A stretch of 64,000 nt of DNA from Tethya wilhelma (Eukaryota > Porifera > Demospongiae > Tethyida > Tethyidae), in the NCBI GenBank assembly GCA_964030475.1, contig CAXIPT010000030.1:124001-188000 (forward strand), read 5' to 3'. A program made the position numbers and the translations under genes. Numbering within the stretch: position 1 is the first letter of the stretch; the number at the start of each line of letters is the position of its first letter. Of the stretch, positions 1-64,000 are shown piece by piece. The notes beneath the pieces were generated by a model that saw only the letters and a program-made list of their open reading frames with translations, ran no database searches and was not told where the DNA came from.

Positions 1-897
1 TTTCTCCAATTATAAGAATATTATGAAAAATTGCAACACATGGTGATGTTTAGAGCCTCAGCTTACTTTTTGCCAATCAATGTGTTAAGGGTGGTCGGTC
101 ATGCCCACGCACCGTGTTACTAGGAAAATTTCCAACTTGCAAAGGACACAAAATATCAACTTTTTTGTCTAGCACAAACAGGTAGCACTAATGGATAACT
201 AGCTATACTGAGCATGCTAGATTTTTTTTTCCTGAATAGCAGCTTTTTCACCGACTTCCAGTTTTCTGCCTATTGCATCTATTTCAACACAAACTAGAAC
301 GATAGAAGGAGGTATACCTACTTATTTTCAGCTGCTAACACATCTACATATCGTTTTTCGGCATTTCTTGGCTGCTTCCACTGTCTTTGTTCAATTTTTT
401 TCGACACACTAACTGATCTAACTAACCAGGGACGAATAAATGGAAAAGAATATGTACTTCTAAAGAGCTGACGTCAGGCAGTTTGTGTTCTAAATTTGGC
501 ACTCTTGCAGTGATCACAAAGAGAGATTTTAGAAAAATTGGTACATCAAAAAAGCTGCTCCTTTGAAGTGGATTGTCTGCCTGTGTGGTTTATTTAGTAC
601 TGAACGCGAGTAGAAAATAATTTGTACACGTGGTGGCAGATCAGAACGAAATCTCTTGTGATTGTGGTGACTCTTAGAAGAGCCGGTTGAGGCGAAATCT
701 CATTGGTGAGGAGGAGAGTGGTAGTTGAGGTAAAACTTCCTGTCAGACTGGTCTGCTTCAAGGCTTGATAAGAGTCGCGAACTTCTCTATGATTGTCCAA
801 GTAAAACAAAACAAAATTATGTATCAGTGTTTTTGTTGTTGCATACACACCTGGGTAGTGATCACTTGGAAAAAAATGTGAGTACAGTACTAGTACT
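1..897. other. No supported gene; AT-rich flank
   Basis: I see no convincing coding exon or element boundary in about the first 600 bases. On the minus strand between about 600 and 890 there is weak coding-like sequence that could be a 3'-terminal remnant of the exonuclease pseudogene next door, but frame and splice sites do not agree well enough to call it. Confidence 0.4.
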
Positions 898-2608
898 TCA
901 AGTTTGAAACTGTACATCTCGCAAGCAATCAACTCCACCTTTCTTCTTCTGCTGCATGTGTGGCAGAGTGTCAGAAAAATGGAGATTCTGAGACGTCAGA
1001 CAGGTAGTGGACAGGAGAGGACGTCTCTCTACCTCAGCAATTAGCAGTGGTAAGTCAAAGGAGAAGCCATTGTGAGCAACCAATACTGGAGAGAAAACAG
1101 TCAATCTTCATTAACACAGTGTGAAAAATATTATTGGCCAACTATTACTTGTTACCTGGGTGATATGATTTGCCTGTTTATGATGAAACTTCTTCAATGA
1201 GAAGTGTTACCCAACTGATGAAGTCAGGGAACACTTGAGTAAGGGACGCAACATTGCAGCAGTGATGCCTGTCGTCTGTTTTGCTATAAATTACATAAAT
1301 TTATAAATTCATGTAATTTTTTGTAATAATAGGTGTGGCACCTCTTGCAGAGATCTTGCGAGATGTTTTCACGAGTGAGGAAAATGAAGGTGAAGAAAGC
1401 CCTGAAAGAGGTACACCGATCACTTTGGCAGCAATCTCAGTGATGTGTTGGGTGTACAGTGGCGAATCCAGAAAATTAGAATGGGGGGTCCAGAAATATT
1501 TGCGCACAAAGCGCGCCGCAAACTTTTAAAAAACCATGCCCATTTTGCGTAAACCACACCCATTCCACGTGATTTAGCTCCATCCATTTTTAAATCTTGA
1601 GCAGAGTGAACTCGCACTACGTAGCTACTGAGCTCTCTCCAGTGTCTTCTTAGAGGTTTTGGTGCAAGAAATTCTCTTTTTAGGCTTGTTTGGCTTTGAT
1701 AAAGCGTCATTCAAGATTCTAAAGTAAGTTACAAGCGGTCACTTTGCGTATAAAAAAAGCACAATGAATAATTGAATTTCTGGGCAAAAGGGGGGTGCAG
1801 CTGACCCCCCATTCCCCCCCCTGGATCTGCCACTGGTGTATACACCCAGGCCAGTGGTCTCGATGTCAAAGAGGATGTGCAGAGCCTCTTTGTCACTGCT
1901 GTCGTCATCAGTGTCCACTCTCTCCATACCAGGATCAGGCCCCTCCTTGATGCCATCCATGACATTATCTGGTTTATCTGGTGGAGGGTCCTCTCGTTCA
2001 CCTTGACCATGGCCTGAGTACTCTCCAACAGGTTGGCTGAACTGAGAAAGAGTGTTTATGTATACTTTCTCTTGTTCATGCCGTGCCTTCTTCGCTTTTT
2101 TCTGTAAGTTGCTGTAGAAACACACTATGCTTAAATGTCACTTCATGTTTGCAGTAAGTGTTACCACTTGTGGTGGTACTCTTGTGTGGACTGTTTCTTG
2201 CACTTCTTGTACCACTCTTCCTGATCCTGCAGGGTGCTGGAGATGGCGTCAGATAGGATTTGCACTCCCATCCTCATGAGGCATTGCACTTTCCACATGG
2301 GGCCGAGATTCTACAGATGCATATAATATTGATCGTTAGTGAAATATTGAATTGTTTGTAACTACCTTGTGACAAATGGCCATATTTGTTTTACAGATGT
2401 AGTGGGAATGGCCAAGGTCAGTCCTCTTCCTACGGTACATCAGTGCTAGCCCATGGAACCCCTCAACAGTGTTTGTGGTGATGCGTATACGTTCAGAGAC
2501 ATAGTCTTGGGGTCGTTCAGCCATCTCCTTCAACAGTGTGTTGAATGGACCACTCTGGGACTCACAGGTAAACCTGTGTTTGGAAGTGTATGGTGCCCCA
2601 TCGTGTTC
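898..2608 (-). pseudogene. Transposase-like / DEDDh exonuclease fusion gene, broken
   Basis: Minus-strand, multi-exon. Exon 2608-2366 (81 codons, phase 0) carries a conserved block around NTVEGFHGLALMYRRKRTDL and KTNMAICHK. It splices in phase to 2310-2165 (NLGPMWKVQC...), and the GT/AG signals at 2365 and 2311 are good. Exon 2111 onward is acidic and then reads FDIETTGLG, the ExoI motif of DnaQ/TREX-type 3'-5' exonucleases. It continues HITEIAAKVIG after a MITE (1457-1835) that splits the reading frame. A short exon near 1266-1178 (TTGI...MLRP / QVFPDFISW) needs a frameshift. Exon 1098-898 gives VLVAHNGFSFDLPLL, the ExoII-type HN.FDLP motif. The first block resembles proteins I recall as recurrent in cnidarian and sponge genomes, probably transposon-borne; that is from memory. 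The MITE and the frameshift make it non-functional here. The 5' side is cut at 2618 by repeat A. Confidence 0.7.
1457..1835. mobile_element. 379-bp MITE, TIR CAGTGGCG, TSD GTGTA
   Basis: The element begins CAGTGGCGAATCCAG and ends CTGGATCTGCCACTG. The 5-bp duplication GTGTA lies at 1452-1456 and 1836-1840. Runs of G on the left and C on the right lie just inside the TIRs. Removing the element and one TSD copy makes the exonuclease reading frame continuous, which confirms both boundaries. A second family member with its own 5-bp TSD is at 20241-20604. No coding capacity. The superfamily is not certain: the TIR looks hAT-like, but hAT makes 8-bp TSDs. Confidence 0.9.
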
Positions 2609-2617
2609 CTGTGTATT

Positions 2618-3600
2618 ACAAGTAGTAAAAACTTTATAAAAATGAGAAGTGTAGGAATGGGCAGTGCGGTAAAAAGCAAGGAAACAAGACAAGTCTCTGA
2701 ATTTCGGCACATGACTACTTCATTTTCATGAATCAAGTTACTGATATATGCATGTTGATCGTTTGGCTCATGAGTCAATGCAAGCAATCTCTTGGCTAAT
2801 TTAGATGAAATAGCATGCATGTAGAATGTAGGTACACAGTAATGTTTGAGAGTTGGGCACAAAAAAATGAAGTAGTCATGTGCCGAAATTCAGAGACTTG
2901 TCTTGTTTCCTTGCTTTTTACCGCACTGCCCATTCCTACACTTCTCATTTTTATAAAATTTTTACTACTTGTTCATTCACTTTTTTAAACACCAAGGTGC
3001 TCAACTGCATGGAGACAACCACACAGATGAGACTAGTCAGTCTCTACAAAAAGCAGAAGTGTACATTTTATGCGCATGCGCATTATAGGCATGCAAACCA
3101 CGTGGTCTATTGACGACCTTTACCTCAGTACATCAAAATGGCTAAATAAAAGTACAGTATTTTATATCAAGAGTTTCAAAGCTGCCTAGATTTTGTCTGC
3201 TGCCTTTTCGCCAGCAAACAAGTCGAAAAGGGCCTACTGCAGATGAAATGAAGTCTCACTATGTAGTCAAAGTTGGCTCAATGCCTTTTGTTTGTCTGGA
3301 AATCGCGTTCAAGTAAGTCAGTTAGGAAGCAGTAAGTCAGTTAGGAAGCAGTAAGTAAGGAAGGAGAAAACAAAATTGCACTCTTGTGGCTTCTCGCCAG
3401 CGCTCTCTCCAAAGTGCTCTAGAAACTTTCTGCCAGTTTTCTTTGTTAATACAGTAAGCAAACTGTCTGTGGGAGGCTATTAAATGCATTTAAAGGCTTA
3501 GCTTTCTTTCCTTGAAAGTTTATAAGCATGAACATTTTGTATTGTGTCAATGAGACAGTCGGCCCATTCCTACTATACGTACTACCATACGTATGATTAT
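2618..3600. repeat. Repeat family A, copy 1 (foldback head)
   Basis: It starts with a long inverted repeat. The left arm is about 2618-2728 (ACAAGTAGTAAAAA..., GGAATGGGCAGTGCGGTAAA) and the right arm about 2863-2970. About 600 bp follow that are shared with copies at 11463-12405 and 33348-34560. The segment ends near CGGCCCATTCCTACTATACG, so the outer ends also carry an inverted GGAATGGGC/GCCCATTCC pair. Contains GCGCATGCGC and a near-palindromic CACGTG. No protein is conserved between copies. Copy 1 sits at the 5' edge of the exonuclease pseudogene. Confidence 0.75.
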
Positions 3601-3792
3601 ATGTATTGCTTAATTTTGTCATTATATGATAGAGTAAGCTGCCAATCCTCGGACAAATCTAATTTCGGACGCTATTTCTTACTTGCCTGTGAGTGCTAGT
3701 GCTTCGAGAGTGCTACAACAAGATAGCCCATGAAAAGTTACCTCAGGGTAGACAAAATTCAAGCCCCACCCACGTAATTCCTTGTTCCTACA

Positions 3793-4440
3793 AGCAGAAA
3801 AATATTGGAAATGTAATGAGACACAGGAATGGCGACTGAAATTGTAAAAAGAATGCAAACAAGATGTTAGAGTGTGCGGAGAATTCTTCCTGTATGGGCT
3901 GCTGTTAACTATCTCCTTATTGAGTCTCTCATTTTGAAGAATTCCTTACACACTCTAACAGCCATTCCATCTTTTTTGCGTTCTTTTTCATACTTGCCAA
4001 TTGTTCCAATTTTTCCGGGATTGTCCCATTTTTAGTGGTACTGTCCTGGAGTCCTGTTAGTAAGTAAGAATTTCCCGGAATCTACGTGAACTTCAGTCAC
4101 GTAAAACTGTTCTAGTCACAACGATCCTACTCAGTACTCAGTTGAAACAGAGACAGAACCAGTGATTCAGTTGAATCTACAGCTACATCATGGTACTAAC
4201 TACAGTCTAGTCGACTAGATAGGCTTATAGTCTTGAATGTAGATCCCACATCTTTTTGTCAGCAATGAAGTAATGAAAATGCCTTTTATGCTGGCCTGGT
4301 CATTACAACCATGAGTATATTAAAAATAGTATTGTTGTCCTGCAAAATTTATGAAAGTGTCCTGCAGAATAGTTGAGGTTGGCAAGTATGCTTTTTACGA
4401 TTTCAGTAGCCATTCCTTAACATTTCCAGCTAGTGTAGTT
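3793..4440. repeat. Repeat family D, diverged copy with nested element
   Basis: A foldback of the D family. The left arm (near 3793-3875) has ATTGGAAATGTAATGAGACA, an AGGAATGG and AGATGTTAGAGTGTG. The right arm has CACACTCTAACAGCCATTCC, TTTTACGATTTC and CCATTCC. The right arm is interrupted by a separate element at 3989-4390. Related foldbacks are at 15037-15306 and 47402-47677, with a half copy at 35130-35209. The loop is unique and non-coding. Confidence 0.65.
3989..4390. mobile_element. 402-bp MITE, TIR CATACTTGCCAA, 6-bp TSD
   Basis: Begins CATACTTGCCAA and ends TTGGCAAGTATG. CTTTTT flanks both sides (3983-3988 and 4391-4396). The flanks rejoin into the arm of the D-family foldback, which shows the insertion is secondary. 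Non-coding. Confidence 0.8.
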
Positions 4441-7134
4441 AAGGACTGGGTCAAGTAAGTTTAATTTTGAGCAATTTCTCAGCACATTTTCAAGCTGGAT
4501 ATGTCTAATAGGACTGATGACAGGAAGATATAAAATAGAAGTAAATGTTAGTGTTATTACATTGGTGGGCATGCCATCCTATTATATCATTGAATGATTA
4601 ACAATTAACTTAATTAACTTTTTTGAAATCCCTACTTCAACGCAATAGCATATGGCCGGTTATTTTGGCGAGAATTAAATTTGGCGAAAGGGAGCACAAA
4701 CAATATTGGCGAACATTAATTTTGATGAGTGAAACTTTGGAAGTGCATTATGTAATACGGCTTCTTTTGTTTTTCTTTTAGTAAATAGATTGGACAAAGC
4801 CTTTTCTTGCGATGAAGCTAAGAAGCAATCAGGCTAACTCAAGAAACTACAGGACGATCGTGATATTGCCGCGCATCTGAAGCTTTTCTTCTAGCCAGGC
4901 AACCAAACTTTCACAAGCGATGCTATAGATTTTATAGCCTAAGTATTCCTGCACTTAGATAGCATGTTTCAAGCTTATTTCGTGAAGAACTATGGAGAAA
5001 ATGTAGCTCTATTACCATCCCTCTATTACCATCCGTCTATACGGTAAATGGAGAACTTGCCAACTATCTGCAGCCACTCTTAGGGGCTCATATGCTTAAT
5101 ACCTAGGTGAACTAATATCCTATGTTTAAATATCATTCTTAGAAATACTAAAACTCAAAATTTACCATCTCATTAACGATCATATCCACTGTCACCATTG
5201 CCGTCTGGTAGCTTGTTTCCAAAAAGTATGCTATAAATACTTTAGGTGCAACATATAGACACTGTTCATCAAGTCAGCTGACATAGAACTGAAGCGATCG
5301 TTTAATGAGATGCAAATTAAATTCATTGCAGTTTTACATCTAAAATCATTCGTGCATGAAACTCACCTGACAGTGAGATGACCCAGTTCTGCATGAACAT
5401 GCAATTAATGTTCTGGTTTATTGTGTGCCATATGTTAAATTCTAGATGAATGGATCTAAAAAGGTATATTGTTGTTATGTTTTGGTTGATTGCATAATAA
5501 AATTACCACAATTTTAATTCTGATCAGGCTTTTAAGCTAAGACCATTATGGTAGATTTTTGCCTGCATAATTAAACTACAATAGGCTCCTTATTTATAAA
5601 GTATACTAATCTGAATGATAAACTATCTGAGCTTTTAGGGGTTCTTTTTGTGAACCTGATACCATATAGTGGCCATATTGGCAGGTTAATTTAGTTAGTA
5701 CAGGTTTCTTAACATGATCTAACAATTTGTGCACAAACCATTACTACTCATTCACTAGCTAGGCAACAAAGGAATTTCGAGGATCATGAAGTATATCATG
5801 CTTCATGGGGCTATTGTGACTGTGCAAGTCTCTGGACGTTCATTGAAAATTCATTTATTGAAATGCCTGTTGAAGTCAAGGTAGTAATGGAATTTAGTAA
5901 AAAGAACAAGCAAGCCTTAGGTATAATGAATTTGTCCACCAGAGTTATCAATAGCCGGTGGATGGCAAGTTTATAGATATTACTGAAAGTATTATGCAAG
6001 ATCTGTGGACTTAACAACTAATGGAGTAGTACCTCATTAGATAAAAAAGCACAATCAACGTCTACATTGGTATAGTTGAGAAATTGTCAGTAGTGATTGT
6101 CTTTTGTGTAAAAATACAACAAGAACTAATTAAAAGTGATAGATAGGTAGAAATACATCCAGCTCAGCTAAAACTTTTGCTAAAAATACTGCTATTTTGT
6201 AAAATCACATTTCTTCATACTGGGGATTCAAGGTAAACTAGAATGAGAAGTGACATCAAAAGATACAGACGTGTGTCGATAGCTTTCAGTGCCCCTGGAA
6301 TTCCAGTCATATTCATAATTTTAGATAACAGATCCACCGGGGATATGGCCATGCAAATAAAATTAAACTGTAAAACACAAACCGGGAACAAACAAAACAA
6401 AACTGTCACAGACAATGTGAAAGTTCATCCATATTATATAGCTCCAAATTCCCAAGGAGTTCGGGAATAATCCAGAAGGATAGAGCCCTCGCTCCTCCAG
6501 CATAGCCACGATAGAGGAAGAGCCCTTGCTCTGTCTCCACTGCCAAGGTAGAAGCCTCGTACACAGGAAACACACAAATACACAGAATTTTGTGCAATAG
6601 GGCAGAGATATTTGACCTCAGACAGAGAGCAATATCAGTCTCTTTTGAATCATACATAGTCAACTAGGGTGATTAAGTGCATGCACAAACAGTGTGTACC
6701 AGGCCCTCTCTTGGGCCTGGTTATTGATGCAGTCATGCTACCAGATTTTGTGACATAATACATTTTGCCCAAACTCTGAATCCTTTGTGTACCTGTACAA
6801 AATTATGCACAAGAAAATAGTGTCTAAAGTGTGGCATTTTCACAAGATAAAAAATAGCTATATTTTCTCGTTTGAGTTACTTAATATTGTATAAAATTAA
6901 AATTTAGATCTGAATAGAGTAACGGAAAGTACCTGCAGTTGGTGTTAATCCTTCTAGCTGAGCCTAGCGCGTTAATGCCAGTGGCTGTGTTTGGTAAAAA
7001 GAGTGAATGTTTTGAGCTTGGAAGATCGAAATTTCTTTGCAAGACTATACTGTGAAACTGTCATGAGTGTAAAGGGTGTGTGTGAAAGTATGTTATTTCA
7101 AGCCTCTATTGCGAACCAAATTACTATGCATAAC
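4441..7134. other. Gene-free AT-rich stretch
   Basis: No convincing exon. At 4640-4740 there is TTGGCGA/AAATTTGGCG sequence resembling the interior of the TACCGTATAGC MITE type at 42107. A short hairpin (GGCCCTCTCTTGGGCC) lies near 6700. The ORFs here are short, unconserved and of low complexity. Confidence 0.5.
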
Positions 7135-7716
7135 TAGCCTCATTCCCAGGCTTCTCCCTTGCATATATTTTCTTTGAAAATAATGGTACATTTTATCAGA
7201 GGAGTGATGCAAGGTAGAGGCAAAGGTAGATGTGGCCTACGTCAGAAATTTTTTTGTCATCTCAGCTCATGCCCACTTTGTGTTTTCACTCTTGTAAAGT
7301 CTTTATTTAGTAAACTAGCTGTAGACGCTACATTATCATGACCCATTATTGCTATTGTATTGAAAACTCATCCTGCATTGACCACCTAGTATCTAAAAAT
7401 CACCTATCATATTTAGAGCACAAACGGTTACATGCCGTCAAATAGTCATAGTTGAGCAATAGCTAAAACAATTTCTCAGATTGTAGATAACAAGAACTGA
7501 AGCCTATCTGTTGTTCTTTTCGACTCTTGAGCCTCTAGGAGCAAGAAGCTAAAGCTAGCTTCCAGAAACACACAGTAAAAGACTTACGTAATTGTTCTTT
7601 AAAAAATTTGAAGCACCTCATTGATTGCATCACTAATGTGATAAAATGTACAAGACTCTCTCTTCCCTTGTTTTTGAAGAAAATATATGCAAGGGACGAG
7701 ACTGGAAGTGAGGCTA
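7135..7716. mobile_element. Foldback/MITE, TIR TAGCCTCATTCCCAG
   Basis: The left end TAGCCTCATTCCCAG is followed by CTTCTCCCTTGCATATATTT. The right end is the imperfect reverse complement, ending AGTGAGGCTA, and TIR similarity runs about 80 bp. The TAGCCTC(A/G)TTCCC end recurs as a tiny hairpin at 63627-63678. Non-coding. Confidence 0.7.
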
Positions 7717-8214
7717 ATGTGTAACTGGTATGCTGTTTAAATGTAGGCCAAATTCGTAGCTGCAACATAGTATTTGTTGACTGTGTATTCTATGACCGAA
7801 GACTTGAAAATCACTATGGCCTGGCTTTTCAAATAGCACTAACTAGAGTTTAGTAGGGATTAGGCAGGGGGAATCATGCTTGATTGGTTTGATGTGGAAA
7901 TTAGCAAACTTTTAAACAAATGCATCGGACAAAAGTTACTTTTGTCCTGAACTATAACTAGCAAAGTAGTTGGTGAGGTTGTGTTCCCACATTTGGCAGT
8001 GTAGGATGGTGCTCCAATCTTGTATGATGACATTTGTGCAACCTGTAACATTGTCTCCAGATTTTGTTAATGTTGCAGGTACATGTTTTAAAAGGCTAAT
8101 TAATAGGCATAGCATCAAAATGAAGCTTTAGAAAAGTACAAATAGAACTAGCTAGTTAACCTAAGACTATAGCCTGGTACTGCTGCATAATCAGTATTTA
8201 CAAAGCCAGTATGT
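7717..8214. other. Gene-free spacer
   Basis: Nothing recognisable between the 7.1-kb foldback and repeat B; no conserved ORF, splice pattern or repeat end was seen. Confidence 0.5.
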
Positions 8215-8822
8215 CATGTATTACTTATTGCATGGGCTCGAGTGCCACACGGAATTTATTGGAACTACTGTGCCAATAAATCCATGTGGCACGAGAGAAG
8301 CCCATGCAATAAGTAATTTGTTGCATGAAGAAAGGTTGAATTGTGTACTACAACGGTTAGTGAACTAATTTCTGTGTAGATGATCAACCAAAAGTTTGCC
8401 GTCTCAAGAACCTTGAAACGATAACAGATACTAACCTTCGACTCAAATTGACAAGTTTTCGGGTAACATAGAAAGTTTTCTGGCAAAATAGAAAGTTTTC
8501 TGGCAACAAAGAAACATTTTCGGGCACAGCTACTAGCTGTACACTCTTTCTCTCACTGGTTTTTCAACAAATGAATCCAAATTGTTGTCACGTTACTATA
8601 GAGCAACCGCTTGTTCCTAGGGAAGTGACGTATTGCGGGCTTGTTTTCTTGTTTCTTAAGTGGCACATGAAAAGAATCAGCTGTTACTATCAACACAATT
8701 CCTGTGCCATATGGCATATATTGGCACACCGGCACCTTTGATGCTACAGTTTTACCGTGCCATATGGCATATATTGGCACAGCGGCACCTTTGATGTTAG
8801 GTGGCTTCATGCGACAAGTTGT
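8215..8822 (-). repeat. Repeat family B, copy 1
   Basis: A roughly 600-bp element present again in opposite orientation at 13083-13640. Ends are TTACTTATTGCATGGGCT and, on the other side, TTGTTGCATGAAGCC, an imperfect terminal inverted pair. A hairpin at 8225-8315 pairs GAGTGCCACACGGAATTTAT with its complement. Two tandem GCCATATGGCA units lie near 8706-8780. Both copies keep an 85-codon open frame on this strand, but nothing in it resembles a protein family. Confidence 0.75.
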
Positions 8823-9590
8823 ACTTACTATACTGTTTATATACAGAATAGACTAATATGATGACTCTATTAATACCTTGAAGACAATATAAATAAAAAG
8901 TCTGCATGTATGCATAGAGTGCTGATGAGGGCTATGCTCGTGTCATGCTTTTATTGGTATGTTGCTGAAAAGAATCAATCAGTACTCTTAACTACAATCC
9001 AGCCTGTATACTAACTTAACATTGACACACACACACACACACTCACTCACTTAATATCAGTAAATAAAAGAGCTGTTAGTAATATTGTAATAATCACTCC
9101 AACAAAAGGAGCAGAAGTACACAACCGAGTTATAGACAAACACAGAAAGAACATAGTAGAAATATTTATATACAATAATAGCAATTAAGCGATAGAGAGT
9201 ACACATACAATAAATATCATTATCTAAGTGACTATTACCTGCTTGATTATACATGTACCTAACATTTGACCTGTCTGACATGGACCATGATAGTCACATC
9301 AAACAGTATTCTCAAGCTGACAATTTATGCCTCCATTACAAGCATCACATGTGAATAGGTGATTTCTGAGATGGTCTATTGTCACAAGCCTCTGATGCCA
9401 TTTATATAAATTTTAAAATCAAAAACTTTCACGTTTTGATCGGTGAGAATTAAGTCAAACAGAGAAAAATCAGCTGCAGCAGGTAAACAGCCTCAGAGGG
9501 AAAAGTCTGATCCATGTCAATAAGAATTTAAAATAAATTATGGTCTCCTTCCATCTACCCAGCTGATTAGTTGGTCTCAGTGAGTCACTG
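8823..9590. other. Gene-free stretch with (AC)n
   Basis: A short (CA)n microsatellite lies at about 9024-9043. No other structure was recognised. Confidence 0.5.
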
Positions 9591-9719
9591 ATTGTACATC
9601 TCAGTGTTTCCAGCCTGCATGGCCTGCCTTTGGTCTTCACTGAGGTCCTCCACTGGGCAGCTTAGTGCTTGTTTATCTGGGCTATCACTGGGCAGGAGCA
9701 TGTGAATCTGATCTTGGAC
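9591..9719 (-). CDS. Possible 3'-terminal coding exon, unknown
   Basis: The minus strand reads from an acceptor-like TTCCCAG at about 9720 through an acidic, Gln-rich stretch (PVEDLSEDQRQAMQAGNTEM) to a stop. The composition looks protein-like and unlike the surrounding AT-rich DNA. It could be a distal exon of the DUF6570-like pseudogene upstream or a fragment of another element. No homologue comes to mind. Low confidence. Confidence 0.3.
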
Positions 9720-10304
9720 CTGGGAATCAGTCAACTACTTTGTTGACATGTGCTGCAGGCTGGCAATGCATTAAGTACACATGACCCTGGTCACACCCAC
9801 TATGCGGCATTCATCCTGTACCCAGAGGAGGTACGATAGTCAGGTTGATTTCTGAGCTGGCACTAATCAAGCACACGTGCACACATTGATTGGTATGACG
9901 TAATGTCATGCAGTGGCGCTGTTTTGGAAGATGCCAGCATATGCAGCTACTCAGTTCTACACTCGTTTTCTGATAACTTTCCCTGACTAATAGGGCCACA
10001 GCAGTATCCTGTAAGGATCTAGGAATTTATATTTTATTGACATTATGTCATAGTAATTAACTTTAGTTAATTAGTGCCAACTCAGCAATAATAACATGTT
10101 GATCTGATCAAAATCTAACTCAACTTAACTAAAAGATTGACAGAAAAAAATGTAAGAAATATAACTAGGGGAATGCACGCATTGGTGGGTGAGCCAAAGC
10201 GAGATAGCTCTGTCTATATAGACTATAGACTATAGTGTTACAAAAGTCGGTAATGGTCGAAGATACCCGTTGGTATAGATTAGGCAATGGTCAATGCACG
10301 CATG

Positions 10305-11242
10305 CGCAGAAAAGTTTAGAAGCACGTGTAGTATCAAGATGTCAACCTCGGATGGTAATCTTGGGAGACGGTGGCAAATGACAACACATCTTGTGGGAGG
10401 TTAATGACATGTCCACTATAACCATACTGGACTTGAGGTAGCCTGTAGACTGACATGATAGGCATGACAGCAGACACCAACATTTCTTCAACTTAAGTTA
10501 GATTCTATATAGAATGTGTATCATTCAAATCATGAATTAATTTATAATACAATAGGCTAACCTGTAATTGTGGAGGTACTAAACCAGGATCCATGTTGTT
10601 GGCACAAGAGTATAACTTTGAAATCTCCTTGTCCATAGAGCATCTCCTACACTCAACACTGAGAACCATTGGGCTGAGCTGATACAGACAGGTTTGGAAA
10701 ACATTCCAAACATGTATCACAGGTGGGATGAGCAATTTCTGACATTGCCTTGTGAAACTTTCTCATCTTCTGGATTACGCAAATAATGCTGGTGTTAAAT
10801 CAGTCTCTGACCTCCTTGCACGAGCCCGAGACCTCTCTCGCTCAAGCCTATGTTCAGTCTGAGAGGCTGTCTCTCCTGATCTTCTGTCTTCAGCATGAGA
10901 CCTCTCTCGCTCAAGCCTACGTTCTCTCTGAGAGGCTGTCTCTCTTGATCTTCTGTCCTCAGCCTGAGACCTATCTCGCTCAGCCTACGTTCTCTCTGAG
11001 AGGCTGTCTCTCCTGATCTTCTTTCCCTCCCTGTGTGGTAATATTATATCCAATTAGGAGAATTTATGTACAACTTGACTTGTCTACTCAAGTCATGAAT
11101 CAATATCAAGCAAAACTGACCACTGATATCTCTCTCGTCGTCTCGCTCGCCTGGCTTCTCTTTCCTCAAGCGTTTCTCGCTCCATATACTCCCTGTAGAG
11201 TTCTCTTCGACGTTGGAGCCTTCTTTCATGAGGACTATCCAT
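10305..11242 (-). pseudogene. STPR-repeat + DUF6570-like protein (Helitron N-terminal type)
   Basis: Minus strand. ATG at 11242; exon 1 (11242-11121) encodes an Arg/Glu-rich segment (ERRLQRRRELYREYMERET). It splices to about 11026, where a 69-bp tandem repeat encodes a 23-residue unit with the pattern RxxETxxQRxxR, as in STPR DNA-binding repeats. Downstream are paired cysteines (HPTCDTCLECFP, ECRRC) and KLYSCANNMDPGLVPPQLQ, then, after an intron (donor at 10561, acceptor near 10505), [18 protein letters not shown] and [16 protein letters not shown]. These match the DUF6570-type N-terminal region that I know precedes Helitron Rep proteins. Breaks: a 1-bp deletion in one repeat, a frameshift between the Cys pairs, a stop just before EEML, and a frameshift before [10 protein letters not shown]. 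No Rep or helicase follows, so this is a truncated Helitron gene or a decayed stand-alone relative. Confidence 0.65.
10800..11030. repeat. 69-bp coding minisatellite (about 3 units)
   Basis: Units begin GAGAGGCTGTCTCTC at 10861, 10930 and 10998, so spacing is 69 then 68 bp. The period is 23 codons and lies in frame with the STPR-like gene on the minus strand. The 68-bp unit lacks one base and breaks that frame. Confidence 0.85.
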
Positions 11243-11462
11243 TTTATAAAACACTTCGAACATAAACATACATATACATTCGATGAACGTGGCATAAAAT
11301 TAATTCATGCCGTGGCGTGCACATGGCATATACCGTATAGTTCAATTGTTTTTATATAGAAGGTAATGCGCATGCGAATAATTAGAACGAACGACGACAA
11401 ACAAACAAACAAAATTGCCATTCAACACACTAGGGTGGGCTTGCTTCGGCTCGCCCAATTAT

Positions 11463-12405
11463 AAGTATTAAAAATTTCAAAAAAAATTAGTAATGTAGGA
11501 ATGGGCAGTGCGGTAAAAAGCATTGGAACAAGAAATGTCTCATTTATTTATTCTTGATCCCTAATATAGATCCTCAGTGTCATAAATGCAAAGATTTGTA
11601 TTACTATAGTACCATAGCTTATTGTTGCATTGGTTTGATCGAATCAGTTGGCTAAGCAGTGGAGTAAACCATAATAAGACAGGCAACTTAACTAGACTGC
11701 CGGCCAAGAGTTGGGCATAAAATATGAAGTAGTCATGTGCCGAAATTGAGACATGTCTTGTTCCAATGCTTTTTACCGCACTGCACTACAAATTTTTTTG
11801 AAATTTTTAATACTTGTTCATTCACTTTTTTCAACACTACAATTTGGAGACTATAGTGACTGGTTAGTCTCTATAAAAAGCTTGAGTAGTAGCTAGCCTA
11901 CAATGCATTTTGTTAAAAGAGGCTAATGCGCATGCGCAAAATAATGCCACGTGATAGATGACCTTTGAAACTCTACATACAGAGATAGCTGCATTTTAGT
12001 ACTGAATTTATACACTAAGTTTCAAAGCTTTCTAGTTTTTGTTTAGGCCTATTGAAATGAGTATCAAGGAATGCAGTACCCATGAAAAGAACTTACTTTG
12101 TGCTGTCAAAGTTGGCTCAACACATTCTGATTCTCTGGAAATCCTTTTCTAGTAAGTCAGTTAGGAAGTACGTACGTTAGAGAACAAAAATGTCACTTCC
12201 CAATAGCGCTCACTACAAGTGCTGAGGAAAGTTTTTGTGAGTTTTAGGCCTTGCATGCAATTGGTAATCTGTCAGTAAGAGCCTCTGAGCACCTTTGAAG
12301 GTTTAATTTTGTTTGACTAGATTATTATGGTGGCCAACATTTTGTATAGTGTCTATGGGAGAGTCGGCCCATTCCTACTATATGTACTACCGTACGTATG
12401 ATAGA
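11463..12405. repeat. Repeat family A, copy 2
   Basis: The same head as copy 1: inverted arms with GGAATGGGCAGTGCGGTAAA (about 11500) and CTTTTTACCGCACTGC (about 11770). It has the same tail through GCGCATGCGC to CGGCCCATTCCTACTATATG. More diverged in the loop than copies 1 and 3. Non-coding. Confidence 0.75.
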
Positions 12406-13082
12406 ATCATGGTCCTGAGATAAGTCACAGCTCGAGTGAGAGATGTAGTCTAATGAGAATGCAAAACTTGGAAGTTTCATTAATCATTCATGGAGTGTCA
12501 CTCAAACCTCTGGATCCTCTCCTATATTGAGGATGTGTAAGAAGTTTGAAGCCTGATCTTATAATTATGATAATTTTCTGTTACAACATGCATTGCTTAT
12601 ATTTGTCAGATCCCAAAAGTCCTATTGTGTGCTATATCCTTATCATCTACTTCTATTGCATTTGCATGTTCTGGACAATGTAGACATGAGGCTGTAGATG
12701 TTTTGCTTTGTAACTTGGTTTCTTCAGTTTATGGTGACTCCTTGGGGTACACATGCAAGTAATGCTGCGTACTTGCTGCTCTTCTAATTCTGGACTAAAG
12801 CAAGCAGTACACTTTGCATGAATGGGCTGTATACAGTGGCGATTTGTGTGATCATCAATCAGTTTAAACTTTTACTGGCACATTACAATACATGTTTACA
12901 CTGATTTTTTGCCATGGATGGTATCTTGATAAGCGGAGTGATCTGCTCAACTTAAATAGATGGCTTGTACATAGAACAAAGGACATGGCCTGGTAAATGT
13001 CACCAGTGGTACAAGTTCTGCTTCAGTACATACTGGCTACTGGGTCAAGTAGCCAGTACACATTAGTGACTCTTGATACATT
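12406..13082. other. Gene-free spacer
   Basis: AT-rich sequence between repeats A and B. No exon, repeat end or conserved ORF was recognised. Confidence 0.5.
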
Positions 13083-13640
13083 ATTAGATATTTGTTGCAT
13101 GAAGCCACCTAACATCAAAGGTGCCGCTTTGCCAATATATGCCATATGGCACGGTAAAACTGTAGCATCAAAGGTGCTGGTGTGCCAATATATGCCATAT
13201 GGCACAGGAATTGTGTTGATAGTAACAGCTGATTCTTTTCATGTGCCACTTAAGAAACAACAAAACAAGCCCGCAATACGTCACTTCCCTAGGAACAAGT
13301 GGTTGCTCCATAGTAACGTGACGTCAATTTGGATTCATTTGTTGAAAAACCAGTGAGAAAAAGAGTCTGCAGCTAGTAGCTGTGCCCGAAAATGTTTCTT
13401 TGTTGCCAGAAAACTTGTCAATTTGAGTCGGAAGGTTACTATCTGTTATCGTTTCAAGGTTCTTAAGACGGCAAACTTTCTTGTGTTCTTTTGGTGGATC
13501 ATCTACACAAAAATTAGTTCGCTAGCCATTGTAGTACACAATTCAACCTTTCTTCATGCAACAAATTACTTATTGCATGGGCTTCTCTCGTGCCAATAAA
13601 TTCCGTGTGGCACTTGAGCCCATGCAATAAGTAATAAATA
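13083..13640 (+). repeat. Repeat family B, copy 2 (inverted to copy 1)
   Basis: Near-identical to the reverse complement of 8215-8822, from TTGTTGCATGAAGCCACC to GCCCATGCAATAAGTAA. Contains a CRE-like GTGACGTCA at about 13318 and the paired GCCATATGGCA units. The 85-codon frame of copy 1 is also open here. Confidence 0.75.
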
Positions 13641-14239
13641 ATGCTTGCCTCCAGCAGAATATTATCACCACTATAAAACAGGCAACTCAGGCATGCATGC
13701 CTAGAACAAGTCATTGTGTTTATTTATACATTAAAAATGAAGGCACCAAGGTGCATAAGCCTCGGCGCAATTAACTAGCATGATGCACAACTATACATGA
13801 ACGCATGACCTCATCATCCAAGCAATCTACCAAATTCTAGCCTGTAGCAATCAAGAATGTACTGAGCTGTGGTCAGCCTAGTTGCTTGTAGCACTTGCAA
13901 TACAGTACTGAATGCTAAGTAGCTTAGTTTCTTGATCAGTGCCAGTCACTGATCTGCAATCAGGCTGATACAAAACACACAACTAACCTAGCTACTGTAA
14001 TGGATACTTGTACACAAAGTATCAGCATTGATTTTCTGGACTTTACTTTTATGTCAGATTATTATTACTACGTGGATCTCACAGTATTCAAAGTTGATCT
14101 TTCAGTATTGAAGTCTTGAAGAAGTGGCATTATTTTTTTCTTAAATTATTGATCTGAGTTATTATGTTATTTTATTACTATTTTATTTATGTCATCATAC
14201 GTTGATAATAATAATGATGTTATTATTACTGAAAATGGA
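13641..14239. other. Gene-free spacer
   Basis: Starts with a GAAGGCACCAAGGTGCATAA motif (about 13740) that also occurs at 34626 and, inverted, at 48150-48180, so at least one dispersed repeat end lies here. The rest is low-complexity ATTATT sequence. Confidence 0.45.
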
Positions 14240-14800
14240 ATAATGTAATTACCCATTCCCAGTACGGTAGTACTGGGTACATAGGATGGCCCATTAGCGC
14301 AATACAAATATTCATGCAAATAACTCTGCAAAAACTGAGCGCTTGGCCTTAAAAGGCTTCTTAAGCTATTATTTAGCTCTTTCTCTTTCTAATGAGCCCA
14401 AAAACATGGCCAAAAACCATCGTTAAAGTACCAAACTAAAATATGCCAAACCTCCAATTTTCTCCATCTTCTTCTTCTTCTTCTATGTTGGCAAGAGTTT
14501 TCTCAGAGACCGCTTGCTGATTCTTGAACGAATAAACTTGGTTTCTTTGTCTTCAATCACTTTTGCCATCGGTTTTTTGTGTCTCTCATAGATACAAAGC
14601 GAAAAGCGCCTTCTCCATATGGCGGCCATTAATTTCTAACTCATGCATTATTCATAAGCTAGCTAGTCTAACGACCCTTTCCACATTCAAGTGGGCGTTA
14701 TTTGGAATCTATTGCAAGCATGCAATGCTGTCTGGTCTCTGCAGTTCTGTCCTATCCTCTCGTTCTCTGTGTTCAGTACTTCAGTAGGGAAGTTATCTTT
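14240..14800 (+). repeat. Repeat family C, copy 1
   Basis: Begins with a 20-bp hairpin, CCCAGTACGGTAGTACTGGG (14258-14277), then GGCCCATTAGCGCAATACAA. A conserved stretch follows with ACATGGCC, CCATCGTTAAAGT, CCAATTTTCTCCATCTTC and AACTTGGTTTCTTTGTCTTC. Further copies: 46605-47115 (+), 29390-30290 (+, lacking the hairpin and interrupted), and 48590-48770 (-). Non-coding. Confidence 0.75.
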
Positions 14801-15036
14801 AGCAAACAAGACACACATATAAAATTGACATAAATCACGTTTTCAGCTTGGGATTGAAGAGTTTCAGCTGTCTGGCTGCAAGGCACTCAGGCCGCAGCAT
14901 GGGCAGTGATGTCTGTGACTCAGCCTTGCCAGTTGGTGGTAGTGTACCTGTACTGAGAGCTGTTGGCAAGTTCTCTCAGGCTAAAGACTAAATTCCACTT
15001 ACATTATAAACAATTATTCGAAAAAAAATAGAACAA

Positions 15037-15306
15037 ACAAGTACAAAAAACATTAGAAATGTAACGAAAACATAGGAATGGCCAAATTGTAAAAAGGTGA
15101 GCAAACAAGATAGGAATGGTTGTGATATTGAGCAAGTTCATTCCTGTGTCTACAATGTCATTGAGCTCAGTAGGGATATGAACATAAGGTGACACAGTGA
15201 AATGAACTCGCTCAATCTCACAACCATTCCTATCTTGTTTGCTCACCTTTTTACGAGTTGACCATTCCTATGTTTTTGTTACATTTCTAATGTTTTTTGT
15301 ACTTGT
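15037..15306. mobile_element. Repeat family D foldback, full copy
   Basis: Inverted arms of about 95-100 bp (15037-15136 and 15210-15306). The left begins ACAAGTACAAAAAACATTAG and has CATAGGAATGG and GAGCAAACAAGATAGGAATG; the right is the complement, ending GTACTTGT. The loop is about 70 bp. The DNA could fold into a near-perfect hairpin. Confidence 0.85.
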
Positions 15307-15439
15307 AATAATATTACAACTGTATTGTAGGTAGGAAGATTAAAAAGTAAATTAGGTTAGTATAATTATACCTGTAAACAAAATTAATAAAGAAAAATTA
15401 ATCTTGTGGTTCAACTTGGTGATATGAGTGGTAAATGGA

Positions 15440-15860
15440 TGATGTATGAGTGAAGAAAATGACATCATGATTTCAAAGTTATAAACGAAGAGTTTGTTGA
15501 GGTAATGATGAGGTAATGGTAATGATTGCTGTAGTAAAGTGTGTTTGGTTGGTAATGTGGCAGAAAGAAGGAGTTGCTGAGGTGGTGGTGAGTGGACAAG
15601 TTAGAATAGTGGTGTTTTCTAAAAATAGAAAGTTCACATGGTTCTAGTGGAAGAGTTTATAATGAGCTAATGGTAATTATTGTGGTAATGACTTTGCTGA
15701 GTAAAGTGGCTGTGGCTCTTAAATGATACATGAGTTGCTGAGGTGGTGATGAGTAGACTAGAATGAGTGTTATAAATTAGAAGTACTAAATTCAGAAGAT
15801 ATTTGGTAATGATGACAATGTTGAAAAGGATACAAAAGTGTTTGAAAGTAAGTATTACAA
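15440..15860. repeat. Degenerate GT/GA-rich tandem repeat before RPA gene
   Basis: Two imperfect units of about 160-190 bp, each containing GGTAATGATTGCTG- or GGTAATGACTTTGCTG-like sequence, AGTAAAGTG, and GAGTTGCTGAGGTGGTG(A/G)T. It sits immediately upstream of the RPA-like pseudogene and could hold its promoter or be an element terminus. Confidence 0.5.
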
Positions 15861-15891
15861 ACAAGTGAGAAGTTGGAAAAGAATCTTAACA

Positions 15892-16946
15892 ATGAATACA
15901 ATGGCAGCAAAGAGGAAGCTAGAGTTTGAGGATTATAGTCTGGTGACTAAAGAAGCTGGAAGCGCCAACATTCATGGAGTTGTTACCAATATTTCACCTT
16001 TGAAAAAATCGAAGAAAGGCAACAATTATTTCTGTGGTGAGGTGTGTGATGGAAAACAAGAGTTTGCGGTTTGTTGGATTTGCTACAAATCATCAAACAA
16101 AGCTTGAGGAGTTTCTTAGAGGAAAGAAATCTCTTGAAATCCACAACTGTCAGATAAAGAAATCTGACCGAGATTCACAGAAGCTTGAAGTTGTAGTCAA
16201 AGGAGCTACGAAAATTTATCCTTCTGCAAGGTGTTTGATGTTTCAAAAATGAAGTTTCAACAGACTGAAGCTATTGATATTAAGTTGAAGGATGTTCCAG
16301 AAATTGAGCCGTTTACTGTTATCAATGTTGATGAGAGTGTTGTCAATTGTGCTGGTTACACTTGGGACAAAGCAAAAACAGGAAGTAACTTTTAGCGATG
16401 CAAGTGGATTTGCTACCGTGCAACTGTGGGAAAACAACATTGGACTGTTGAAAAAAAAAAAGTTATACACTGAAACACTTCCGAATAGTTGAATATGACA
16501 ATGAAAAATTCATTGCAATGTGTTGGTCAGGAAGTAAGATTGTGTCCATTCCATCAATATAATTGAAGCACATGTTCCCTCAGTTCTTGAAAAAAGCAAA
16601 ATTTTACGTTGAGCAACCCATGAATTGCAGCTGTGTATAAGCTGGAGAGATTCTTCAAATGTTTGAGATGCGGATTTCATACTGAACCTGGTGGAGGCAC
16701 TGAAGTGAGATGCTGCAATCGAGAGTGTGGCATTTTGAATGAGTCTAGCTTCTGTGACCGTTTTTCTTCAACAGTTCTACTTGTGGCAGAAGGACAGAAA
16801 AAATGTGCCTCACTGCATTTGGTGACATGATAGGTGAATTGCTTGGTGATACTGTGCTTCCAACAGAAGAATCTTTGCTGCGGTATCCACCAATTGTGGA
16901 ACTGAAGTACCAGAATAATGAAATTGTCAAACTTGTACTCAAGTGA
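15892..16946 (+). pseudogene. RPA-like ssDNA-binding protein of a Helitron, broken
   Basis: ATG at 15892 or 15901 (MAAKRKLEFEDY). Recognisable OB-fold blocks in order: NIHGVVTNISPLKKSKKGNN with CDGKQE; then in another frame RFVGFATNHQTKLEEFLRGK and LEVVVKGATKIYPSA; then FTVINVDESV; then EVTFSDASGFATVQLWENNI. A C-terminal zinc ribbon follows (CLRCGFH...CCNRECGIL), and finally LTAFGDMIGELLGD and ELKYQNNEIVKLVLK before a stop at 16944. At least three frameshifts. The same blocks occur in the gene at 42554-43613 with low identity, so these are different Helitron families. RPA-like proteins are known passengers of plant and animal Helitrons and presumably bind single-stranded intermediates of rolling-circle transposition. 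It converges on the Helitron fragment at 17.3-19.1 kb. Confidence 0.75.
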
Positions 16947-17259
16947 AAGTTTTCTTGGACTTTATGTCAATTATTCAAGAATATCACTTATGTTTATTCA
17001 GTTTATTTACCCAATCTGTTAGTATTATCTGTTAGTATTCAAGTATATCATTTGTGTTGAGTTGTTGAAGTTAACAATTTACTATCCAAGTGGCATTTTG
17101 TTACAAACTTTAGGCCAAATACTGATTTGAGTCACTGATCTTGAATTGACAGTCTTGAAGTTTATCAGATTATCACATTATCCCATTATTACACACTGTC
17201 ATTATCATAATATTATAATTGTGATCATCATGTTATACATAGCCAACTATGTAGTAGTA

Positions 17260-19085
17260 TTAATTTACAACAATATGACAAATTATGTTCAGCGGAATTG
17301 AAAGGTAAATGGTGTCATGGTCACTATAGTAGGTATCATGCACTTCAACGATAACTTTCTGATCTGGTCTATTATGGTAAACATTGTCAATCCAAGTCCC
17401 TCTGTCTGTGGTTGGATTACGTACAAATTGTGTGAAACCATGGTTGGACATGATGCTGGTAAGGTCAGATCTAGGTGTAGCTAACACATTCTCTCCAGTG
17501 GCAATATTCAATTGTGACATACTGTCAAACAGTTTATTCAGTGTAACAATAAGCTGCTGTACTGGTGATGTGGGAGATGTATAGATCAACCCTACTACCA
17601 AATGATTAGCATCAGGTAAAAATATTCAAACCATAATCCCTTCAATTCCATTGGAAACAAATGGGAACACAGTGTCAGGTCTTAGGCTATTACTAATGCT
17701 TATCATTACACCACCCTTGTTGTCATGTGATACTGTCAGATCTATACACAACATGATCATTGTATAACACTGGAGAAGGCTGTGATGGGATGTCTCACAG
17801 AAACAGAGTACACTAGCACACTTCAACATATCATTATTGTTAAGGTCAACTAACTTGGAAGATATTGAATAAACATTCAACAATGCTAATGTCACATGAG
17901 AGTTACTCAATGATACACACTGTAACTTAGGTGCTGCTGGTAATAGATTTGGATTCTAGACATTTCATATTGTACATCAATGCTCTTCTTGATAGCAGAG
18001 GCATTAAAGTTTGCAATATGCAATCCTTGCAGTGATTTCATTCTACTGAATGCAACATAAGCTTGTCCTGGACTGAAACGGCAACCCTTCATATTAACAA
18101 CAATCTCATCAAGAGTTAAGCCTTGCACTTTATGAATAGTAGTGGCCCATGCTAATATCAAAGGGAACTGTAATTGGGTGATTTCAGAACCACGTCTGCT
18201 CTTTGCTAGAAACACAACTTCATGCTTTGCTATTGGAACAGCATTAGGGTGGTCATTATGATACACACTTTGCTGGATTGCTTGTGAACCAACTCAACTA
18301 TTGTTAAACTTAACTAGCACTGTTTTGACTTCATTACTGCTATTGGTGACAATGTGTACAACCTCTCCTCTGGTTCCTTTAACAAGGCCATCTGACACAT
18401 TGATGTTTGTAGTAAGCATAACTCTTGCCTGTACTGCCAGTTTAAGCACACCATGTAAACCACCAGTCTCTGATCTATTGCTGGACAATGTAGAGAGGTT
18501 TATGTGGGATGTTTCACCGGCTACTGCATCTGAGGCATTGATACAATACTGTTGGCTTGTTTCAGCTAAATCACTCAACATGTGTGTGTTATGACTGTCA
18601 ACATCCACATTCAATCTGTACACATGCAATGCTAGCTTTGGGTAATCAGGCTTGTCAGGTTTAGTTACTCTGGACTTGAGGATTTCAATGTCTTGAGGGG
18701 TACAATCATTCTACACAAGAGTACACAAAATGCATAGTCATCTTTCTGCCGCATTATTTCAGCAAGCTCAACCATCGTGAACTCGTCTTTCCATAAGGAC
18801 CCAGACTTGTATTATTTGGCATAAGAATCACCAACTGTACTGAACAATTGTGACTGACCAACAGTGGGAAGCTGATAAAGTCACTAACAGCAAGAATGCT
18901 AACACCACGAAATGTTACATCAGGGGATACACCTTTGATTTGTTGCAAACGTTTGTGGACTTCTAACAACATGTTTGAGCCAACCATACTCACTTCATCA
19001 ATGATCACTAAGATGGGACAGCTTGCTACGCAATGTATTCAGTCTGTCATGACTTAGAGGCTGAAACCCACTGTTCTTGGTATCT
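17260..19085 (-). pseudogene. Helitron helicase C-half + EEP endonuclease fragment
   Basis: Read on minus from about 19085. FQPLSHDRLNTLRSKLS-like sequence comes first, then IIDEVSMVGSNMLLEVHKRL (Walker B region of Pif1-type helicase). After a gap come LHVYRLNVDVDSHN, GLVKGTRGEVVHIV, and the motif V/VI block [17 protein letters not shown] and [16 protein letters not shown]. It then runs into an endonuclease/exonuclease/phosphatase domain: VTLALLNVYSISSKL, LCFCET, DNKGGVMIS, and near the end DTYYSDHDTIY (SDHD catalytic motif). Several frameshifts and stops. Its partner sequence (Rep to Walker A) is the opposite-strand fragment starting at 19555. The two do not overlap, so one Helitron was probably split by an inversion. 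Confidence 0.8.
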
Positions 19086-19554
19086 TTGGACTAAAGTCTT
19101 GCTAGGCACTGTATGACAATCACGTGCACTTTATCATGTGACACCTTGATTTCTGCAATCTGATTGGCTTGTGCGTTTTCAAGAATGCTGACTCAGCAAG
19201 AACCAAGAATTTGGACGTAGTGTACCAGACCCCTGTTTCCTCACGCTTGTGCGAGGGTGGGTCTGGGCACAAGACTAGACAGCCAGAGGAGTTTGGAAGG
19301 AAGTAATTAAGGCCTCACGTGCGTGCAATGATTGCAGTCATTGCTGATTCAGAGTACATGTATTGCTATTAGAATATTTTCGAGTTTTTCTCATGGGCGC
19401 CCCAAGCAATTGTCACAACTGTAGGCATTGTGGGCTCAGCATGGACACCCCTTGGATATCTGTCTGGTATACTCAGGACACTACTTTTAAGTTTGCAACT
19501 TACGGTCAATGACTGCCAGTTGCCAACAAGAAAGTACTAGCAAAAGTCCATAAA
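19086..19554. other. Spacer at a rearrangement boundary
   Basis: No Helitron coding sequence here. Contains a small hairpin at about 19226-19271 (CCAGACCC ... GGGTCTGG with CACGC/GTGCG inside). This is where the minus- and plus-strand Helitron fragments meet. Confidence 0.5.
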
Positions 19555-21009
19555 ATTAATTGATTAGGGATGGTAGTACAGATGTATATCTTGATCAGTT
19601 ATTAGGAAAAGCAGAACGTTACTACATGAATGCATTGTCTGTCTCCACTAAAGGTATAGTGTGATTGTGCTAAAACGTGAACCCAATGAGTTGTGTTAAT
19701 AACTACTGTGATATTAGCCTGGCAAGCAAACATGGACTTACAGTATGTCATGAATGCCTATGCCTGTGTATAGCCTCCTAATAGCTATATCGTGAAATCT
19801 GATAGAGCCATGGGTGTGTTGTTGAGACGGGTTGTTAATGAAGCTAGAACTGACGAACTAAGAACACAAAGTAGGTTCTGCCTTTTTGACTCACAGAGAA
19901 GTCAGTGCCCAGGAAGCTGTGTATAGAATACTATCTTTGCCCATGAAACACTTGAGTAGGTCTGTTGTATTGTAGACACTAACCAGAAAAATGAAAAAAA
20001 TAGCAGTATTGAAAGATAAGAAGAGCCTCAAAGACTTGCCTGATGATGACACAAATGTGTTTCAAAAAAGCACATAGACCTGCACAGTTACAGTCAATGT
20101 GTCCAGCTGCCAAGTACACTACTGATTATAAACAAGACAGTGACTGTGATGTTTTGCTCCCCAGTGACAATAATGCAGCCTCCTCATCATCATGTATTAA
20201 GCTATCTGATAACATATGCACCATGAAGCACAACAGACTCCAGTGGCGGATCTAGGAAATTGAATAGGGGGGTTCCAATTAATGCGCGCGGAGCGCGCGA
20301 AACATTTTTACATAGCCACGCCCACTTTCGGTCGCAACAGCCCCGCCCTTTTAGCGCTCGTGCAGCTAAAATTTTGCCAAAAAAGCCTGAATGGAAGAAA
20401 ACAACGGCAAGAAAGAGACAGAAACTCTATATCTTTCATAAAAGACTAATATTCAGCGTGATTCTGAGTTGCTTTTAGTATTTTTAAGTTGAAAGGAGGG
20501 TTCCATCTTGGCCTTTTCCAATCTGCACAGTTAATTATAATGCGAGATCTCAGCTGAAAGGGGGGTTCCGTGGAACCTTGAACCCCCCCCTGGATCCGCC
20601 ACTGGACTCATGTTGTATTTCCCATGGTATGATGAACACAGTGACCTACTAGGTGTTTATTCTAGCTATGAAGAGCATTACCAGCATGTCCAGAGAACTG
20701 TGTTAGACAATGAGAGTCTGGAGAACACTGATGAGATTGAGTTTGACGACAATCTAAACCCTGGAATCAGCTTGCCCCATCCAATTAAGAGAGTAGAGCT
20801 CAATCCCTAGCAGAAGGTAGTGAGACATTAACAGAAGTTTCTGAACAAGACCTTAGAGACAATGCCGATGTAATTGCACCATCATCATCTAGATCTGGGT
20901 TGAGTGTAAGTGCTGCCAATAGCAATGAAATACCAGCAGATGAATACAGAAGCCTTTTCCGTGGTTTGAATGAAAAACAGAAAAAATTGTATCTTTCCAT
21001 CATAATTGT
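19555..21009 (+). pseudogene. Helitron Rep-Y2 to helicase-N fragment, upstream part
   Basis: Collinear with 38150-39370 of the larger Helitron at nucleotide level. It includes the equivalents of YMNALSVSTK, the Tyr-containing Rep region (changed here), RAMGVLLRRVVNEARTDELR, SAQEAVYRILSLPM, and the acidic linker EHYQHVQRTVLDNE. At 19811 it keeps the frame CCATGGGTGT where the 38.4-kb copy has an extra T, so the two copies carry independent lesions. Interrupted by a MITE (20241-20604). Cut at 21010-21016 by the 7.26-kb transposon and resumes at 28285. Confidence 0.8.
20241..20604. mobile_element. 364-bp MITE, TIR CAGTGGCGGATCTAGG, TSD GACTC
   Basis: Ends CAGTGGCGGATCTAGG and CCTGGATCCGCCACTG. 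TSD GACTC at 20236-20240 and 20605-20609. Just inside are GGGGGGTTCC and AACCCCCCCC runs. Same family as 1457-1835. Comparison with 38930-38960 shows that it interrupts the Helitron. Confidence 0.9.
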
Positions 21010-21016
21010 GGTAAGG
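21010..21016. repeat. Left TSD GGTAAGG of the 7.26-kb transposon
   Basis: GGTAAGG here and again at 28278-28284. Deleting the element plus one copy restores the Helitron sequence GTGGTAAGGAAGCAG, matching 39380-39395 (GTGTAAGGAAGCAG) of the other copy. Confidence 0.93.
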
Positions 21017-21667
21017 TAGGGTTCCCACTACGAAATATAGATTTTCAGGATATGCTTTCTTGACACCGCTGGCATGCTTACCTCCTTGGAGAGAACCTCT
21101 GGTTAAAATTTCAGCCTGTTCTGAGCACTCTTAGTCCAGTTACAGCTCTTGCTGCACTTTGAGCAAGCGCAATTGCGTGACGTCATCACTACTTTTGCGA
21201 CAAACGACCCCTACCTGAAACAAAGAAAGCTTGAACCTTGGAACTGGAGGTGCGCAAATCAAGTGTGTTGTCTGAGGTAAGAGCAGGGCTTGATATAAGG
21301 CAGCTAGTGCTTTTTTTCACTGCCTATTGCTAGATATACATGCATGTACTGCACTACCGCTCCATAGCCACAAAGTTGTGACAGCATCCAGAATTTCTGA
21401 ACAGCTTCAATGCTGCTCCCTCACAGCATTTTTGTGTTTGGGGGGACACAGTGTACACCCATGTTGACTTTCAGTTTATGTCAGTTAAAGGTTCCATCTG
21501 GCTGGCCCTGTTTGTTTGAATTTGTGGTGTTTTCTATTTAATGACCACTCTCTTGTACACATGTAGGATACAAGTAGCAAGGTATTGCTGTCTAACTGCA
21601 CCTGCATACTTCTTGAATTGAAGGAGTGCTCAAAATGGCCTCAACTATGCTCCCTAACTCAAGTAAG
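21017..21667. repeat. Left TIR with promoter, exon 1 and splice donor
   Basis: Inverted counterpart of 27639-28277. Carries a CRE-like TGACGTCA at 21178-21185, a possible non-coding donor (CTGAGGTAAGAG, about 21278) and coding exon 1 (21635-21662, start MASTMLPNS). Similarity ends just after the GTAAG donor. Confidence 0.88.
21178..21185. promoter_or_regulatory. CRE-type palindrome TGACGTCA in left TIR
   Basis: Perfect 8-bp CREB/ATF consensus, repeated at 28119-28126 in the right TIR. It lies about 450 bp before each start codon. Function is inferred from sequence only. Confidence 0.5.
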
Positions 21668-24600
21668 TGTCTATTTCCTGTATGTAATCTTGTCAATTGA
21701 GACATAACTCTTTGCCCTTGTCCAAGCAACTTTTCACCATCTCTCTTCTGGGCTGATCCCTACCTTGCTTACTAAGTTGATATTTGTCATTTGGCTGTGG
21801 CCATATCTTTGTACAGTAATTAGCTACATTTAATGAGCATGCAATATCTGCAGGTCAAACATCGAGGTCAACTCCAACGTATGGAGACTTGATTGACTTA
21901 TTTGAAAAAGTTTATAATAATAATCCTAACAGTGAAGAAGCTCTCTTGTCTGAGTTCAAGAAATTTTATCCTGAGTGTCCAGTTGGACGTCCCCGAAGAT
22001 TTTATGATACAGTACAACGTATTGTGGCACCAACGAAGCCTTCATTGATCAAGAAACCATGTCTTACTGGATCACCATTACTGACATATAGGAGAAAAGA
22101 ATGGAAACCCAGAATCCGGAATCCAGTGGGGTCTGCACCAGGTTCGTTAATGTTGTATTTACATACCTTGACTATGCTACTTTAAGGTGCAAATTAGCTT
22201 AGGATGTTCTATATAAACTAGATTCCACTGTGCCTACTATATATACGTCATGTAATTTCTGATTTCTGCAGCTGCTGTTTATCCACCCTACCTTGAGGAG
22301 TGTGGTCTCACTGAGGAGATACTAGAAGCAGCATTCAACCAAGTTCTTGAAGGCAAGGAACCCACATGGCATGTCAAAGGTATACCAGAGACTAAATTCT
22401 ACAAAGAGCTGCATCATTTTCTGAAAAAGTGGCCTGTATCCCGTAGAACTACGAAACAAGCTATTGGGAGATTCTACATGGCTATTGACCAGAATTTTAA
22501 AGGATTACGTGTGGACAATGTGTACAGACTGATTGAACGATTGCCAGGATATGTGCATTCAAAAGTTATGTCTTATGGCAAAGTGCAAGCTATTTCGACA
22601 GCTTCCACTCAGCAAATAGAGGCTATGCAAGTAGAAGCAGAGGCTTCCACTCAGCAAATAGAGGCATTAAGCTTAGAGTGTGCACAACTAAGGAAACGAT
22701 TTGAAGAGTCTCGAAAGGAACTAACTTGTGCTAGGAAAGCGCTGCAAGACATTAGCAATGAGAAAGTAAAATTCCAAAAGCAATGTAGTACAGCTAAAGC
22801 CAAAGCTAAAGAGGCAAGACTCGAGTATGCAGTACTAGAAAATACATTTGCTGAATTACAGGAGGAAAACATCGATCTTTCATCTGCTATTTCAGATTTA
22901 CGAATTGAGTTGGAGAGCTGTGGTGATGAACATAGCTGTAGCTGTAAGGACAGTGCTGACATAGGTTTCTCATTACAAACAAAACATGGGAGAAGGTACT
23001 CTCCAGCTGTTAGGCGCTTGTACTACCATCTGTTGTCACAACAAGTTCCAGCTGTAAAGATCGTGGACATTATAAAAACTGTGATTAGATGTTTCTTCCC
23101 GGCTGTGGATGTTGATACACTGCAACTCCCCAAAAGATCCTGTGCTGATTACATGCGCAAATGTGAGCTGGCAACATTGAGTAATGCTCACAAGGCCACA
23201 GTTCTCTCTGAATGTGACTCAGGTTTTAGATTGAACACAGACGGTACCACCAAGCATCAAAAAAAGATAGTTGGTGTGGGAATCAATGACATGGTGATCA
23301 GTGCAAATGAAGTGGCAGATGGTACTGCAATCAGTGCAATTGAAGATGTCTGAAATGAGTTAGAGAAGCTGCGTGAAATTGCTCATTGTCTCAGATTGCC
23401 TAATGCTGACAGAATCAACTGGACTCTGTTCGCTTCTTCAACTTCAGATAGTGCAGCTACCCAGAAGCGTTTTAATAAGCTAATTGAGGACCGCAGAGAT
23501 GATGATGCACTTAAATTTGGCTTAGCTACACCAGAAACTGTGGAAATTGTTGAATCATTTTGCTCAATGCATCTGGGTGTTAACTTGCGAAAGGCTTTCT
23601 TGAGTGGAATGATTCCTAAGGACACCTTAACAGACAGGCACCACCCCATTGACAAATTTGTCCATGAATTCTGCAAGCTCCTGGGAAAACATGGTACTCC
23701 TGAGTATGGCAGTGGTGTTAACGACTTTCCAGACTATCTGAAGCTTATGATAGAGGGCGGTTCTCTTGATGCAGATTCTCAGCTGTATTATCAAGGTTGT
23801 ACCAGGGTCAACCTTCTCCGCCAGGTAGGAAGTCGTTATTTCGTCACAGCTAGCAATGCAGCTAGGATTTATTTCCTTGCTGATGCAGCTGTAGCATTCC
23901 TTAAGTACACTGGAAAAGATCGTGGTAATAAGCTAGAAGTGGAGGTATATGCTAAACTAACAAATGTACAAGAAATGGCTCAACTACGTGCAGATGCATT
24001 ATTATATTACCATGTATATGCTGATCTGGTTATGCTATCCAAGTCAAAGGAGCTAGGTAAAAGTGTAATGGACATGAACGACCACTACTTGGAATTGCTG
24101 TGCTTTTTAAGTGAGGTTCAGGATAATCCAGAGATAGTATTGAGGAAAGAGCGAGAGGTATTTCAATCAGAGAAGCGGCTGTATGGCAGAAACCCAGTTT
24201 TGAATCATCGCCAACATAAGAATGTTGATCTCATATATAACAAGCTCTTTAGGAAAACAGGGGATGAGTCCAGTAATCTCTTTCCAATGATCGTTGAAGG
24301 TGCAGCCAGCATGAAAGAAAAGCTGTTGTCGTATGCAGAAAAGCATCTGCCAGGTGGAGAATACTGGACACCTGAACCTGCTGTGAGAAAGGTTCTCATG
24401 CAACTCAAGCCTAGTAATGACTTTTGTGAGTCGATTCTAGGTCTCAACGACTATTTAACAACAGCAATACCTAATTTGACACAAGCTTCAAGATCAAATC
24501 TTGTGCAAGTGAAAAAAAATCAAACCATGAAGTGGCTGGATGAGCTTTCTGTGGAGAAACAAGAAGTAATTGTTGATCTAGCTGCACGGGAAAGATTGAA

Positions 24601-25194
24601 GGTGAATGCTGAGCAGAAACAGAGGAAGAAAGATCTGGATGAACAAAGGAGACAGCGATTACATGCAGCTCATGAAAAAAGAGAGGCTTTGCAACGAAAA
24701 GCCCAAAAACAGAGAGATGAACTGTCAGAACACCATCTGATCACATCTTCTCATGAACTCCGGCAAACCATAGAAGAAATTGAAGGCAGCAGTACCTCTC
24801 AACGGCAAAAGAATCGAAAAAGCTTGCATTGTTAAAAACACAGATAAATCTTAGGAAAAAAGTACTAGGTCAATCTAGCATTCACATTCCGTTCACACAG
24901 TCTCGAAAGCAGCGGCCGCTGAGTGAGATTTCAAGGGATTTGGAGTCTTTTATAGACAACAATCCCTTAGAGCATTCAGAATATTTTCAGGATCCAAGTA
25001 CTCTGGTTGGGAAATGCATACGACACAAGTTTCTAGATGCAGATACGAACAGTTTCAAATGGTATAACGGTACTATAGTTGAATACGATCCACTTGAAAA
25101 GAAACATGAGGTGAAGTATGAGAATGAAACTGACCAGTACAAGTTTGACTTGATTTTAGATATACTAAGTGGAGATTTGGAAGTACTGGCATAG
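21635..25194 (+). pseudogene. Large DDE-type transposase, spliced, with Tudor-like C-terminus
   Basis: Exon 1 21635-21662 (phase 1, donor GTAAGT), exon 2 21854-22141, exon 3 22272-25194; all junction phases agree. Order of parts: an N-terminal region (YGDLIDLFEKVY, VGRPRRFYDT); a second conserved block (YKELHHFLKKWPVSRRTTKQ); a long coiled coil with a small internal duplication; CSCK; then the core. The core has YSPAVRRLYYHLLSQ, FRLNTDGTTKHQKKIVGVG (candidate first Asp), NADRINW, SSTSDSAATQKRF (candidate second Asp) and FCSMHLGVNLRKAF (CxxH). A basic Glu/Arg-rich coiled coil follows. The C-terminus has VGKCIRHKFLDAD and WYNGTIVEYDPLEKKHEVKY, which looks Tudor/Agenet-like. Lesions: TGA at 23351-23353 and a 1-bp deletion near 24812-24820 that shifts the last about 120 codons. 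Otherwise open for more than 900 codons, so decay is recent. Confidence 0.8.
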
Positions 25195-25700
25195 AACGGT
25201 ATTCACTGGAACTATAATTCAAATATCCTTATTCTTGTTAGCTGGATATAACAATTTCTCATAGTCTTGGTCTCAGGCATATCTGCTACTTGACTTCATT
25301 TTTTTAACATCATAGTTATAATAATTTGTGTAGCTTTTGATAAAACTCAATGAAGAATTAATGTTGAACCTATTTATTAGGTAATAGACTCTACAAGTGT
25401 TTCAGTTTATTAGTGAGCTCAATAACCACAATACGAGTGGCATCAACCTCTGACTGAGCAGCCTCCACGACCTTCTTAAACTTGGCAAATTCTTTTGTGA
25501 GCTCAGCAACTTGATCACTACATGTCTTCATTTCTGCCCTTAACAGTATGACCTCTGAATGCAATTGTTGGGTTGAATAATCTCTACCTAAACAAGAATG
25601 ATACAATATTATATGAGTGACAGGTAGCCGCTAGCTAGCTCACAGCTAGTGGATACTATCTAGATATCTATAAAACACCTTACTTGAGTTAGGGAGCATA
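23736..25700. repeat. Tandem duplication unit 1 (1965 bp)
   Basis: The unit runs from ATCTGAAGCTTATGATAGAG to CTTGAGTTAGGGAGCATA and is followed directly by unit 2. It covers the transposase 3' half, the minus-strand coiled-coil exon and the inner edge of the right TIR. By eye there are about 16 differences between units, mostly transitions. Confidence 0.9.
25391..25587 (-). pseudogene. Duplicate small coiled-coil exon (unit 1)
   Basis: Same exon as 27347-27543: acceptor TTGTTTAG at about 25594-25588, then RDYSTQQLHSEVILLRAEMK and a stop at 25391-25393. Its upstream exon 1 was truncated by the duplication joint at 25700/25701. Only the inner ATG (MLPNSS) and the GTAAGG donor remain (about 25698-25682), so it may still be translatable from the second ATG. 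The exon itself is intact. Confidence 0.6.
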
Positions 25701-27160
25701 ATCTGAAGCTTATGATAGAGGGCAGTTCTCTTGATGCAGATTCTCAGCTGTATTATCAAGGTTGTACCAGGGTCAACCTTCTCCGCCAGGTAGGGAGTCG
25801 TTATTTCGTCACAGCTAGCAATGCAGCTAGGATTTATTTCCTTGCTGATGCAGCTGTAGCATTCCTTAAGTACACTGGAAAAGATCGTGGTAATAAGCTA
25901 GAAGTGGAGGTATATGCTAAACTAACAAATGTACAAGAAATGGCTCAACTACGTGCAGATGCATTATTATATTACCATGTATATGCTGATCTGGTTATGC
26001 TATCCAAGTCAAAGGAGCTAGGTAAGAGTGTAATGGACATGAACGACCACTACTTGGAATTGCTGTGCTTTTTAAGTGAGGTTCAGGATAATCCAGAGAT
26101 AGTATTGAGGAAAGAGTGAGAGGTATTTCAATCAGAGAAGCGGCTGTATGGCAGAAACCCAGTTTTGAATCATCGCCAACATAAGAATGTTGATCCCATA
26201 TATAACAAGCTCTTTAGGAAAACAGGGGATGAGTCCAGTAATCTCTTTCCAATGATCGTTGAAGGTGCAGCCAGCATGAAAGAAAAGCTGTTGTTGTATG
26301 CAGAAAAGCATCTGCCAGGTGGAGAATACTGGACACCTGAACCTGCTGTGAGAAAGGTTCTCATGCAACTCAAGCCTAGTAATGACTTTTGTGAGTCGAT
26401 TCTAGGTCTCAATGACTATTTAACAACAGCAATACCTAATTTGACACAAGCTTCAAGATTAAATCTTGTACAAGTGAAAAAAAATCAAACCATGAAGTGA
26501 CTGGATGAGCTTTCTGTGGAGAAACAAGAAGTAATTGTTGATCTAGCTGCACGGGAAAGATTGAAGGTGAATGCTGAGCAGAAACAGAGGAAGAAAGATC
26601 TGGATGAACAAAGGAGACAGCGATTACATGCAGCTCATGAAAAAAGAGAGGCTTTGCAACGAAAAGCCCAAAAACAGAGAGATGAACTGTCAGAACACCA
26701 TCTGATCACATCTTCTCATGAACTCCGGCAAACCATAGAAGAAATTGAAGGCAGCAGTACCTCTCAACGGCAAAAGAAATCGAAAAAGCTTGCATTGTTA
26801 AAAACACAGATAAATCTTAGGAAAAAAGTACTAGGTCAATCTAGCATTCACATTCCGTTCACACAGTCTCGAAAGCAGCGGCCGCTGAGTGAGATTTCAA
26901 GGGATTTGGAGTCTTTTATAGACAACAATCCCTTAGAGCATTCAGAATATTTTCAGGATCCAAGTACTCTGGTTGGGAAATGCATACGACACAAGTTTCT
27001 AGATGCAGATACGAACAGTTTCAAATGGTATAACGGTACTATAGTTGAATACGATCCACTTGAAAAGAAACATGAGGTGAAGTATGAGAATGAAACTGAC
27101 CAGTACAAGTTTGACTTGATTTTAGATATACTAAGTGGAGATTTGGAAGTACTGGCATAG
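25701..27160 (+). pseudogene. Duplicated transposase 3' half (unit 2)
   Basis: Starts mid-gene (KLMIEGSSLDADSQLYYQGC...) with no promoter or N-terminus. Two stops relative to unit 1: CGA to TGA near 26117 and TGG to TGA near 26498. It keeps the unshifted reading AAAGAAATCG near 26776 that unit 1 has lost, and so preserves a full Tudor-like C-terminus. Probably not expressed. Confidence 0.88.
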
Positions 27161-27660
27161 AACGGTATTCACTGGAACTATAACTTATTCTTGTTAGCTG
27201 GATATAACAATTTCTCATAGTCTTGGTCTCAGGCATATCTGCTACTTGACTTCATTTTTTTAACATCATAGTTATAATAATTTGTGTAGCTTTTGATAAA
27301 ACTCAATGAAGAATTAATGTTGAACCTATTTATTAGGTAATAGACTCTACAAGTGTTTCAGTTTATTAGTGAGCTCAATAACCACAACACGAGTGGCATC
27401 AACCTCTGACTGAGCAGCCTCCACGACCTTCTTAAACTTGGCAAATTCTTTTGTGAGCTCAGCAACTTGATCACTACATGTCTTCATTTCTGCCCTTAAC
27501 AGTATGACTTCTGAATGCAATTGTTGGGTTGAATAATCTCTACCTAAACAAGAATGATAACATATTATATGAGTGACCCGCTAGCTAGCTAACTTAATCA
27601 CAGCTAGTGGATACTATCTAGATATCTATAAAACACCTTACTTGAGTTAGGGAGCATAGT
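25701..27660. repeat. Tandem duplication unit 2
   Basis: Direct repeat of 23736-25700. Small indels near 25215 versus 27182 and 25622 versus 27578 separate the units. Because the right TIR continues intact beyond 27660, the duplication arose inside an element whose ends were preserved. Confidence 0.9.
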
Positions 27661-27671
27661 TGAGGCCATTT
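27347..27671 (-). CDS. Small coiled-coil protein sharing exon 1 with the transposase
   Basis: Exon 1 27671-27644 lies in the right TIR and reads MASTMLPNS, the same as the transposase exon 1. The donor is GTAAGG at 27643. Exon 2 27543-27347 follows acceptor TTGTTTAG, and the phase (1) fits: the split codon is A+GT. The product is about 74 residues: RDYSTQQLHSEVILLRAEMK, then KTCSDQVAELTKEFAKFKKV and a heptad-like helix ending ELTKLKHL-type residues. No stops or frameshifts. The role is unknown; it could pair with the transposase coiled coil or act as an accessory or regulator. Convergent with the transposase. Confidence 0.65.
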
Positions 27672-28277
27672 TGAGCACTCCTTCAATTCAAGAAGTATGC
27701 AGGTGCAGTTAGACAGCAATACCTTGCTACTTGTGTCCTACATGTGTACAAGAGAGTGGTCATTAAATAGAAAACACCACAAATTCAAACAAACAGGGCC
27801 AGCCAGATGGAACCTTTAACTGACATAAACTGAAAATCAACATGGGTGTACACTGTGTCCCCCCAAACACAAAAATGCTGTGAGGGAGCAGCATTGAAGC
27901 TGTTCAGAAATTCTGGATGCTGTCACAACTTTGTGGCTATGGTGCGGTAGTGCGGTACATGCATGTATGTCTAGCAATAGGCAGTGAAAAAAAGCACTAG
28001 CTGCCTTATATCAAGCCCTGCTCTTACCTCAGACAACACACTTGATTTGCGCACCTCCAGTTCCAAGGTTCAAGCTTTCTTTGTTTCAGGTAGGGGTCGT
28101 TTGTCGCAAAAGTAGTGATGACGTCACGCAATTGCGCTTGCTCAAAGTGCAGCAAGAGCTGTAACTGGACTAAGAGTGCTCAGAACAGGCTGAAATTTTA
28201 ACCAGAGGTTCTCTCCAAGGAGGTAAGCATGCCAGCGGTGTCAAGAAAGCAATCTATATTTCGTAGTGGGAACCCTA
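27639..28277. repeat. Right TIR with promoter, exon 1 and splice donor
   Basis: Reverse complement of 21017-21667. Its tip lacks about 11 bp present near 21041 in the left TIR. TGACGTCA at 28119-28126. The TSD follows at 28278-28284. Confidence 0.88.
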
Positions 28278-28284
28278 GGTAAGG

Positions 28285-28500
28285 AAGCAGTTATTGCCCC
28301 CAAACCCATTGAGCCATATAGAATGTTTCTTAGTGGTCCTGGAGGTGTTGGTAAATCACATGTGATAAGACTTGTTCACTCTGATACACTAAACTGTCAA
28401 ATACCATTGAACCAGATGATGTAATAACTGCACCAACTGGTGTTGCTGCCTTTAATATCAATGGCATGACCCTTCACTCAGCATTTTTGCTAGTGGTGAA
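28285..28500 (+). pseudogene. Helitron helicase-N fragment, downstream part
   Basis: Resumes the fragment cut at 21009: GGAAGCAGTTATTGCC, then MFLSGPGGVGKSHVIRLVHS (Walker A of the Pif1-like helicase) and APTGVAAFNINGMTLHSAF. Homology ends soon after, where the Walker B part would be expected; that part lies inverted at 18.75-19.08 kb. Confidence 0.85.
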
Positions 28501-29389
28501 TTTCCTTCTGCACCTTAGTACCAGCACTGACTTCCAATTCAAGGTCATTTTGTATAGTTTTCAAGTTCTTTGGTGCTATTTCAACTACAGTGCTATAGCT
28601 GCAACTAGGCCCTCTCTTGGAATATTATTATTGATAAGTCAAGTAAGCGTTCTCTCATGTTCTACCATCTGTGAAGTGTTCTCTTTGTTCTACCATTAAT
28701 CTACAGTACATGAAAGTCAAATATTGTTAAATTGCATTGTGCTGTCACTGTGTCTGTTGTTTACATGTTGTTCTCGTTCTTTTGCTGTTGGCACTTGCGT
28801 GTGGCATTGTATTCTAACTGTTAACGGCCTCGGCAGTATCCTAGGCTATAACTGTTGTATCGCAGGCTCAGATTGAGGTCAACAGCCCAGGCCTAATCCT
28901 TCAGTCTGCTGTCAGAGTGGGATTAGTGCTAGAGGGCTTGTGAGTCAAAGCCTCTGCCTGCATCTCAGTGGGTTTTTTTTTAGCAGTGCATAAGCTTGGC
29001 TTTTCAGTGCAAATTTCAATACTATCATGGCTGTTGAATCTGGCTCGCTAGGTGCTTCATATACTGATGGGACCAACATGATCTCAGTCTCTATTGAAGG
29101 GTCTAGACAAATACAGTAGTGCTCAACAAGGCAAAGAAAGCATTACAATTCAAATTGGGTCTCCCATATTGAGTTTGAAAACCTGGGAGAAAAGTCAAAG
29201 GCTGGTAAATGGAAACAATCCATTAAATTTGGCGATGCATCCATTGGCACATACTCTTTTCACGAAGTGACACAAGTGTAAGACATAGGCCACTCTCCTC
29301 CCCCTTCAATCAATCGAATTGTGTCTCTATGTCTTCCAGCTGTAAGTCCAATTCTTGCTTTTGGTAAAGCTCACCGCCTTCATGGGGAT
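28501..29389. other. Mostly unassigned; possible captured exon
   Basis: 29035-29280 (+) has a coding-like run (HIEFENLGEKSKAGKWKQSI, FGDASIGTYSFHEVTQV) with an in-frame stop upstream. The family was not recognised. The rest shows no structure. Confidence 0.3.
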
Positions 29390-30290
29390 GCTCATAGCCT
29401 TAAACTAGCCCAAAAACATGGCCTAAAACCATCGCTAAAGTAACAAACTAAAAATATGCCAAACTTCCAATTTTCTCCATCTTCTTCTTATTCTTCTATC
29501 TTGCACCCATTTTTCTCTGAGAGTGCCAACTTTCAGAAGCTGATTCTTGAATGAATAAACTTGGTTTCTTTGTCTTCAATCGCTTTTGGCATTGGTTATT
29601 CGTCTTTCTAGCCAAGTCGCTAGATACAAGACGAGAAGCACCTTCTCTGTATGGCAGCCATTAATTTCTATACTCATGAATAATTCATTAGCTACTGGGA
29701 AACTCAAGTTGGCAACCCAGAGGAGGTTGGACACGCATCACGTGCGATCTATGGAATGTTTGTTCTTGGGTTGCTCTCGATCGTTTGTAAACATGCAAAT
29801 CAGAGAAATAGAAGTGGTAGAGGTGTGTGAGAAGATATATGCTCATCCTTGTACTTGCAAATTAAAAAAAAATGCTGCAAACCTATTTTTGACGTACTGT
29901 TTATCGTGTTCATGACTTTCTGCAGCTCTGCACATCAAAAGAGCTGCTGCTGTGGATAGACCTTGGACAGTAAAGGTTAGACAGCGGCCCAACCCCGCTC
30001 AACCCCTGCATAATTTCTAAGATATTCTGCTTAGAACGTCAACATAATTAGCAAAAAGTTGTGCTTTTGGCTTCTTGAGTTGTACGCTACATCTTTGCAT
30101 CTCCAACAATAGAAGGCAACCTGTTTCGTTCATCGCAATGGTGAAAAAGAGCAAAAACAGTTATTGAGGAATGCTGATTAAACTTACTTTTTTGACGTAA
30201 TTATTACGCGTGTCCAACCTCCTCTGTTGGCAACCCTTTCCATACATAGAGGTGTGCGTTATTTAGAATTTGTGTATTTCGTGGAGATTC
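29390..30290 (+). repeat. Repeat family C, copy 3, with nested insertion
   Basis: Shares ACATGGCC, CCAATTTTCTCCATCTTCTT and AATAAACTTGGTTTCTTTGT with the other C copies. Interrupted by the element 29718-30226, after which the C sequence (CTTTCCATAC...GCGTTATTT) resumes. The hairpin head is missing. Confidence 0.7.
29718..30226. mobile_element. 509-bp MITE, TIR CAGAGGAGGTTGGACACGC, 9-bp TSD
   Basis: 19-bp perfect TIRs with TSD TTGGCAACC at 29709-29717 and 30227-30235. The 9-bp duplication suggests a Mutator-like (MULE) source. The interior is non-coding apart from a chance ORF. Confidence 0.9.
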
Positions 30291-30404
30291 TGCTAGTATT
30301 CCCACTACTACTGGACACGAAACTCCACCATAACTGTTAGTTGCTTTAGACAGTTTGCTAGGGTACCTGAACGCCCCTGTCACCCATGACTGGTCTCAAT
30401 CCAT

Positions 30405-33330
30405 CGGTCAGTGGCGTACGATCGTTCTTCAAATGTTATTCTATTCGATCATTCTTCAAATGTTATTCTATTCGGTGTCCCAAAATTCTCACTAGCTCAG
30501 ACTAAATCTGTGACTGATGAAGTCATTTCTCACCTGCTAGGCAGATCCATTGGTATTTGTGATGTGTTTCATATTGGAAGGAAAAACAAGCAGTCTCAGA
30601 AGACTCACTACCCCCGTGTCCACGGCCTCTTTTGAATATGCTGGAAAGTATTCGGGTCCTCAGTCATGTAAATCTGCAGCTTGTTCCAATTGCAAATCTT
30701 CTCAGGCATAGCCTCTCCAACTATTGCCACTGTGACTGAACTTGACAGTGTTACTTCAGCGGAACCTCTATCTTCCCAATGAATAACTTTACCCCAGAGA
30801 ATTGTAGTAGTTTAAGACTGGTTTCTTACAATTGGAAATCAAACACTGATTAAATTATTACTTGATTCATGTGATATTTGCTTTATCCATGGGCATTGGC
30901 TTCTCCATGAACATCTTAATCTGCTTTCTGATGATTTTTGTTTAGCGTGAGCGGCATGGATTCCTCTGAAATTATTTGTGGCCGTCTAATGGTATAATAT
31001 TTATCAATTTATTAAATATGAAATTCGGCGACTTTGTTGTCGTCAGGACCACTTGCGTTGGGAAAATTTAGCCCACTCACTAAAGAACTGTAGTTTACAG
31101 GAATTTTGGAAGCATGTCAAGAGTCTTTTGAAGTCTGCCAAATGCAAGCATCCTTCACCATCTATTGATAGTGTAAGTTCTACTGATGAAGTTTCTCGTC
31201 TAAGTTAAGTTCTTTTCTTAATTTAATCCCTGATGCTGAACTTGTTCTTCATTGGATTCCATTTCTCACAGTATATCTAGTGATTTTGTTTCCTCTGTAG
31301 TAATCTCCCCTTAGCTGGTATTAGACTCGCTCTCTAATCCTAAGCATTCTAAACATGATGGTATTTCTCTTTCCTCAAATCACTTTATCTCTGCCAAAGA
31401 GGTCCTCTGTCATTCTCTCTCTCAACTTTTGTCTGCAATATTGCGTCATATATAGCTATATCCCTACTAATCTTCGTAACTGTATCATTGTCCCAGTCTT
31501 GAAGCCTGGTAAAGATTCAGCTTGTTCGGATAATTATTGTCCTATCGCACTAGTTCCTCTCTTTGTAAGGTGTTTGAATGGGTCACTCAATGTAGAATCA
31601 ACACAAAAAATGACACATGTCCTCAGATTTTATCCAAAGTTGATGTGCACATAGGATATCATGAGATGTAAAACTACAACAAATTTTAGGTTCCAATGTT
31701 GTATGGCTTCAGAATTACAATAGGTTAAAATTTTGAGACTTTTTTTTGCAATTTTTCACTCACTCTGGTACGAAATATACTTCATCTTTGACTAGGAGCA
31801 AGATATGAGGAAATTAAACTAGATTTCCTAATAGCACTTGAAACAAGCTTTAAAATGATGTTACAAGTATGTATTTGATCCACTAAGGTCAAAGGTTATG
31901 TTAACGTTTTGATTAAGTGTGTTTTTCTTTCTGTCAGGATGCATCAATTTTCTTAATATTTTGTCAACGTGTTGTTTAGTCATTCCTTAATACGTGGACA
32001 AAGTTTTATCTTGGGCTGATAATTGGCTCTAGTGAAAGTGGCAATTTACTGGTCACATAGCTGGTAACATATAAATTAGTGACCTAAGCAAGTAAATCAC
32101 CACCTAAGTTTTGTTGTGGTTTCACATCTCATTATATATTATTAGAACACCAACTTTGCCTGAGGACATGCGTCATTAATTTTTTTTGCATTGATTCCAC
32201 ATGGAATGACCCCCAATAGTGTCTTCTCTATAAAGAGTTTGCTTACACTACTTCACCTCTTCAATTTGGCTATAAAGCTGGGTTTTTTGCAGGCTTATGT
32301 ACTAGTTTTGTTAAGAATGTTATTCATAGCTACATTCAGGAGATTCTAGTATTTATGGTTCTTTTCTTGATGCCAGTAAGGCTTTTGATAGGGTTGATTA
32401 TTCTCTCCTCTTCAAGAAGCTGCTTGATAGAGATCTCCCTCCTCTGGTCATCAAACTTCTTTTTTCTTGGTATTCCTCACAGAAACTGAGGATTTGGTGG
32501 GAGGACCGTCTCTCTGCCCCTTTTGGTACCTCCATCATGGTGTTGTGCTGTCACCAATCTTGTTTACCATTGATTGAGAGCTTGAGAAGCATAGTGTCGG
32601 CTTTTTTAGGAAACATCATTTTGTAGGCATTGCTTGTTATGCTGATGACATAACCCTTTTAACACCCTCTTTGGCTGCTCTTTGTAGGATGCTTGGTGTT
32701 TCGTTTTACTTTTGCAAACAGTCATAATCTGCTTCTTAATCCAGAAAAACTCAACTCGTTAAGTTCTATACAACTCTCCTGATTATGCATCCCCTCTCTT
32801 CAGTTTCCTTGGCAAAAACCTTAGTTCAGCTTGTCACCTTGGTCACATACTTGTGTACAACCTTTCTGACAATGATGACATTTTGGCAGTCACGGAAGAT
32901 ATGTGTAGGAAGGCTAATTGTATTCTTCATGTCTTTTCGTGCTGTGACTCTTGTGTCAAGACTTATCTCTTTCCAGTTATTGTTTAGCTCTTTATGGACT
33001 CTTCCAAGTTGCGGAATCTAGAGGTGTCCTTTAATATTTTGAGAAGGATTTGGTCCTTACCGCATCACTGTCACACTTCAATCCTGCACTCAGTTGCAGG
33101 TCTAAATAGCTTGTTTAACCATTGTTATGATGAGATGCCAAAGTCTGCTCTCAACTTCCTCCCATAATTAGTGATCTCTTTCTGTGCAGCTCCTGCTCTG
33201 CATACACCTCTACTAAGTTTAATATTCGGTTCTAGCTCTAATTACTGTGGCAACTTTATTTACACTACTCAACTGAATTGCAACAGCCATCTTGATGATG
33301 ATATTATTTTTGTAGTTCTGCCTAATTAAC
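30405..33330 (+). pseudogene. Non-LTR retrotransposon (LINE), ORF1 and RT remnants
   Basis: ORF1-like block near 30430-30610 (NVILFGVPKFSLAQTKSVTD, LLGRSIGICDVFHIGRK). After a region without a recognisable endonuclease come the pre-RT linker (31020-31200: RRQDHLRWENLAHSLKN-like) and the RT: NLRNCIIVPVLKPGKDSACS (31475), LQFGYKAGF (32260), YGSFLDASKAFDRVDYSLLF (32355; catalytic FLD), LIKLLFSWY-like, then ACYADDITLLTPS (32635; catalytic YADD). A C-terminal tail to about 33165 follows. It is broken into many frames. A MITE (31579-32213) splits motifs 2 and 3. Resembles the CR1/L2-type LINEs common in invertebrates. Confidence 0.8.
31579..32213. mobile_element. MITE inside the LINE
   Basis: The left end GGGTCACTCAATGTAGAATC runs into GACACATGTCCTCAG; the right end is CTGAGGACATGCGTCATTAA, then TTGATTCCACATGGAATGAC. 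The imperfect TIR is about 50 bp. LINE RT coding is interrupted exactly here. The outer TIR sequence (TTGATTTCACATGGAAT) recurs near 60625. Confidence 0.75.
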
Positions 33331-33347
33331 TCTAAATATTAATATAA

Positions 33348-34560
33348 CAAGTAGTAAAAATTATAAAAATGTATAGGAATGGGTAGTGTGGTAAAAATCA
33401 AGGAAACAAGAGAAGTCTCTGAATGTCGGCACATGACTACTAATTCATTTTCACGAGTCAAGTTATACTGAATGTCAGTCTGGCTCATGAGTCAATGCTT
33501 GACTAATTTGGATGAAATAACAAGCAAGTAGAATATAGGTGCACGATTATCTTTGAGAGTTGGGTACAAAAAAATGAAGTAGTCATGTGCTGAAATTCAG
33601 AAACTTGTCTTGTTTCCTTGCTTTTTACCACACTGCCCATTCCTACACTTCTCATTTTATACTACTTGTTCATTCAATTTGTTTAACACCAAGGTGCTCA
33701 ACTGCATGGAAACAATCACACAGCAGAGACTAGTCAGTCTTTACAAAAAGCAGAAGTTTACATTAGATGAGCATGTGCATTATAGGCATGCAAACCACGT
33801 GGTCTTGACGACCTTTACCAACATCAAAATGGCTGAATATAAAGTACAGTATTTTATACCAAGAGTTAAGGGGTGGCGACTCCCGTATGCACTGTACTTG
33901 GATCTGCGACCATGGTCAAAATGATGGTCAATGGTCAAAGCGAAACAGTGCTGGTCAACCGTCAACATATAGAATTCAAAACGGTCAAAATTGGTAAAGG
34001 TCGCCGAAAAATGACGTCATACAGCTGAACGTGCTAAATTCCATAGCTACCAAGGGTCAACCTCAAATTTTAGTGCTGGTGGGTCAAACTGCAATTTTTG
34101 CACGGTCAAAAGTTTGACCATGGCTGCAGATGCAAGTACAGTGCATATGGGAGTCGCCATCCCTCGAAGAGTTTCAAAGATACCTAGATTTTGTTTGCTG
34201 CCTTTTTGCCAGCAAAAAAGTCGAAAAGCACACTACTACAGATAAAATGAAGTCTCACTATATAGTCAAAGTTTGCTCAATGCCTTTGTTTGTCTGAAAA
34301 TTGCGTTCAAGTCAGTTAGAAAGTAGGAAGGAATGAGAAAACAAAATTGCACTCTAGTGGCTTCTCACCAGCGCTCTCACCAGAGGGCTCTAGAAACTTT
34401 CTGCCAGTTTTATTGCTTAATACAGTAAGCAAACTGTCTGTGGGAGGCATTAAATGCATTTAAAGGCTAAGCTTTCTTTTCTTGAAAATTTACAAACATG
34501 AACATTTAATGAGACAGTCACCATATAATATTATTATATGTATGATATAACTATACTACC
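33348..34560. repeat. Repeat family A, copy 3, with nested MITE
   Basis: Same foldback head as copy 1 (arms about 33350-33445 and 33575-33665) and the same tail to about 34500. Carries a separate insertion at about 33868-34161. Confidence 0.75.
33868..34161. mobile_element. MITE, TIR (A)GGGRTGGCGACTCCC
   Basis: Ends AGGGGTGGCGACTCCCGTAT and GGGAGTCGCCATCCCT. Further inside, both sides carry ACTGTACTTG(G/C)ATCTG-type and GACCATGG sequence. AAGAG flanks both sides (about 33861 and 34165), giving a 5-7 bp TSD. Interior rich in GGTCAA. Non-coding. Confidence 0.75.
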
Positions 34561-34623
34561 TGCATGTATGTTTTGTTCTTCTTGCTCCTCCTGTTGGAGT
34601 CTACTAATTACAGTTACAATTAC

Positions 34624-35209
34624 AATGAAGGCACCAAGGTGCATAACCCTTGGTGCGTACATACTGAATCTATTCTGAGTATTTTGAGTGGCATTGGATA
34701 TTATTATATTGTTGAAAAGGTTAAGTCTTGTGAATTCGCAAGCTCTAAGCACAACTAGCTAAAATGCGACCAAAGGCGAAATTTGTTGAAAATTCAGTTC
34801 AGAGTTTCAAAATATTATCTTTAGCTCTATACAGTGAAAGAGTACAAGAACAATAAAAATATGTAAGAAACTAGTGACAGTATTAAAAAGGTACCAAGCC
34901 TTCGCAAAGGCGAGCCTTCATACAATCAGGTGCATTGTAACTACAGACAAAGAAAATGTAACAATAGTAAGGCGTACAGAAACTAATAGTACAAAGTTAC
35001 AGTTAAAATTAAACAACACAAACTATATTCTATTACATAATACAAAATAACTGTTTAGTGTATGATGTAATTGTAAACATGATGTTGAGATTGTTTTGCA
35101 ACAATTATAGCAATTTATATATATTTACAAGTAAAAAAAAAACATTGGAAATGTATTGAGACATAGGAATGGCCAAATCGTAAGAATAAAGCAAACAAGA
35201 TGGAATGCC
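34624..35209. repeat. 586-bp segment repeated inverted at 47595-48180
   Basis: Base-for-base identical where I compared it to the reverse complement of 47595-48180, with no length change. The sequence includes a D-family arm at its right end. It ends at 35209, one base before the 1229-bp repeat starts. Confidence 0.85.
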
Positions 35210-35210
35210 A

Positions 35211-36439
35211 GGCATTTGTCGAGTCCGTTAACATAAAGAACATCCATCTTTATTGTTTTATTGATGGTTAGTTCATACAATACAAATTTTAGCAAATAAT
35301 ATTATTGATGCATGACTGACTATTATTGTACAGATCAGCTGATATTCAACTTGATGACATGATAAAGATAGAAGAGAGCACCAACTCCACCACAACCAGT
35401 GGACCATGTACTCTCTTCTTGTTCCTTCTCTTCAGCGTCTGTAGACACCTACTTGACTCACCATCATGATCCTGGTAACTAAAAAAAAACAACAACACTA
35501 TTGTTAGCAATTCATAGTACTTCTATTTCGCATAAACAAGCAGTTTACCTTCTAATCCAAACTATTTTGCAGGACATGAAATCAGCCAAATATTGCTCTA
35601 CTCTTCACAAACTCAAAGAGACCTCAGTGAGAGTGACTAGAATGGTGTACTGTCTCAATACAGTGTTCAGTGATGCCCTGGTAGAAACTAGTGCAAGAAA
35701 TTTGTATACTTTTATACAAAGATGTGCTCTTGTTTGTTAATAATTTGTAAAAATAATAGTGTGAGTCTGTATTGGCAGTGTTACTGCCTGTATTTGCTGT
35801 ATAATATTGTCAATGGAATACTAAGACCACAGAAACAGACCAAATTCTTTGGAATGTTTACAAAAGGACATAACAGGTAGTTTTTATTTGGTAACCACTA
35901 CTACTGTACAAGTGTTTTGTGGAAGGTAAGCGTCGTAGTGCGTAGTTGTTGCAAAGAGAAAAAAGGAGCTCTGCAAGCGCCATGACAACAATTTTTTACC
36001 TCTGCGCAAAAGGTCAAAGGTGGTGTCCGGGGATTTTTCTATTTATACCCCGTACCCCGGAAGTGATCCAAAACGAACGCGTGTGAATAATTGCGTCATT
36101 ATAAACGCGACCTCCTCGTTTAAGTGGTTGAAAGCCAATAACCCATTGTATAAAGAGATATCCATAAACAATAATTGGATTGATGATGCAATCAGTAATG
36201 ATCCTGAATTGTTTAGTAGTCTACTTAATCTTCCTGATGCACAATCTGATGAATATTGTACAAATATGGAATATGAGCCTAGCCCCCAGACAGAAACAGT
36301 ACAATCTGTCTTTAATACAATCCAAAAGACTATAGAGCCCGATCAACCATCAATTGATGTCAGTAATGAAGAACATTACCAAATGGTAAGAGCATTTGAA
36401 TCCCTCAGATTTCAAGCAAGTAGAAGTGGTTTTCAAATT
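35211..36439. repeat. 1229-bp segment repeated inverted at 50854-52082
   Basis: Reverse complement of 50854-52082 with identical length and no mismatch noticed. Contains the truncated end of the TTAA element (35211-36119), then the first about 320 bp of Helitron sequence. The identity stops exactly at the N at 50853. Confidence 0.88.
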
Positions 36440-36960
36440 CATGATGTGTCTGCAAATGGAGACTGTGTGTACAATTCAGTATTACTTCAGCTAACAGCTT
36501 TAGGTCTATGTAATGCTTCCAATAGTAGTGAACTCAGACAAATGGTTGCCACACACTTAGAAAACCATAAAGATGACTACTGTCACTTTGTATCTCAAGC
36601 TATTGAAACTGACAATAGATACAATGCTGATACTGAAGCACCTAATGAAGATGATACCCTCATAGCTGCAGAAACAGACCCTGATAGAAGAACTGAGTTG
36701 ATGTGGAACAAGTATGTAACTGGAGTCAGACGTGGTGCCTGGGGTGACAATATTGTACTAGCAGCCTTAAGTAACATGTTTAACGTCACAATAAATGTTT
36801 TAAGTGTTACTGATCAGTATACAAACACTGTTGCTATATAACTCCCATGAATAGTGTGAGTCACAATGAAGTTAATGTTGGCCTTGTCATGCAGTACCAT
36901 TATGTCGCTCTAGTGGGAAGTCAAACTACTAATACAGTTTCTGTCAATTATGTAAATGAT
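36124..36960 (+). pseudogene. OTU-type cysteine protease domain of the Helitron
   Basis: Reads WLKANNPLYKEISINNNWID, an acidic linker, HYQMVRAF, then the OTU core ANGDCVYNSVLLQL (catalytic Asp/Cys) and RRGAWGDNIVLAALSNMFNV. After a frameshift near 36835 it ends VGLVMQYHYVALVG (catalytic His). The open frame extends upstream of 36120 only because the abutting TTAA element happens to be open (about 60 codons upstream to 35939). There is no ATG in a credible position, so translation would have to start in the missing N-terminal part. OTU domains are deubiquitinases elsewhere; their job in Helitrons is unproven. Confidence 0.82.
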
Positions 36961-38443
36961 AATAGCTGTCCTCAAAGAACTCCAAGCAATGGTCAATCTG
37001 TTAATGATAAAGATAGTACCCAAACTGCCTTGAATGATGATGTTGTTGAAGAGGGTGATAAACATACAGCAAGCATTACTGGTGGTCCTAGTGCTAGCAT
37101 TATGTCAGTTGAAAACCCTGATGCCATTGTCAGTATTGCACCTTGTGAGGGTGAGAAGCCAAAGTGTATCCATACTGACAAGGACTTTGAATTAATGTCC
37201 AATCCTGATACGTTTTGTTATGGAAAGGGTTGTTTCAACAATGTTAGACCTAAAAAGCTTACTTATCGCAAGTATTTCAATCAGAGACTCCTAGATGTTG
37301 ATGGGAGATTTGCCAAAGATCTAGACTATTTGTTCACTGCTCAGTATATTGTAGAATCCAAACAAGTCTTTGATGATGCTAGTAACTACATATGGCGTCA
37401 AAAGCCTTCTAGAGAATTCACTGCCTCTCAAGCTAGAGATCCCAATGTGATTGGGCAGTTTGTAAACAAAGACAAAGCATATAGGTTTCTAAAGAATGTC
37501 AGAGGTTCTCCAGCATATTACCAGCGTACATTCTATGAGTTGTTAGCTATGATACGTCAGCTTGGTACCCCTACATGGTTCTTCACATTGTCAGCTGCTG
37601 ATATGAAATGGCCTGAAATGATCCGTACAATTGCCCGACAATATGGTGTATCGTACACTGATGAAGAGGTAGCAAAGCTTTCCTTTGATGAGAAATCCAA
37701 TTGGTTGAAACGTAATCCTGTTACAGCTGCCAGGCATTTCCAGTACAGACTGAATACATTCTTCCATGAGTTTCTGAAGTCCTGAGCAAAGCCATTGGGT
37801 GAGATTGAAGATTAGAATTGAATTCCAAGCCCGTGGTTCCCCTCATGCACACTGTGTGATATGGGTCAAAGATGCTCCAAAGTATGGTGTTGATGATAAT
37901 ACTGATGTGTGTGATTTCATTGATAAGTACATCTCTTGTGCAATTCCAAAAGAGGATGGTAAACTGAAAGAATTAGTCTTGCTTCTCCAGAATCACAAAC
38001 ATTCCTCATATTGTAGACGAAATAATTTGTGTCGATTCAATTTTCCTCATCCACCTAGCTACTCCACACTAATTGCTGAGCCTAGTTCAGAAATAGACAA
38101 TGGCATGCTAGCTACCAACAAGAATGCATTAGCAAAAGTTCGTAAACTAATTATGGATGGTAATACTGATTTATCCCTTGATCAGTTATTAGAAAAGGCA
38201 GAAGTGTCTGAAAGTGACTACATGAATGCATTGTCTGTGTCCACTAAAGGTACTGTGATTGTGCCAAAACGTGAACCCAATGAATGTTGTGTCAATAACT
38301 ATAATAGTGCTGTGATGTTAGCCTGGCAAGCCAATATGGACCTACAGTATGTTCTAAATGACTATGCTTGTGTTATGTATGTGGCCTCCTATATCATGAA
38401 ATCAGATAGAGCCATTGGGTGTACTGTTGAAACAGGTTGCTAA
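36847..38443 (+). pseudogene. Helitron Rep (HUH nuclease) with Helitron_like_N domain
   Basis: First frame to 37785: an acidic region, CYGKGCFNN, the DYLFTAQYIV block, then KNVRGSPAYYQRTFYELLAM and TPTWFFTLSAADMKWPEM, the classical Helitron_like_N signature. A TGA at 37783 and a small deletion around 37830 separate it from RIEFQARGSPHAHCVIWVKD, whose HAH is the metal-binding HUH. CRFNFPHPP follows, then CVMYVASYIMK, where the two tyrosines three residues apart are the Y2 nucleophiles. Rep nicks and joins DNA ends in rolling-circle transposition. All catalytic residues are present, but in separate frames. Confidence 0.87.
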
Positions 38444-40740
38444 TGAAGCTAGAACTGATGAACTAAGAATCCAATTGAACAAAGTAGGCTCAGCCTTTTT
38501 GACTCACAGAGAAGTCAGTGCCCAGGAAGCTGTGTATAGAATACTATCTTTGCCTATGAAACAGTTGAGTAGGTCTGTTGTATTTGTAGACACAAGTAAA
38601 AAAAATGAAAGAATAGCTGTGTTGAAAGACATGAAGAGTCTCAAAGACTTGCCTGATGATGATACAAATGTGTTCCAAAAGAGTCTGATTGACAGATACA
38701 CACATAGACCTACACAGTTACAGTCAATGTGTCTAGCTGAGTTTGCTGCCAATTACACTACTGACTATAAGCAAGATAGTGATTGTGGTGATGTTTTGCC
38801 CCCTAGTGACAATGATGCAGCCTCCTCATCATCTTGTATTAGGTTAACTAATAACATGGGCACAATGAGGAAACGTAAGAGGGAAGCTGTTATTCGTTTC
38901 TGTAAACACAATAAAGACAAAGAGCCTTCCAATTGGTACAGAGCTAGGCTCATGTTATATTTCCCTTGGAATAATGAACACACTGACCTTCTAAGTGGCC
39001 ATTCTAGTTATGAAGAGCATTACCAGCATGTCCAGAGAACTGTGTTAGACAATGAGAATAAATTCACTCAGGAAAATACTGATGAGATTGAGTTTGATGA
39101 CAATCTAAACCCTGAGCATGGTTGGAATCAGCTTGCCCCATCCAATGAAGAAAGTAGAGCACAATCCCTAGCAGAAGGCAGTGAGACATTGACAGAAGTG
39201 TCTGAACAAGACCTTAGAGACAATGCCGATGTAATTGCACCAACATCTTCTAGATTTGGGTTGAGTGTTAGATTTGAAAGTGCTGCCAATAGCAATGAAA
39301 TACCAGCAGCTGAGTACAGAACCCTTTTCCGTGATTTGAATGAAAAACAGAAAGAAATTGTTAGTTTTCATCGTAACTGGTGTAAGGAAGCAGTTATTGC
39401 CCTCAAGCAAAACAAACCCATTGAGCCATATAGAGTGTTTCTAAGTGGTCCTGGAGGTGTTGGTAAATCACATGTGATAAGACTTGTTCACTCTGATACA
39501 CTAAAGTTGCTTAAGCTATCGAACACAATTGAACCAGATGATGTGATTGTATTGCTAACTGCACCAACTGGTGTTGCGGCCGTAGTAAGCACAGTGGATT
39601 TCAGCCTCTAAGTCACGACAGATTGATGAAGTGAGTATGGTTGGCTCAAACATGTTATTAGAGATCCACAAACGTTTGCAACAAATCAAAGGTGTATCTC
39701 CTGATGTCACATTTGGTGGTGTTAGCATTCTTGCTGTTGGCGACTTATATCAGCTTCCCCCTGTTGGTCAGTCTCAGTACAGTTGGTGATTCTTATGCTA
39801 AATTATACAAGTCTGGGTCCCTATGGAAAGACGAGTTCTAGATGGTTGAGCTTACTGAAATAATGCGGCAGAAAGATGACTGCATTTTGTGAACTCTTGT
39901 GTAGAGTCAGAACAAATGATTGTACCCCTCAAGATATTGAAGTGCTCAAGTCCAGGGAAACTAACCCAGATAAACCTCACTACCCCAAGCTAGCATTGCA
40001 TGTTTACAGATTGAATGTGGATGTATACAGTCACAATGCACAGATGTTAAGCAATTTAAATGAAAATACACCACAGTATTGTATCAATGCTTTTGATGCA
40101 GTAGCTGGTCAGACATCTCACATAAATCTCTCTACATTGTCTAGCAATAGATCAGAGACTGGTGGTTTACATGGTGTGCTTAAGTTAGCTGTTGGTGCCC
40201 GTGTTATGTTAACAACAAATGTTGATGTATCAGATGGCCTTGTTAATGGAGCCAGGGGAGAGGTTGTACATATTGTCACCAATAGCAGTAATGAAGTCAA
40301 AACAGTACTAGTTAAGTTTGACAATAGTCGTGTTGGTTCACAATCAAGCCAACAAAATATGTACCGTATTGAACACCCTAATGCTGTTCCAATAGCAAAG
40401 CATGAAGTTGTGTTTCTAGCAAAAGGCAGACGTGGTTCTGAAATCACCCGACTACAGTTCCCTTTGACGTTAGCATGGGCCACTACAATCCACAAAGTGC
40501 AAGGCCTAACTCTTGATGAAATTGTTGTTGATATGAAAGGAGGCCGTTTTAGTCCAGGACAAGCCTATGTAGCATTCAGTAGAGTAAAATCGCTACAAGG
40601 GCTACATATTGTGAACTTTAATGCCACAGCCATTAAAAAGAGCACTGATGTACAAGATGAAATGTCAAGACTTGCTCAAAATCTGTTACCACCCTCTACA
40701 AAACTACAATGTGTGTCACTGTGTGACTCTCATGTGACTA
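38415..40740 (+). pseudogene. Helitron Pif1-like helicase region
   Basis: An extra T near 38413 shifts the frame. Then AQEAVYRILSLPM, an acidic linker, FLSGPGGVGKSHVIRLVH (Walker A, about 39440) and LTAPTGVAA. A deletion removes sequence between motifs I and II twice (about 39582 and 39625). DEVSMVGSNMLLEIHKRLQ (Walker B) and ILAVGDLYQLPPVGQ (motif III) follow, to another break near 39790. From 39876: [59 protein letters not shown] and [18 protein letters not shown] (motifs V-VI). The helicase would drive 5'-3' unwinding behind Rep. It is dead as written. Confidence 0.88.
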
Positions 40741-41371
40741 TAGCACTGTTGAATGTTCGTCCAAATTGATTGACCTTGAGAATGATCACATGTTGAACTG
40801 TGCTAGTGTACTGTGCTTCTGTGAGACTTGGCTAAGTCCATCCCAGCCTTCCCCAGTGCTACACCCTGACCATGTTGTGTATAGGTCGGACAGAGTGTCA
40901 CATGATAACAAAGGTGGTGTGTTGATGAGTGTTAGCACTACCCTAAGACCTGACACTGCACATACAGTACCATTTGCTACCAATGGAATTGAAGGGATTA
41001 TGGTAAGAGTGTTGTTACCTAATGATAGCCCCTTGATAATTGTGTTGATCTATAGATCTCCCACATCACCAGTACAACAATTTATTGCTATATTAAATGA
41101 ACTGTTGAACCATGTGACACATCTTGGTATTGCTACCATTGTGCTAGGAGACTTTAATGAAAACATGTTAGGAACACCAAACCGGGACGTTACAACAATT
41201 ATGTCCACCCATGGTTTCAACCAATTAGTACATAGTCCAACAACAGATACAGGGACACTAATTGACCATGTGTATCACAATAGACCATGTGAGAATATAG
41301 TAATTCAACTGAGTGATACCTATTACAGTGACCACGACACAGTATATTGCTCCATACAACTAACCAAATGA
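40741..41371 (+). pseudogene. EEP (AP-endonuclease-like) domain of the Helitron
   Basis: Begins within IALLNVR, where about 10 bp are missing compared with the 17.9-kb copy (LNVYSISSKLVDL), causing the only frameshift. It continues LCFCETWLSPSQPS, SHDNKGGVLMS, LIIVLIYRSPTSPVQQF, IVLGDFNENML (GDFN motif), LIDHVYHNRPC and DTYYSDHDTVYCS (SDHD catalytic motif). It ends at 41371. The domain is of the type used by LINEs and by Helentron-like Helitrons. Confidence 0.88.
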
Positions 41372-42106
41372 ACAAATGTATACTTAGCACAACAATCATG
41401 TCCACCCACAATTTTGATCACTTGGAATAAACCAACCACAAACTAATTGATCATATGTACTATAATAGACCACTTAAGACTGTTGTTGTTAAAGTATAAC
41501 TACATTATAGTGACCACAAAACAAATATATACTGTTCCCTACTACTAATCATGAACAATTCAGCACATCAAACAAAAATACACAAAGTAACACCAAATTT
41601 ATATACAAAGCAAACATGTAAGCAAATGTGAAAGCAAACATTAAAGCAAATATGAAAGCAATGTGCAACCACAACAACTTGATTTGTAAACTTCACTCTA
41701 TGATCTCAAACTATCCAAGATCGGAAAAAAATTACATTAAGTTTTAGAATATCCAATATACCTCATTCACTTACTCATATATTATTTCAATAATATATTA
41801 TATAGGCGGCAATCCTTGTGTGTAACATGGAACATACCTTTAAAAGAGTACGATCAACAATCTCAAATACAGAAAGCTACAAATGGATCAATTCATAATG
41901 TCAATGCACTTTGTTTTTTCAACAAAATTTATCAGAATAAACAATTAACGTGTATTTTTCGTAATTTACAAAATTAATACTTTGTTGTGTAACGATTGTA
42001 TAACCAAATTAATGTATATATTAATCACCTTCTTATAACTGAAGGAATTTAGTTAATGCTCCCACAGCAAGTCTTTCTTATAAATAAACATTTCACCTAA
42101 CAAAAT
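41372..42106. other. Helitron 3' spacer
   Basis: AT-rich, with a partial echo of the EEP end near 41405-41490 (AATAGACCAC, GTGACCACAA), perhaps a decayed tandem copy of the EEP C-terminus. No gene. Confidence 0.5.
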
Positions 42107-42328
42107 ATACCGTATAGCTGGAAATATTGACGGTCAAAAAATTAACGGTTTGCTCCGCAGAACGTAAAATAAAAATATTGACGAATTTAAATTTGACGAT
42201 TTGCGCGTGCGCATAATACATTCATATACAGCGGCAAAAATATTGGCGGATTTAAATTTGACGATTTGGACTTTGACCGTCAAACCGTCAAATTAAAATC
42301 CCCCTCAATATTTCCGGCTATACGGTAT
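42107..42328. mobile_element. 222-bp MITE, TIR ATACCGTATAGC
   Basis: Starts ATACCGTATAGCTGGAAATA and ends with CAATATTTCCGGCTATACGG plus TAT. The interior repeats AAATTTGACGATTTG and contains GCGCGTGCGCAT. If the element is CCGTATAGC...GCTATACGG, the target is TA, which would fit a Tc1/mariner source. Confidence 0.8.
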
Positions 42329-42553
42329 GTATGTTAACCCACTAGCAATGTAGATTTTTTTTCAACATACTCAATCTTTATAATGTTTACACAAAACATA
42401 CACATAAACATCTTTGGTTTCCTCAATCTTTATAATCTTTACACAAAACATACAGTCACATAAATGTTCACACTCAGCATACACATAACAATTTACAGAC
42501 ACAATGTTTTAACAGCTAATAACATTTTTGTTTCCTTACAGGTTTACAACAAA

Positions 42554-43613
42554 TTAAAACTTAAATGAAGTCACAACAAAGTTTTCGTTGTACTGTACAC
42601 TCGAAAGTGTAGGCACACTCGCCAACAGACCTTCATCCACTCCGTCCAAATCAGTAGCTTTTACCAGATCTTTTAATATGTTTCCAAATGCAGTCAGAAT
42701 AACTCTATCACCACTGTCATGGAGAAACATCAGCTTAGCAACGAGGCGAGTTTCACACACTGCATACCTCTGCACCATCTGACATTCTGATCGAATACAT
42801 TTTCCAATCACAGGTGGACAACCGCGACCAGGCTCAACAGTACTCTTGCACCATTGACAGACTTTTTTACACAAAAATTCTGCAACTGCTGCAATTGTGG
42901 CATTTTTCAATTCCTTGTTGGTGAGAGAAAATTGATGTTTTACAACTTTTGAAAAGGTTTGATACTTTCTATAGTGGAAGTATCTTTTCTCATACTGAGG
43001 TACTTTATACCACCAAATTCTTTGACCATAAAAGATTTCAATCTATAAATTTACCACCAACAACTGATCCGATGGACTGGCCCCAAATAGTAGCATGTCC
43101 TACTGCTGTTCCATCAGCAATCGTCAAGTCCTGTTTAGTCATCCCATTGTCCAAGGTTTCGGCAGTACCAACCTCATAGACCTTCACAGCTACAGTTACT
43201 AGGTCAAACACAGACCTCTTCTCTATATCAGACACAGATATTTGGTGGTCACCATCCTCAAATTCAATGCAGCTCACATCTACTGCTTTGTCTGATACAA
43301 CAATTTCGGTACTTGACTTCAGTAGCACTTTGATCTTCTCTCCTTGTCGGCTATGCTGTAACTGACAATCTTTCAATTTGATAGTGTCTCTTCGCTTCAA
43401 GTGATTTTCCATGATGGAAAGTTGATCTTCAGAGAACGCCACCATTCAGACACTCGACTTGCCATTGTGCAATGTCCCATCGAAGAATTTACTTTTTCGG
43501 CCTTTCTTCAACGGAGAGAGAGATGTTATGACAACATTAATAGTGGCACTACTCTCAGGGCCTGTTGTACTGAAATCCACCACTTCTCGGGGATGTTTAC
43601 CAAGTTTTGACAT
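42554..43613 (-). pseudogene. RPA-like ssDNA-binding protein of the Helitron
   Basis: ATG at 43613 (MSKLGKHPREVVDFS). Blocks: INVVITSLSPLKKGRKSKFF, then an in-frame TGA at 43446-43448 (probably from CGA). MVAFSEDQLSIMENHLKRRD, IKVLLKSSTEIVV and KQDLTIADGTAVGHATIWGQ form an OB-fold region. A frameshift falls at about 43040. Then LKNATIAAVAEFLCKKVCQW, a zinc ribbon (CQWC ... CIRSEC), RVILTAFGNILKDLV, and a stop at 42554. Same domain order as 15892-16946. Tail to tail with the Helitron coding sequence. Confidence 0.8.
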
Positions 43614-43664
43614 TGTGAACAAGTTTTCACAACCCAAATACCATCAACAACTGAAAATTTGTGA

Positions 43665-44200
43665 TTTTTTATATACACCAAAGTTTCAAGCCACACCTAC
43701 ATCCTTTGCCCTGACAACTTTTGTTCACTTTCCCCAAATTTTTATACATTATGCATGATGTTAGCCACACGTGACAACTTTTTTTACAACTTACGTTCAC
43801 TTTACCCAATTTTTATACATTATGCATGATGTTAGCCACATATGACAACCTTTTTTACAGCCTTGTCAACTTTCGTTCACTCTCCCAATTTTTTTGCATG
43901 ATGTTAGCCACGCGTGACAACTTTTCTTACAACTTTCGTTCACTTTTCCCAATTTTTATACATTATTCATGATGTTACTCACACATGACAACTTTTTTTT
44001 ACAACCCTGACAACTTTCGTTCACTTTGCCCAAATTTTTATGTACTATACATGATATTAGCCACACGTGACAACCTTTTTTACAGCCCAAACAAATTTCA
44101 TTCACTTTCCCCAATTTTTTATACATTATACATGAGTTAGCCACACGTGACAACTTTTTTATAACTTTCTTAGCCCTGACAACTTTCACTCACTTATACA
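43665..44200. repeat. Minisatellite, ~70-125-bp units
   Basis: Five to six irregular repeats of GTTAGCCACACGTGACAACT plus CTTTCGTTCACTTT and CCAATTTTTATACATTATGC. It lies directly upstream of the RPA gene start and may be part of the same element. Confidence 0.75.
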
Positions 44201-44639
44201 TATTCTACAAATGAAATGCACAAAAATCAATTGCACTTCATACAAACCCATCCTACTTAGAGCCCTGATAGCCTTCATTTTTGTACAATTTATAATTATT
44301 TCAACCAATATTGGCAATTACGCAAGAACACACTTTACAATAAGATAAGCATTGTTAAAATAAATTTTCTACATGCACCCTACAATATTGTGTAATGACC
44401 CTCCAATTTTCAACATTGTATATACAACAAATTCATGCATATTCTTTGTTTGGCAGATACAAGACACGCTCCTCAATCCTCATCATACATAAGAAATGGA
44501 GCAATTGTGAAGCAATTACATAATTATTATACATCCAGCCTAAATGGAAGGGCTGGAGGATGTATATAAGTATATGACAAACAGAACGTGTATATGTCAC
44601 TTTTAATATCAAATGATATAAATATTTCAGACTGAAATG
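44201..44639. other. Spacer between two tandem arrays
   Basis: No gene. A short inverted motif near 44540-44560 (CATCCAGCCTAAATGGAAGGGCTGGAGGATG, split by a loop) could form a hairpin. Confidence 0.45.
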
Positions 44640-46275
44640 AATACAGTTCATGACCTAGTGGATCATCTCCCTAAACTACGATATATACAGCCATCCAATA
44701 TAGCTAAACTATGTCCAAATTTAAAGTTCAAACTGGATCAGTAGTATTTTTCGGAACATTATCTGCAAGGCTCCTCTATACCTTCTATACACTATATACC
44801 ATTTCATACTGTAAAAATTCAACTCAACTAATTAAGTTACAATTTTTGTCTGGATGTCATTTAACACATTTATAGCCATCACAGCCTTTAACTTCTTATC
44901 ATAATCTTGGATTTTCCTTATATCCATTTTAACCCAACACAATTGTACTTTGTCATCCTTCATTAGATCTAACACTTTAACCCAACACAATTGCATGCAC
45001 TTTGTCATCCTTCCTTAGATCTAACATTTGCTCACTTCAAAGTTGAATAAGTTCTATAAATTATTTCCATCGTCTTTCTTCATTTGTTATATACGAAGAT
45101 CTTGTACAAATCAGATTGATACATCCTTTCATTCTCCATCACCTAAATTTACTGGCTAATTTAGCAAGCAATTGTGAACTTCCAATCTTTCAAGACTACA
45201 ATGTCCTAATGGATCATCTCCCTAAACTACAATACAACCATGCATTGGATCTAACACTTCTCACTTTAGTTCACCTTCAAAGTTGAATAAGTCCTATACT
45301 TCCATCATCTTTCTTCATTTGTTATATACGAAGATCTTGTACAAATCAGATTGATACATTCTTTCATTCTCCATCACCTAAATTTACTGGCTAATTTAAC
45401 AAGTAATTATGAACTTCCAATCTTTCAAGACTACAATGAATACAGTTCATAACCTAATGCATCATCTCCCTAACTAGGATACAACCATGCAATATAGCTA
45501 AACTGTATCTAAATTTAAAGTTCAAACTGGATCAGTAGTATTTTTCGGAACATTATCTGCAGGGCTCCTCTATACCTTCTATAGACTATATACCATTTCA
45601 TACTGTAAAGATTCAACTCAACTAAATTGTACTTTGTCATCCTTCATTAGATCTAACACTTGCTCACTTCAAAGTTGAATAAGTCCTATATTTTCATCGT
45701 CTCTCTTCATTTGTTATATACGAAGATCTTGTATAGATGACATTCTTTCATTCTCCATCACCTAAATTTACTAGCTAATTTAGCAAGCAATTACGAACTT
45801 CCAATCTTTCAGACTACAATGAATATACAGTTCATAACCTAATGGATCATCTCCCTAAACTACAATACAACCATGCAATATAGCTAAACTGTATCCAAAT
45901 TTAAAGTTCAAACTGGATCAGTAGTATTTTTCGGAACATTATCTGCAGGGCTCCTCTATACCTTCTATACACTATATACCATTTCATACTGTAAAGATTC
46001 AACTCAACTAGTCATCCTTCATTAGATTTACTGGCTAATTTACTTTAGTCTTGTAACAAGAGGTTCATGTTGACCTACATCACCAAATGCATCCTCTGAG
46101 AGATTTAGATGAGAACTTAATGGTTTGGCAAGCAATTATGAACTTCCAATCTTTCAAGACTACAATGAATACAGTTCATGACCTAATGGATCATCTCCCT
46201 AAACTACGACACAACCACGCATTGCATGAATCTAACACTAGCTCACTTTAATTCACCTTCAAAGTCGAATAAGTT
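44640..46275. repeat. ~383-bp tandem satellite array, irregular
   Basis: The landmark GTTCAAACTGGATCAGTAGT followed by TTTTTCGGAACATTATCTGC occurs near 44726, 45520 and 45905, so spacing is about 790 then about 385. A second landmark, TTGTTATATACGAAGATCTT, occurs near 45083, 45317 and 45711. Units are rearranged and partly deleted. Non-coding. Confidence 0.8.
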
Positions 46276-46604
46276 CTTCAACATACAATATCGCAACTAT
46301 ATTATTTTGTTTTAATTTGTCATCCTACTCAACTTAAATGCAACTTATTTTAATTACACATATTTTACTTTCTATGATGCACCCTCCAAGCTCTTATTTG
46401 TATAACATGATTATTTTATACATACTTATTGTTATACCAATACAATATAAACAACTTGAAACAAACAACATTATAACACAACTTTAAACTATCTATTGAG
46501 TTGAATATACTGTAAGGAACACCGTACCCTGCAGCTCTTTTCTGAATCATCATCAAGTAAGCCAACTACAATATTATACAAAACAAACAATATTAAACAC
46601 AATT
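46276..46604. other. Gene-free spacer
   Basis: AT-rich, nothing recognised. Confidence 0.5.
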
Positions 46605-47115
46605 ATTCCCAGTACGGTAGTACTGGGTACATAGGAAATGGCACGGATGGCCCATTAGCGCAATACAAATATTCACACTGCAAAAAAATGAGCGCTTGGC
46701 ACTATAAGGCTTCTAAAGCTATTTTTTTAGCTCATTCTCTTTCTAATGGGCCTAAAAACATGGCCTAAAACCATCGCTAAGGTATTTAACTAAAATATGC
46801 CAAACCTCCAATTTTCTCCATCTTCTTCTTCTTATTCGTCTATGTTGGCAAGACTTTTCTCAAAGACTGCTCACTTTCAGAAGCTGATTCTTGAACGAAT
46901 TAACTTGGTTTCTTTGTCTTCACGTGCTTTTTGCATCGGTTATTCGTCTCTCTAGCTGAGTAGCTAGATACAAGACGAAAAGCGCCTTCTCCGTATGGGA
47001 GCCATTCATTTCTATAATCATTAATAATTCATCAGCTACTTGGGAAATGAAATTGACGACCCTTTTCCAGATAAACAAGTGTGCATTATTTGGAATCCGA
47101 ATATTCTTTGCCCAA
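46605..47115 (+). repeat. Repeat family C, copy 2
   Basis: Hairpin CCCAGTACGGTAGTACTGGG at 46608-46627, then the same order of blocks as copy 1 through AACTTGGTTTCTTTGTCTTC to GCATTATTTGGAATCC. Confidence 0.78.
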
Positions 47116-47401
47116 GTCTTTGCCTGCCTGCTTCTCAGTTACCTGAAGATTTCTGGTTGTACTGAAGTCTCCATAACCTTTCAGTCTTCTGTATTTAAGA
47201 GATGAATAGACTACTTTCAGGTTTGTTATGTAAGCAAAGCAAGTAAATTTGTTAGATACACTGAGCTCCAGCCTCTGGATGCTTCACTTAGAATACTGAT
47301 AGCATATAAGCTATAATATCCATGCTGATAGTGTACAAGTAACTACTGTATACACACGTGCTCAAATGTGATTCATAGAATAATGAAAAAATGAGAACAA
47401 A

Positions 47402-47677
47402 ACAAGTAAAAAAAAACATTGGAAATGTATTGAGACATAGGAATGGCCAAATCGTAAAAATAAAGCAAACAAGATGGAATGCCTCTTAGAGTGTGTAAAG
47501 AAATATTCCTATGGGCAACATGAGGGACTCAACATAGGAAGAGAGTACTGCATGCAGCCCACACAGGAAGAATAATTCTGCACACACTCTAACAGGCATT
47601 CCATCTTGTTTGCTTTATTCTTACGATTTGGCCATTCCTATGTCTCAATACATTTCCAATGTTTTTTTTTTACTTGT
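47402..47677. mobile_element. Repeat family D foldback, copy 2
   Basis: Inverted arms of about 95-100 bp: ACAAGTAAAAAAAAACATTG ... GCAAACAAGATGGAATGCC, and the complement ending TTTTACTTGT. The right arm is part of the 586-bp segment also found at 34624-35209. Confidence 0.85.
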
Positions 47678-48180
47678 AAATATATATAAATTGCTATAAT
47701 TGTTGCAAAACAATCTCAACATCATGTTTACAATTACATCATACACTAAACAGTTATTTTGTATTATGTAATAGAATATAGTTTGTGTTGTTTAATTTTA
47801 ACTGTAACTTTGTACTATTAGTTTCTGTACGCCTTACTATTGTTACATTTTCTTTGTCTGTAGTTACAATGCACCTGATTGTATGAAGGCTCGCCTTTGC
47901 GAAGGCTTGGTACCTTTTTAATACTGTCACTAGTTTCTTACATATTTTTATTGTTCTTGTACTCTTTCACTGTATAGAGCTAAAGATAATATTTTGAAAC
48001 TCTGAACTGAATTTTCAACAAATTTCGCCTTTGGTCGCATTTTAGCTAGTTGTGCTTAGAGCTTGCGAATTCACAAGACTTAACCTTTTCAACAATATAA
48101 TAATATCCAATGCCACTCAAAATACTCAGAATAGATTCAGTATGTACGCACCAAGGGTTATGCACCTTGGTGCCTTCATT
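47595..48180. repeat. 586-bp inverted counterpart of 34624-35209
   Basis: Identical in length and, where checked, sequence to the reverse complement of 34624-35209. Beyond both ends the flanks differ. Confidence 0.85.
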
Positions 48181-49281
48181 CCTCTTTGGGCTTCCTTGGG
48201 CTCTTGCTGCTGTGAGGGCCAAAAGATACGCATATAATGCACACCTGCCGTTCTCTCCTTCTCGGCTATATCTTATCAACAATACGATCAGCGGTAACCC
48301 CAATCAAGATTATAGAGGTTCATGATAATAGTTATCTCCTGAAAAAGTTTGGTTGTCATAGCAACTTTCTAAGATTTCCGCCTAATTAATTATTCATAGT
48401 TTAAGGTGTTTCATTGACCAATCATTATTTACATGAATATTCATTATTTTGGAATGAGATTTTGGTAACATGAAAACGAAAGGCCAAAATTTTGTTGTAT
48501 AGCAAAGAAATTAGGAAAAGCTATTTGATATTCTGTGTAGATCTGAATTTTAATTCTGGCAAAATTTCAATCATTTTCAAGGTGACCCGGGCCTTAAGTA
48601 TGCAGAGCAAAGAAACCAAGTTTGTTTGTTCAAGAATCAGCTTCTAAAAGTGAATAGTCTCTGAGAAAAGTTGAGCCAAGCTAAAAGACGAATAAGAAGA
48701 TGGAGAAAATTGGAGGTTTGGCATATTTCAGTTTGGATGTTTTTAGGCCATGTTTTAGAGCTCATTAAGCCTTGGCGCGTGCGTAGCACGTGCAGATAGT
48801 CATTTTGTCTGTCCCATCGAAATCTCAAGAACGGCAACTCTAGTGACACAATTGATGGTACTTACATTCATAACTCTGAATGATCTTGTAAAAATATATT
48901 ATTTGCTGTCTAAAATACTGTAGTTTCTGAGATTTGAGGCTTTTGTGCTTTTTCGAGTGCTTAGCTTCGAGGCCACGCCTACTAATTTTGGTGTGTGTTA
49001 TCCAGAATTTGTGTAGTAAATACTGACAAACACTCTGAGGAACATGGCTCTCTGAATGGCTGCTGTTGCTGAATAGTTGGCCAGTGTTGTTTGGCGAGAC
49101 AGACAGGAGTTGGCCTGCTTTCTATGTACGCATATAGCTAGGGCATGCAAAGATTTTTACATTGTGGCCAGCTTGGCTAAATAAATGAGTGCTTCACTGA
49201 GTTTGGCTCACTGTAGGTCTAGCAGCTAGACTTTGCTATCTGACAGCAGCTGAGTATTTCAATCCATGTATAATATTGTAG
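48181..49281. other. Repeat-derived spacer (C copy 4 inside)
   Basis: 48590-48770 is an inverted family C fragment (AAACCAAG..., AAGATGGAGAAAATTGGAGG). 48770-49000 resembles 53940-54215 in part (CGAGGCCACGCC, TCTCAAGAACGG, GCGCGTGCG). No gene. Confidence 0.5.
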
Positions 49282-50852
49282 CAGTGGCGTAGCCAAGGTG
49301 TGGCAGAGTGTGGCTCTTGCCACACCAATGTGAACAAAATAATATAAATTACCTTGCTTCGGATCGTTCTGTAGATCGAACTGAACCGGCGAGCACACCG
49401 GCAGGATACAATCCGCGTGACTATCCCATTTGACCTTTGCTCGTGATCAGTCTTTGACCTTTGCACGTGGTCAGTCTTTGACCTTTGCACGTGGTCAGTC
49501 TTTGACCTTGCAATTATGAGTCAACATGCAGTCAAAGCTTTCTAGTTTCTTCTCTAGTTCTGGACCTTCTGGTTCTAGTTTGTATGATACCGCTAGCAGT
49601 GATTCCAACTTTTCTAGGTCAGTAAGTTCTAACAGTAGTATAAATTGTACCAATACTGCTAGTTCATCTAATTCAAACCCACTTCCGGAGTGCCCAGTCG
49701 ACCCTCTCGATCCTGCTGATTTGATAGGACGCACACTCACTTGGGAATACAAGACAAGATTAATTGAACTTGGACCCTGCCAGCCGCGTTTGGCTAGCTA
49801 TCCTGTGTATGAACACAATGATGGACAGAAGAGATCATTTCAAGCTAAGTGGTTTGATTTACCATGCAGCAATAAGTGGTTGGAATATTCATGTACAAAT
49901 AACAAAATGTACTGTTTTGCCTGTAAAATGTTTGGTGTACAATGTGGTGAAAAAAAGGAAGAGAATTGGGTATCAATCGGTGTGACAGGAGGAAATTGGA
50001 AAAATAGTGTTAAACGTATCCGTGAGCACGCAGCAACACAATATCACATGTCTAGTATGGTAACGTTTAAAAGCTCTCAATCAATTGACTGTCTACTAGA
50101 TCGGCAAAGGGCTGAAGAACAATCAAAAAGGCAAACAGAAATAGCTAGTAATCGTGAAGTACTAACTCATTTGTTGGACATTATTAGGCTACTTGCCAAG
50201 CAAAATTTAGCTTTTCGAGGTCATAACGAGAAAGCAAGCTCACTTAATAGGGGAAACTTTCTGGAGTTTGTACATCACCAAGCTAAATATGATCCAATTC
50301 TTAAACTACACTTACAAAAGGCAGGAAAAAATGCTACATATTTGTCCCCTGATATTCAAAACCAGCTTATTAATGCAATGGCAAACAAAGTCTGTCAAGC
50401 AATATTATCAGAGGTGAAAGAAGCTAAATTTTTTTCAATTCTAGTAGATGAGACACCAGATGTTTCACACCAAGAACAGATGACATTTATTTTGAGATAT
50501 GTTGACTCACAGTGTTGTGTATGTGAACGATTTATTGGATTGCTCCAGATTGCCAAAACAAATGCTCAATCTCTCCAGCAGTCTGTAAATGAAATGCTAG
50601 TTAAACATGACTTACAATTGGATGATATCCGTGGACAAGGGTATGACGGGGCTGGTGCAATGAGTGGTCAGTACAGTGGACTTCAAAGTAGGATATTGGC
50701 AGAAAACAGTATGGCTTTGTATGTTCATTGTCATGCCCATATATTAAACCTTGTTTTGGTTGACACATGTACTAAAAATACTACTACAAGAGACTTTTTT
50801 GGAACTGTTCAATCTCTCTATGAATTTTTCTCAGCCAGTTCAAAACGTCATA
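49282..50852 (+). mobile_element. hAT transposon, 5' part, cut at the N
   Basis: The probable 5' terminus CAGTGGCGTAGCCAAGGTG at 49282 is hAT-like. Between it and the ORF is a 24-bp minisatellite (GACCTTTGCACGTGGTCAGT units, 49430-49508). The transposase starts at 49526. The element has no 3' end: sequence changes at 50853. Confidence 0.7.
49526..50852 (+). CDS. hAT transposase (TTF-zinc finger, DUF4371 type), 3' truncated
   Basis: Open for 442 codons from ATG 49526. N-terminal Ser-rich tail, then a TTF-type zinc finger region (RSFQAKWFDLPCSNKWLEYS, MYCFACKMFG, HAATQYH). Next come the DUF4371/hAT core EAKFFSILVDETPDVSHQEQ (first Asp), DIRGQGYDGAGAMSGQYSGL (second Asp) and ALYVHCHAHILNLVLVD (CxxH-type motif), and LYEFFSASSKRH. 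Relatives include ZMYM1-like and zinc-finger MYM genes derived from hATs. The last Glu and the dimerisation domain would lie beyond the break. No internal stop, so it was probably a young copy. Confidence 0.85.
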
Positions 50853-50853
50853 N
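50853..50853. other. Single ambiguous base (N), likely join
   Basis: The only N in the window. A hAT ORF stops to its left, and a Helitron coding segment (minus) starts to its right, both mid-gene. The 1229-bp inverted identity with 35211-36439 also ends here. Confidence 0.9.
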
Positions 50854-51169
50854 AATTTGAAAACCACTTCTACTTGCTTGAAATCTGAGGGATTCAAATG
50901 CTCTTACCATTTGGTAATGTTCTTCATTACTGACATCAATTGATGGTTGATCGGGCTCTATAGTCTTTTGGATTGTATTAAAGACAGATTGTACTGTTTC
51001 TGTCTGGGGGCTAGGCTCATATTCCATATTTGTACAATATTCATCAGATTGTGCATCAGGAAGATTAAGTAGACTACTAAACAATTCAGGATCATTACTG
51101 ATTGCATCATCAATCCAATTATTGTTTATGGATATCTCTTTATACAATGGGTTATTGGCTTTCAACCAC
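50854..51169 (-). pseudogene. Helitron segment before the OTU core (second copy)
   Basis: Same as 36124-36439: WLKANNPLYKEI to RSGFQI. Continues the minus-strand N-terminal part at 52945-53905 once the TTAA element is removed (LINALK then WLKANN). Cut at the N immediately before the OTU catalytic motif. Confidence 0.85.
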
Positions 51170-51173
51170 TTAA

Positions 51174-52940
51174 ACGAGGAGGTCGCGTTTATAATGACGC
51201 AATTATTCACACGCGTTCGTTTTGGATCACTTCCGGGGTACGGGGTATAAATAGAAAAATCCCCGGACACCACCTTTGACCTTTTGCGCAGAGGTAAAAA
51301 ATTGTTGTCATGGCGCTTGCAGAGCTCCTTTTTTCTCTTTGCAACAACTACGCACTACGACGCTTACCTTCCACAAAACACTTGTACAGTAGTAGTGGTT
51401 ACCAAATAAAAACTACCTGTTATGTCCTTTTGTAAACATTCCAAAGAATTTGGTCTGTTTCTGTGGTCTTAGTATTCCATTGACAATATTATACAGCAAA
51501 TACAGGCAGTAACACTGCCAATACAGACTCACACTATTATTTTTACAAATTATTAACAAACAAGAGCACATCTTTGTATAAAAGTATACAAATTTCTTGC
51601 ACTAGTTTCTACCAGGGCATCACTGAACACTGTATTGAGACAGTACACCATTCTAGTCACTCTCACTGAGGTCTCTTTGAGTTTGTGAAGAGTAGAGCAA
51701 TATTTGGCTGATTTCATGTCCTGCAAAATAGTTTGGATTAGAAGGTAAACTGCTTGTTTATGCGAAATAGAAGTACTATGAATTGCTAACAATAGTGTTG
51801 TTGTTTTTTTTTAGTTACCAGGATCATGATGGTGAGTCAAGTAGGTGTCTACAGACGCTGAAGAGAAGGAACAAGAAGAGAGTACATGGTCCACTGGTTG
51901 TGGTGGAGTTGGTGCTCTCTTCTATCTTTATCATGTCATCAAGTTGAATATCAGCTGATCTGTACAATAATAGTCAGTCATGCATCAATAATATTATTTG
52001 CTAAAATTTGTATTGTATGAACTAACCATCAATAAAACAATAAAGATGGATGTTCTTTATGTTAACGGACTCGACAAATGCCACCTAATTCAACATGGAA
52101 GTGGAGACTTCAACACCATTTCGTCATAAGCCAAGCTCAAGTGTAAATGCCGGTCGAGAAAACCGTATGTAACTGTGTTTGTACGACATGACTCAGCTAT
52201 TATCACATGTACACACATACGTACAGTAAATAGACCACTTACTTTCACAAACTACAACTGTACACTTTCAATAACTTGAGCACGGATGAAACTCTACTAC
52301 ACCTGTCAGATTGACCATGAAATTATAGCGACAGTACGTTAACACAGGGGTCTTGCAAACACAGCCACCATCGACACATCCTGACCCTCACCATTCGGCC
52401 ATCAACACCACCTGTATACACCCCTACCACACATAATAAGAACTGTTACATTAAAATTTGTGTTTATTTGCTTTATAACTCTGTAAGTACTGACCTGAGC
52501 TTGAGAAATAGAGCCACTAGATGGCTCAGAACCAATGGAGTGTCTCCAAACATTTATAGCAGCTACAAGCAGCAGTGCAAGCTTCATTTTTGAGACTTTG
52601 AGAGACTCTAGGCGTCATTGACAGTCCTATCAGTCTTTGGACACGCAAAAAGGAGTCCTTTTTACTTTCACTCGAGAAGTTTATTCCCTGGCATGGTAAA
52701 AGAACGCTTCTTTCTCAAAATACACGTAGTTTTCTTCAAAAACTGCAGCAATTGTTCATTTGTGGCGTTCTCTAAGTTTGTGCAGCTGTTTTGGTTAGTA
52801 AAACTCAGTAAAACACAGTGTAAAACCCGTGTAAGTCCCTTGCTTAGTTACCAATTTTCTAAAGTAAAAAATTCCGATGCCATTTTCTGACGGTGCGAAT
52901 TTGTGGCCGGCCACGCCCCTTTTATACGCGACCTCCTCGT
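51174..52940. mobile_element. 1767-bp TTAA-flanked element, TIR ACGAGGAGGTCGCGT
   Basis: Perfect 15-bp TIRs with TTAA at 51170-51173 and 52941-52944; it interrupts the Helitron gene between ...LINAL(K) and WLKANN. The TTAA target is typical of piggyBac and Kolobok elements. Each TIR is followed inward by a TATA-like run (TTTATAA; TATAAAAG). No transposase was recognised. Possible exons: a plus-strand start at about 52093 (MEVETSTPFRHKPSSSVNAG) with donor GTATGT; a minus-strand ORF at 52587 starting MKLALLLVAAINVW (signal-peptide-like) with donor GTCAGT; a minus-strand exon near 51720-51570. The same element, truncated, is at 35211-36119. Confidence 0.85.
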
Positions 52941-52944
52941 TTAA

Positions 52945-53905
52945 GAGCATTAATAAGTTTTTCAGGGGTCACATACCCATACATATAGTGTCCTTCCCAA
53001 GTTTACGTTTAAATTTTAGTGGAATCAATTCACTTTGTGATGGTAATCGTGGTAATACTATACACACAGTATCAATTTTTTTGGCACATTTATAGCTGGA
53101 CCATGTATGGACCTTTGTTTGCCAGATGGTAGTGCAACCATTTTCATAAAAGGGATACGTAAAGAAATGAGTCTGGTCTCTAGCTGATTCAAACAGGATA
53201 ACTCGGGGAACGCTACACAATTCCAATCCATTAGCTTTACACAATAAAGGCATGTTACCTCGACTTAAGGCTAAATGACAAGTTTTACATACATACATTT
53301 TACCATCACTACTAACACGTTTGTGTTGTAAACAAAATACTTTGTCTAGCATAGTGCAACTGGCCTTCATATACTTGTCTTGGTCAAATCCTACACTATA
53401 CATTAGCCTATGACAAGAAGTACATACACACTCAGGACCATGCTCTACTTTAGACAGGAAACAATCAATAGCAGTTTCCAAGCAAACATTTGTTGCATTT
53501 GAGCGTTTAGCTGTTGTGCATTTCCTGTCTTTATCTCTTCGACTATTTTGTGATCTAATGTTTCATTGAGTCGAATCTTTGACATATGTTCTTTATTCTT
53601 TTTTGCATGAGTTTTCCTTTGTTCTTCTGTTTCATTAATTCTACTCTCAGCCATATGCTTTTTATTCTTTTTTGTACGAGTTAGTTTTTTTTCTTCAGTT
53701 TCATTAATTCTACTTTCAACCATATGCTTTTTATTCTGTATTGCACGAGTTTGTCTTTGTTCTTCTGTTTCATTAATTCTACTCTCAGCCATATATCTTT
53801 TATTCTTTTGCGCACGAGTTTGTCTTTATTCTTCTGTTTCATTAATTCTACTCTCAGCCATGTTTTTTATTTTTTTGCGCACGAGTTTGTCTTTGTTCCT
53901 GAGTA
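52945..53905 (-). pseudogene. Helitron N-terminal region: STPR repeats and Cys-rich domain
   Basis: Minus strand. About five 66-69-bp coding repeats (53560-53905), each 22-23 residues with RINETEEQRQTR-like sequence (RxxETxxQRxxR), as in STPR DNA-binding repeats. One unit has a stop (CAA to TAA near 53829). Then a frameshift and CFLSKVEHGPECVCTSCHRL, DGKMYVCKTCHLALSRGNMP and CKANGLELCSVP (zinc-binding Cys pairs), the usual N-terminus of OTU/Rep Helitrons. Then LPSQSELIPLKFKRKLG, a frameshift, and VTPEKLINALK up to the TTAA element. Together with 50854-51169 this is the missing 5' half of a Helitron like the one at 36.1 kb. Confidence 0.82.
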
Positions 53906-54690
53906 GCTAAGCTTCTACTGTCTATACTATGAAGCTCGCTCAGGCTCGTCCCCCAAAATCATGGGTGTGGCCTCGAAGCTTAGCGCTCAAAGAGGCTGAA
54001 AGGCCTCAGATCTCAGGAACTACAGGGTTTTGTTGAATTCTTTGTGTAATTTTTTTAGATAATCTCGATTATTTTACCTTGGTATGCCGCTTTTGAAGAC
54101 TGGAGCTTCCGTTCTTGAGATATAATTGGAACACACACCCACACACACACACACACACACAGACAGACAAAACGACTACCATAACCCCTGCTGCGCATGC
54201 GCACCAAGGGTTAATAATTATGTAGCTCAGACATACAAGTGGCATTTGTCAGATGGCAGCTAAGTAATCAGATCTAACTTTTCAAGGGCTAGTCACTCCC
54301 ACTCCGCGTATGGTTCCGTTTGCGACCGGGATCAAGATTTTTTTTCTATAAAAGTTCTTGCTTTATAATATAAAGTAAAAGACATAACATGTATAGCCTA
54401 TATAAAGCTAATCTGATGCATATGCCTCAAAGTGATACAATAAAGAGCGTTTAAACACAGAAATGGATGTAATATTAACAAGTAAGTTATTCCATAATGT
54501 TATGACACTAGGTACAAATGATGAAAACATATAGTTAGTACGACAATACTTGATAATAACAAGTATAGGATAGTCTACAATAATTATGCGCTAAACTCAA
54601 ATAAACTCAAGCTTTGAATTACATATTGTGGTAAGGGAAAGAAAGGCAATCTGTGAATCTCGCTCGGTACAATCTTTGGAGACTACAGCT
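53906..54690. other. Repeat-derived spacer with (CA)n
   Basis: CA/GACA microsatellite at about 54127-54170; GCGCATGCGCACCAAGGG nearby. The stretch shares pieces with 48770-49000. No gene. Confidence 0.5.
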
Positions 54691-57129
54691 ATGCCTGTGT
54701 GCTGCCGGTGCAACGGTAGTGGGCGCTGTAGGTCTTGCCTCTGTGTCAAGTCAGGTAGACCCTGTGTTGATTGTTTGCCATCCCGTAAGGGCCACTGCTG
54801 TAACAACGCTCCCACTCCTCCTACTGCTACTAGTACTCCTATGCCCGCAGCTAACAATGGACACTGCCCACCACCCTACTTAAGTGCTGATACAGGGAAC
54901 AGCTCTGATTCTGAAGACGTTTTGGCAAGCCCCACCGTTGAGGGCCTGAATGCTAGCGCCATATTGGATGACGTCAGCACAGAGACCAACACGGATGATG
55001 AGATGCAAACTCTTCCATCGTTTAACCCAGCACCAAGAATGACTTCATCATGGGGAGACCTGTCTGATGAGGAGTTCACGAAAGTGATAGATGAGGCCTA
55101 TGCTCAAGTGGTTCATTGGAGACCCAACCTATTCAAAGTTCCATCTGGGACATGTGGCAAGCGCAGTTTAAAGCCGAACTTACTCGTCTTTTCAACGCCT
55201 TTGCCCTGGAATCTGACCTGGAGGCCATCGCTATGAAGGCTGCCATGACCCTACCTTCGCTGTTGCTCCAAAAACCACATGCTAAATCTAAAACACACGA
55301 GCACATCTCCTGCCTTTTGCGCAGAATGAGTCTCTGGGAGAAAGGGGACATTTCGAACCTCCTGAAGGAAGGTAGAGCCATACAGAAGTCACTTGCTAAC
55401 TCTAAACCACCTCAAAAAGATACAGCAGATAATGGCTCAACAGCCCGCAGATTTTCCAAGATGATGATGGAGGGGCGGGTGAGACAGGCCATAAAGCTCT
55501 TGTCCAACAACTCAGACACAGGCCTTCTGAGCCTTGACAAAATCATTGATGATACATCAGGAAAGACTGTCAAAGATGTTCTAGAAGATAAACACCCAGA
55601 TCCAAGGCCAGCATACCCAGAAGCTCTACTAGGAGACACAGATAATGACAGCTTCCACCCTGCTATCATCACAGGTGAATCCATTAGGGCTGCTGCTCTT
55701 CACACTCAGGGAGCAGCTGGCCCCTCTGGACTTGACGCGCTCAGTTGGAGACGACTATGCACTGCTTTCAGGCAAAAGTCCAATGACCTGTGTGCGGCCC
55801 TTGCTGCTGTTTCCCGAAGAATCTCTACCACATTCGTTGATCCATCTACCTTGCTGGCATATACCTCCTGTCGTTGTTGTTGGGTTAATGAAGTGGAGAA
55901 GCTCAGTAAAATCGCAGAAACCCAACCGCATGCAGCATATGCTGCCTTCACCCATGGGCTATCTTCAAAGTGGAATTACCTTCTAAGGGTAACTGACTGG
56001 GAAAAGACCCAATCCAATGATGTTTTGAAATCCCTAGAAAATGCAATCAACAAACACTTCATCCCAGGGGAACATATGCGAGGAATGTTAGCACTACCAG
56101 CATGTCTCGGTGGTCTGGGCCTAACAAACCCTGCTGCCTCAGCAAAAGAACAGAGAGCTACATCACAGCAAATCAGTGCCCCACTCGTGGATCGAATCAT
56201 CAACCAGGACCACCAGCTAGGTAGCTGCCATTCAGTTCAACAGAGCATCAAGAGGGGTATTAAGCATGCTAAATGCACAAAGCAGAAAGAAGATGCCAAA
56301 GAACTCCAGCGCAACTTACCAAACACTCTCCAACGTTCTATGGAGCTCTCACAGGAAAAAGGAGCCTCCACTTGGCTAACATCACTCCCCATTGATGAAC
56401 ATGGCTTTGCCCTGCCAAAAGCTGCTTTCAGAGACAGCCTCTCCCTCAGATATGGCTGGCCACTCCACAACTCGCCATCCCACTGCAGCTGTGGACAGCA
56501 ATTCAGTATTGAGCTCGCTCTGACTTAGCAAAACAGGAGGCTTCCCAGCTGTGAGACATAACAAAGTGAGAGATATCACTGCCACACTATTGACTTAAGT
56601 CTGCTATGGAGTAACAACAGAACCCCACCTACAACCGCTCTCAGGCGAGTCCTTGTCTCATCGCTCTGCCATCACTGAAGATAATGCTCGACTCGATGTT
56701 GCAATGTATGGATTCTGGGGAGGAAGATTTGAAAAGGCATTTGTTGATGTAAGGGTATTCAACCCTAGCGCCCAATCAAATCGTCATGGTTCCCTCTCAT
56801 CTGTGTATCGCAAACACGAGCAGGAAAAGAGAAGACACTACGATCAGCGAGTGCGGGAGATTGAGCATGCAACCTTCACACCACTAGTGCTGTCCACAAC
56901 TGGTGGAATGGGACGAGCAGCAACAACGTTCTACAAGAGATTGGCATCAATGGTAGCAGAAAAAAGAGATGTCTCCTATGCTACAACTCTGAACTGGATT
57001 CAATGCCCATTAAGCTTTGCACTTCTGAGAGCATCCATCATGTCGATCAGGGGGGCAAGATCATCCCGACACCATCCAGCCACTAAGTGCCCAATTGACG
57101 TTCAGCTTGCGGAAGGCCATCTTAATTAA
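54691..57129 (+). pseudogene. Retroelement pseudogene lacking the RT core
   Basis: ATG 54691 begins a Cys-rich domain (MPVCCRCNGSGRCRSCLCVK, CVDCLPSRKGHCCN). A Ser/Thr/Asp linker and AQVVHWRPNLFKVPSGTCGK follow, a frameshift falls near 55160, and a helical region (LLLQKPHAKSKTHEHISCLL) comes next, then GAAGPSGLDALSWRRLCTAF, which in full-length relatives I recall leads into the reverse transcriptase. Here ISTTFVDPSTLLAYTSCR is followed at once by EVEKLSKIAETQPHAAYAAF, the post-RT part, so the RT palm is deleted. The C-terminal part reads SQEKGASTWLTSLPIDEHGF, CSCGQQFS, two frameshifts, then ARLDVAMYGFWGGRFEKAFV with DVRVFNP and TFTPLVLSTTGGMGRAATTF, which looks like a PD-(D/E)XK-type nuclease. 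GC content and codon use differ from the surroundings, suggesting recent arrival. Confidence 0.7.
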
Positions 57130-58106
57130 CTAACTCTCAACTGCTTACATGCTCACTGTCTTCCATATATACACTTATTTTCTTTTTTATATTATGAATA
57201 TCATTATATTGGACTTCACGTGATTAAAAAAAAATTAAAAAAAAAGTTGCTTGATGATTGCCTAGTTGTTTTAGTAGAGTGTAGCAGTAGAATGAGTAGT
57301 TGTTGAGATGCACCGTGTGTAGCCAGGTAGCTTGTCTGTTCTGGAGGGCAGAATCCATCACATCTTGTTCCGTGCCAGAGAGGAGGGAGGGTCTGGCTCT
57401 GAGCTTGTCACAGGACAGTTTCCAAGGTAATGAACCACATGAACCAAACGGTCTTTACTGACTGGTGCGGTACTGAAAGAGCTAGCTATACGCTAAAAAA
57501 TTTTTAGCGTCTTAGTTTTTTTTTTGTAGGTAGGCAGCAACGCTTATAAAAGAGATGCTGTAGCTATATAGCCTGCATCTACGTAGCAACTTGAAGCTTG
57601 TCCGTTGAAAGACGGCTGTAGAAAAAATGTCGATCTAAACCGTGACATCACTATGATCGTGATCGCGCGTCGATCGTAACCTCTAGTCGTTTAGCTACTG
57701 CTACAGCCACACCCCTTCAAGAGTTGCATGCAACTCAAACTTTGTGTTTTATTAGAAAAGTAGTTTACCTATTTTATTTGTGCAGGAAGTTCAGAGTTTA
57801 GTGCTTAGTACGCACATGCAAGTGCGTACTTCGTGGGTAATCGAAACGCCTCTGGGGATGTAGCTAATAACCAAACATTTTTGTGCCAGATAACCTTGGA
57901 AAAAGTTATATAGTACAAATATAGTAATGCTACATTCTATAGAACATATTCTGTAATTATGGTGCAGATTTTGTTGAACTGAGTAAAATTCCGAAGTCAC
58001 AGGGTTAATCGCGGGTCAAAGGTCGCGGGGCTTCTCGTTGCATAGCAGAGTGGGATTCGAAAGAATTACGCCCCCCTCTGCAGAAAGTAGGGCGGGGTTC
58101 AGCAAA
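57130..58106. other. Intergenic, with the upstream region of the claudin-like gene
   Basis: AT-rich tail after the retroelement (poly-A-like runs at 57226-57246), then a hairpin GTACGCACATGCAAGTGCGTAC-like near 57808. About 100 bp before the start codon become more GC-rich (GGTCAAAGGTCGCGGGGCTT, TACGCCCCCC), a plausible TATA-less promoter. Confidence 0.5.
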
Positions 58107-61100
58107 ATGGCGTCAAAGTCGCTAACAGCTTTGCCTTCAGTAATTTCTGTTATGGCCGAAAAGACTGTGATTGCAATGAAGTGTCATACTAGAGGATTTG
58201 AAAAAGTCATATGGCCAGTATTTGCAATCATTTTGACAACTCTGTCACTAGCGTGCTTAGCTGTTGCTGCAGGAACACCAGTGTGGATTGAAGTAAGTTT
58301 ATGATGTAGTGTTACATACTGATCAGCGAAGCCAGTAAGCAAATGCAAAATTCGTAACTTACTAGGACAATGCTTTATGGAGTCCCACTTATTCAGCAGC
58401 TCTGTTAGTTTTCATATAAAGCCAATGGTCCATGCACACAATTAAACTATAGCCTCGTTCCAAGGGCCTGAAAGAGAAACTTCAAAGGGCCGGGCACGGA
58501 ACCGTATATGAGCAATAATAATTATATATAGCGCATGCCTGCAGGCTTCAGGCACCAGGCGAGTTTTTATCCTGAGAAACTAAACTTAATGCAAGCTTAT
58601 TAAACAAAACGTATAAAGTTGTCCTTGATTATACCAATGGCAGCCCCACCCACTTACTCACAATGTTATTAACGGTTTCAGTATCCCTCGCATAGCATCA
58701 CGGTGGCCAATTGATTATAATCAAGAGTACTATATACTCTTGATAGTATGCACCGCAGATATTACCTGGCATTCATAAACGTCTTGACTTCACATGAGGC
58801 TCAGTTTAGAACTCAAAGTATAAATTTCATTTCTTGGCCTTTGGCTGACTGCACGCCGAAGCAGATGATGTAGGCTCCTGTGGCAGAGTGCAACTAAGTT
58901 GTTTTGTAAACAGGTTTAACTGTTAAGTTAAATAGCAGTCAACAGAAATCCCCAAATTTCGACTTATTAATTTTTGGTGTCATACTGAATTAATTTTAAG
59001 AACTTAAGCAAATTCTCAGTTACCTTTAACCTCGAGCTCCCAAATTAGAAATACAGACTGCATGTTAAGTACTCTAGCTAGAAAGCTATTCTGTTGAATT
59101 TTGCATACATTTTAGTAACTGTAGCTGTCTATCTAATTCAATTTTAGATTATATTTTATACCCTGTTCAAGAAAACGACCTATATAGTTTGGTTTAGCAC
59201 TCAATTAAAAGCCTCTAACCGTGAATGACTCTGGAGTGTAGTCAAAGAAGAAAGTTTGGGCATGCATTTCAAGTTTTGAGCCAGAAATTTTAAAAGTCTC
59301 ATACACTGAAGATGTTTAATAGCTGTATACTGTCTGTCAATGGATTATTTGGTTTGATCATTGCCAATGGATCAATGAGTAAACTTTACATATGCTTTTA
59401 ACTTTCTATCTGAACTATTCAACTTGCATGCAACTTTCGAAGATCTAGCTTGCAATGGGTGACTGTTTCTAGAAAGTGTCAGTTTATTGCTCAACAAAAT
59501 TAATGTCATGCATTGACTGCATGCTTCTTGGCATATCATGCACAGTTTTGATGGGTTTGGAAGTTGCTGTTTTAGTGTGGAATGTCATGCATCAGGTACT
59601 CAAATTAGGGTTTAGTTACATGTCCATTGCCTGCTCTTTCCTGTAATGACCATGCACATAGCTTTATCATTGACCTTTGTATAATTTATCATATTAATTT
59701 TTATTATTGAATGAGTATTATAGAAGACATGTTCATGCTGTGCACGCTGTCAGATTCAAAGTAGGTTGAAATTTGTCTGAGATTGTGATATTGGTGCTTG
59801 CTGTCAAATAATGCTGATAGCTATAGTGTGGATTATTAATTATTGTGAAGCAAAGATGCATTGTAACTGTTATAGTCATTTAAATTATCAAGAAGATATG
59901 AGTGGCAGCTTGCTTTGAAAGAGAAGAGACTTATTATTGATGCAATGAGGAGTGAGTATGAGGCAACCAGTGCCCAAGTGCACCAATTTTAATAGTTACC
60001 CATTCAGATTTAAGGCCACTCCAATAAAATGTTTAGTTTCTGGTTGAATAATATTTTGAGCAGCACACGGGTATGCAGGTTATTATTGTTATTATCAAGA
60101 CACAGGTCAAGAGGCACAGAAAGTACTTATTTCAAGTGCACTCACAGGTAGCACCTTGTATAAAATTAATTCTTCAGGGAAGTTCTAAAATTGCATGCGG
60201 GTGGTTGACGAAACATTTTATCGGAGTGGCCTAAACGGCTTAGCCTTTGACTTGTGAATCGCCTAGAGCATGCTGCTACAACTCCTTGCTTTCTTTCCTT
60301 GACTTAGCATTGTGAAGACAGTCAGGTAAATTAATTACTAAAGTACAGTGAGCTCAATCGAAACAGCTTCGTTGGCTCTAGACATAGCAATGTCTGAACA
60401 AGCTGTAGTCAATAATGTATAATCATCAAATGTGTAGACCTGAACCTACACTCTCAATACAGTCATTTGTAGTGTCCTTATAGTATCCTGTAACTGAGAA
60501 GACATATAATAGAGACCTGAAATTAGTTAAGGGATTTTCTACAATGTGCATGCATGCCATGGAAGTTAGAAAAAAAAGAACTACCTAGATCTGCATGGCA
60601 TGTGGAATAGTAAGTTTTTTTGTATTGATTTCACATGGAATAGCCCCTATAATGAACTGAACATGGTAAAACACTACAGTAGCTCCTTAAAATTATACTT
60701 GAAGCTGTTTCAATCTCAAGAGCAGCATAATTATATAAACAGGGTATAGTATAGCCTTATAATAGTTGTCAGTGAATTGAAAATTATTAATAGTGACAGT
60801 AAAGAAAGTCACTTGTTTCACAACAACAATTAAATAAACAAACAAACAAAAAACAGAAAATGGATCCATGGACGGGAGTACACATACTGCACATGATGTG
60901 TATTCGTGAGACTCTATTAGTATAATAGGTAACCAATAATAATGATGCTATTAGCTAATTTTGTGTCCGTTCCTCCTGGACCACAAAATGATACTATTAG
61001 CAGATAACTATACGATTCCTCGTACAATTATGGAATTAAGAGCATTCCAGCTGCCACTCGTATGGCCCAATAGCACTCACTGCACTCGTGCTATTACTTT

Positions 61101-63402
61101 GCTATACTCTTGGCAGCTGGAGTTCTATTAATTCCATAATTGTACGAGGAATTGTGTGGTTATCTGCTAATAGTATCATTTTATGGTCCAGGAGGAACGG
61201 ACACATAATTAGCTAATAGCATTATTAGAGAGATAAACACAAAATCAAGTCTAATTTACAAGATTTTTAATTATATGCGGGAGTGCAATTACTAAAACCA
61301 CAGAAGGTATTACTAATTAAAAATCATGTTTGATTACATGATAGTGCAATTACTGCTGTAATTGCACTCCTGGTGTATAGGACAAATGTATTGTGACTCC
61401 ATAAAGTATACTACTATAAGGCAAAACGCTAACGTGATACTCTATAACTTTAAAAATGGGACACTGCGAGATTCTGAAAAGGTTGTATGTATAAGGTAAA
61501 TAGCATGCTATTATATATAATAGCATGCTATTTACCTTAGTTTCATCAACATGAGGTATGTAACTATGTAAAACAGCTACGGTGCACACATAATTATATG
61601 CATGGATTGTGATGATAAAATTTCCTGTCTTAATTAGTGATTGTTTGAAATTTGCTAAACTCACCTGACCAATATTAACATGATTATTTTATATAGCTGA
61701 AAGTTTTTAATGCAACTACTGACAGAGGATATATTAGATTTGGTCTCTTCAGTGGGAATCACATTGTTCAATTTAGTGAAGTCCCCATTACAAAGCCAAG
61801 CACTGGATCCTACTACATCTGTAAGCTATGGTAAACAGAATATCCGGGCATGTATTATGTTGCTATTTTTTCAGTTGACAGGTTCACATTTCCAGTAAAC
61901 AAGATTTATGCAACGTTTGGGCTATCTTGTGTTGCTATGATACTATGTATCGTTATGATATTGTTTACATTTTTGAACAGTTACCAGACAGTCACAACTT
62001 GGTGGAAAGGCCCGCCAATGATGTATTTAATCAGCTTAGTTACAGGTAAAGTAAGCTATGATAATCTAGTGCATGCATGTGCATGAATCAGTATAGTTAA
62101 TGCATGGACACTGTAAAATACATTATGAACAATACACAATTATAGTCTTTAATTACTTTAAGTCGGACAGCTATTGAACTGAACTAATAACAAAACAATC
62201 AGTGGTGAAATGGACATTCAAATATTTTTTGTTGGTATAGAATATTCTAACCACTCAAATACTACAGAAATATTCGGCAACTGTGACCACTTTCAAGGTG
62301 TTATTCTGTAGTTCCAGCCATTGTGGAGATATTATTCAGGACTGAATGTGTAGTCTCAGAATTATTGACTGAAAGTTGTTGAAAAAAGTGCTATTCCTAA
62401 TCAGGGCCTGACTGTAATTAAAAGTTAGAATGCAAAACTTAAGGATAAGGGGTGGGGTCAAACTTTCAGACATTCATTCACCAGCAAAACAAAATATTTG
62501 AATAGGGAAATGCATTCGTTCAAGCACTAAAAAAACACAGTTAAAACAAAATTTAATGTCCTTTAACACGCAATTGCATGTCATTCCATTGTCCCTTCAA
62601 ACAGCACCTTACGCACGTGTCAAATGTATTGTGTGCTGAAATAATGTATGTGCTACAGCATAAACAACATAGATGCTATCTCATTAATTTTAATGTGTCA
62701 AAAATTAATAAAGTTTTTATCACAAAAAATTTATATGCTTTCAAAGGAGACAAATTGTGTACATATAAGTACAAGGCAAACATCTGACAAAATATTGTAA
62801 ATATCTAGCTAATGATTACAGTCAATTATTAGCAATTAAAGCAGTCAGTGGTTACAACTTAAACAAAACTTGGTACTGATCAAGTACATGTACATAGAAC
62901 TTGAGTAAAACTTGTTCAACAACTATAGCATAAACTCTGGACCTGAATTAATAACATTAATTTTGATAAATTTATATGCATCTCTTGATGCATAAATTTA
63001 TAATTTTGATATAAATATTTTGCATAAAATTAATAGGTATAGGTCCAGAGTTTATAGTTTAGCTATACTAAGCTCCAGAACACTTACACCTGCACGCATA
63101 TAATTATGCTTGAATTTTTGAGAGAATAATTTATTATTTTTAATTAATACTATGTATCTAACCTAACTACATGACATTGTAAATCATTAATTTTTATTAT
63201 GCAGGTTTGTGTGCAATAGTAGGGATTGGTGTGTTTCTTGATTACTTTATTTGGGAACTTGATGCAACCCGAATATTTATTGATAGCACAACAATTCAAG
63301 AACATACATTTGGAAATGCTACTTCTTTTGCTTATCTTGTTGAAAATGAAGGATATAAGATAATTCCTACACTAAACTATTCATTTGGACTCCATGTAGG
63401 AG
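58107..63402 (+). CDS. Claudin/PMP22-like four-transmembrane protein, 3' end uncertain
   Basis: Exons 58107-58292 (phase 0), 61697-61820, 61875-62045, 63205-63402; all junctions are GT-AG and phases agree. TM1 is VIWPVFAIILTTLSLACLAV. The first extracellular loop holds a claudin-like RFGLFSGNHI (cf. GLW) with one N-glycosylation site (NATT). TM2 is YATFGLSCVAMILCIVMILF, then WWKGPPMMYLISLVTG into TM3 CAIVGIGVFLDYFIW, which spans the exon 3/4 junction. Loop 2 has NATS and NYS sites. Exon 4 ends at a strong donor (GTAAGT, 63403), with TM4 expected on a further exon. If unspliced, the frame runs on to a stop at 63474 and adds a hydrophobic LAATMLCIWVIIQF that could be TM4. ATG context AAAATGG is favourable. 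Likely a membrane or junction protein; the two Cys of classical claudin loop 1 are absent. The only normal-looking host gene here. Confidence 0.75.
60941..61226. mobile_element. Foldback element in intron 1
   Basis: Arms of about 115 bp: AATGATGCTATTAGCTAATT ... GTACAATTATGGAATTAA on the left, and its near-perfect complement on the right ending AGCTAATAGCATTATT. The loop itself contains AATAGCACTC/GAGTGCTATT-like sequence. Confidence 0.85.
61493..61538. repeat. Perfect 46-bp palindrome
   Basis: AAGGTAAATAGCATGCTATT is followed by ATATAT and the exact complement. No spacer. It would extrude as a cruciform or form a strong RNA hairpin in the intron. Confidence 0.95.
62921..63060. repeat. Inverted repeat in intron 3
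   Basis: Outer arms AACTATAGCATAAACTCTGG / CCAGAGTTTATAGTTT, with an inner hairpin AAATTTATATGCATC / GATGCATAAATTTA. Probably a small foldback element. Confidence 0.75.
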
Positions 63403-63626
63403 GTAAGTCATGGCCATGCTCAGCGAGTCTAGCTGCTACAATGTTGTGTATTTGGGTCATCATACAGTTCAATTAATTAACAACTGTTACACTGTTTCTT
63501 CTTACAAATCATAACTTGTTGCAGTACTTGTAGTGTGTAGTGATAGCTATAATTAGAAAAATATTATTACAGTACAACTACAACAAGTTTATAATTATTT
63601 TCACGGATGATATATTATATTATAGT

Positions 63627-63678
63627 TAGCCTCGTTCCCAATGTCCCTGCCTATGCAGGGAGCCTGGGAACGAGGCTA
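63627..63678. mobile_element. 52-bp hairpin, TIR TAGCCTCGTTCCCA
   Basis: TAGCCTCGTTCCCA ... TGGGAACGAGGCTA. Same terminal sequence type as 7135-7716, so a minimal internally deleted member of that family. Confidence 0.8.
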
Positions 63679-64000
63679 TTATTATTATAGTGAGGTGAAA
63701 GCTTAGCATATAGATCTATATGAATGCATAGGGCAAATAGGAGCAAGAGTACTAGTGTCAAAAGGCTTGTCTGCATCTGTGAATGAGACTTTTGCATACT
63801 AATATTATACTAATTATTTTGAATTTGTGATGATTTATCATGACCTAATCAAGTAAATTGCTTCTTAATATCGGATCCCATTATCGTTCCAACATAAAAA
63901 TTTATCTACATACTAAAGAATGACCAAACAACATTTTGACAAAAAATGAAAAAAAATTAAGGATCCCGACTGGAAGAAAAACATACGCATCACAGTAACC

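Follow-up and report, generated by a model that had tools for sequence, protein, structure and literature searches.

Layout of the element and its terminal repeats

The window, a stretch of 64,000 nucleotides from the sponge Tethya wilhelma, contains a DNA transposon of 7.26 kb (positions 21017-28277; Table 1). Its terminal inverted repeats (TIRs) are ~640 bp long and 98% identical; the alignment of 21017-21667 with 27637-28277 has 639 identities in 655 columns, and 10 of the 11 gap columns belong to a single indel. As originally predicted, both TIRs hold a shared exon, ATGGCCTCAACTATGCTCCCTAACTCAA, followed by GTAAG, past which their similarity ends except for three letters beyond a gap. The flanking sequences (GGTAAGG on either side) look like a 7-bp target-site duplication. 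At the related copies C3a and C8 no duplication was recognisable by eye, and 7 bp was not adopted as a general rule for the clade.

Table 1. Features of the element in the window
Feature	Position	Strand	Basis or remark
Target-site duplication GGTAAGG, 7 bp, left copy	21010..21016	.	one insertion only
Left TIR, tip TAGGGTTCCC	21017..21667	+	639/655 columns match right TIR; identity ends after exon and GTAAG
Splice donor GT of predicted untranslated leader exon, left TIR; last exon base = tip + 260	21277..21278	+	donor pattern in relatives
Predicted acceptor AG ahead of ATG exon (21567-21662)	21565..21566	+	read by eye; C3a has a similar tract
TIR exon, coding part, transposase: MASTMLPNS + 1 nt, phase 1	21635..21662	+	predicted splice site
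Transposase exon 2, N-terminal PTYG domain	21854..22141	+	homologous exon in relatives
Transposase exon 3: helical domain, coiled coil, DDE core, Tudor-like C-terminus	22272..25194	+	fold taken from C1 relative
Second copy of small-gene exon 2, inside tandem duplication	25391..25598	-	sequence comparison
Tandem duplicate of 23736-25700, ~1.96 kb, extra stops	25701..27658	+	sequence comparison within element
Small coiled-coil gene, exon 2; AATAAA shortly 3' of stop	27347..27543	-	sequence reading
TIR exon, coding part, small gene: MASTMLPNS + 1 nt, phase 1	27642..27669	-	predicted splice site
Right TIR	27637..28277	-	alignment to left TIR
Splice donor GT of predicted leader exon, right TIR; last exon base 28028 = tip + 250	28026..28027	-	donor pattern
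Target-site duplication GGTAAGG, 7 bp, right copy	28278..28284	.	one insertion only

Each TIR of this copy provides an ATG, nine codons and a splice donor in phase 1 with one of two convergent genes. On the plus strand, the join of 21635-21662 to 21854 is in phase with the transposase, in agreement with the original prediction, and would give a protein beginning MASTMLPNS-SQTSRSTPTYGDLIDLF. On the minus strand the proposed in-phase join to 27543 also stood, but the exon, earlier placed at 27671-27644, was two bases off and lies at 27669-27642; joined in phase 1 it would encode a 74-aa protein, MASTMLPNSSRDYSTQQLHSEVILL...LTNKLKHL, with its stop codon at 27347-27349. The expectation that two different proteins share one start was borne out by the sequence, both beginning MASTMLPNS. 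A TIR-borne start codon, coding exon and donor for two convergent genes is confirmed as a sequence layout, the splice sites being predicted.

The window copy reads as a damaged representative of a two-gene DNA transposon. Transposase exon 3 is broken by a TGA at 23351-23353 and by a frameshift near 24810, and the second copy of small-gene exon 2 is probably dead because its ATG exon has been cut off.

A probable leader exon in the TIRs

Further out in the TIR there is probably an untranslated leader exon, which the original prediction did not include. Leader-type donors were found 250-282 nt from the tip at 9 of 11 ends, compared with 4.9% of random pieces, with both the donor pattern and the accepted range (245-285 nt) picked after the sequences had been seen. 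The first tested set gave 8/8 ends, while three further ends gave 1/3 (C133); C157 and C21 lacked a donor of this kind and showed just weaker candidates, at 284 and 306. Since the ends of one element are not independent, the fair count is 5/7 families. This count, together with the exceptions C4b and C3a described below, slightly weakens the picture of a uniform TIR.

The plan recurs in relatives from the same genome

Relatives with the same plan were found in the same genome, their TIR DNA having no BLAST match to the window TIRs. In the diverged C1 family the TIR exon is in frame with both genes, so that the window family (C30) and C1 are in frame on 4/4 sides; for the relatives, 'in frame' is weaker than it appears because their splice sites were chosen by eye with the wanted phase known. 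This recurrence supports the originally predicted TIR-borne start, exon and donor for two convergent genes. The plan is partly kept in three others. C3a has a poor donor, and TIR similarity there runs on for 14 nt beyond the ATG. In C4b the TIR exon is in frame for the small gene only, and the similarity of its TIRs breaks off 13 nt beyond the donor, then resumes across small-gene exon 2. The C10 TIR exon matches the phase of neither gene. C8 answers in part to the kind of copy that the original prediction had set against itself, with TIRs lacking the ATG while the genes remain open: its ATGs lie outside the TIR, where similarity ends within the first intron, and its convergent ORF did not match the coiled-coil profile. 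TIR similarity extends past the ATG-exon donor by 5 nt in C30 and ~17 nt in C10 and ends between two possible donors in C1; a rule placing the TIR boundary at the donor fits these three (C1 roughly) and was abandoned in view of C4b, C8 and C3a.

One reading of the shared exon is that it is a chance ATG and GTAAG in a long TIR, unused as an exon. The out-of-phase C10 exon is what such a reading would allow, but it is opposed by the 4/4 in-frame sides and by a small protein from public records (P0121), which begins MASTTLSTSS and continues into the same coiled coil. Because the plan recurs in relatives and in the MAST-like start of P0121, the window layout is more than chance, and we regard an unused exon as extremely improbable.

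The exon and donor were also searched for as a 31-mer, allowing ≤3 mismatches in 124.6 Mb. It occurred at at least three places, namely at both ends of the window element and within the TIR of a single related copy, all of them TIRs of the window family. This runs counter to the suggestion that the TIR is a portable exon-trapping cassette. Trapping by solo TIRs likewise found no support, as the other TIR fragments (C107 twice, C1:7707402) stop short of the exon.

A convergent relative of the small gene was detected in 10 of 26 transposase-bearing regions (8 short form, 2 long form), these being 28 merged stretches less two with TIR fragments only, and many of them partial. Six of the eight short-form regions had built the profile, leaving C39 and C21 as new matches. 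The profile test found no convergent relative in the other 16, many of which show decay or were read short of the 3' end; in C4a the small gene is decayed. Several candidates were dropped as further cases: C8:4678639, a distant relative (~27% identity) whose stretches as read include a long N run, gave no small-gene match and just a 27-nt inverted match, and in C7, C2, C32, C76 and other copies, several with assembly N or decay, no gene-reaching TIR pair or no convergent gene was found.

A Hermes-like transposase

In the C1 relative exon 3 is open over 964 aa, and the best structural match of its fold model is Hermes, with an RNase H core containing a helical insertion. Residues D317, D386 and E709 are invariant in alignment A1 (65 proteins out of 120 listed) and lie close to the residue offset of the Hermes match range; the Hermes triad is D180, D248 and E572. 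Two transposase ORFs from public records (P0001, P0080) are continuous across the exon 2|3 junction, in the manner of a spliced message; this join is clear, while their first residues may alternatively be intron 1 read-through.

Pfam searches with two relatives returned no BED zinc finger or hAT dimerisation match at E ≤ 1, which is weak as evidence of absence. The only matches were to coiled-coil and Tudor entries, below their cut-offs, and the clade was assigned to no known Pfam family; no MULE, RAG1-like or RAG2-like match was listed. A PDB sequence search gave nothing at E ≤ 1. Judged by the fold model, the transposase is a Hermes-like DDE enzyme with an N-terminal domain, a coiled coil and a Tudor-like tail. 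By sequence matching, the clade has many copies in the source genome and in public records. Relatives in prokaryote or viral contigs were rejected, the 10 pattern matches in each of two collections yielding 0 relatives by tblastn.

The small gene derives from the transposase coiled coil

When the small protein was aligned by hhalign to the coiled coil of the transposase, the probability was 96.2 and the score 62.3, against a maximum of 33.9 for 200 heptad-keeping shuffles and 15.1 for the reversed sequence. On this homology the small protein has diverged from a copy of the coiled coil within the transposase itself, and beyond its short start peptide it holds little more. The long form in C157 and C67, two copies from another family, is an inverted copy of the N-terminal half of the transposase, including the coiled coil; in C157 it has 254 aa and lacks the catalytic core (E-values for this form and for exon 2 homology come from a tiny database). 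Both the small protein (by hhalign) and the C157 form are, like a KP-type repressor, a transposase-derived oligomerisation segment without the catalytic core.

The convergent gene might be a roleless by-product, left when the transposase promoter and first exons were carried over to the other end as the TIRs grew by inverted duplication or gene conversion. The shifting inner TIR boundary (through small-gene exon 2 in C4b, within the first intron in C8), the inverted N-terminal copies in C157 and C67 and the decay of small genes in copies such as C4a are consistent with such an origin. However, the small-gene frame is kept between families, with pN 0.33 against pS 0.82 over 70 codons in one pair (window copy and C3a); the ratio for the window copy and C133 is 0.57 from 11 changes, and the remaining pairs were near saturation or had few changes. 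Moreover, families with unalignable DNA carry the same coiled coil, and 21/65 candidates in public records are relatives of the small protein. A gene without any role is therefore improbable.

The same constraint, seen in one pair, bears on the proposal that the right-end transcript matters as RNA, either antisense to the transposase 3' end or as a silencing primer, with the peptide incidental. Since the convergent stop codons are ~190 nt apart, the transcripts could overlap. Against this, the small-gene side has phase-1 junctions in C30, C133, C1, C3a and C4b (the relatives' sites chosen by eye) as well as constraint at the protein level, and an RNA role appears very unlikely.

It had further been proposed that the shared N-terminus serves as a recognition tag. 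This found no support, as the start peptide varies between families (MASTMLPNS in the window, MSELS... in C1, MSNVSL in C4b), C10 is out of phase, C4b is in frame for the small gene only and the C8 ATGs are outside the TIR. Descent of the small protein from the coiled coil, likewise no part of the original prediction, is the likelier basis for any mutual recognition of the two proteins.

Comparison with known systems

In maize MuDR (Mutator superfamily), long TIRs are described as the promoters of convergent mudrA (transposase) and mudrB, with transcription starting in or just inside the TIRs (PMC3440606, PMC8224964). The element resembles MuDR in the TIR-borne starts of two convergent genes, read from the layout alone with promoters presumed. 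It differs in that the window TIR adds an ATG exon with a donor, and probably a leader exon, so that in some families the two proteins share a start; in addition, the partner derives from the transposase itself and the transposase is Hermes-like. Mutator elements and MULEs make 9-bp target-site duplications, hAT elements 8-bp ones, and hAT transposases carry BED zinc finger and hAT dimerisation Pfam domains. The RNase H core with its helical insertion and the DDE triad are shared with Hermes, while the extra coiled coil, the Tudor-like tail and the 640-bp TIRs are not; no hAT Pfam match was listed. RAG-like (RAGL) elements also have convergent transposase and partner genes between TIRs, but with 5-bp duplications (PMC7204232) and a RAG2-like partner in place of the small coiled coil and exon-bearing ends seen here. 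Membership in MULE, RAG-like or hAT groups was rejected or weakened, the duplication being 7 bp (in one insertion, the window copy) and not 9, 5 or 8. Within the part of the literature covered, we found no description of this transposase clade or of TIRs in which one coding exon serves two convergent genes.

A proposed two-gene system

We consider a MuDR-like two-gene layout, with a transposase-derived oligomerisation protein as partner (a regulator or an assembly helper), to be the somewhat favoured reading of these sequences. Each long TIR would act as a gene start, with a promoter and probably an untranslated leader exon whose donor sits ~260 nt in from the tip; several families would add a second exon with an ATG and a phase-1 donor. 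The left TIR would drive the Hermes-like DDE transposase and the right TIR the convergent small gene, whose product most likely associates with the transposase via the coiled coil, as a subunit with no catalytic function. With one start region common to both genes, synthesis of the transposase would always be accompanied by that of the partner, an arrangement that fits a built-in limiter of transposition or an assembly subunit. We put the first at about an even chance and see the second as clearly less probable, though a repressor and a helper give identical sequence predictions.

An overlapping alternative, differing in the direction of effect, is that the convergent gene encodes a positive accessory factor needed for synapsis or integration. 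Several families keep the partner gene, and Mu integration is described as depending on mudrB (PMC8224964). However, past the short start peptide the protein is mostly a piece of the transposase coiled coil, and truncated P element transposases (KP and the 66-kDa protein) are described as binding P-element DNA or dimerising and repressing transposition (PMC7776569). We therefore hold a positive factor to be rather unlikely. The C157 long form resembles these truncated products; KP is the product of small non-autonomous copies and the 66-kDa protein arises when an intron is retained, whereas here a separate convergent gene has its own TIR start in the same element, and repression is putative, by analogy.

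Among cut-and-paste animal transposons, the best-known self-limitation is that of the P element, which relies on alternative splicing and on deleted copies. In the present element the candidate for a limiter or helper would instead be a dedicated gene made from the transposase oligomerisation domain and coupled to the enzyme via shared TIR starts. We tentatively propose, at somewhat less than even confidence, that this animal transposon clade encodes its own limiter: a conserved second gene, made from a transposase coiled-coil fragment, would start from the opposite TIR, where promoter and leader (in some families the coding exon as well) would be the same as those of the enzyme gene. Poison subunit and enzyme would then be co-made, with concerted evolution of the TIRs keeping the two starts identical. 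The system offers a testable model of transposon self-regulation and a case of a protein-coding exon kept identical as part of a terminal repeat, and it suggests that TIR growth may be a route to new genes.

Structure and decay of the window element

The two-gene transposon is flanked on either side by a 7-bp duplication, GGTAAGG, and its terminal repeats (TIRs) align with 639 identities over 655 columns. The alignment terminates with the exon ATGGCCTCAACTATGCTCCCTAACTCAA and GTAAG, beyond which left and right sides diverge. Predicted phase 1 splicing from this exon gives the transposase start on one strand and a 74-aa small protein on the other. The original prediction of a TIR-borne start exon and donor for two convergent genes thus stood in its layout and phase on both strands, while its minus-strand exon coordinates were 2 bases off. 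The transposase frame is interrupted by a stop codon and a frameshift. Its 3′ part is present a second time in a tandem duplication, together with a small-gene copy; the inner of the two small-gene copies lacks its ATG exon. The window element is therefore decayed, and the conclusions rest on relatives.

The insertion site is a helicase-like reading frame, which on our reading, by eye from the flanking ORFs, has Helitron character; a family search with these ORFs gave no match above its cut-off. The two sides do not match in frame across the element, and the host gene has therefore probably decayed as well.

Positions of features in the window and of related loci
Feature	Location	Strand	Remark
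Two-gene transposon	21017-28277		
Leader-to-ATG-exon splice (inferred)	21277 and 21566		
Transposase junction (predicted)	21854	+	phase 1
Small-gene junction (predicted)	27543	-	phase 1
Stop codon in transposase	23351-23353		TGA
Frameshift in transposase	near 24810		
Tandem duplication	23736-25700 to 25701-27658		~1.96 kb; copies ~98-99% alike
Helicase-like frame	20541-21019 and 28227-28699		
GC-skewed region	42000-48000		strong negative skew, down to -0.36
Tandem array	43709-44169		71/143 bp
Tandem array	45275-46010		386-bp unit
Best relative	C1:23987742-23993240		
Facing TIR fragments, window element's family	C107 (L008) 5066-5522 and 8113-8568		457-bp inverted repeat

Gene starts inside the TIRs of relatives

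Transposase pieces of the window element match many further loci of the same genome assembly (124.6 Mb, 204 contigs) at 22-97% identity, and transposase sequence was present in 26 of 28 merged stretches read. Splice sites in C1, C133, C3a, C4b, C10 and C8 were picked visually, the required phase being known beforehand. In C1, exon 3 is open over 964 aa; the left TIR exon, MSELSANHVTPTKSDNSHTFQ followed by G, joins in phase 1 to GALPTYGVLIDLY, and the right TIR exon, MSELSTTNHVTASK followed by V, joins in phase 1 to the coiled-coil gene. The C1 and window TIRs gave no BLAST match, though both follow the same plan. In the close copy C133 the small gene is retained, its start nearly identical (MASTMLSNS). 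C3a also has a small gene, 58-62% identical; the left exon is deleted in this element, and the small gene's ATG falls within the TIR similarity, 14 nt before it ends. The TIR exon stands at both ends of C4b, in frame only for the small gene, which is frameshifted further on, and at both ends of C10, but there in phase 0 and out of frame with transposase and small gene alike. In C8 a leader exon and donor lie inside the TIR and both ATG exons outside it. Gene starts inside the TIR thus occur widely in the clade, and some of its members have the shared peptide. Neither a recognition tag at the shared N-terminus nor the TIR as a portable exon-trapping cassette is borne out.

A donor, GGTA(A/G)(G/A) or GGTGAG, was found 250-282 nt from the tip at 9 of 11 ends tested, in 5 of 7 families (C30, that of the window copy, with C133; C3a; C8; C10; C1); C157 and C21 have weaker candidates only, at 284 and 306. 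By chance, 4.9% of random 520-nt pieces of these elements have such a donor at 245-285, pattern and range having been selected after inspection of the sequences. We infer an untranslated leader exon that would be spliced to the ATG exon. Beyond the ATG-exon donor, TIR similarity continues for 5 nt in C30 and ~17 nt in C10. In C1 its end falls between two candidate donors, and in C4b there is a break 13 nt beyond the donor, after which similarity resumes through small-gene exon 2.

The arms of the C107 inverted repeat are 98.7% alike and extend beyond both TIR tips.

A search of public records for proteins resembling C1 exon 3 scored 8000 candidates, 259 of which were relatives; the 120 listed include one named as from the sponge Amphimedon queenslandica. 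Two public proteins, P0001 and P0080, begin just before exon 2 and are unbroken across the exon 2-exon 3 junction, as would be expected of spliced messages; their first residues may be exon 1 or intron read-through.

In the L015 exon 3 model, the C-terminus (residues 893-963) is a Tudor-like domain closely resembling the histone-mark reader Spindlin; such a tail could possibly target the transposase to chromatin.

The small protein and the transposase coiled coil

Small-protein relatives were first identified by tblastn (C133, C3a) and by eye (C10, C1, C4b). A profile of these and the window copy, six in all, recovered its own members and two new ones, C39 (E 6e-14) and C21 (E 3e-4), with a trace in C4a (E 0.49). 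The small gene is antisense to the transposase in all 8 profile-positive regions; a sense-strand copy occurs at the left end of C4b and C9 as well. At C4:1890750 (L066, L049) and C9:3242063 (L067) a sense copy of exon 2 lies upstream of the transposase, and at the former TIR similarity extends through it. The convergent ORF (MADSTPDSPSS...) at C8:3220300-3226900 (L054, L021, L081, L082) gave no match to the coiled-coil profile and is perhaps a different partner gene.

Among 65 candidates from public records, the profile identified 21 relatives. In P0121 the start, MASTTLSTSS..., is separated from the coiled coil by a sequence that we interpret as an intron open by chance; P0139 (MSEFST...) is arranged likewise. 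P0124, P0129, P0134 and P0135 have ATDADSS in common and differ upstream of it, a divergence point suggestive of the exon-2 boundary. The longest contig listed is 654442 for both P0137 and P0004 and 7747 for both P0125 and P0078, values whose agreement suggests, without proving, that each pair is linked.

When the profile was aligned to 67 transposases (A1), one site clearly stood out, the long helix that follows the N-terminal domain, with a probability of 96.2 and a score of 62.3; the second-ranking alignment had E 0.29. Controls reached at most 33.9 in 200 heptad-keeping column shuffles and 15.1 on reversal, indicating similarity beyond what coiled-coil periodicity in both would give. For the window copy and C3a, pS was 0.82 (saturated) and pN 0.33; against C133 the ratio was 0.57, from 11 changes, and pairs with C1 and C10 were close to saturation. 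In C157 and C67 a longer convergent gene combines the exon-2 domain, the N-terminal part of exon 3 and the coiled coil, then stops; it is open over 254 aa in C157, where an assembly gap interrupts the transposase side, and decayed in C67.

Possible role of the small protein

What the sequence shows is the layout, the fold model, the partner's homology to the transposase coiled coil and, for one informative pair, constraint. The small protein would join the transposase through the coiled coil, and co-expression from identical starts would set the ratio between them. We see about an even chance that it acts as a limiter; P-element repressors show that truncated transposases are able to repress (PMC7776569). 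That it is instead a helper appears less likely. In MuDR, two convergent genes can be driven by TIR promoters, and the partner protein can act as a helper (PMC3440606, PMC8224964). An RNA effect, or a mere by-product, takes the smaller share that is left. The arrangement observed in the window is real and recurrent, and it represents a new form of the layout in which TIR promoters serve two genes.
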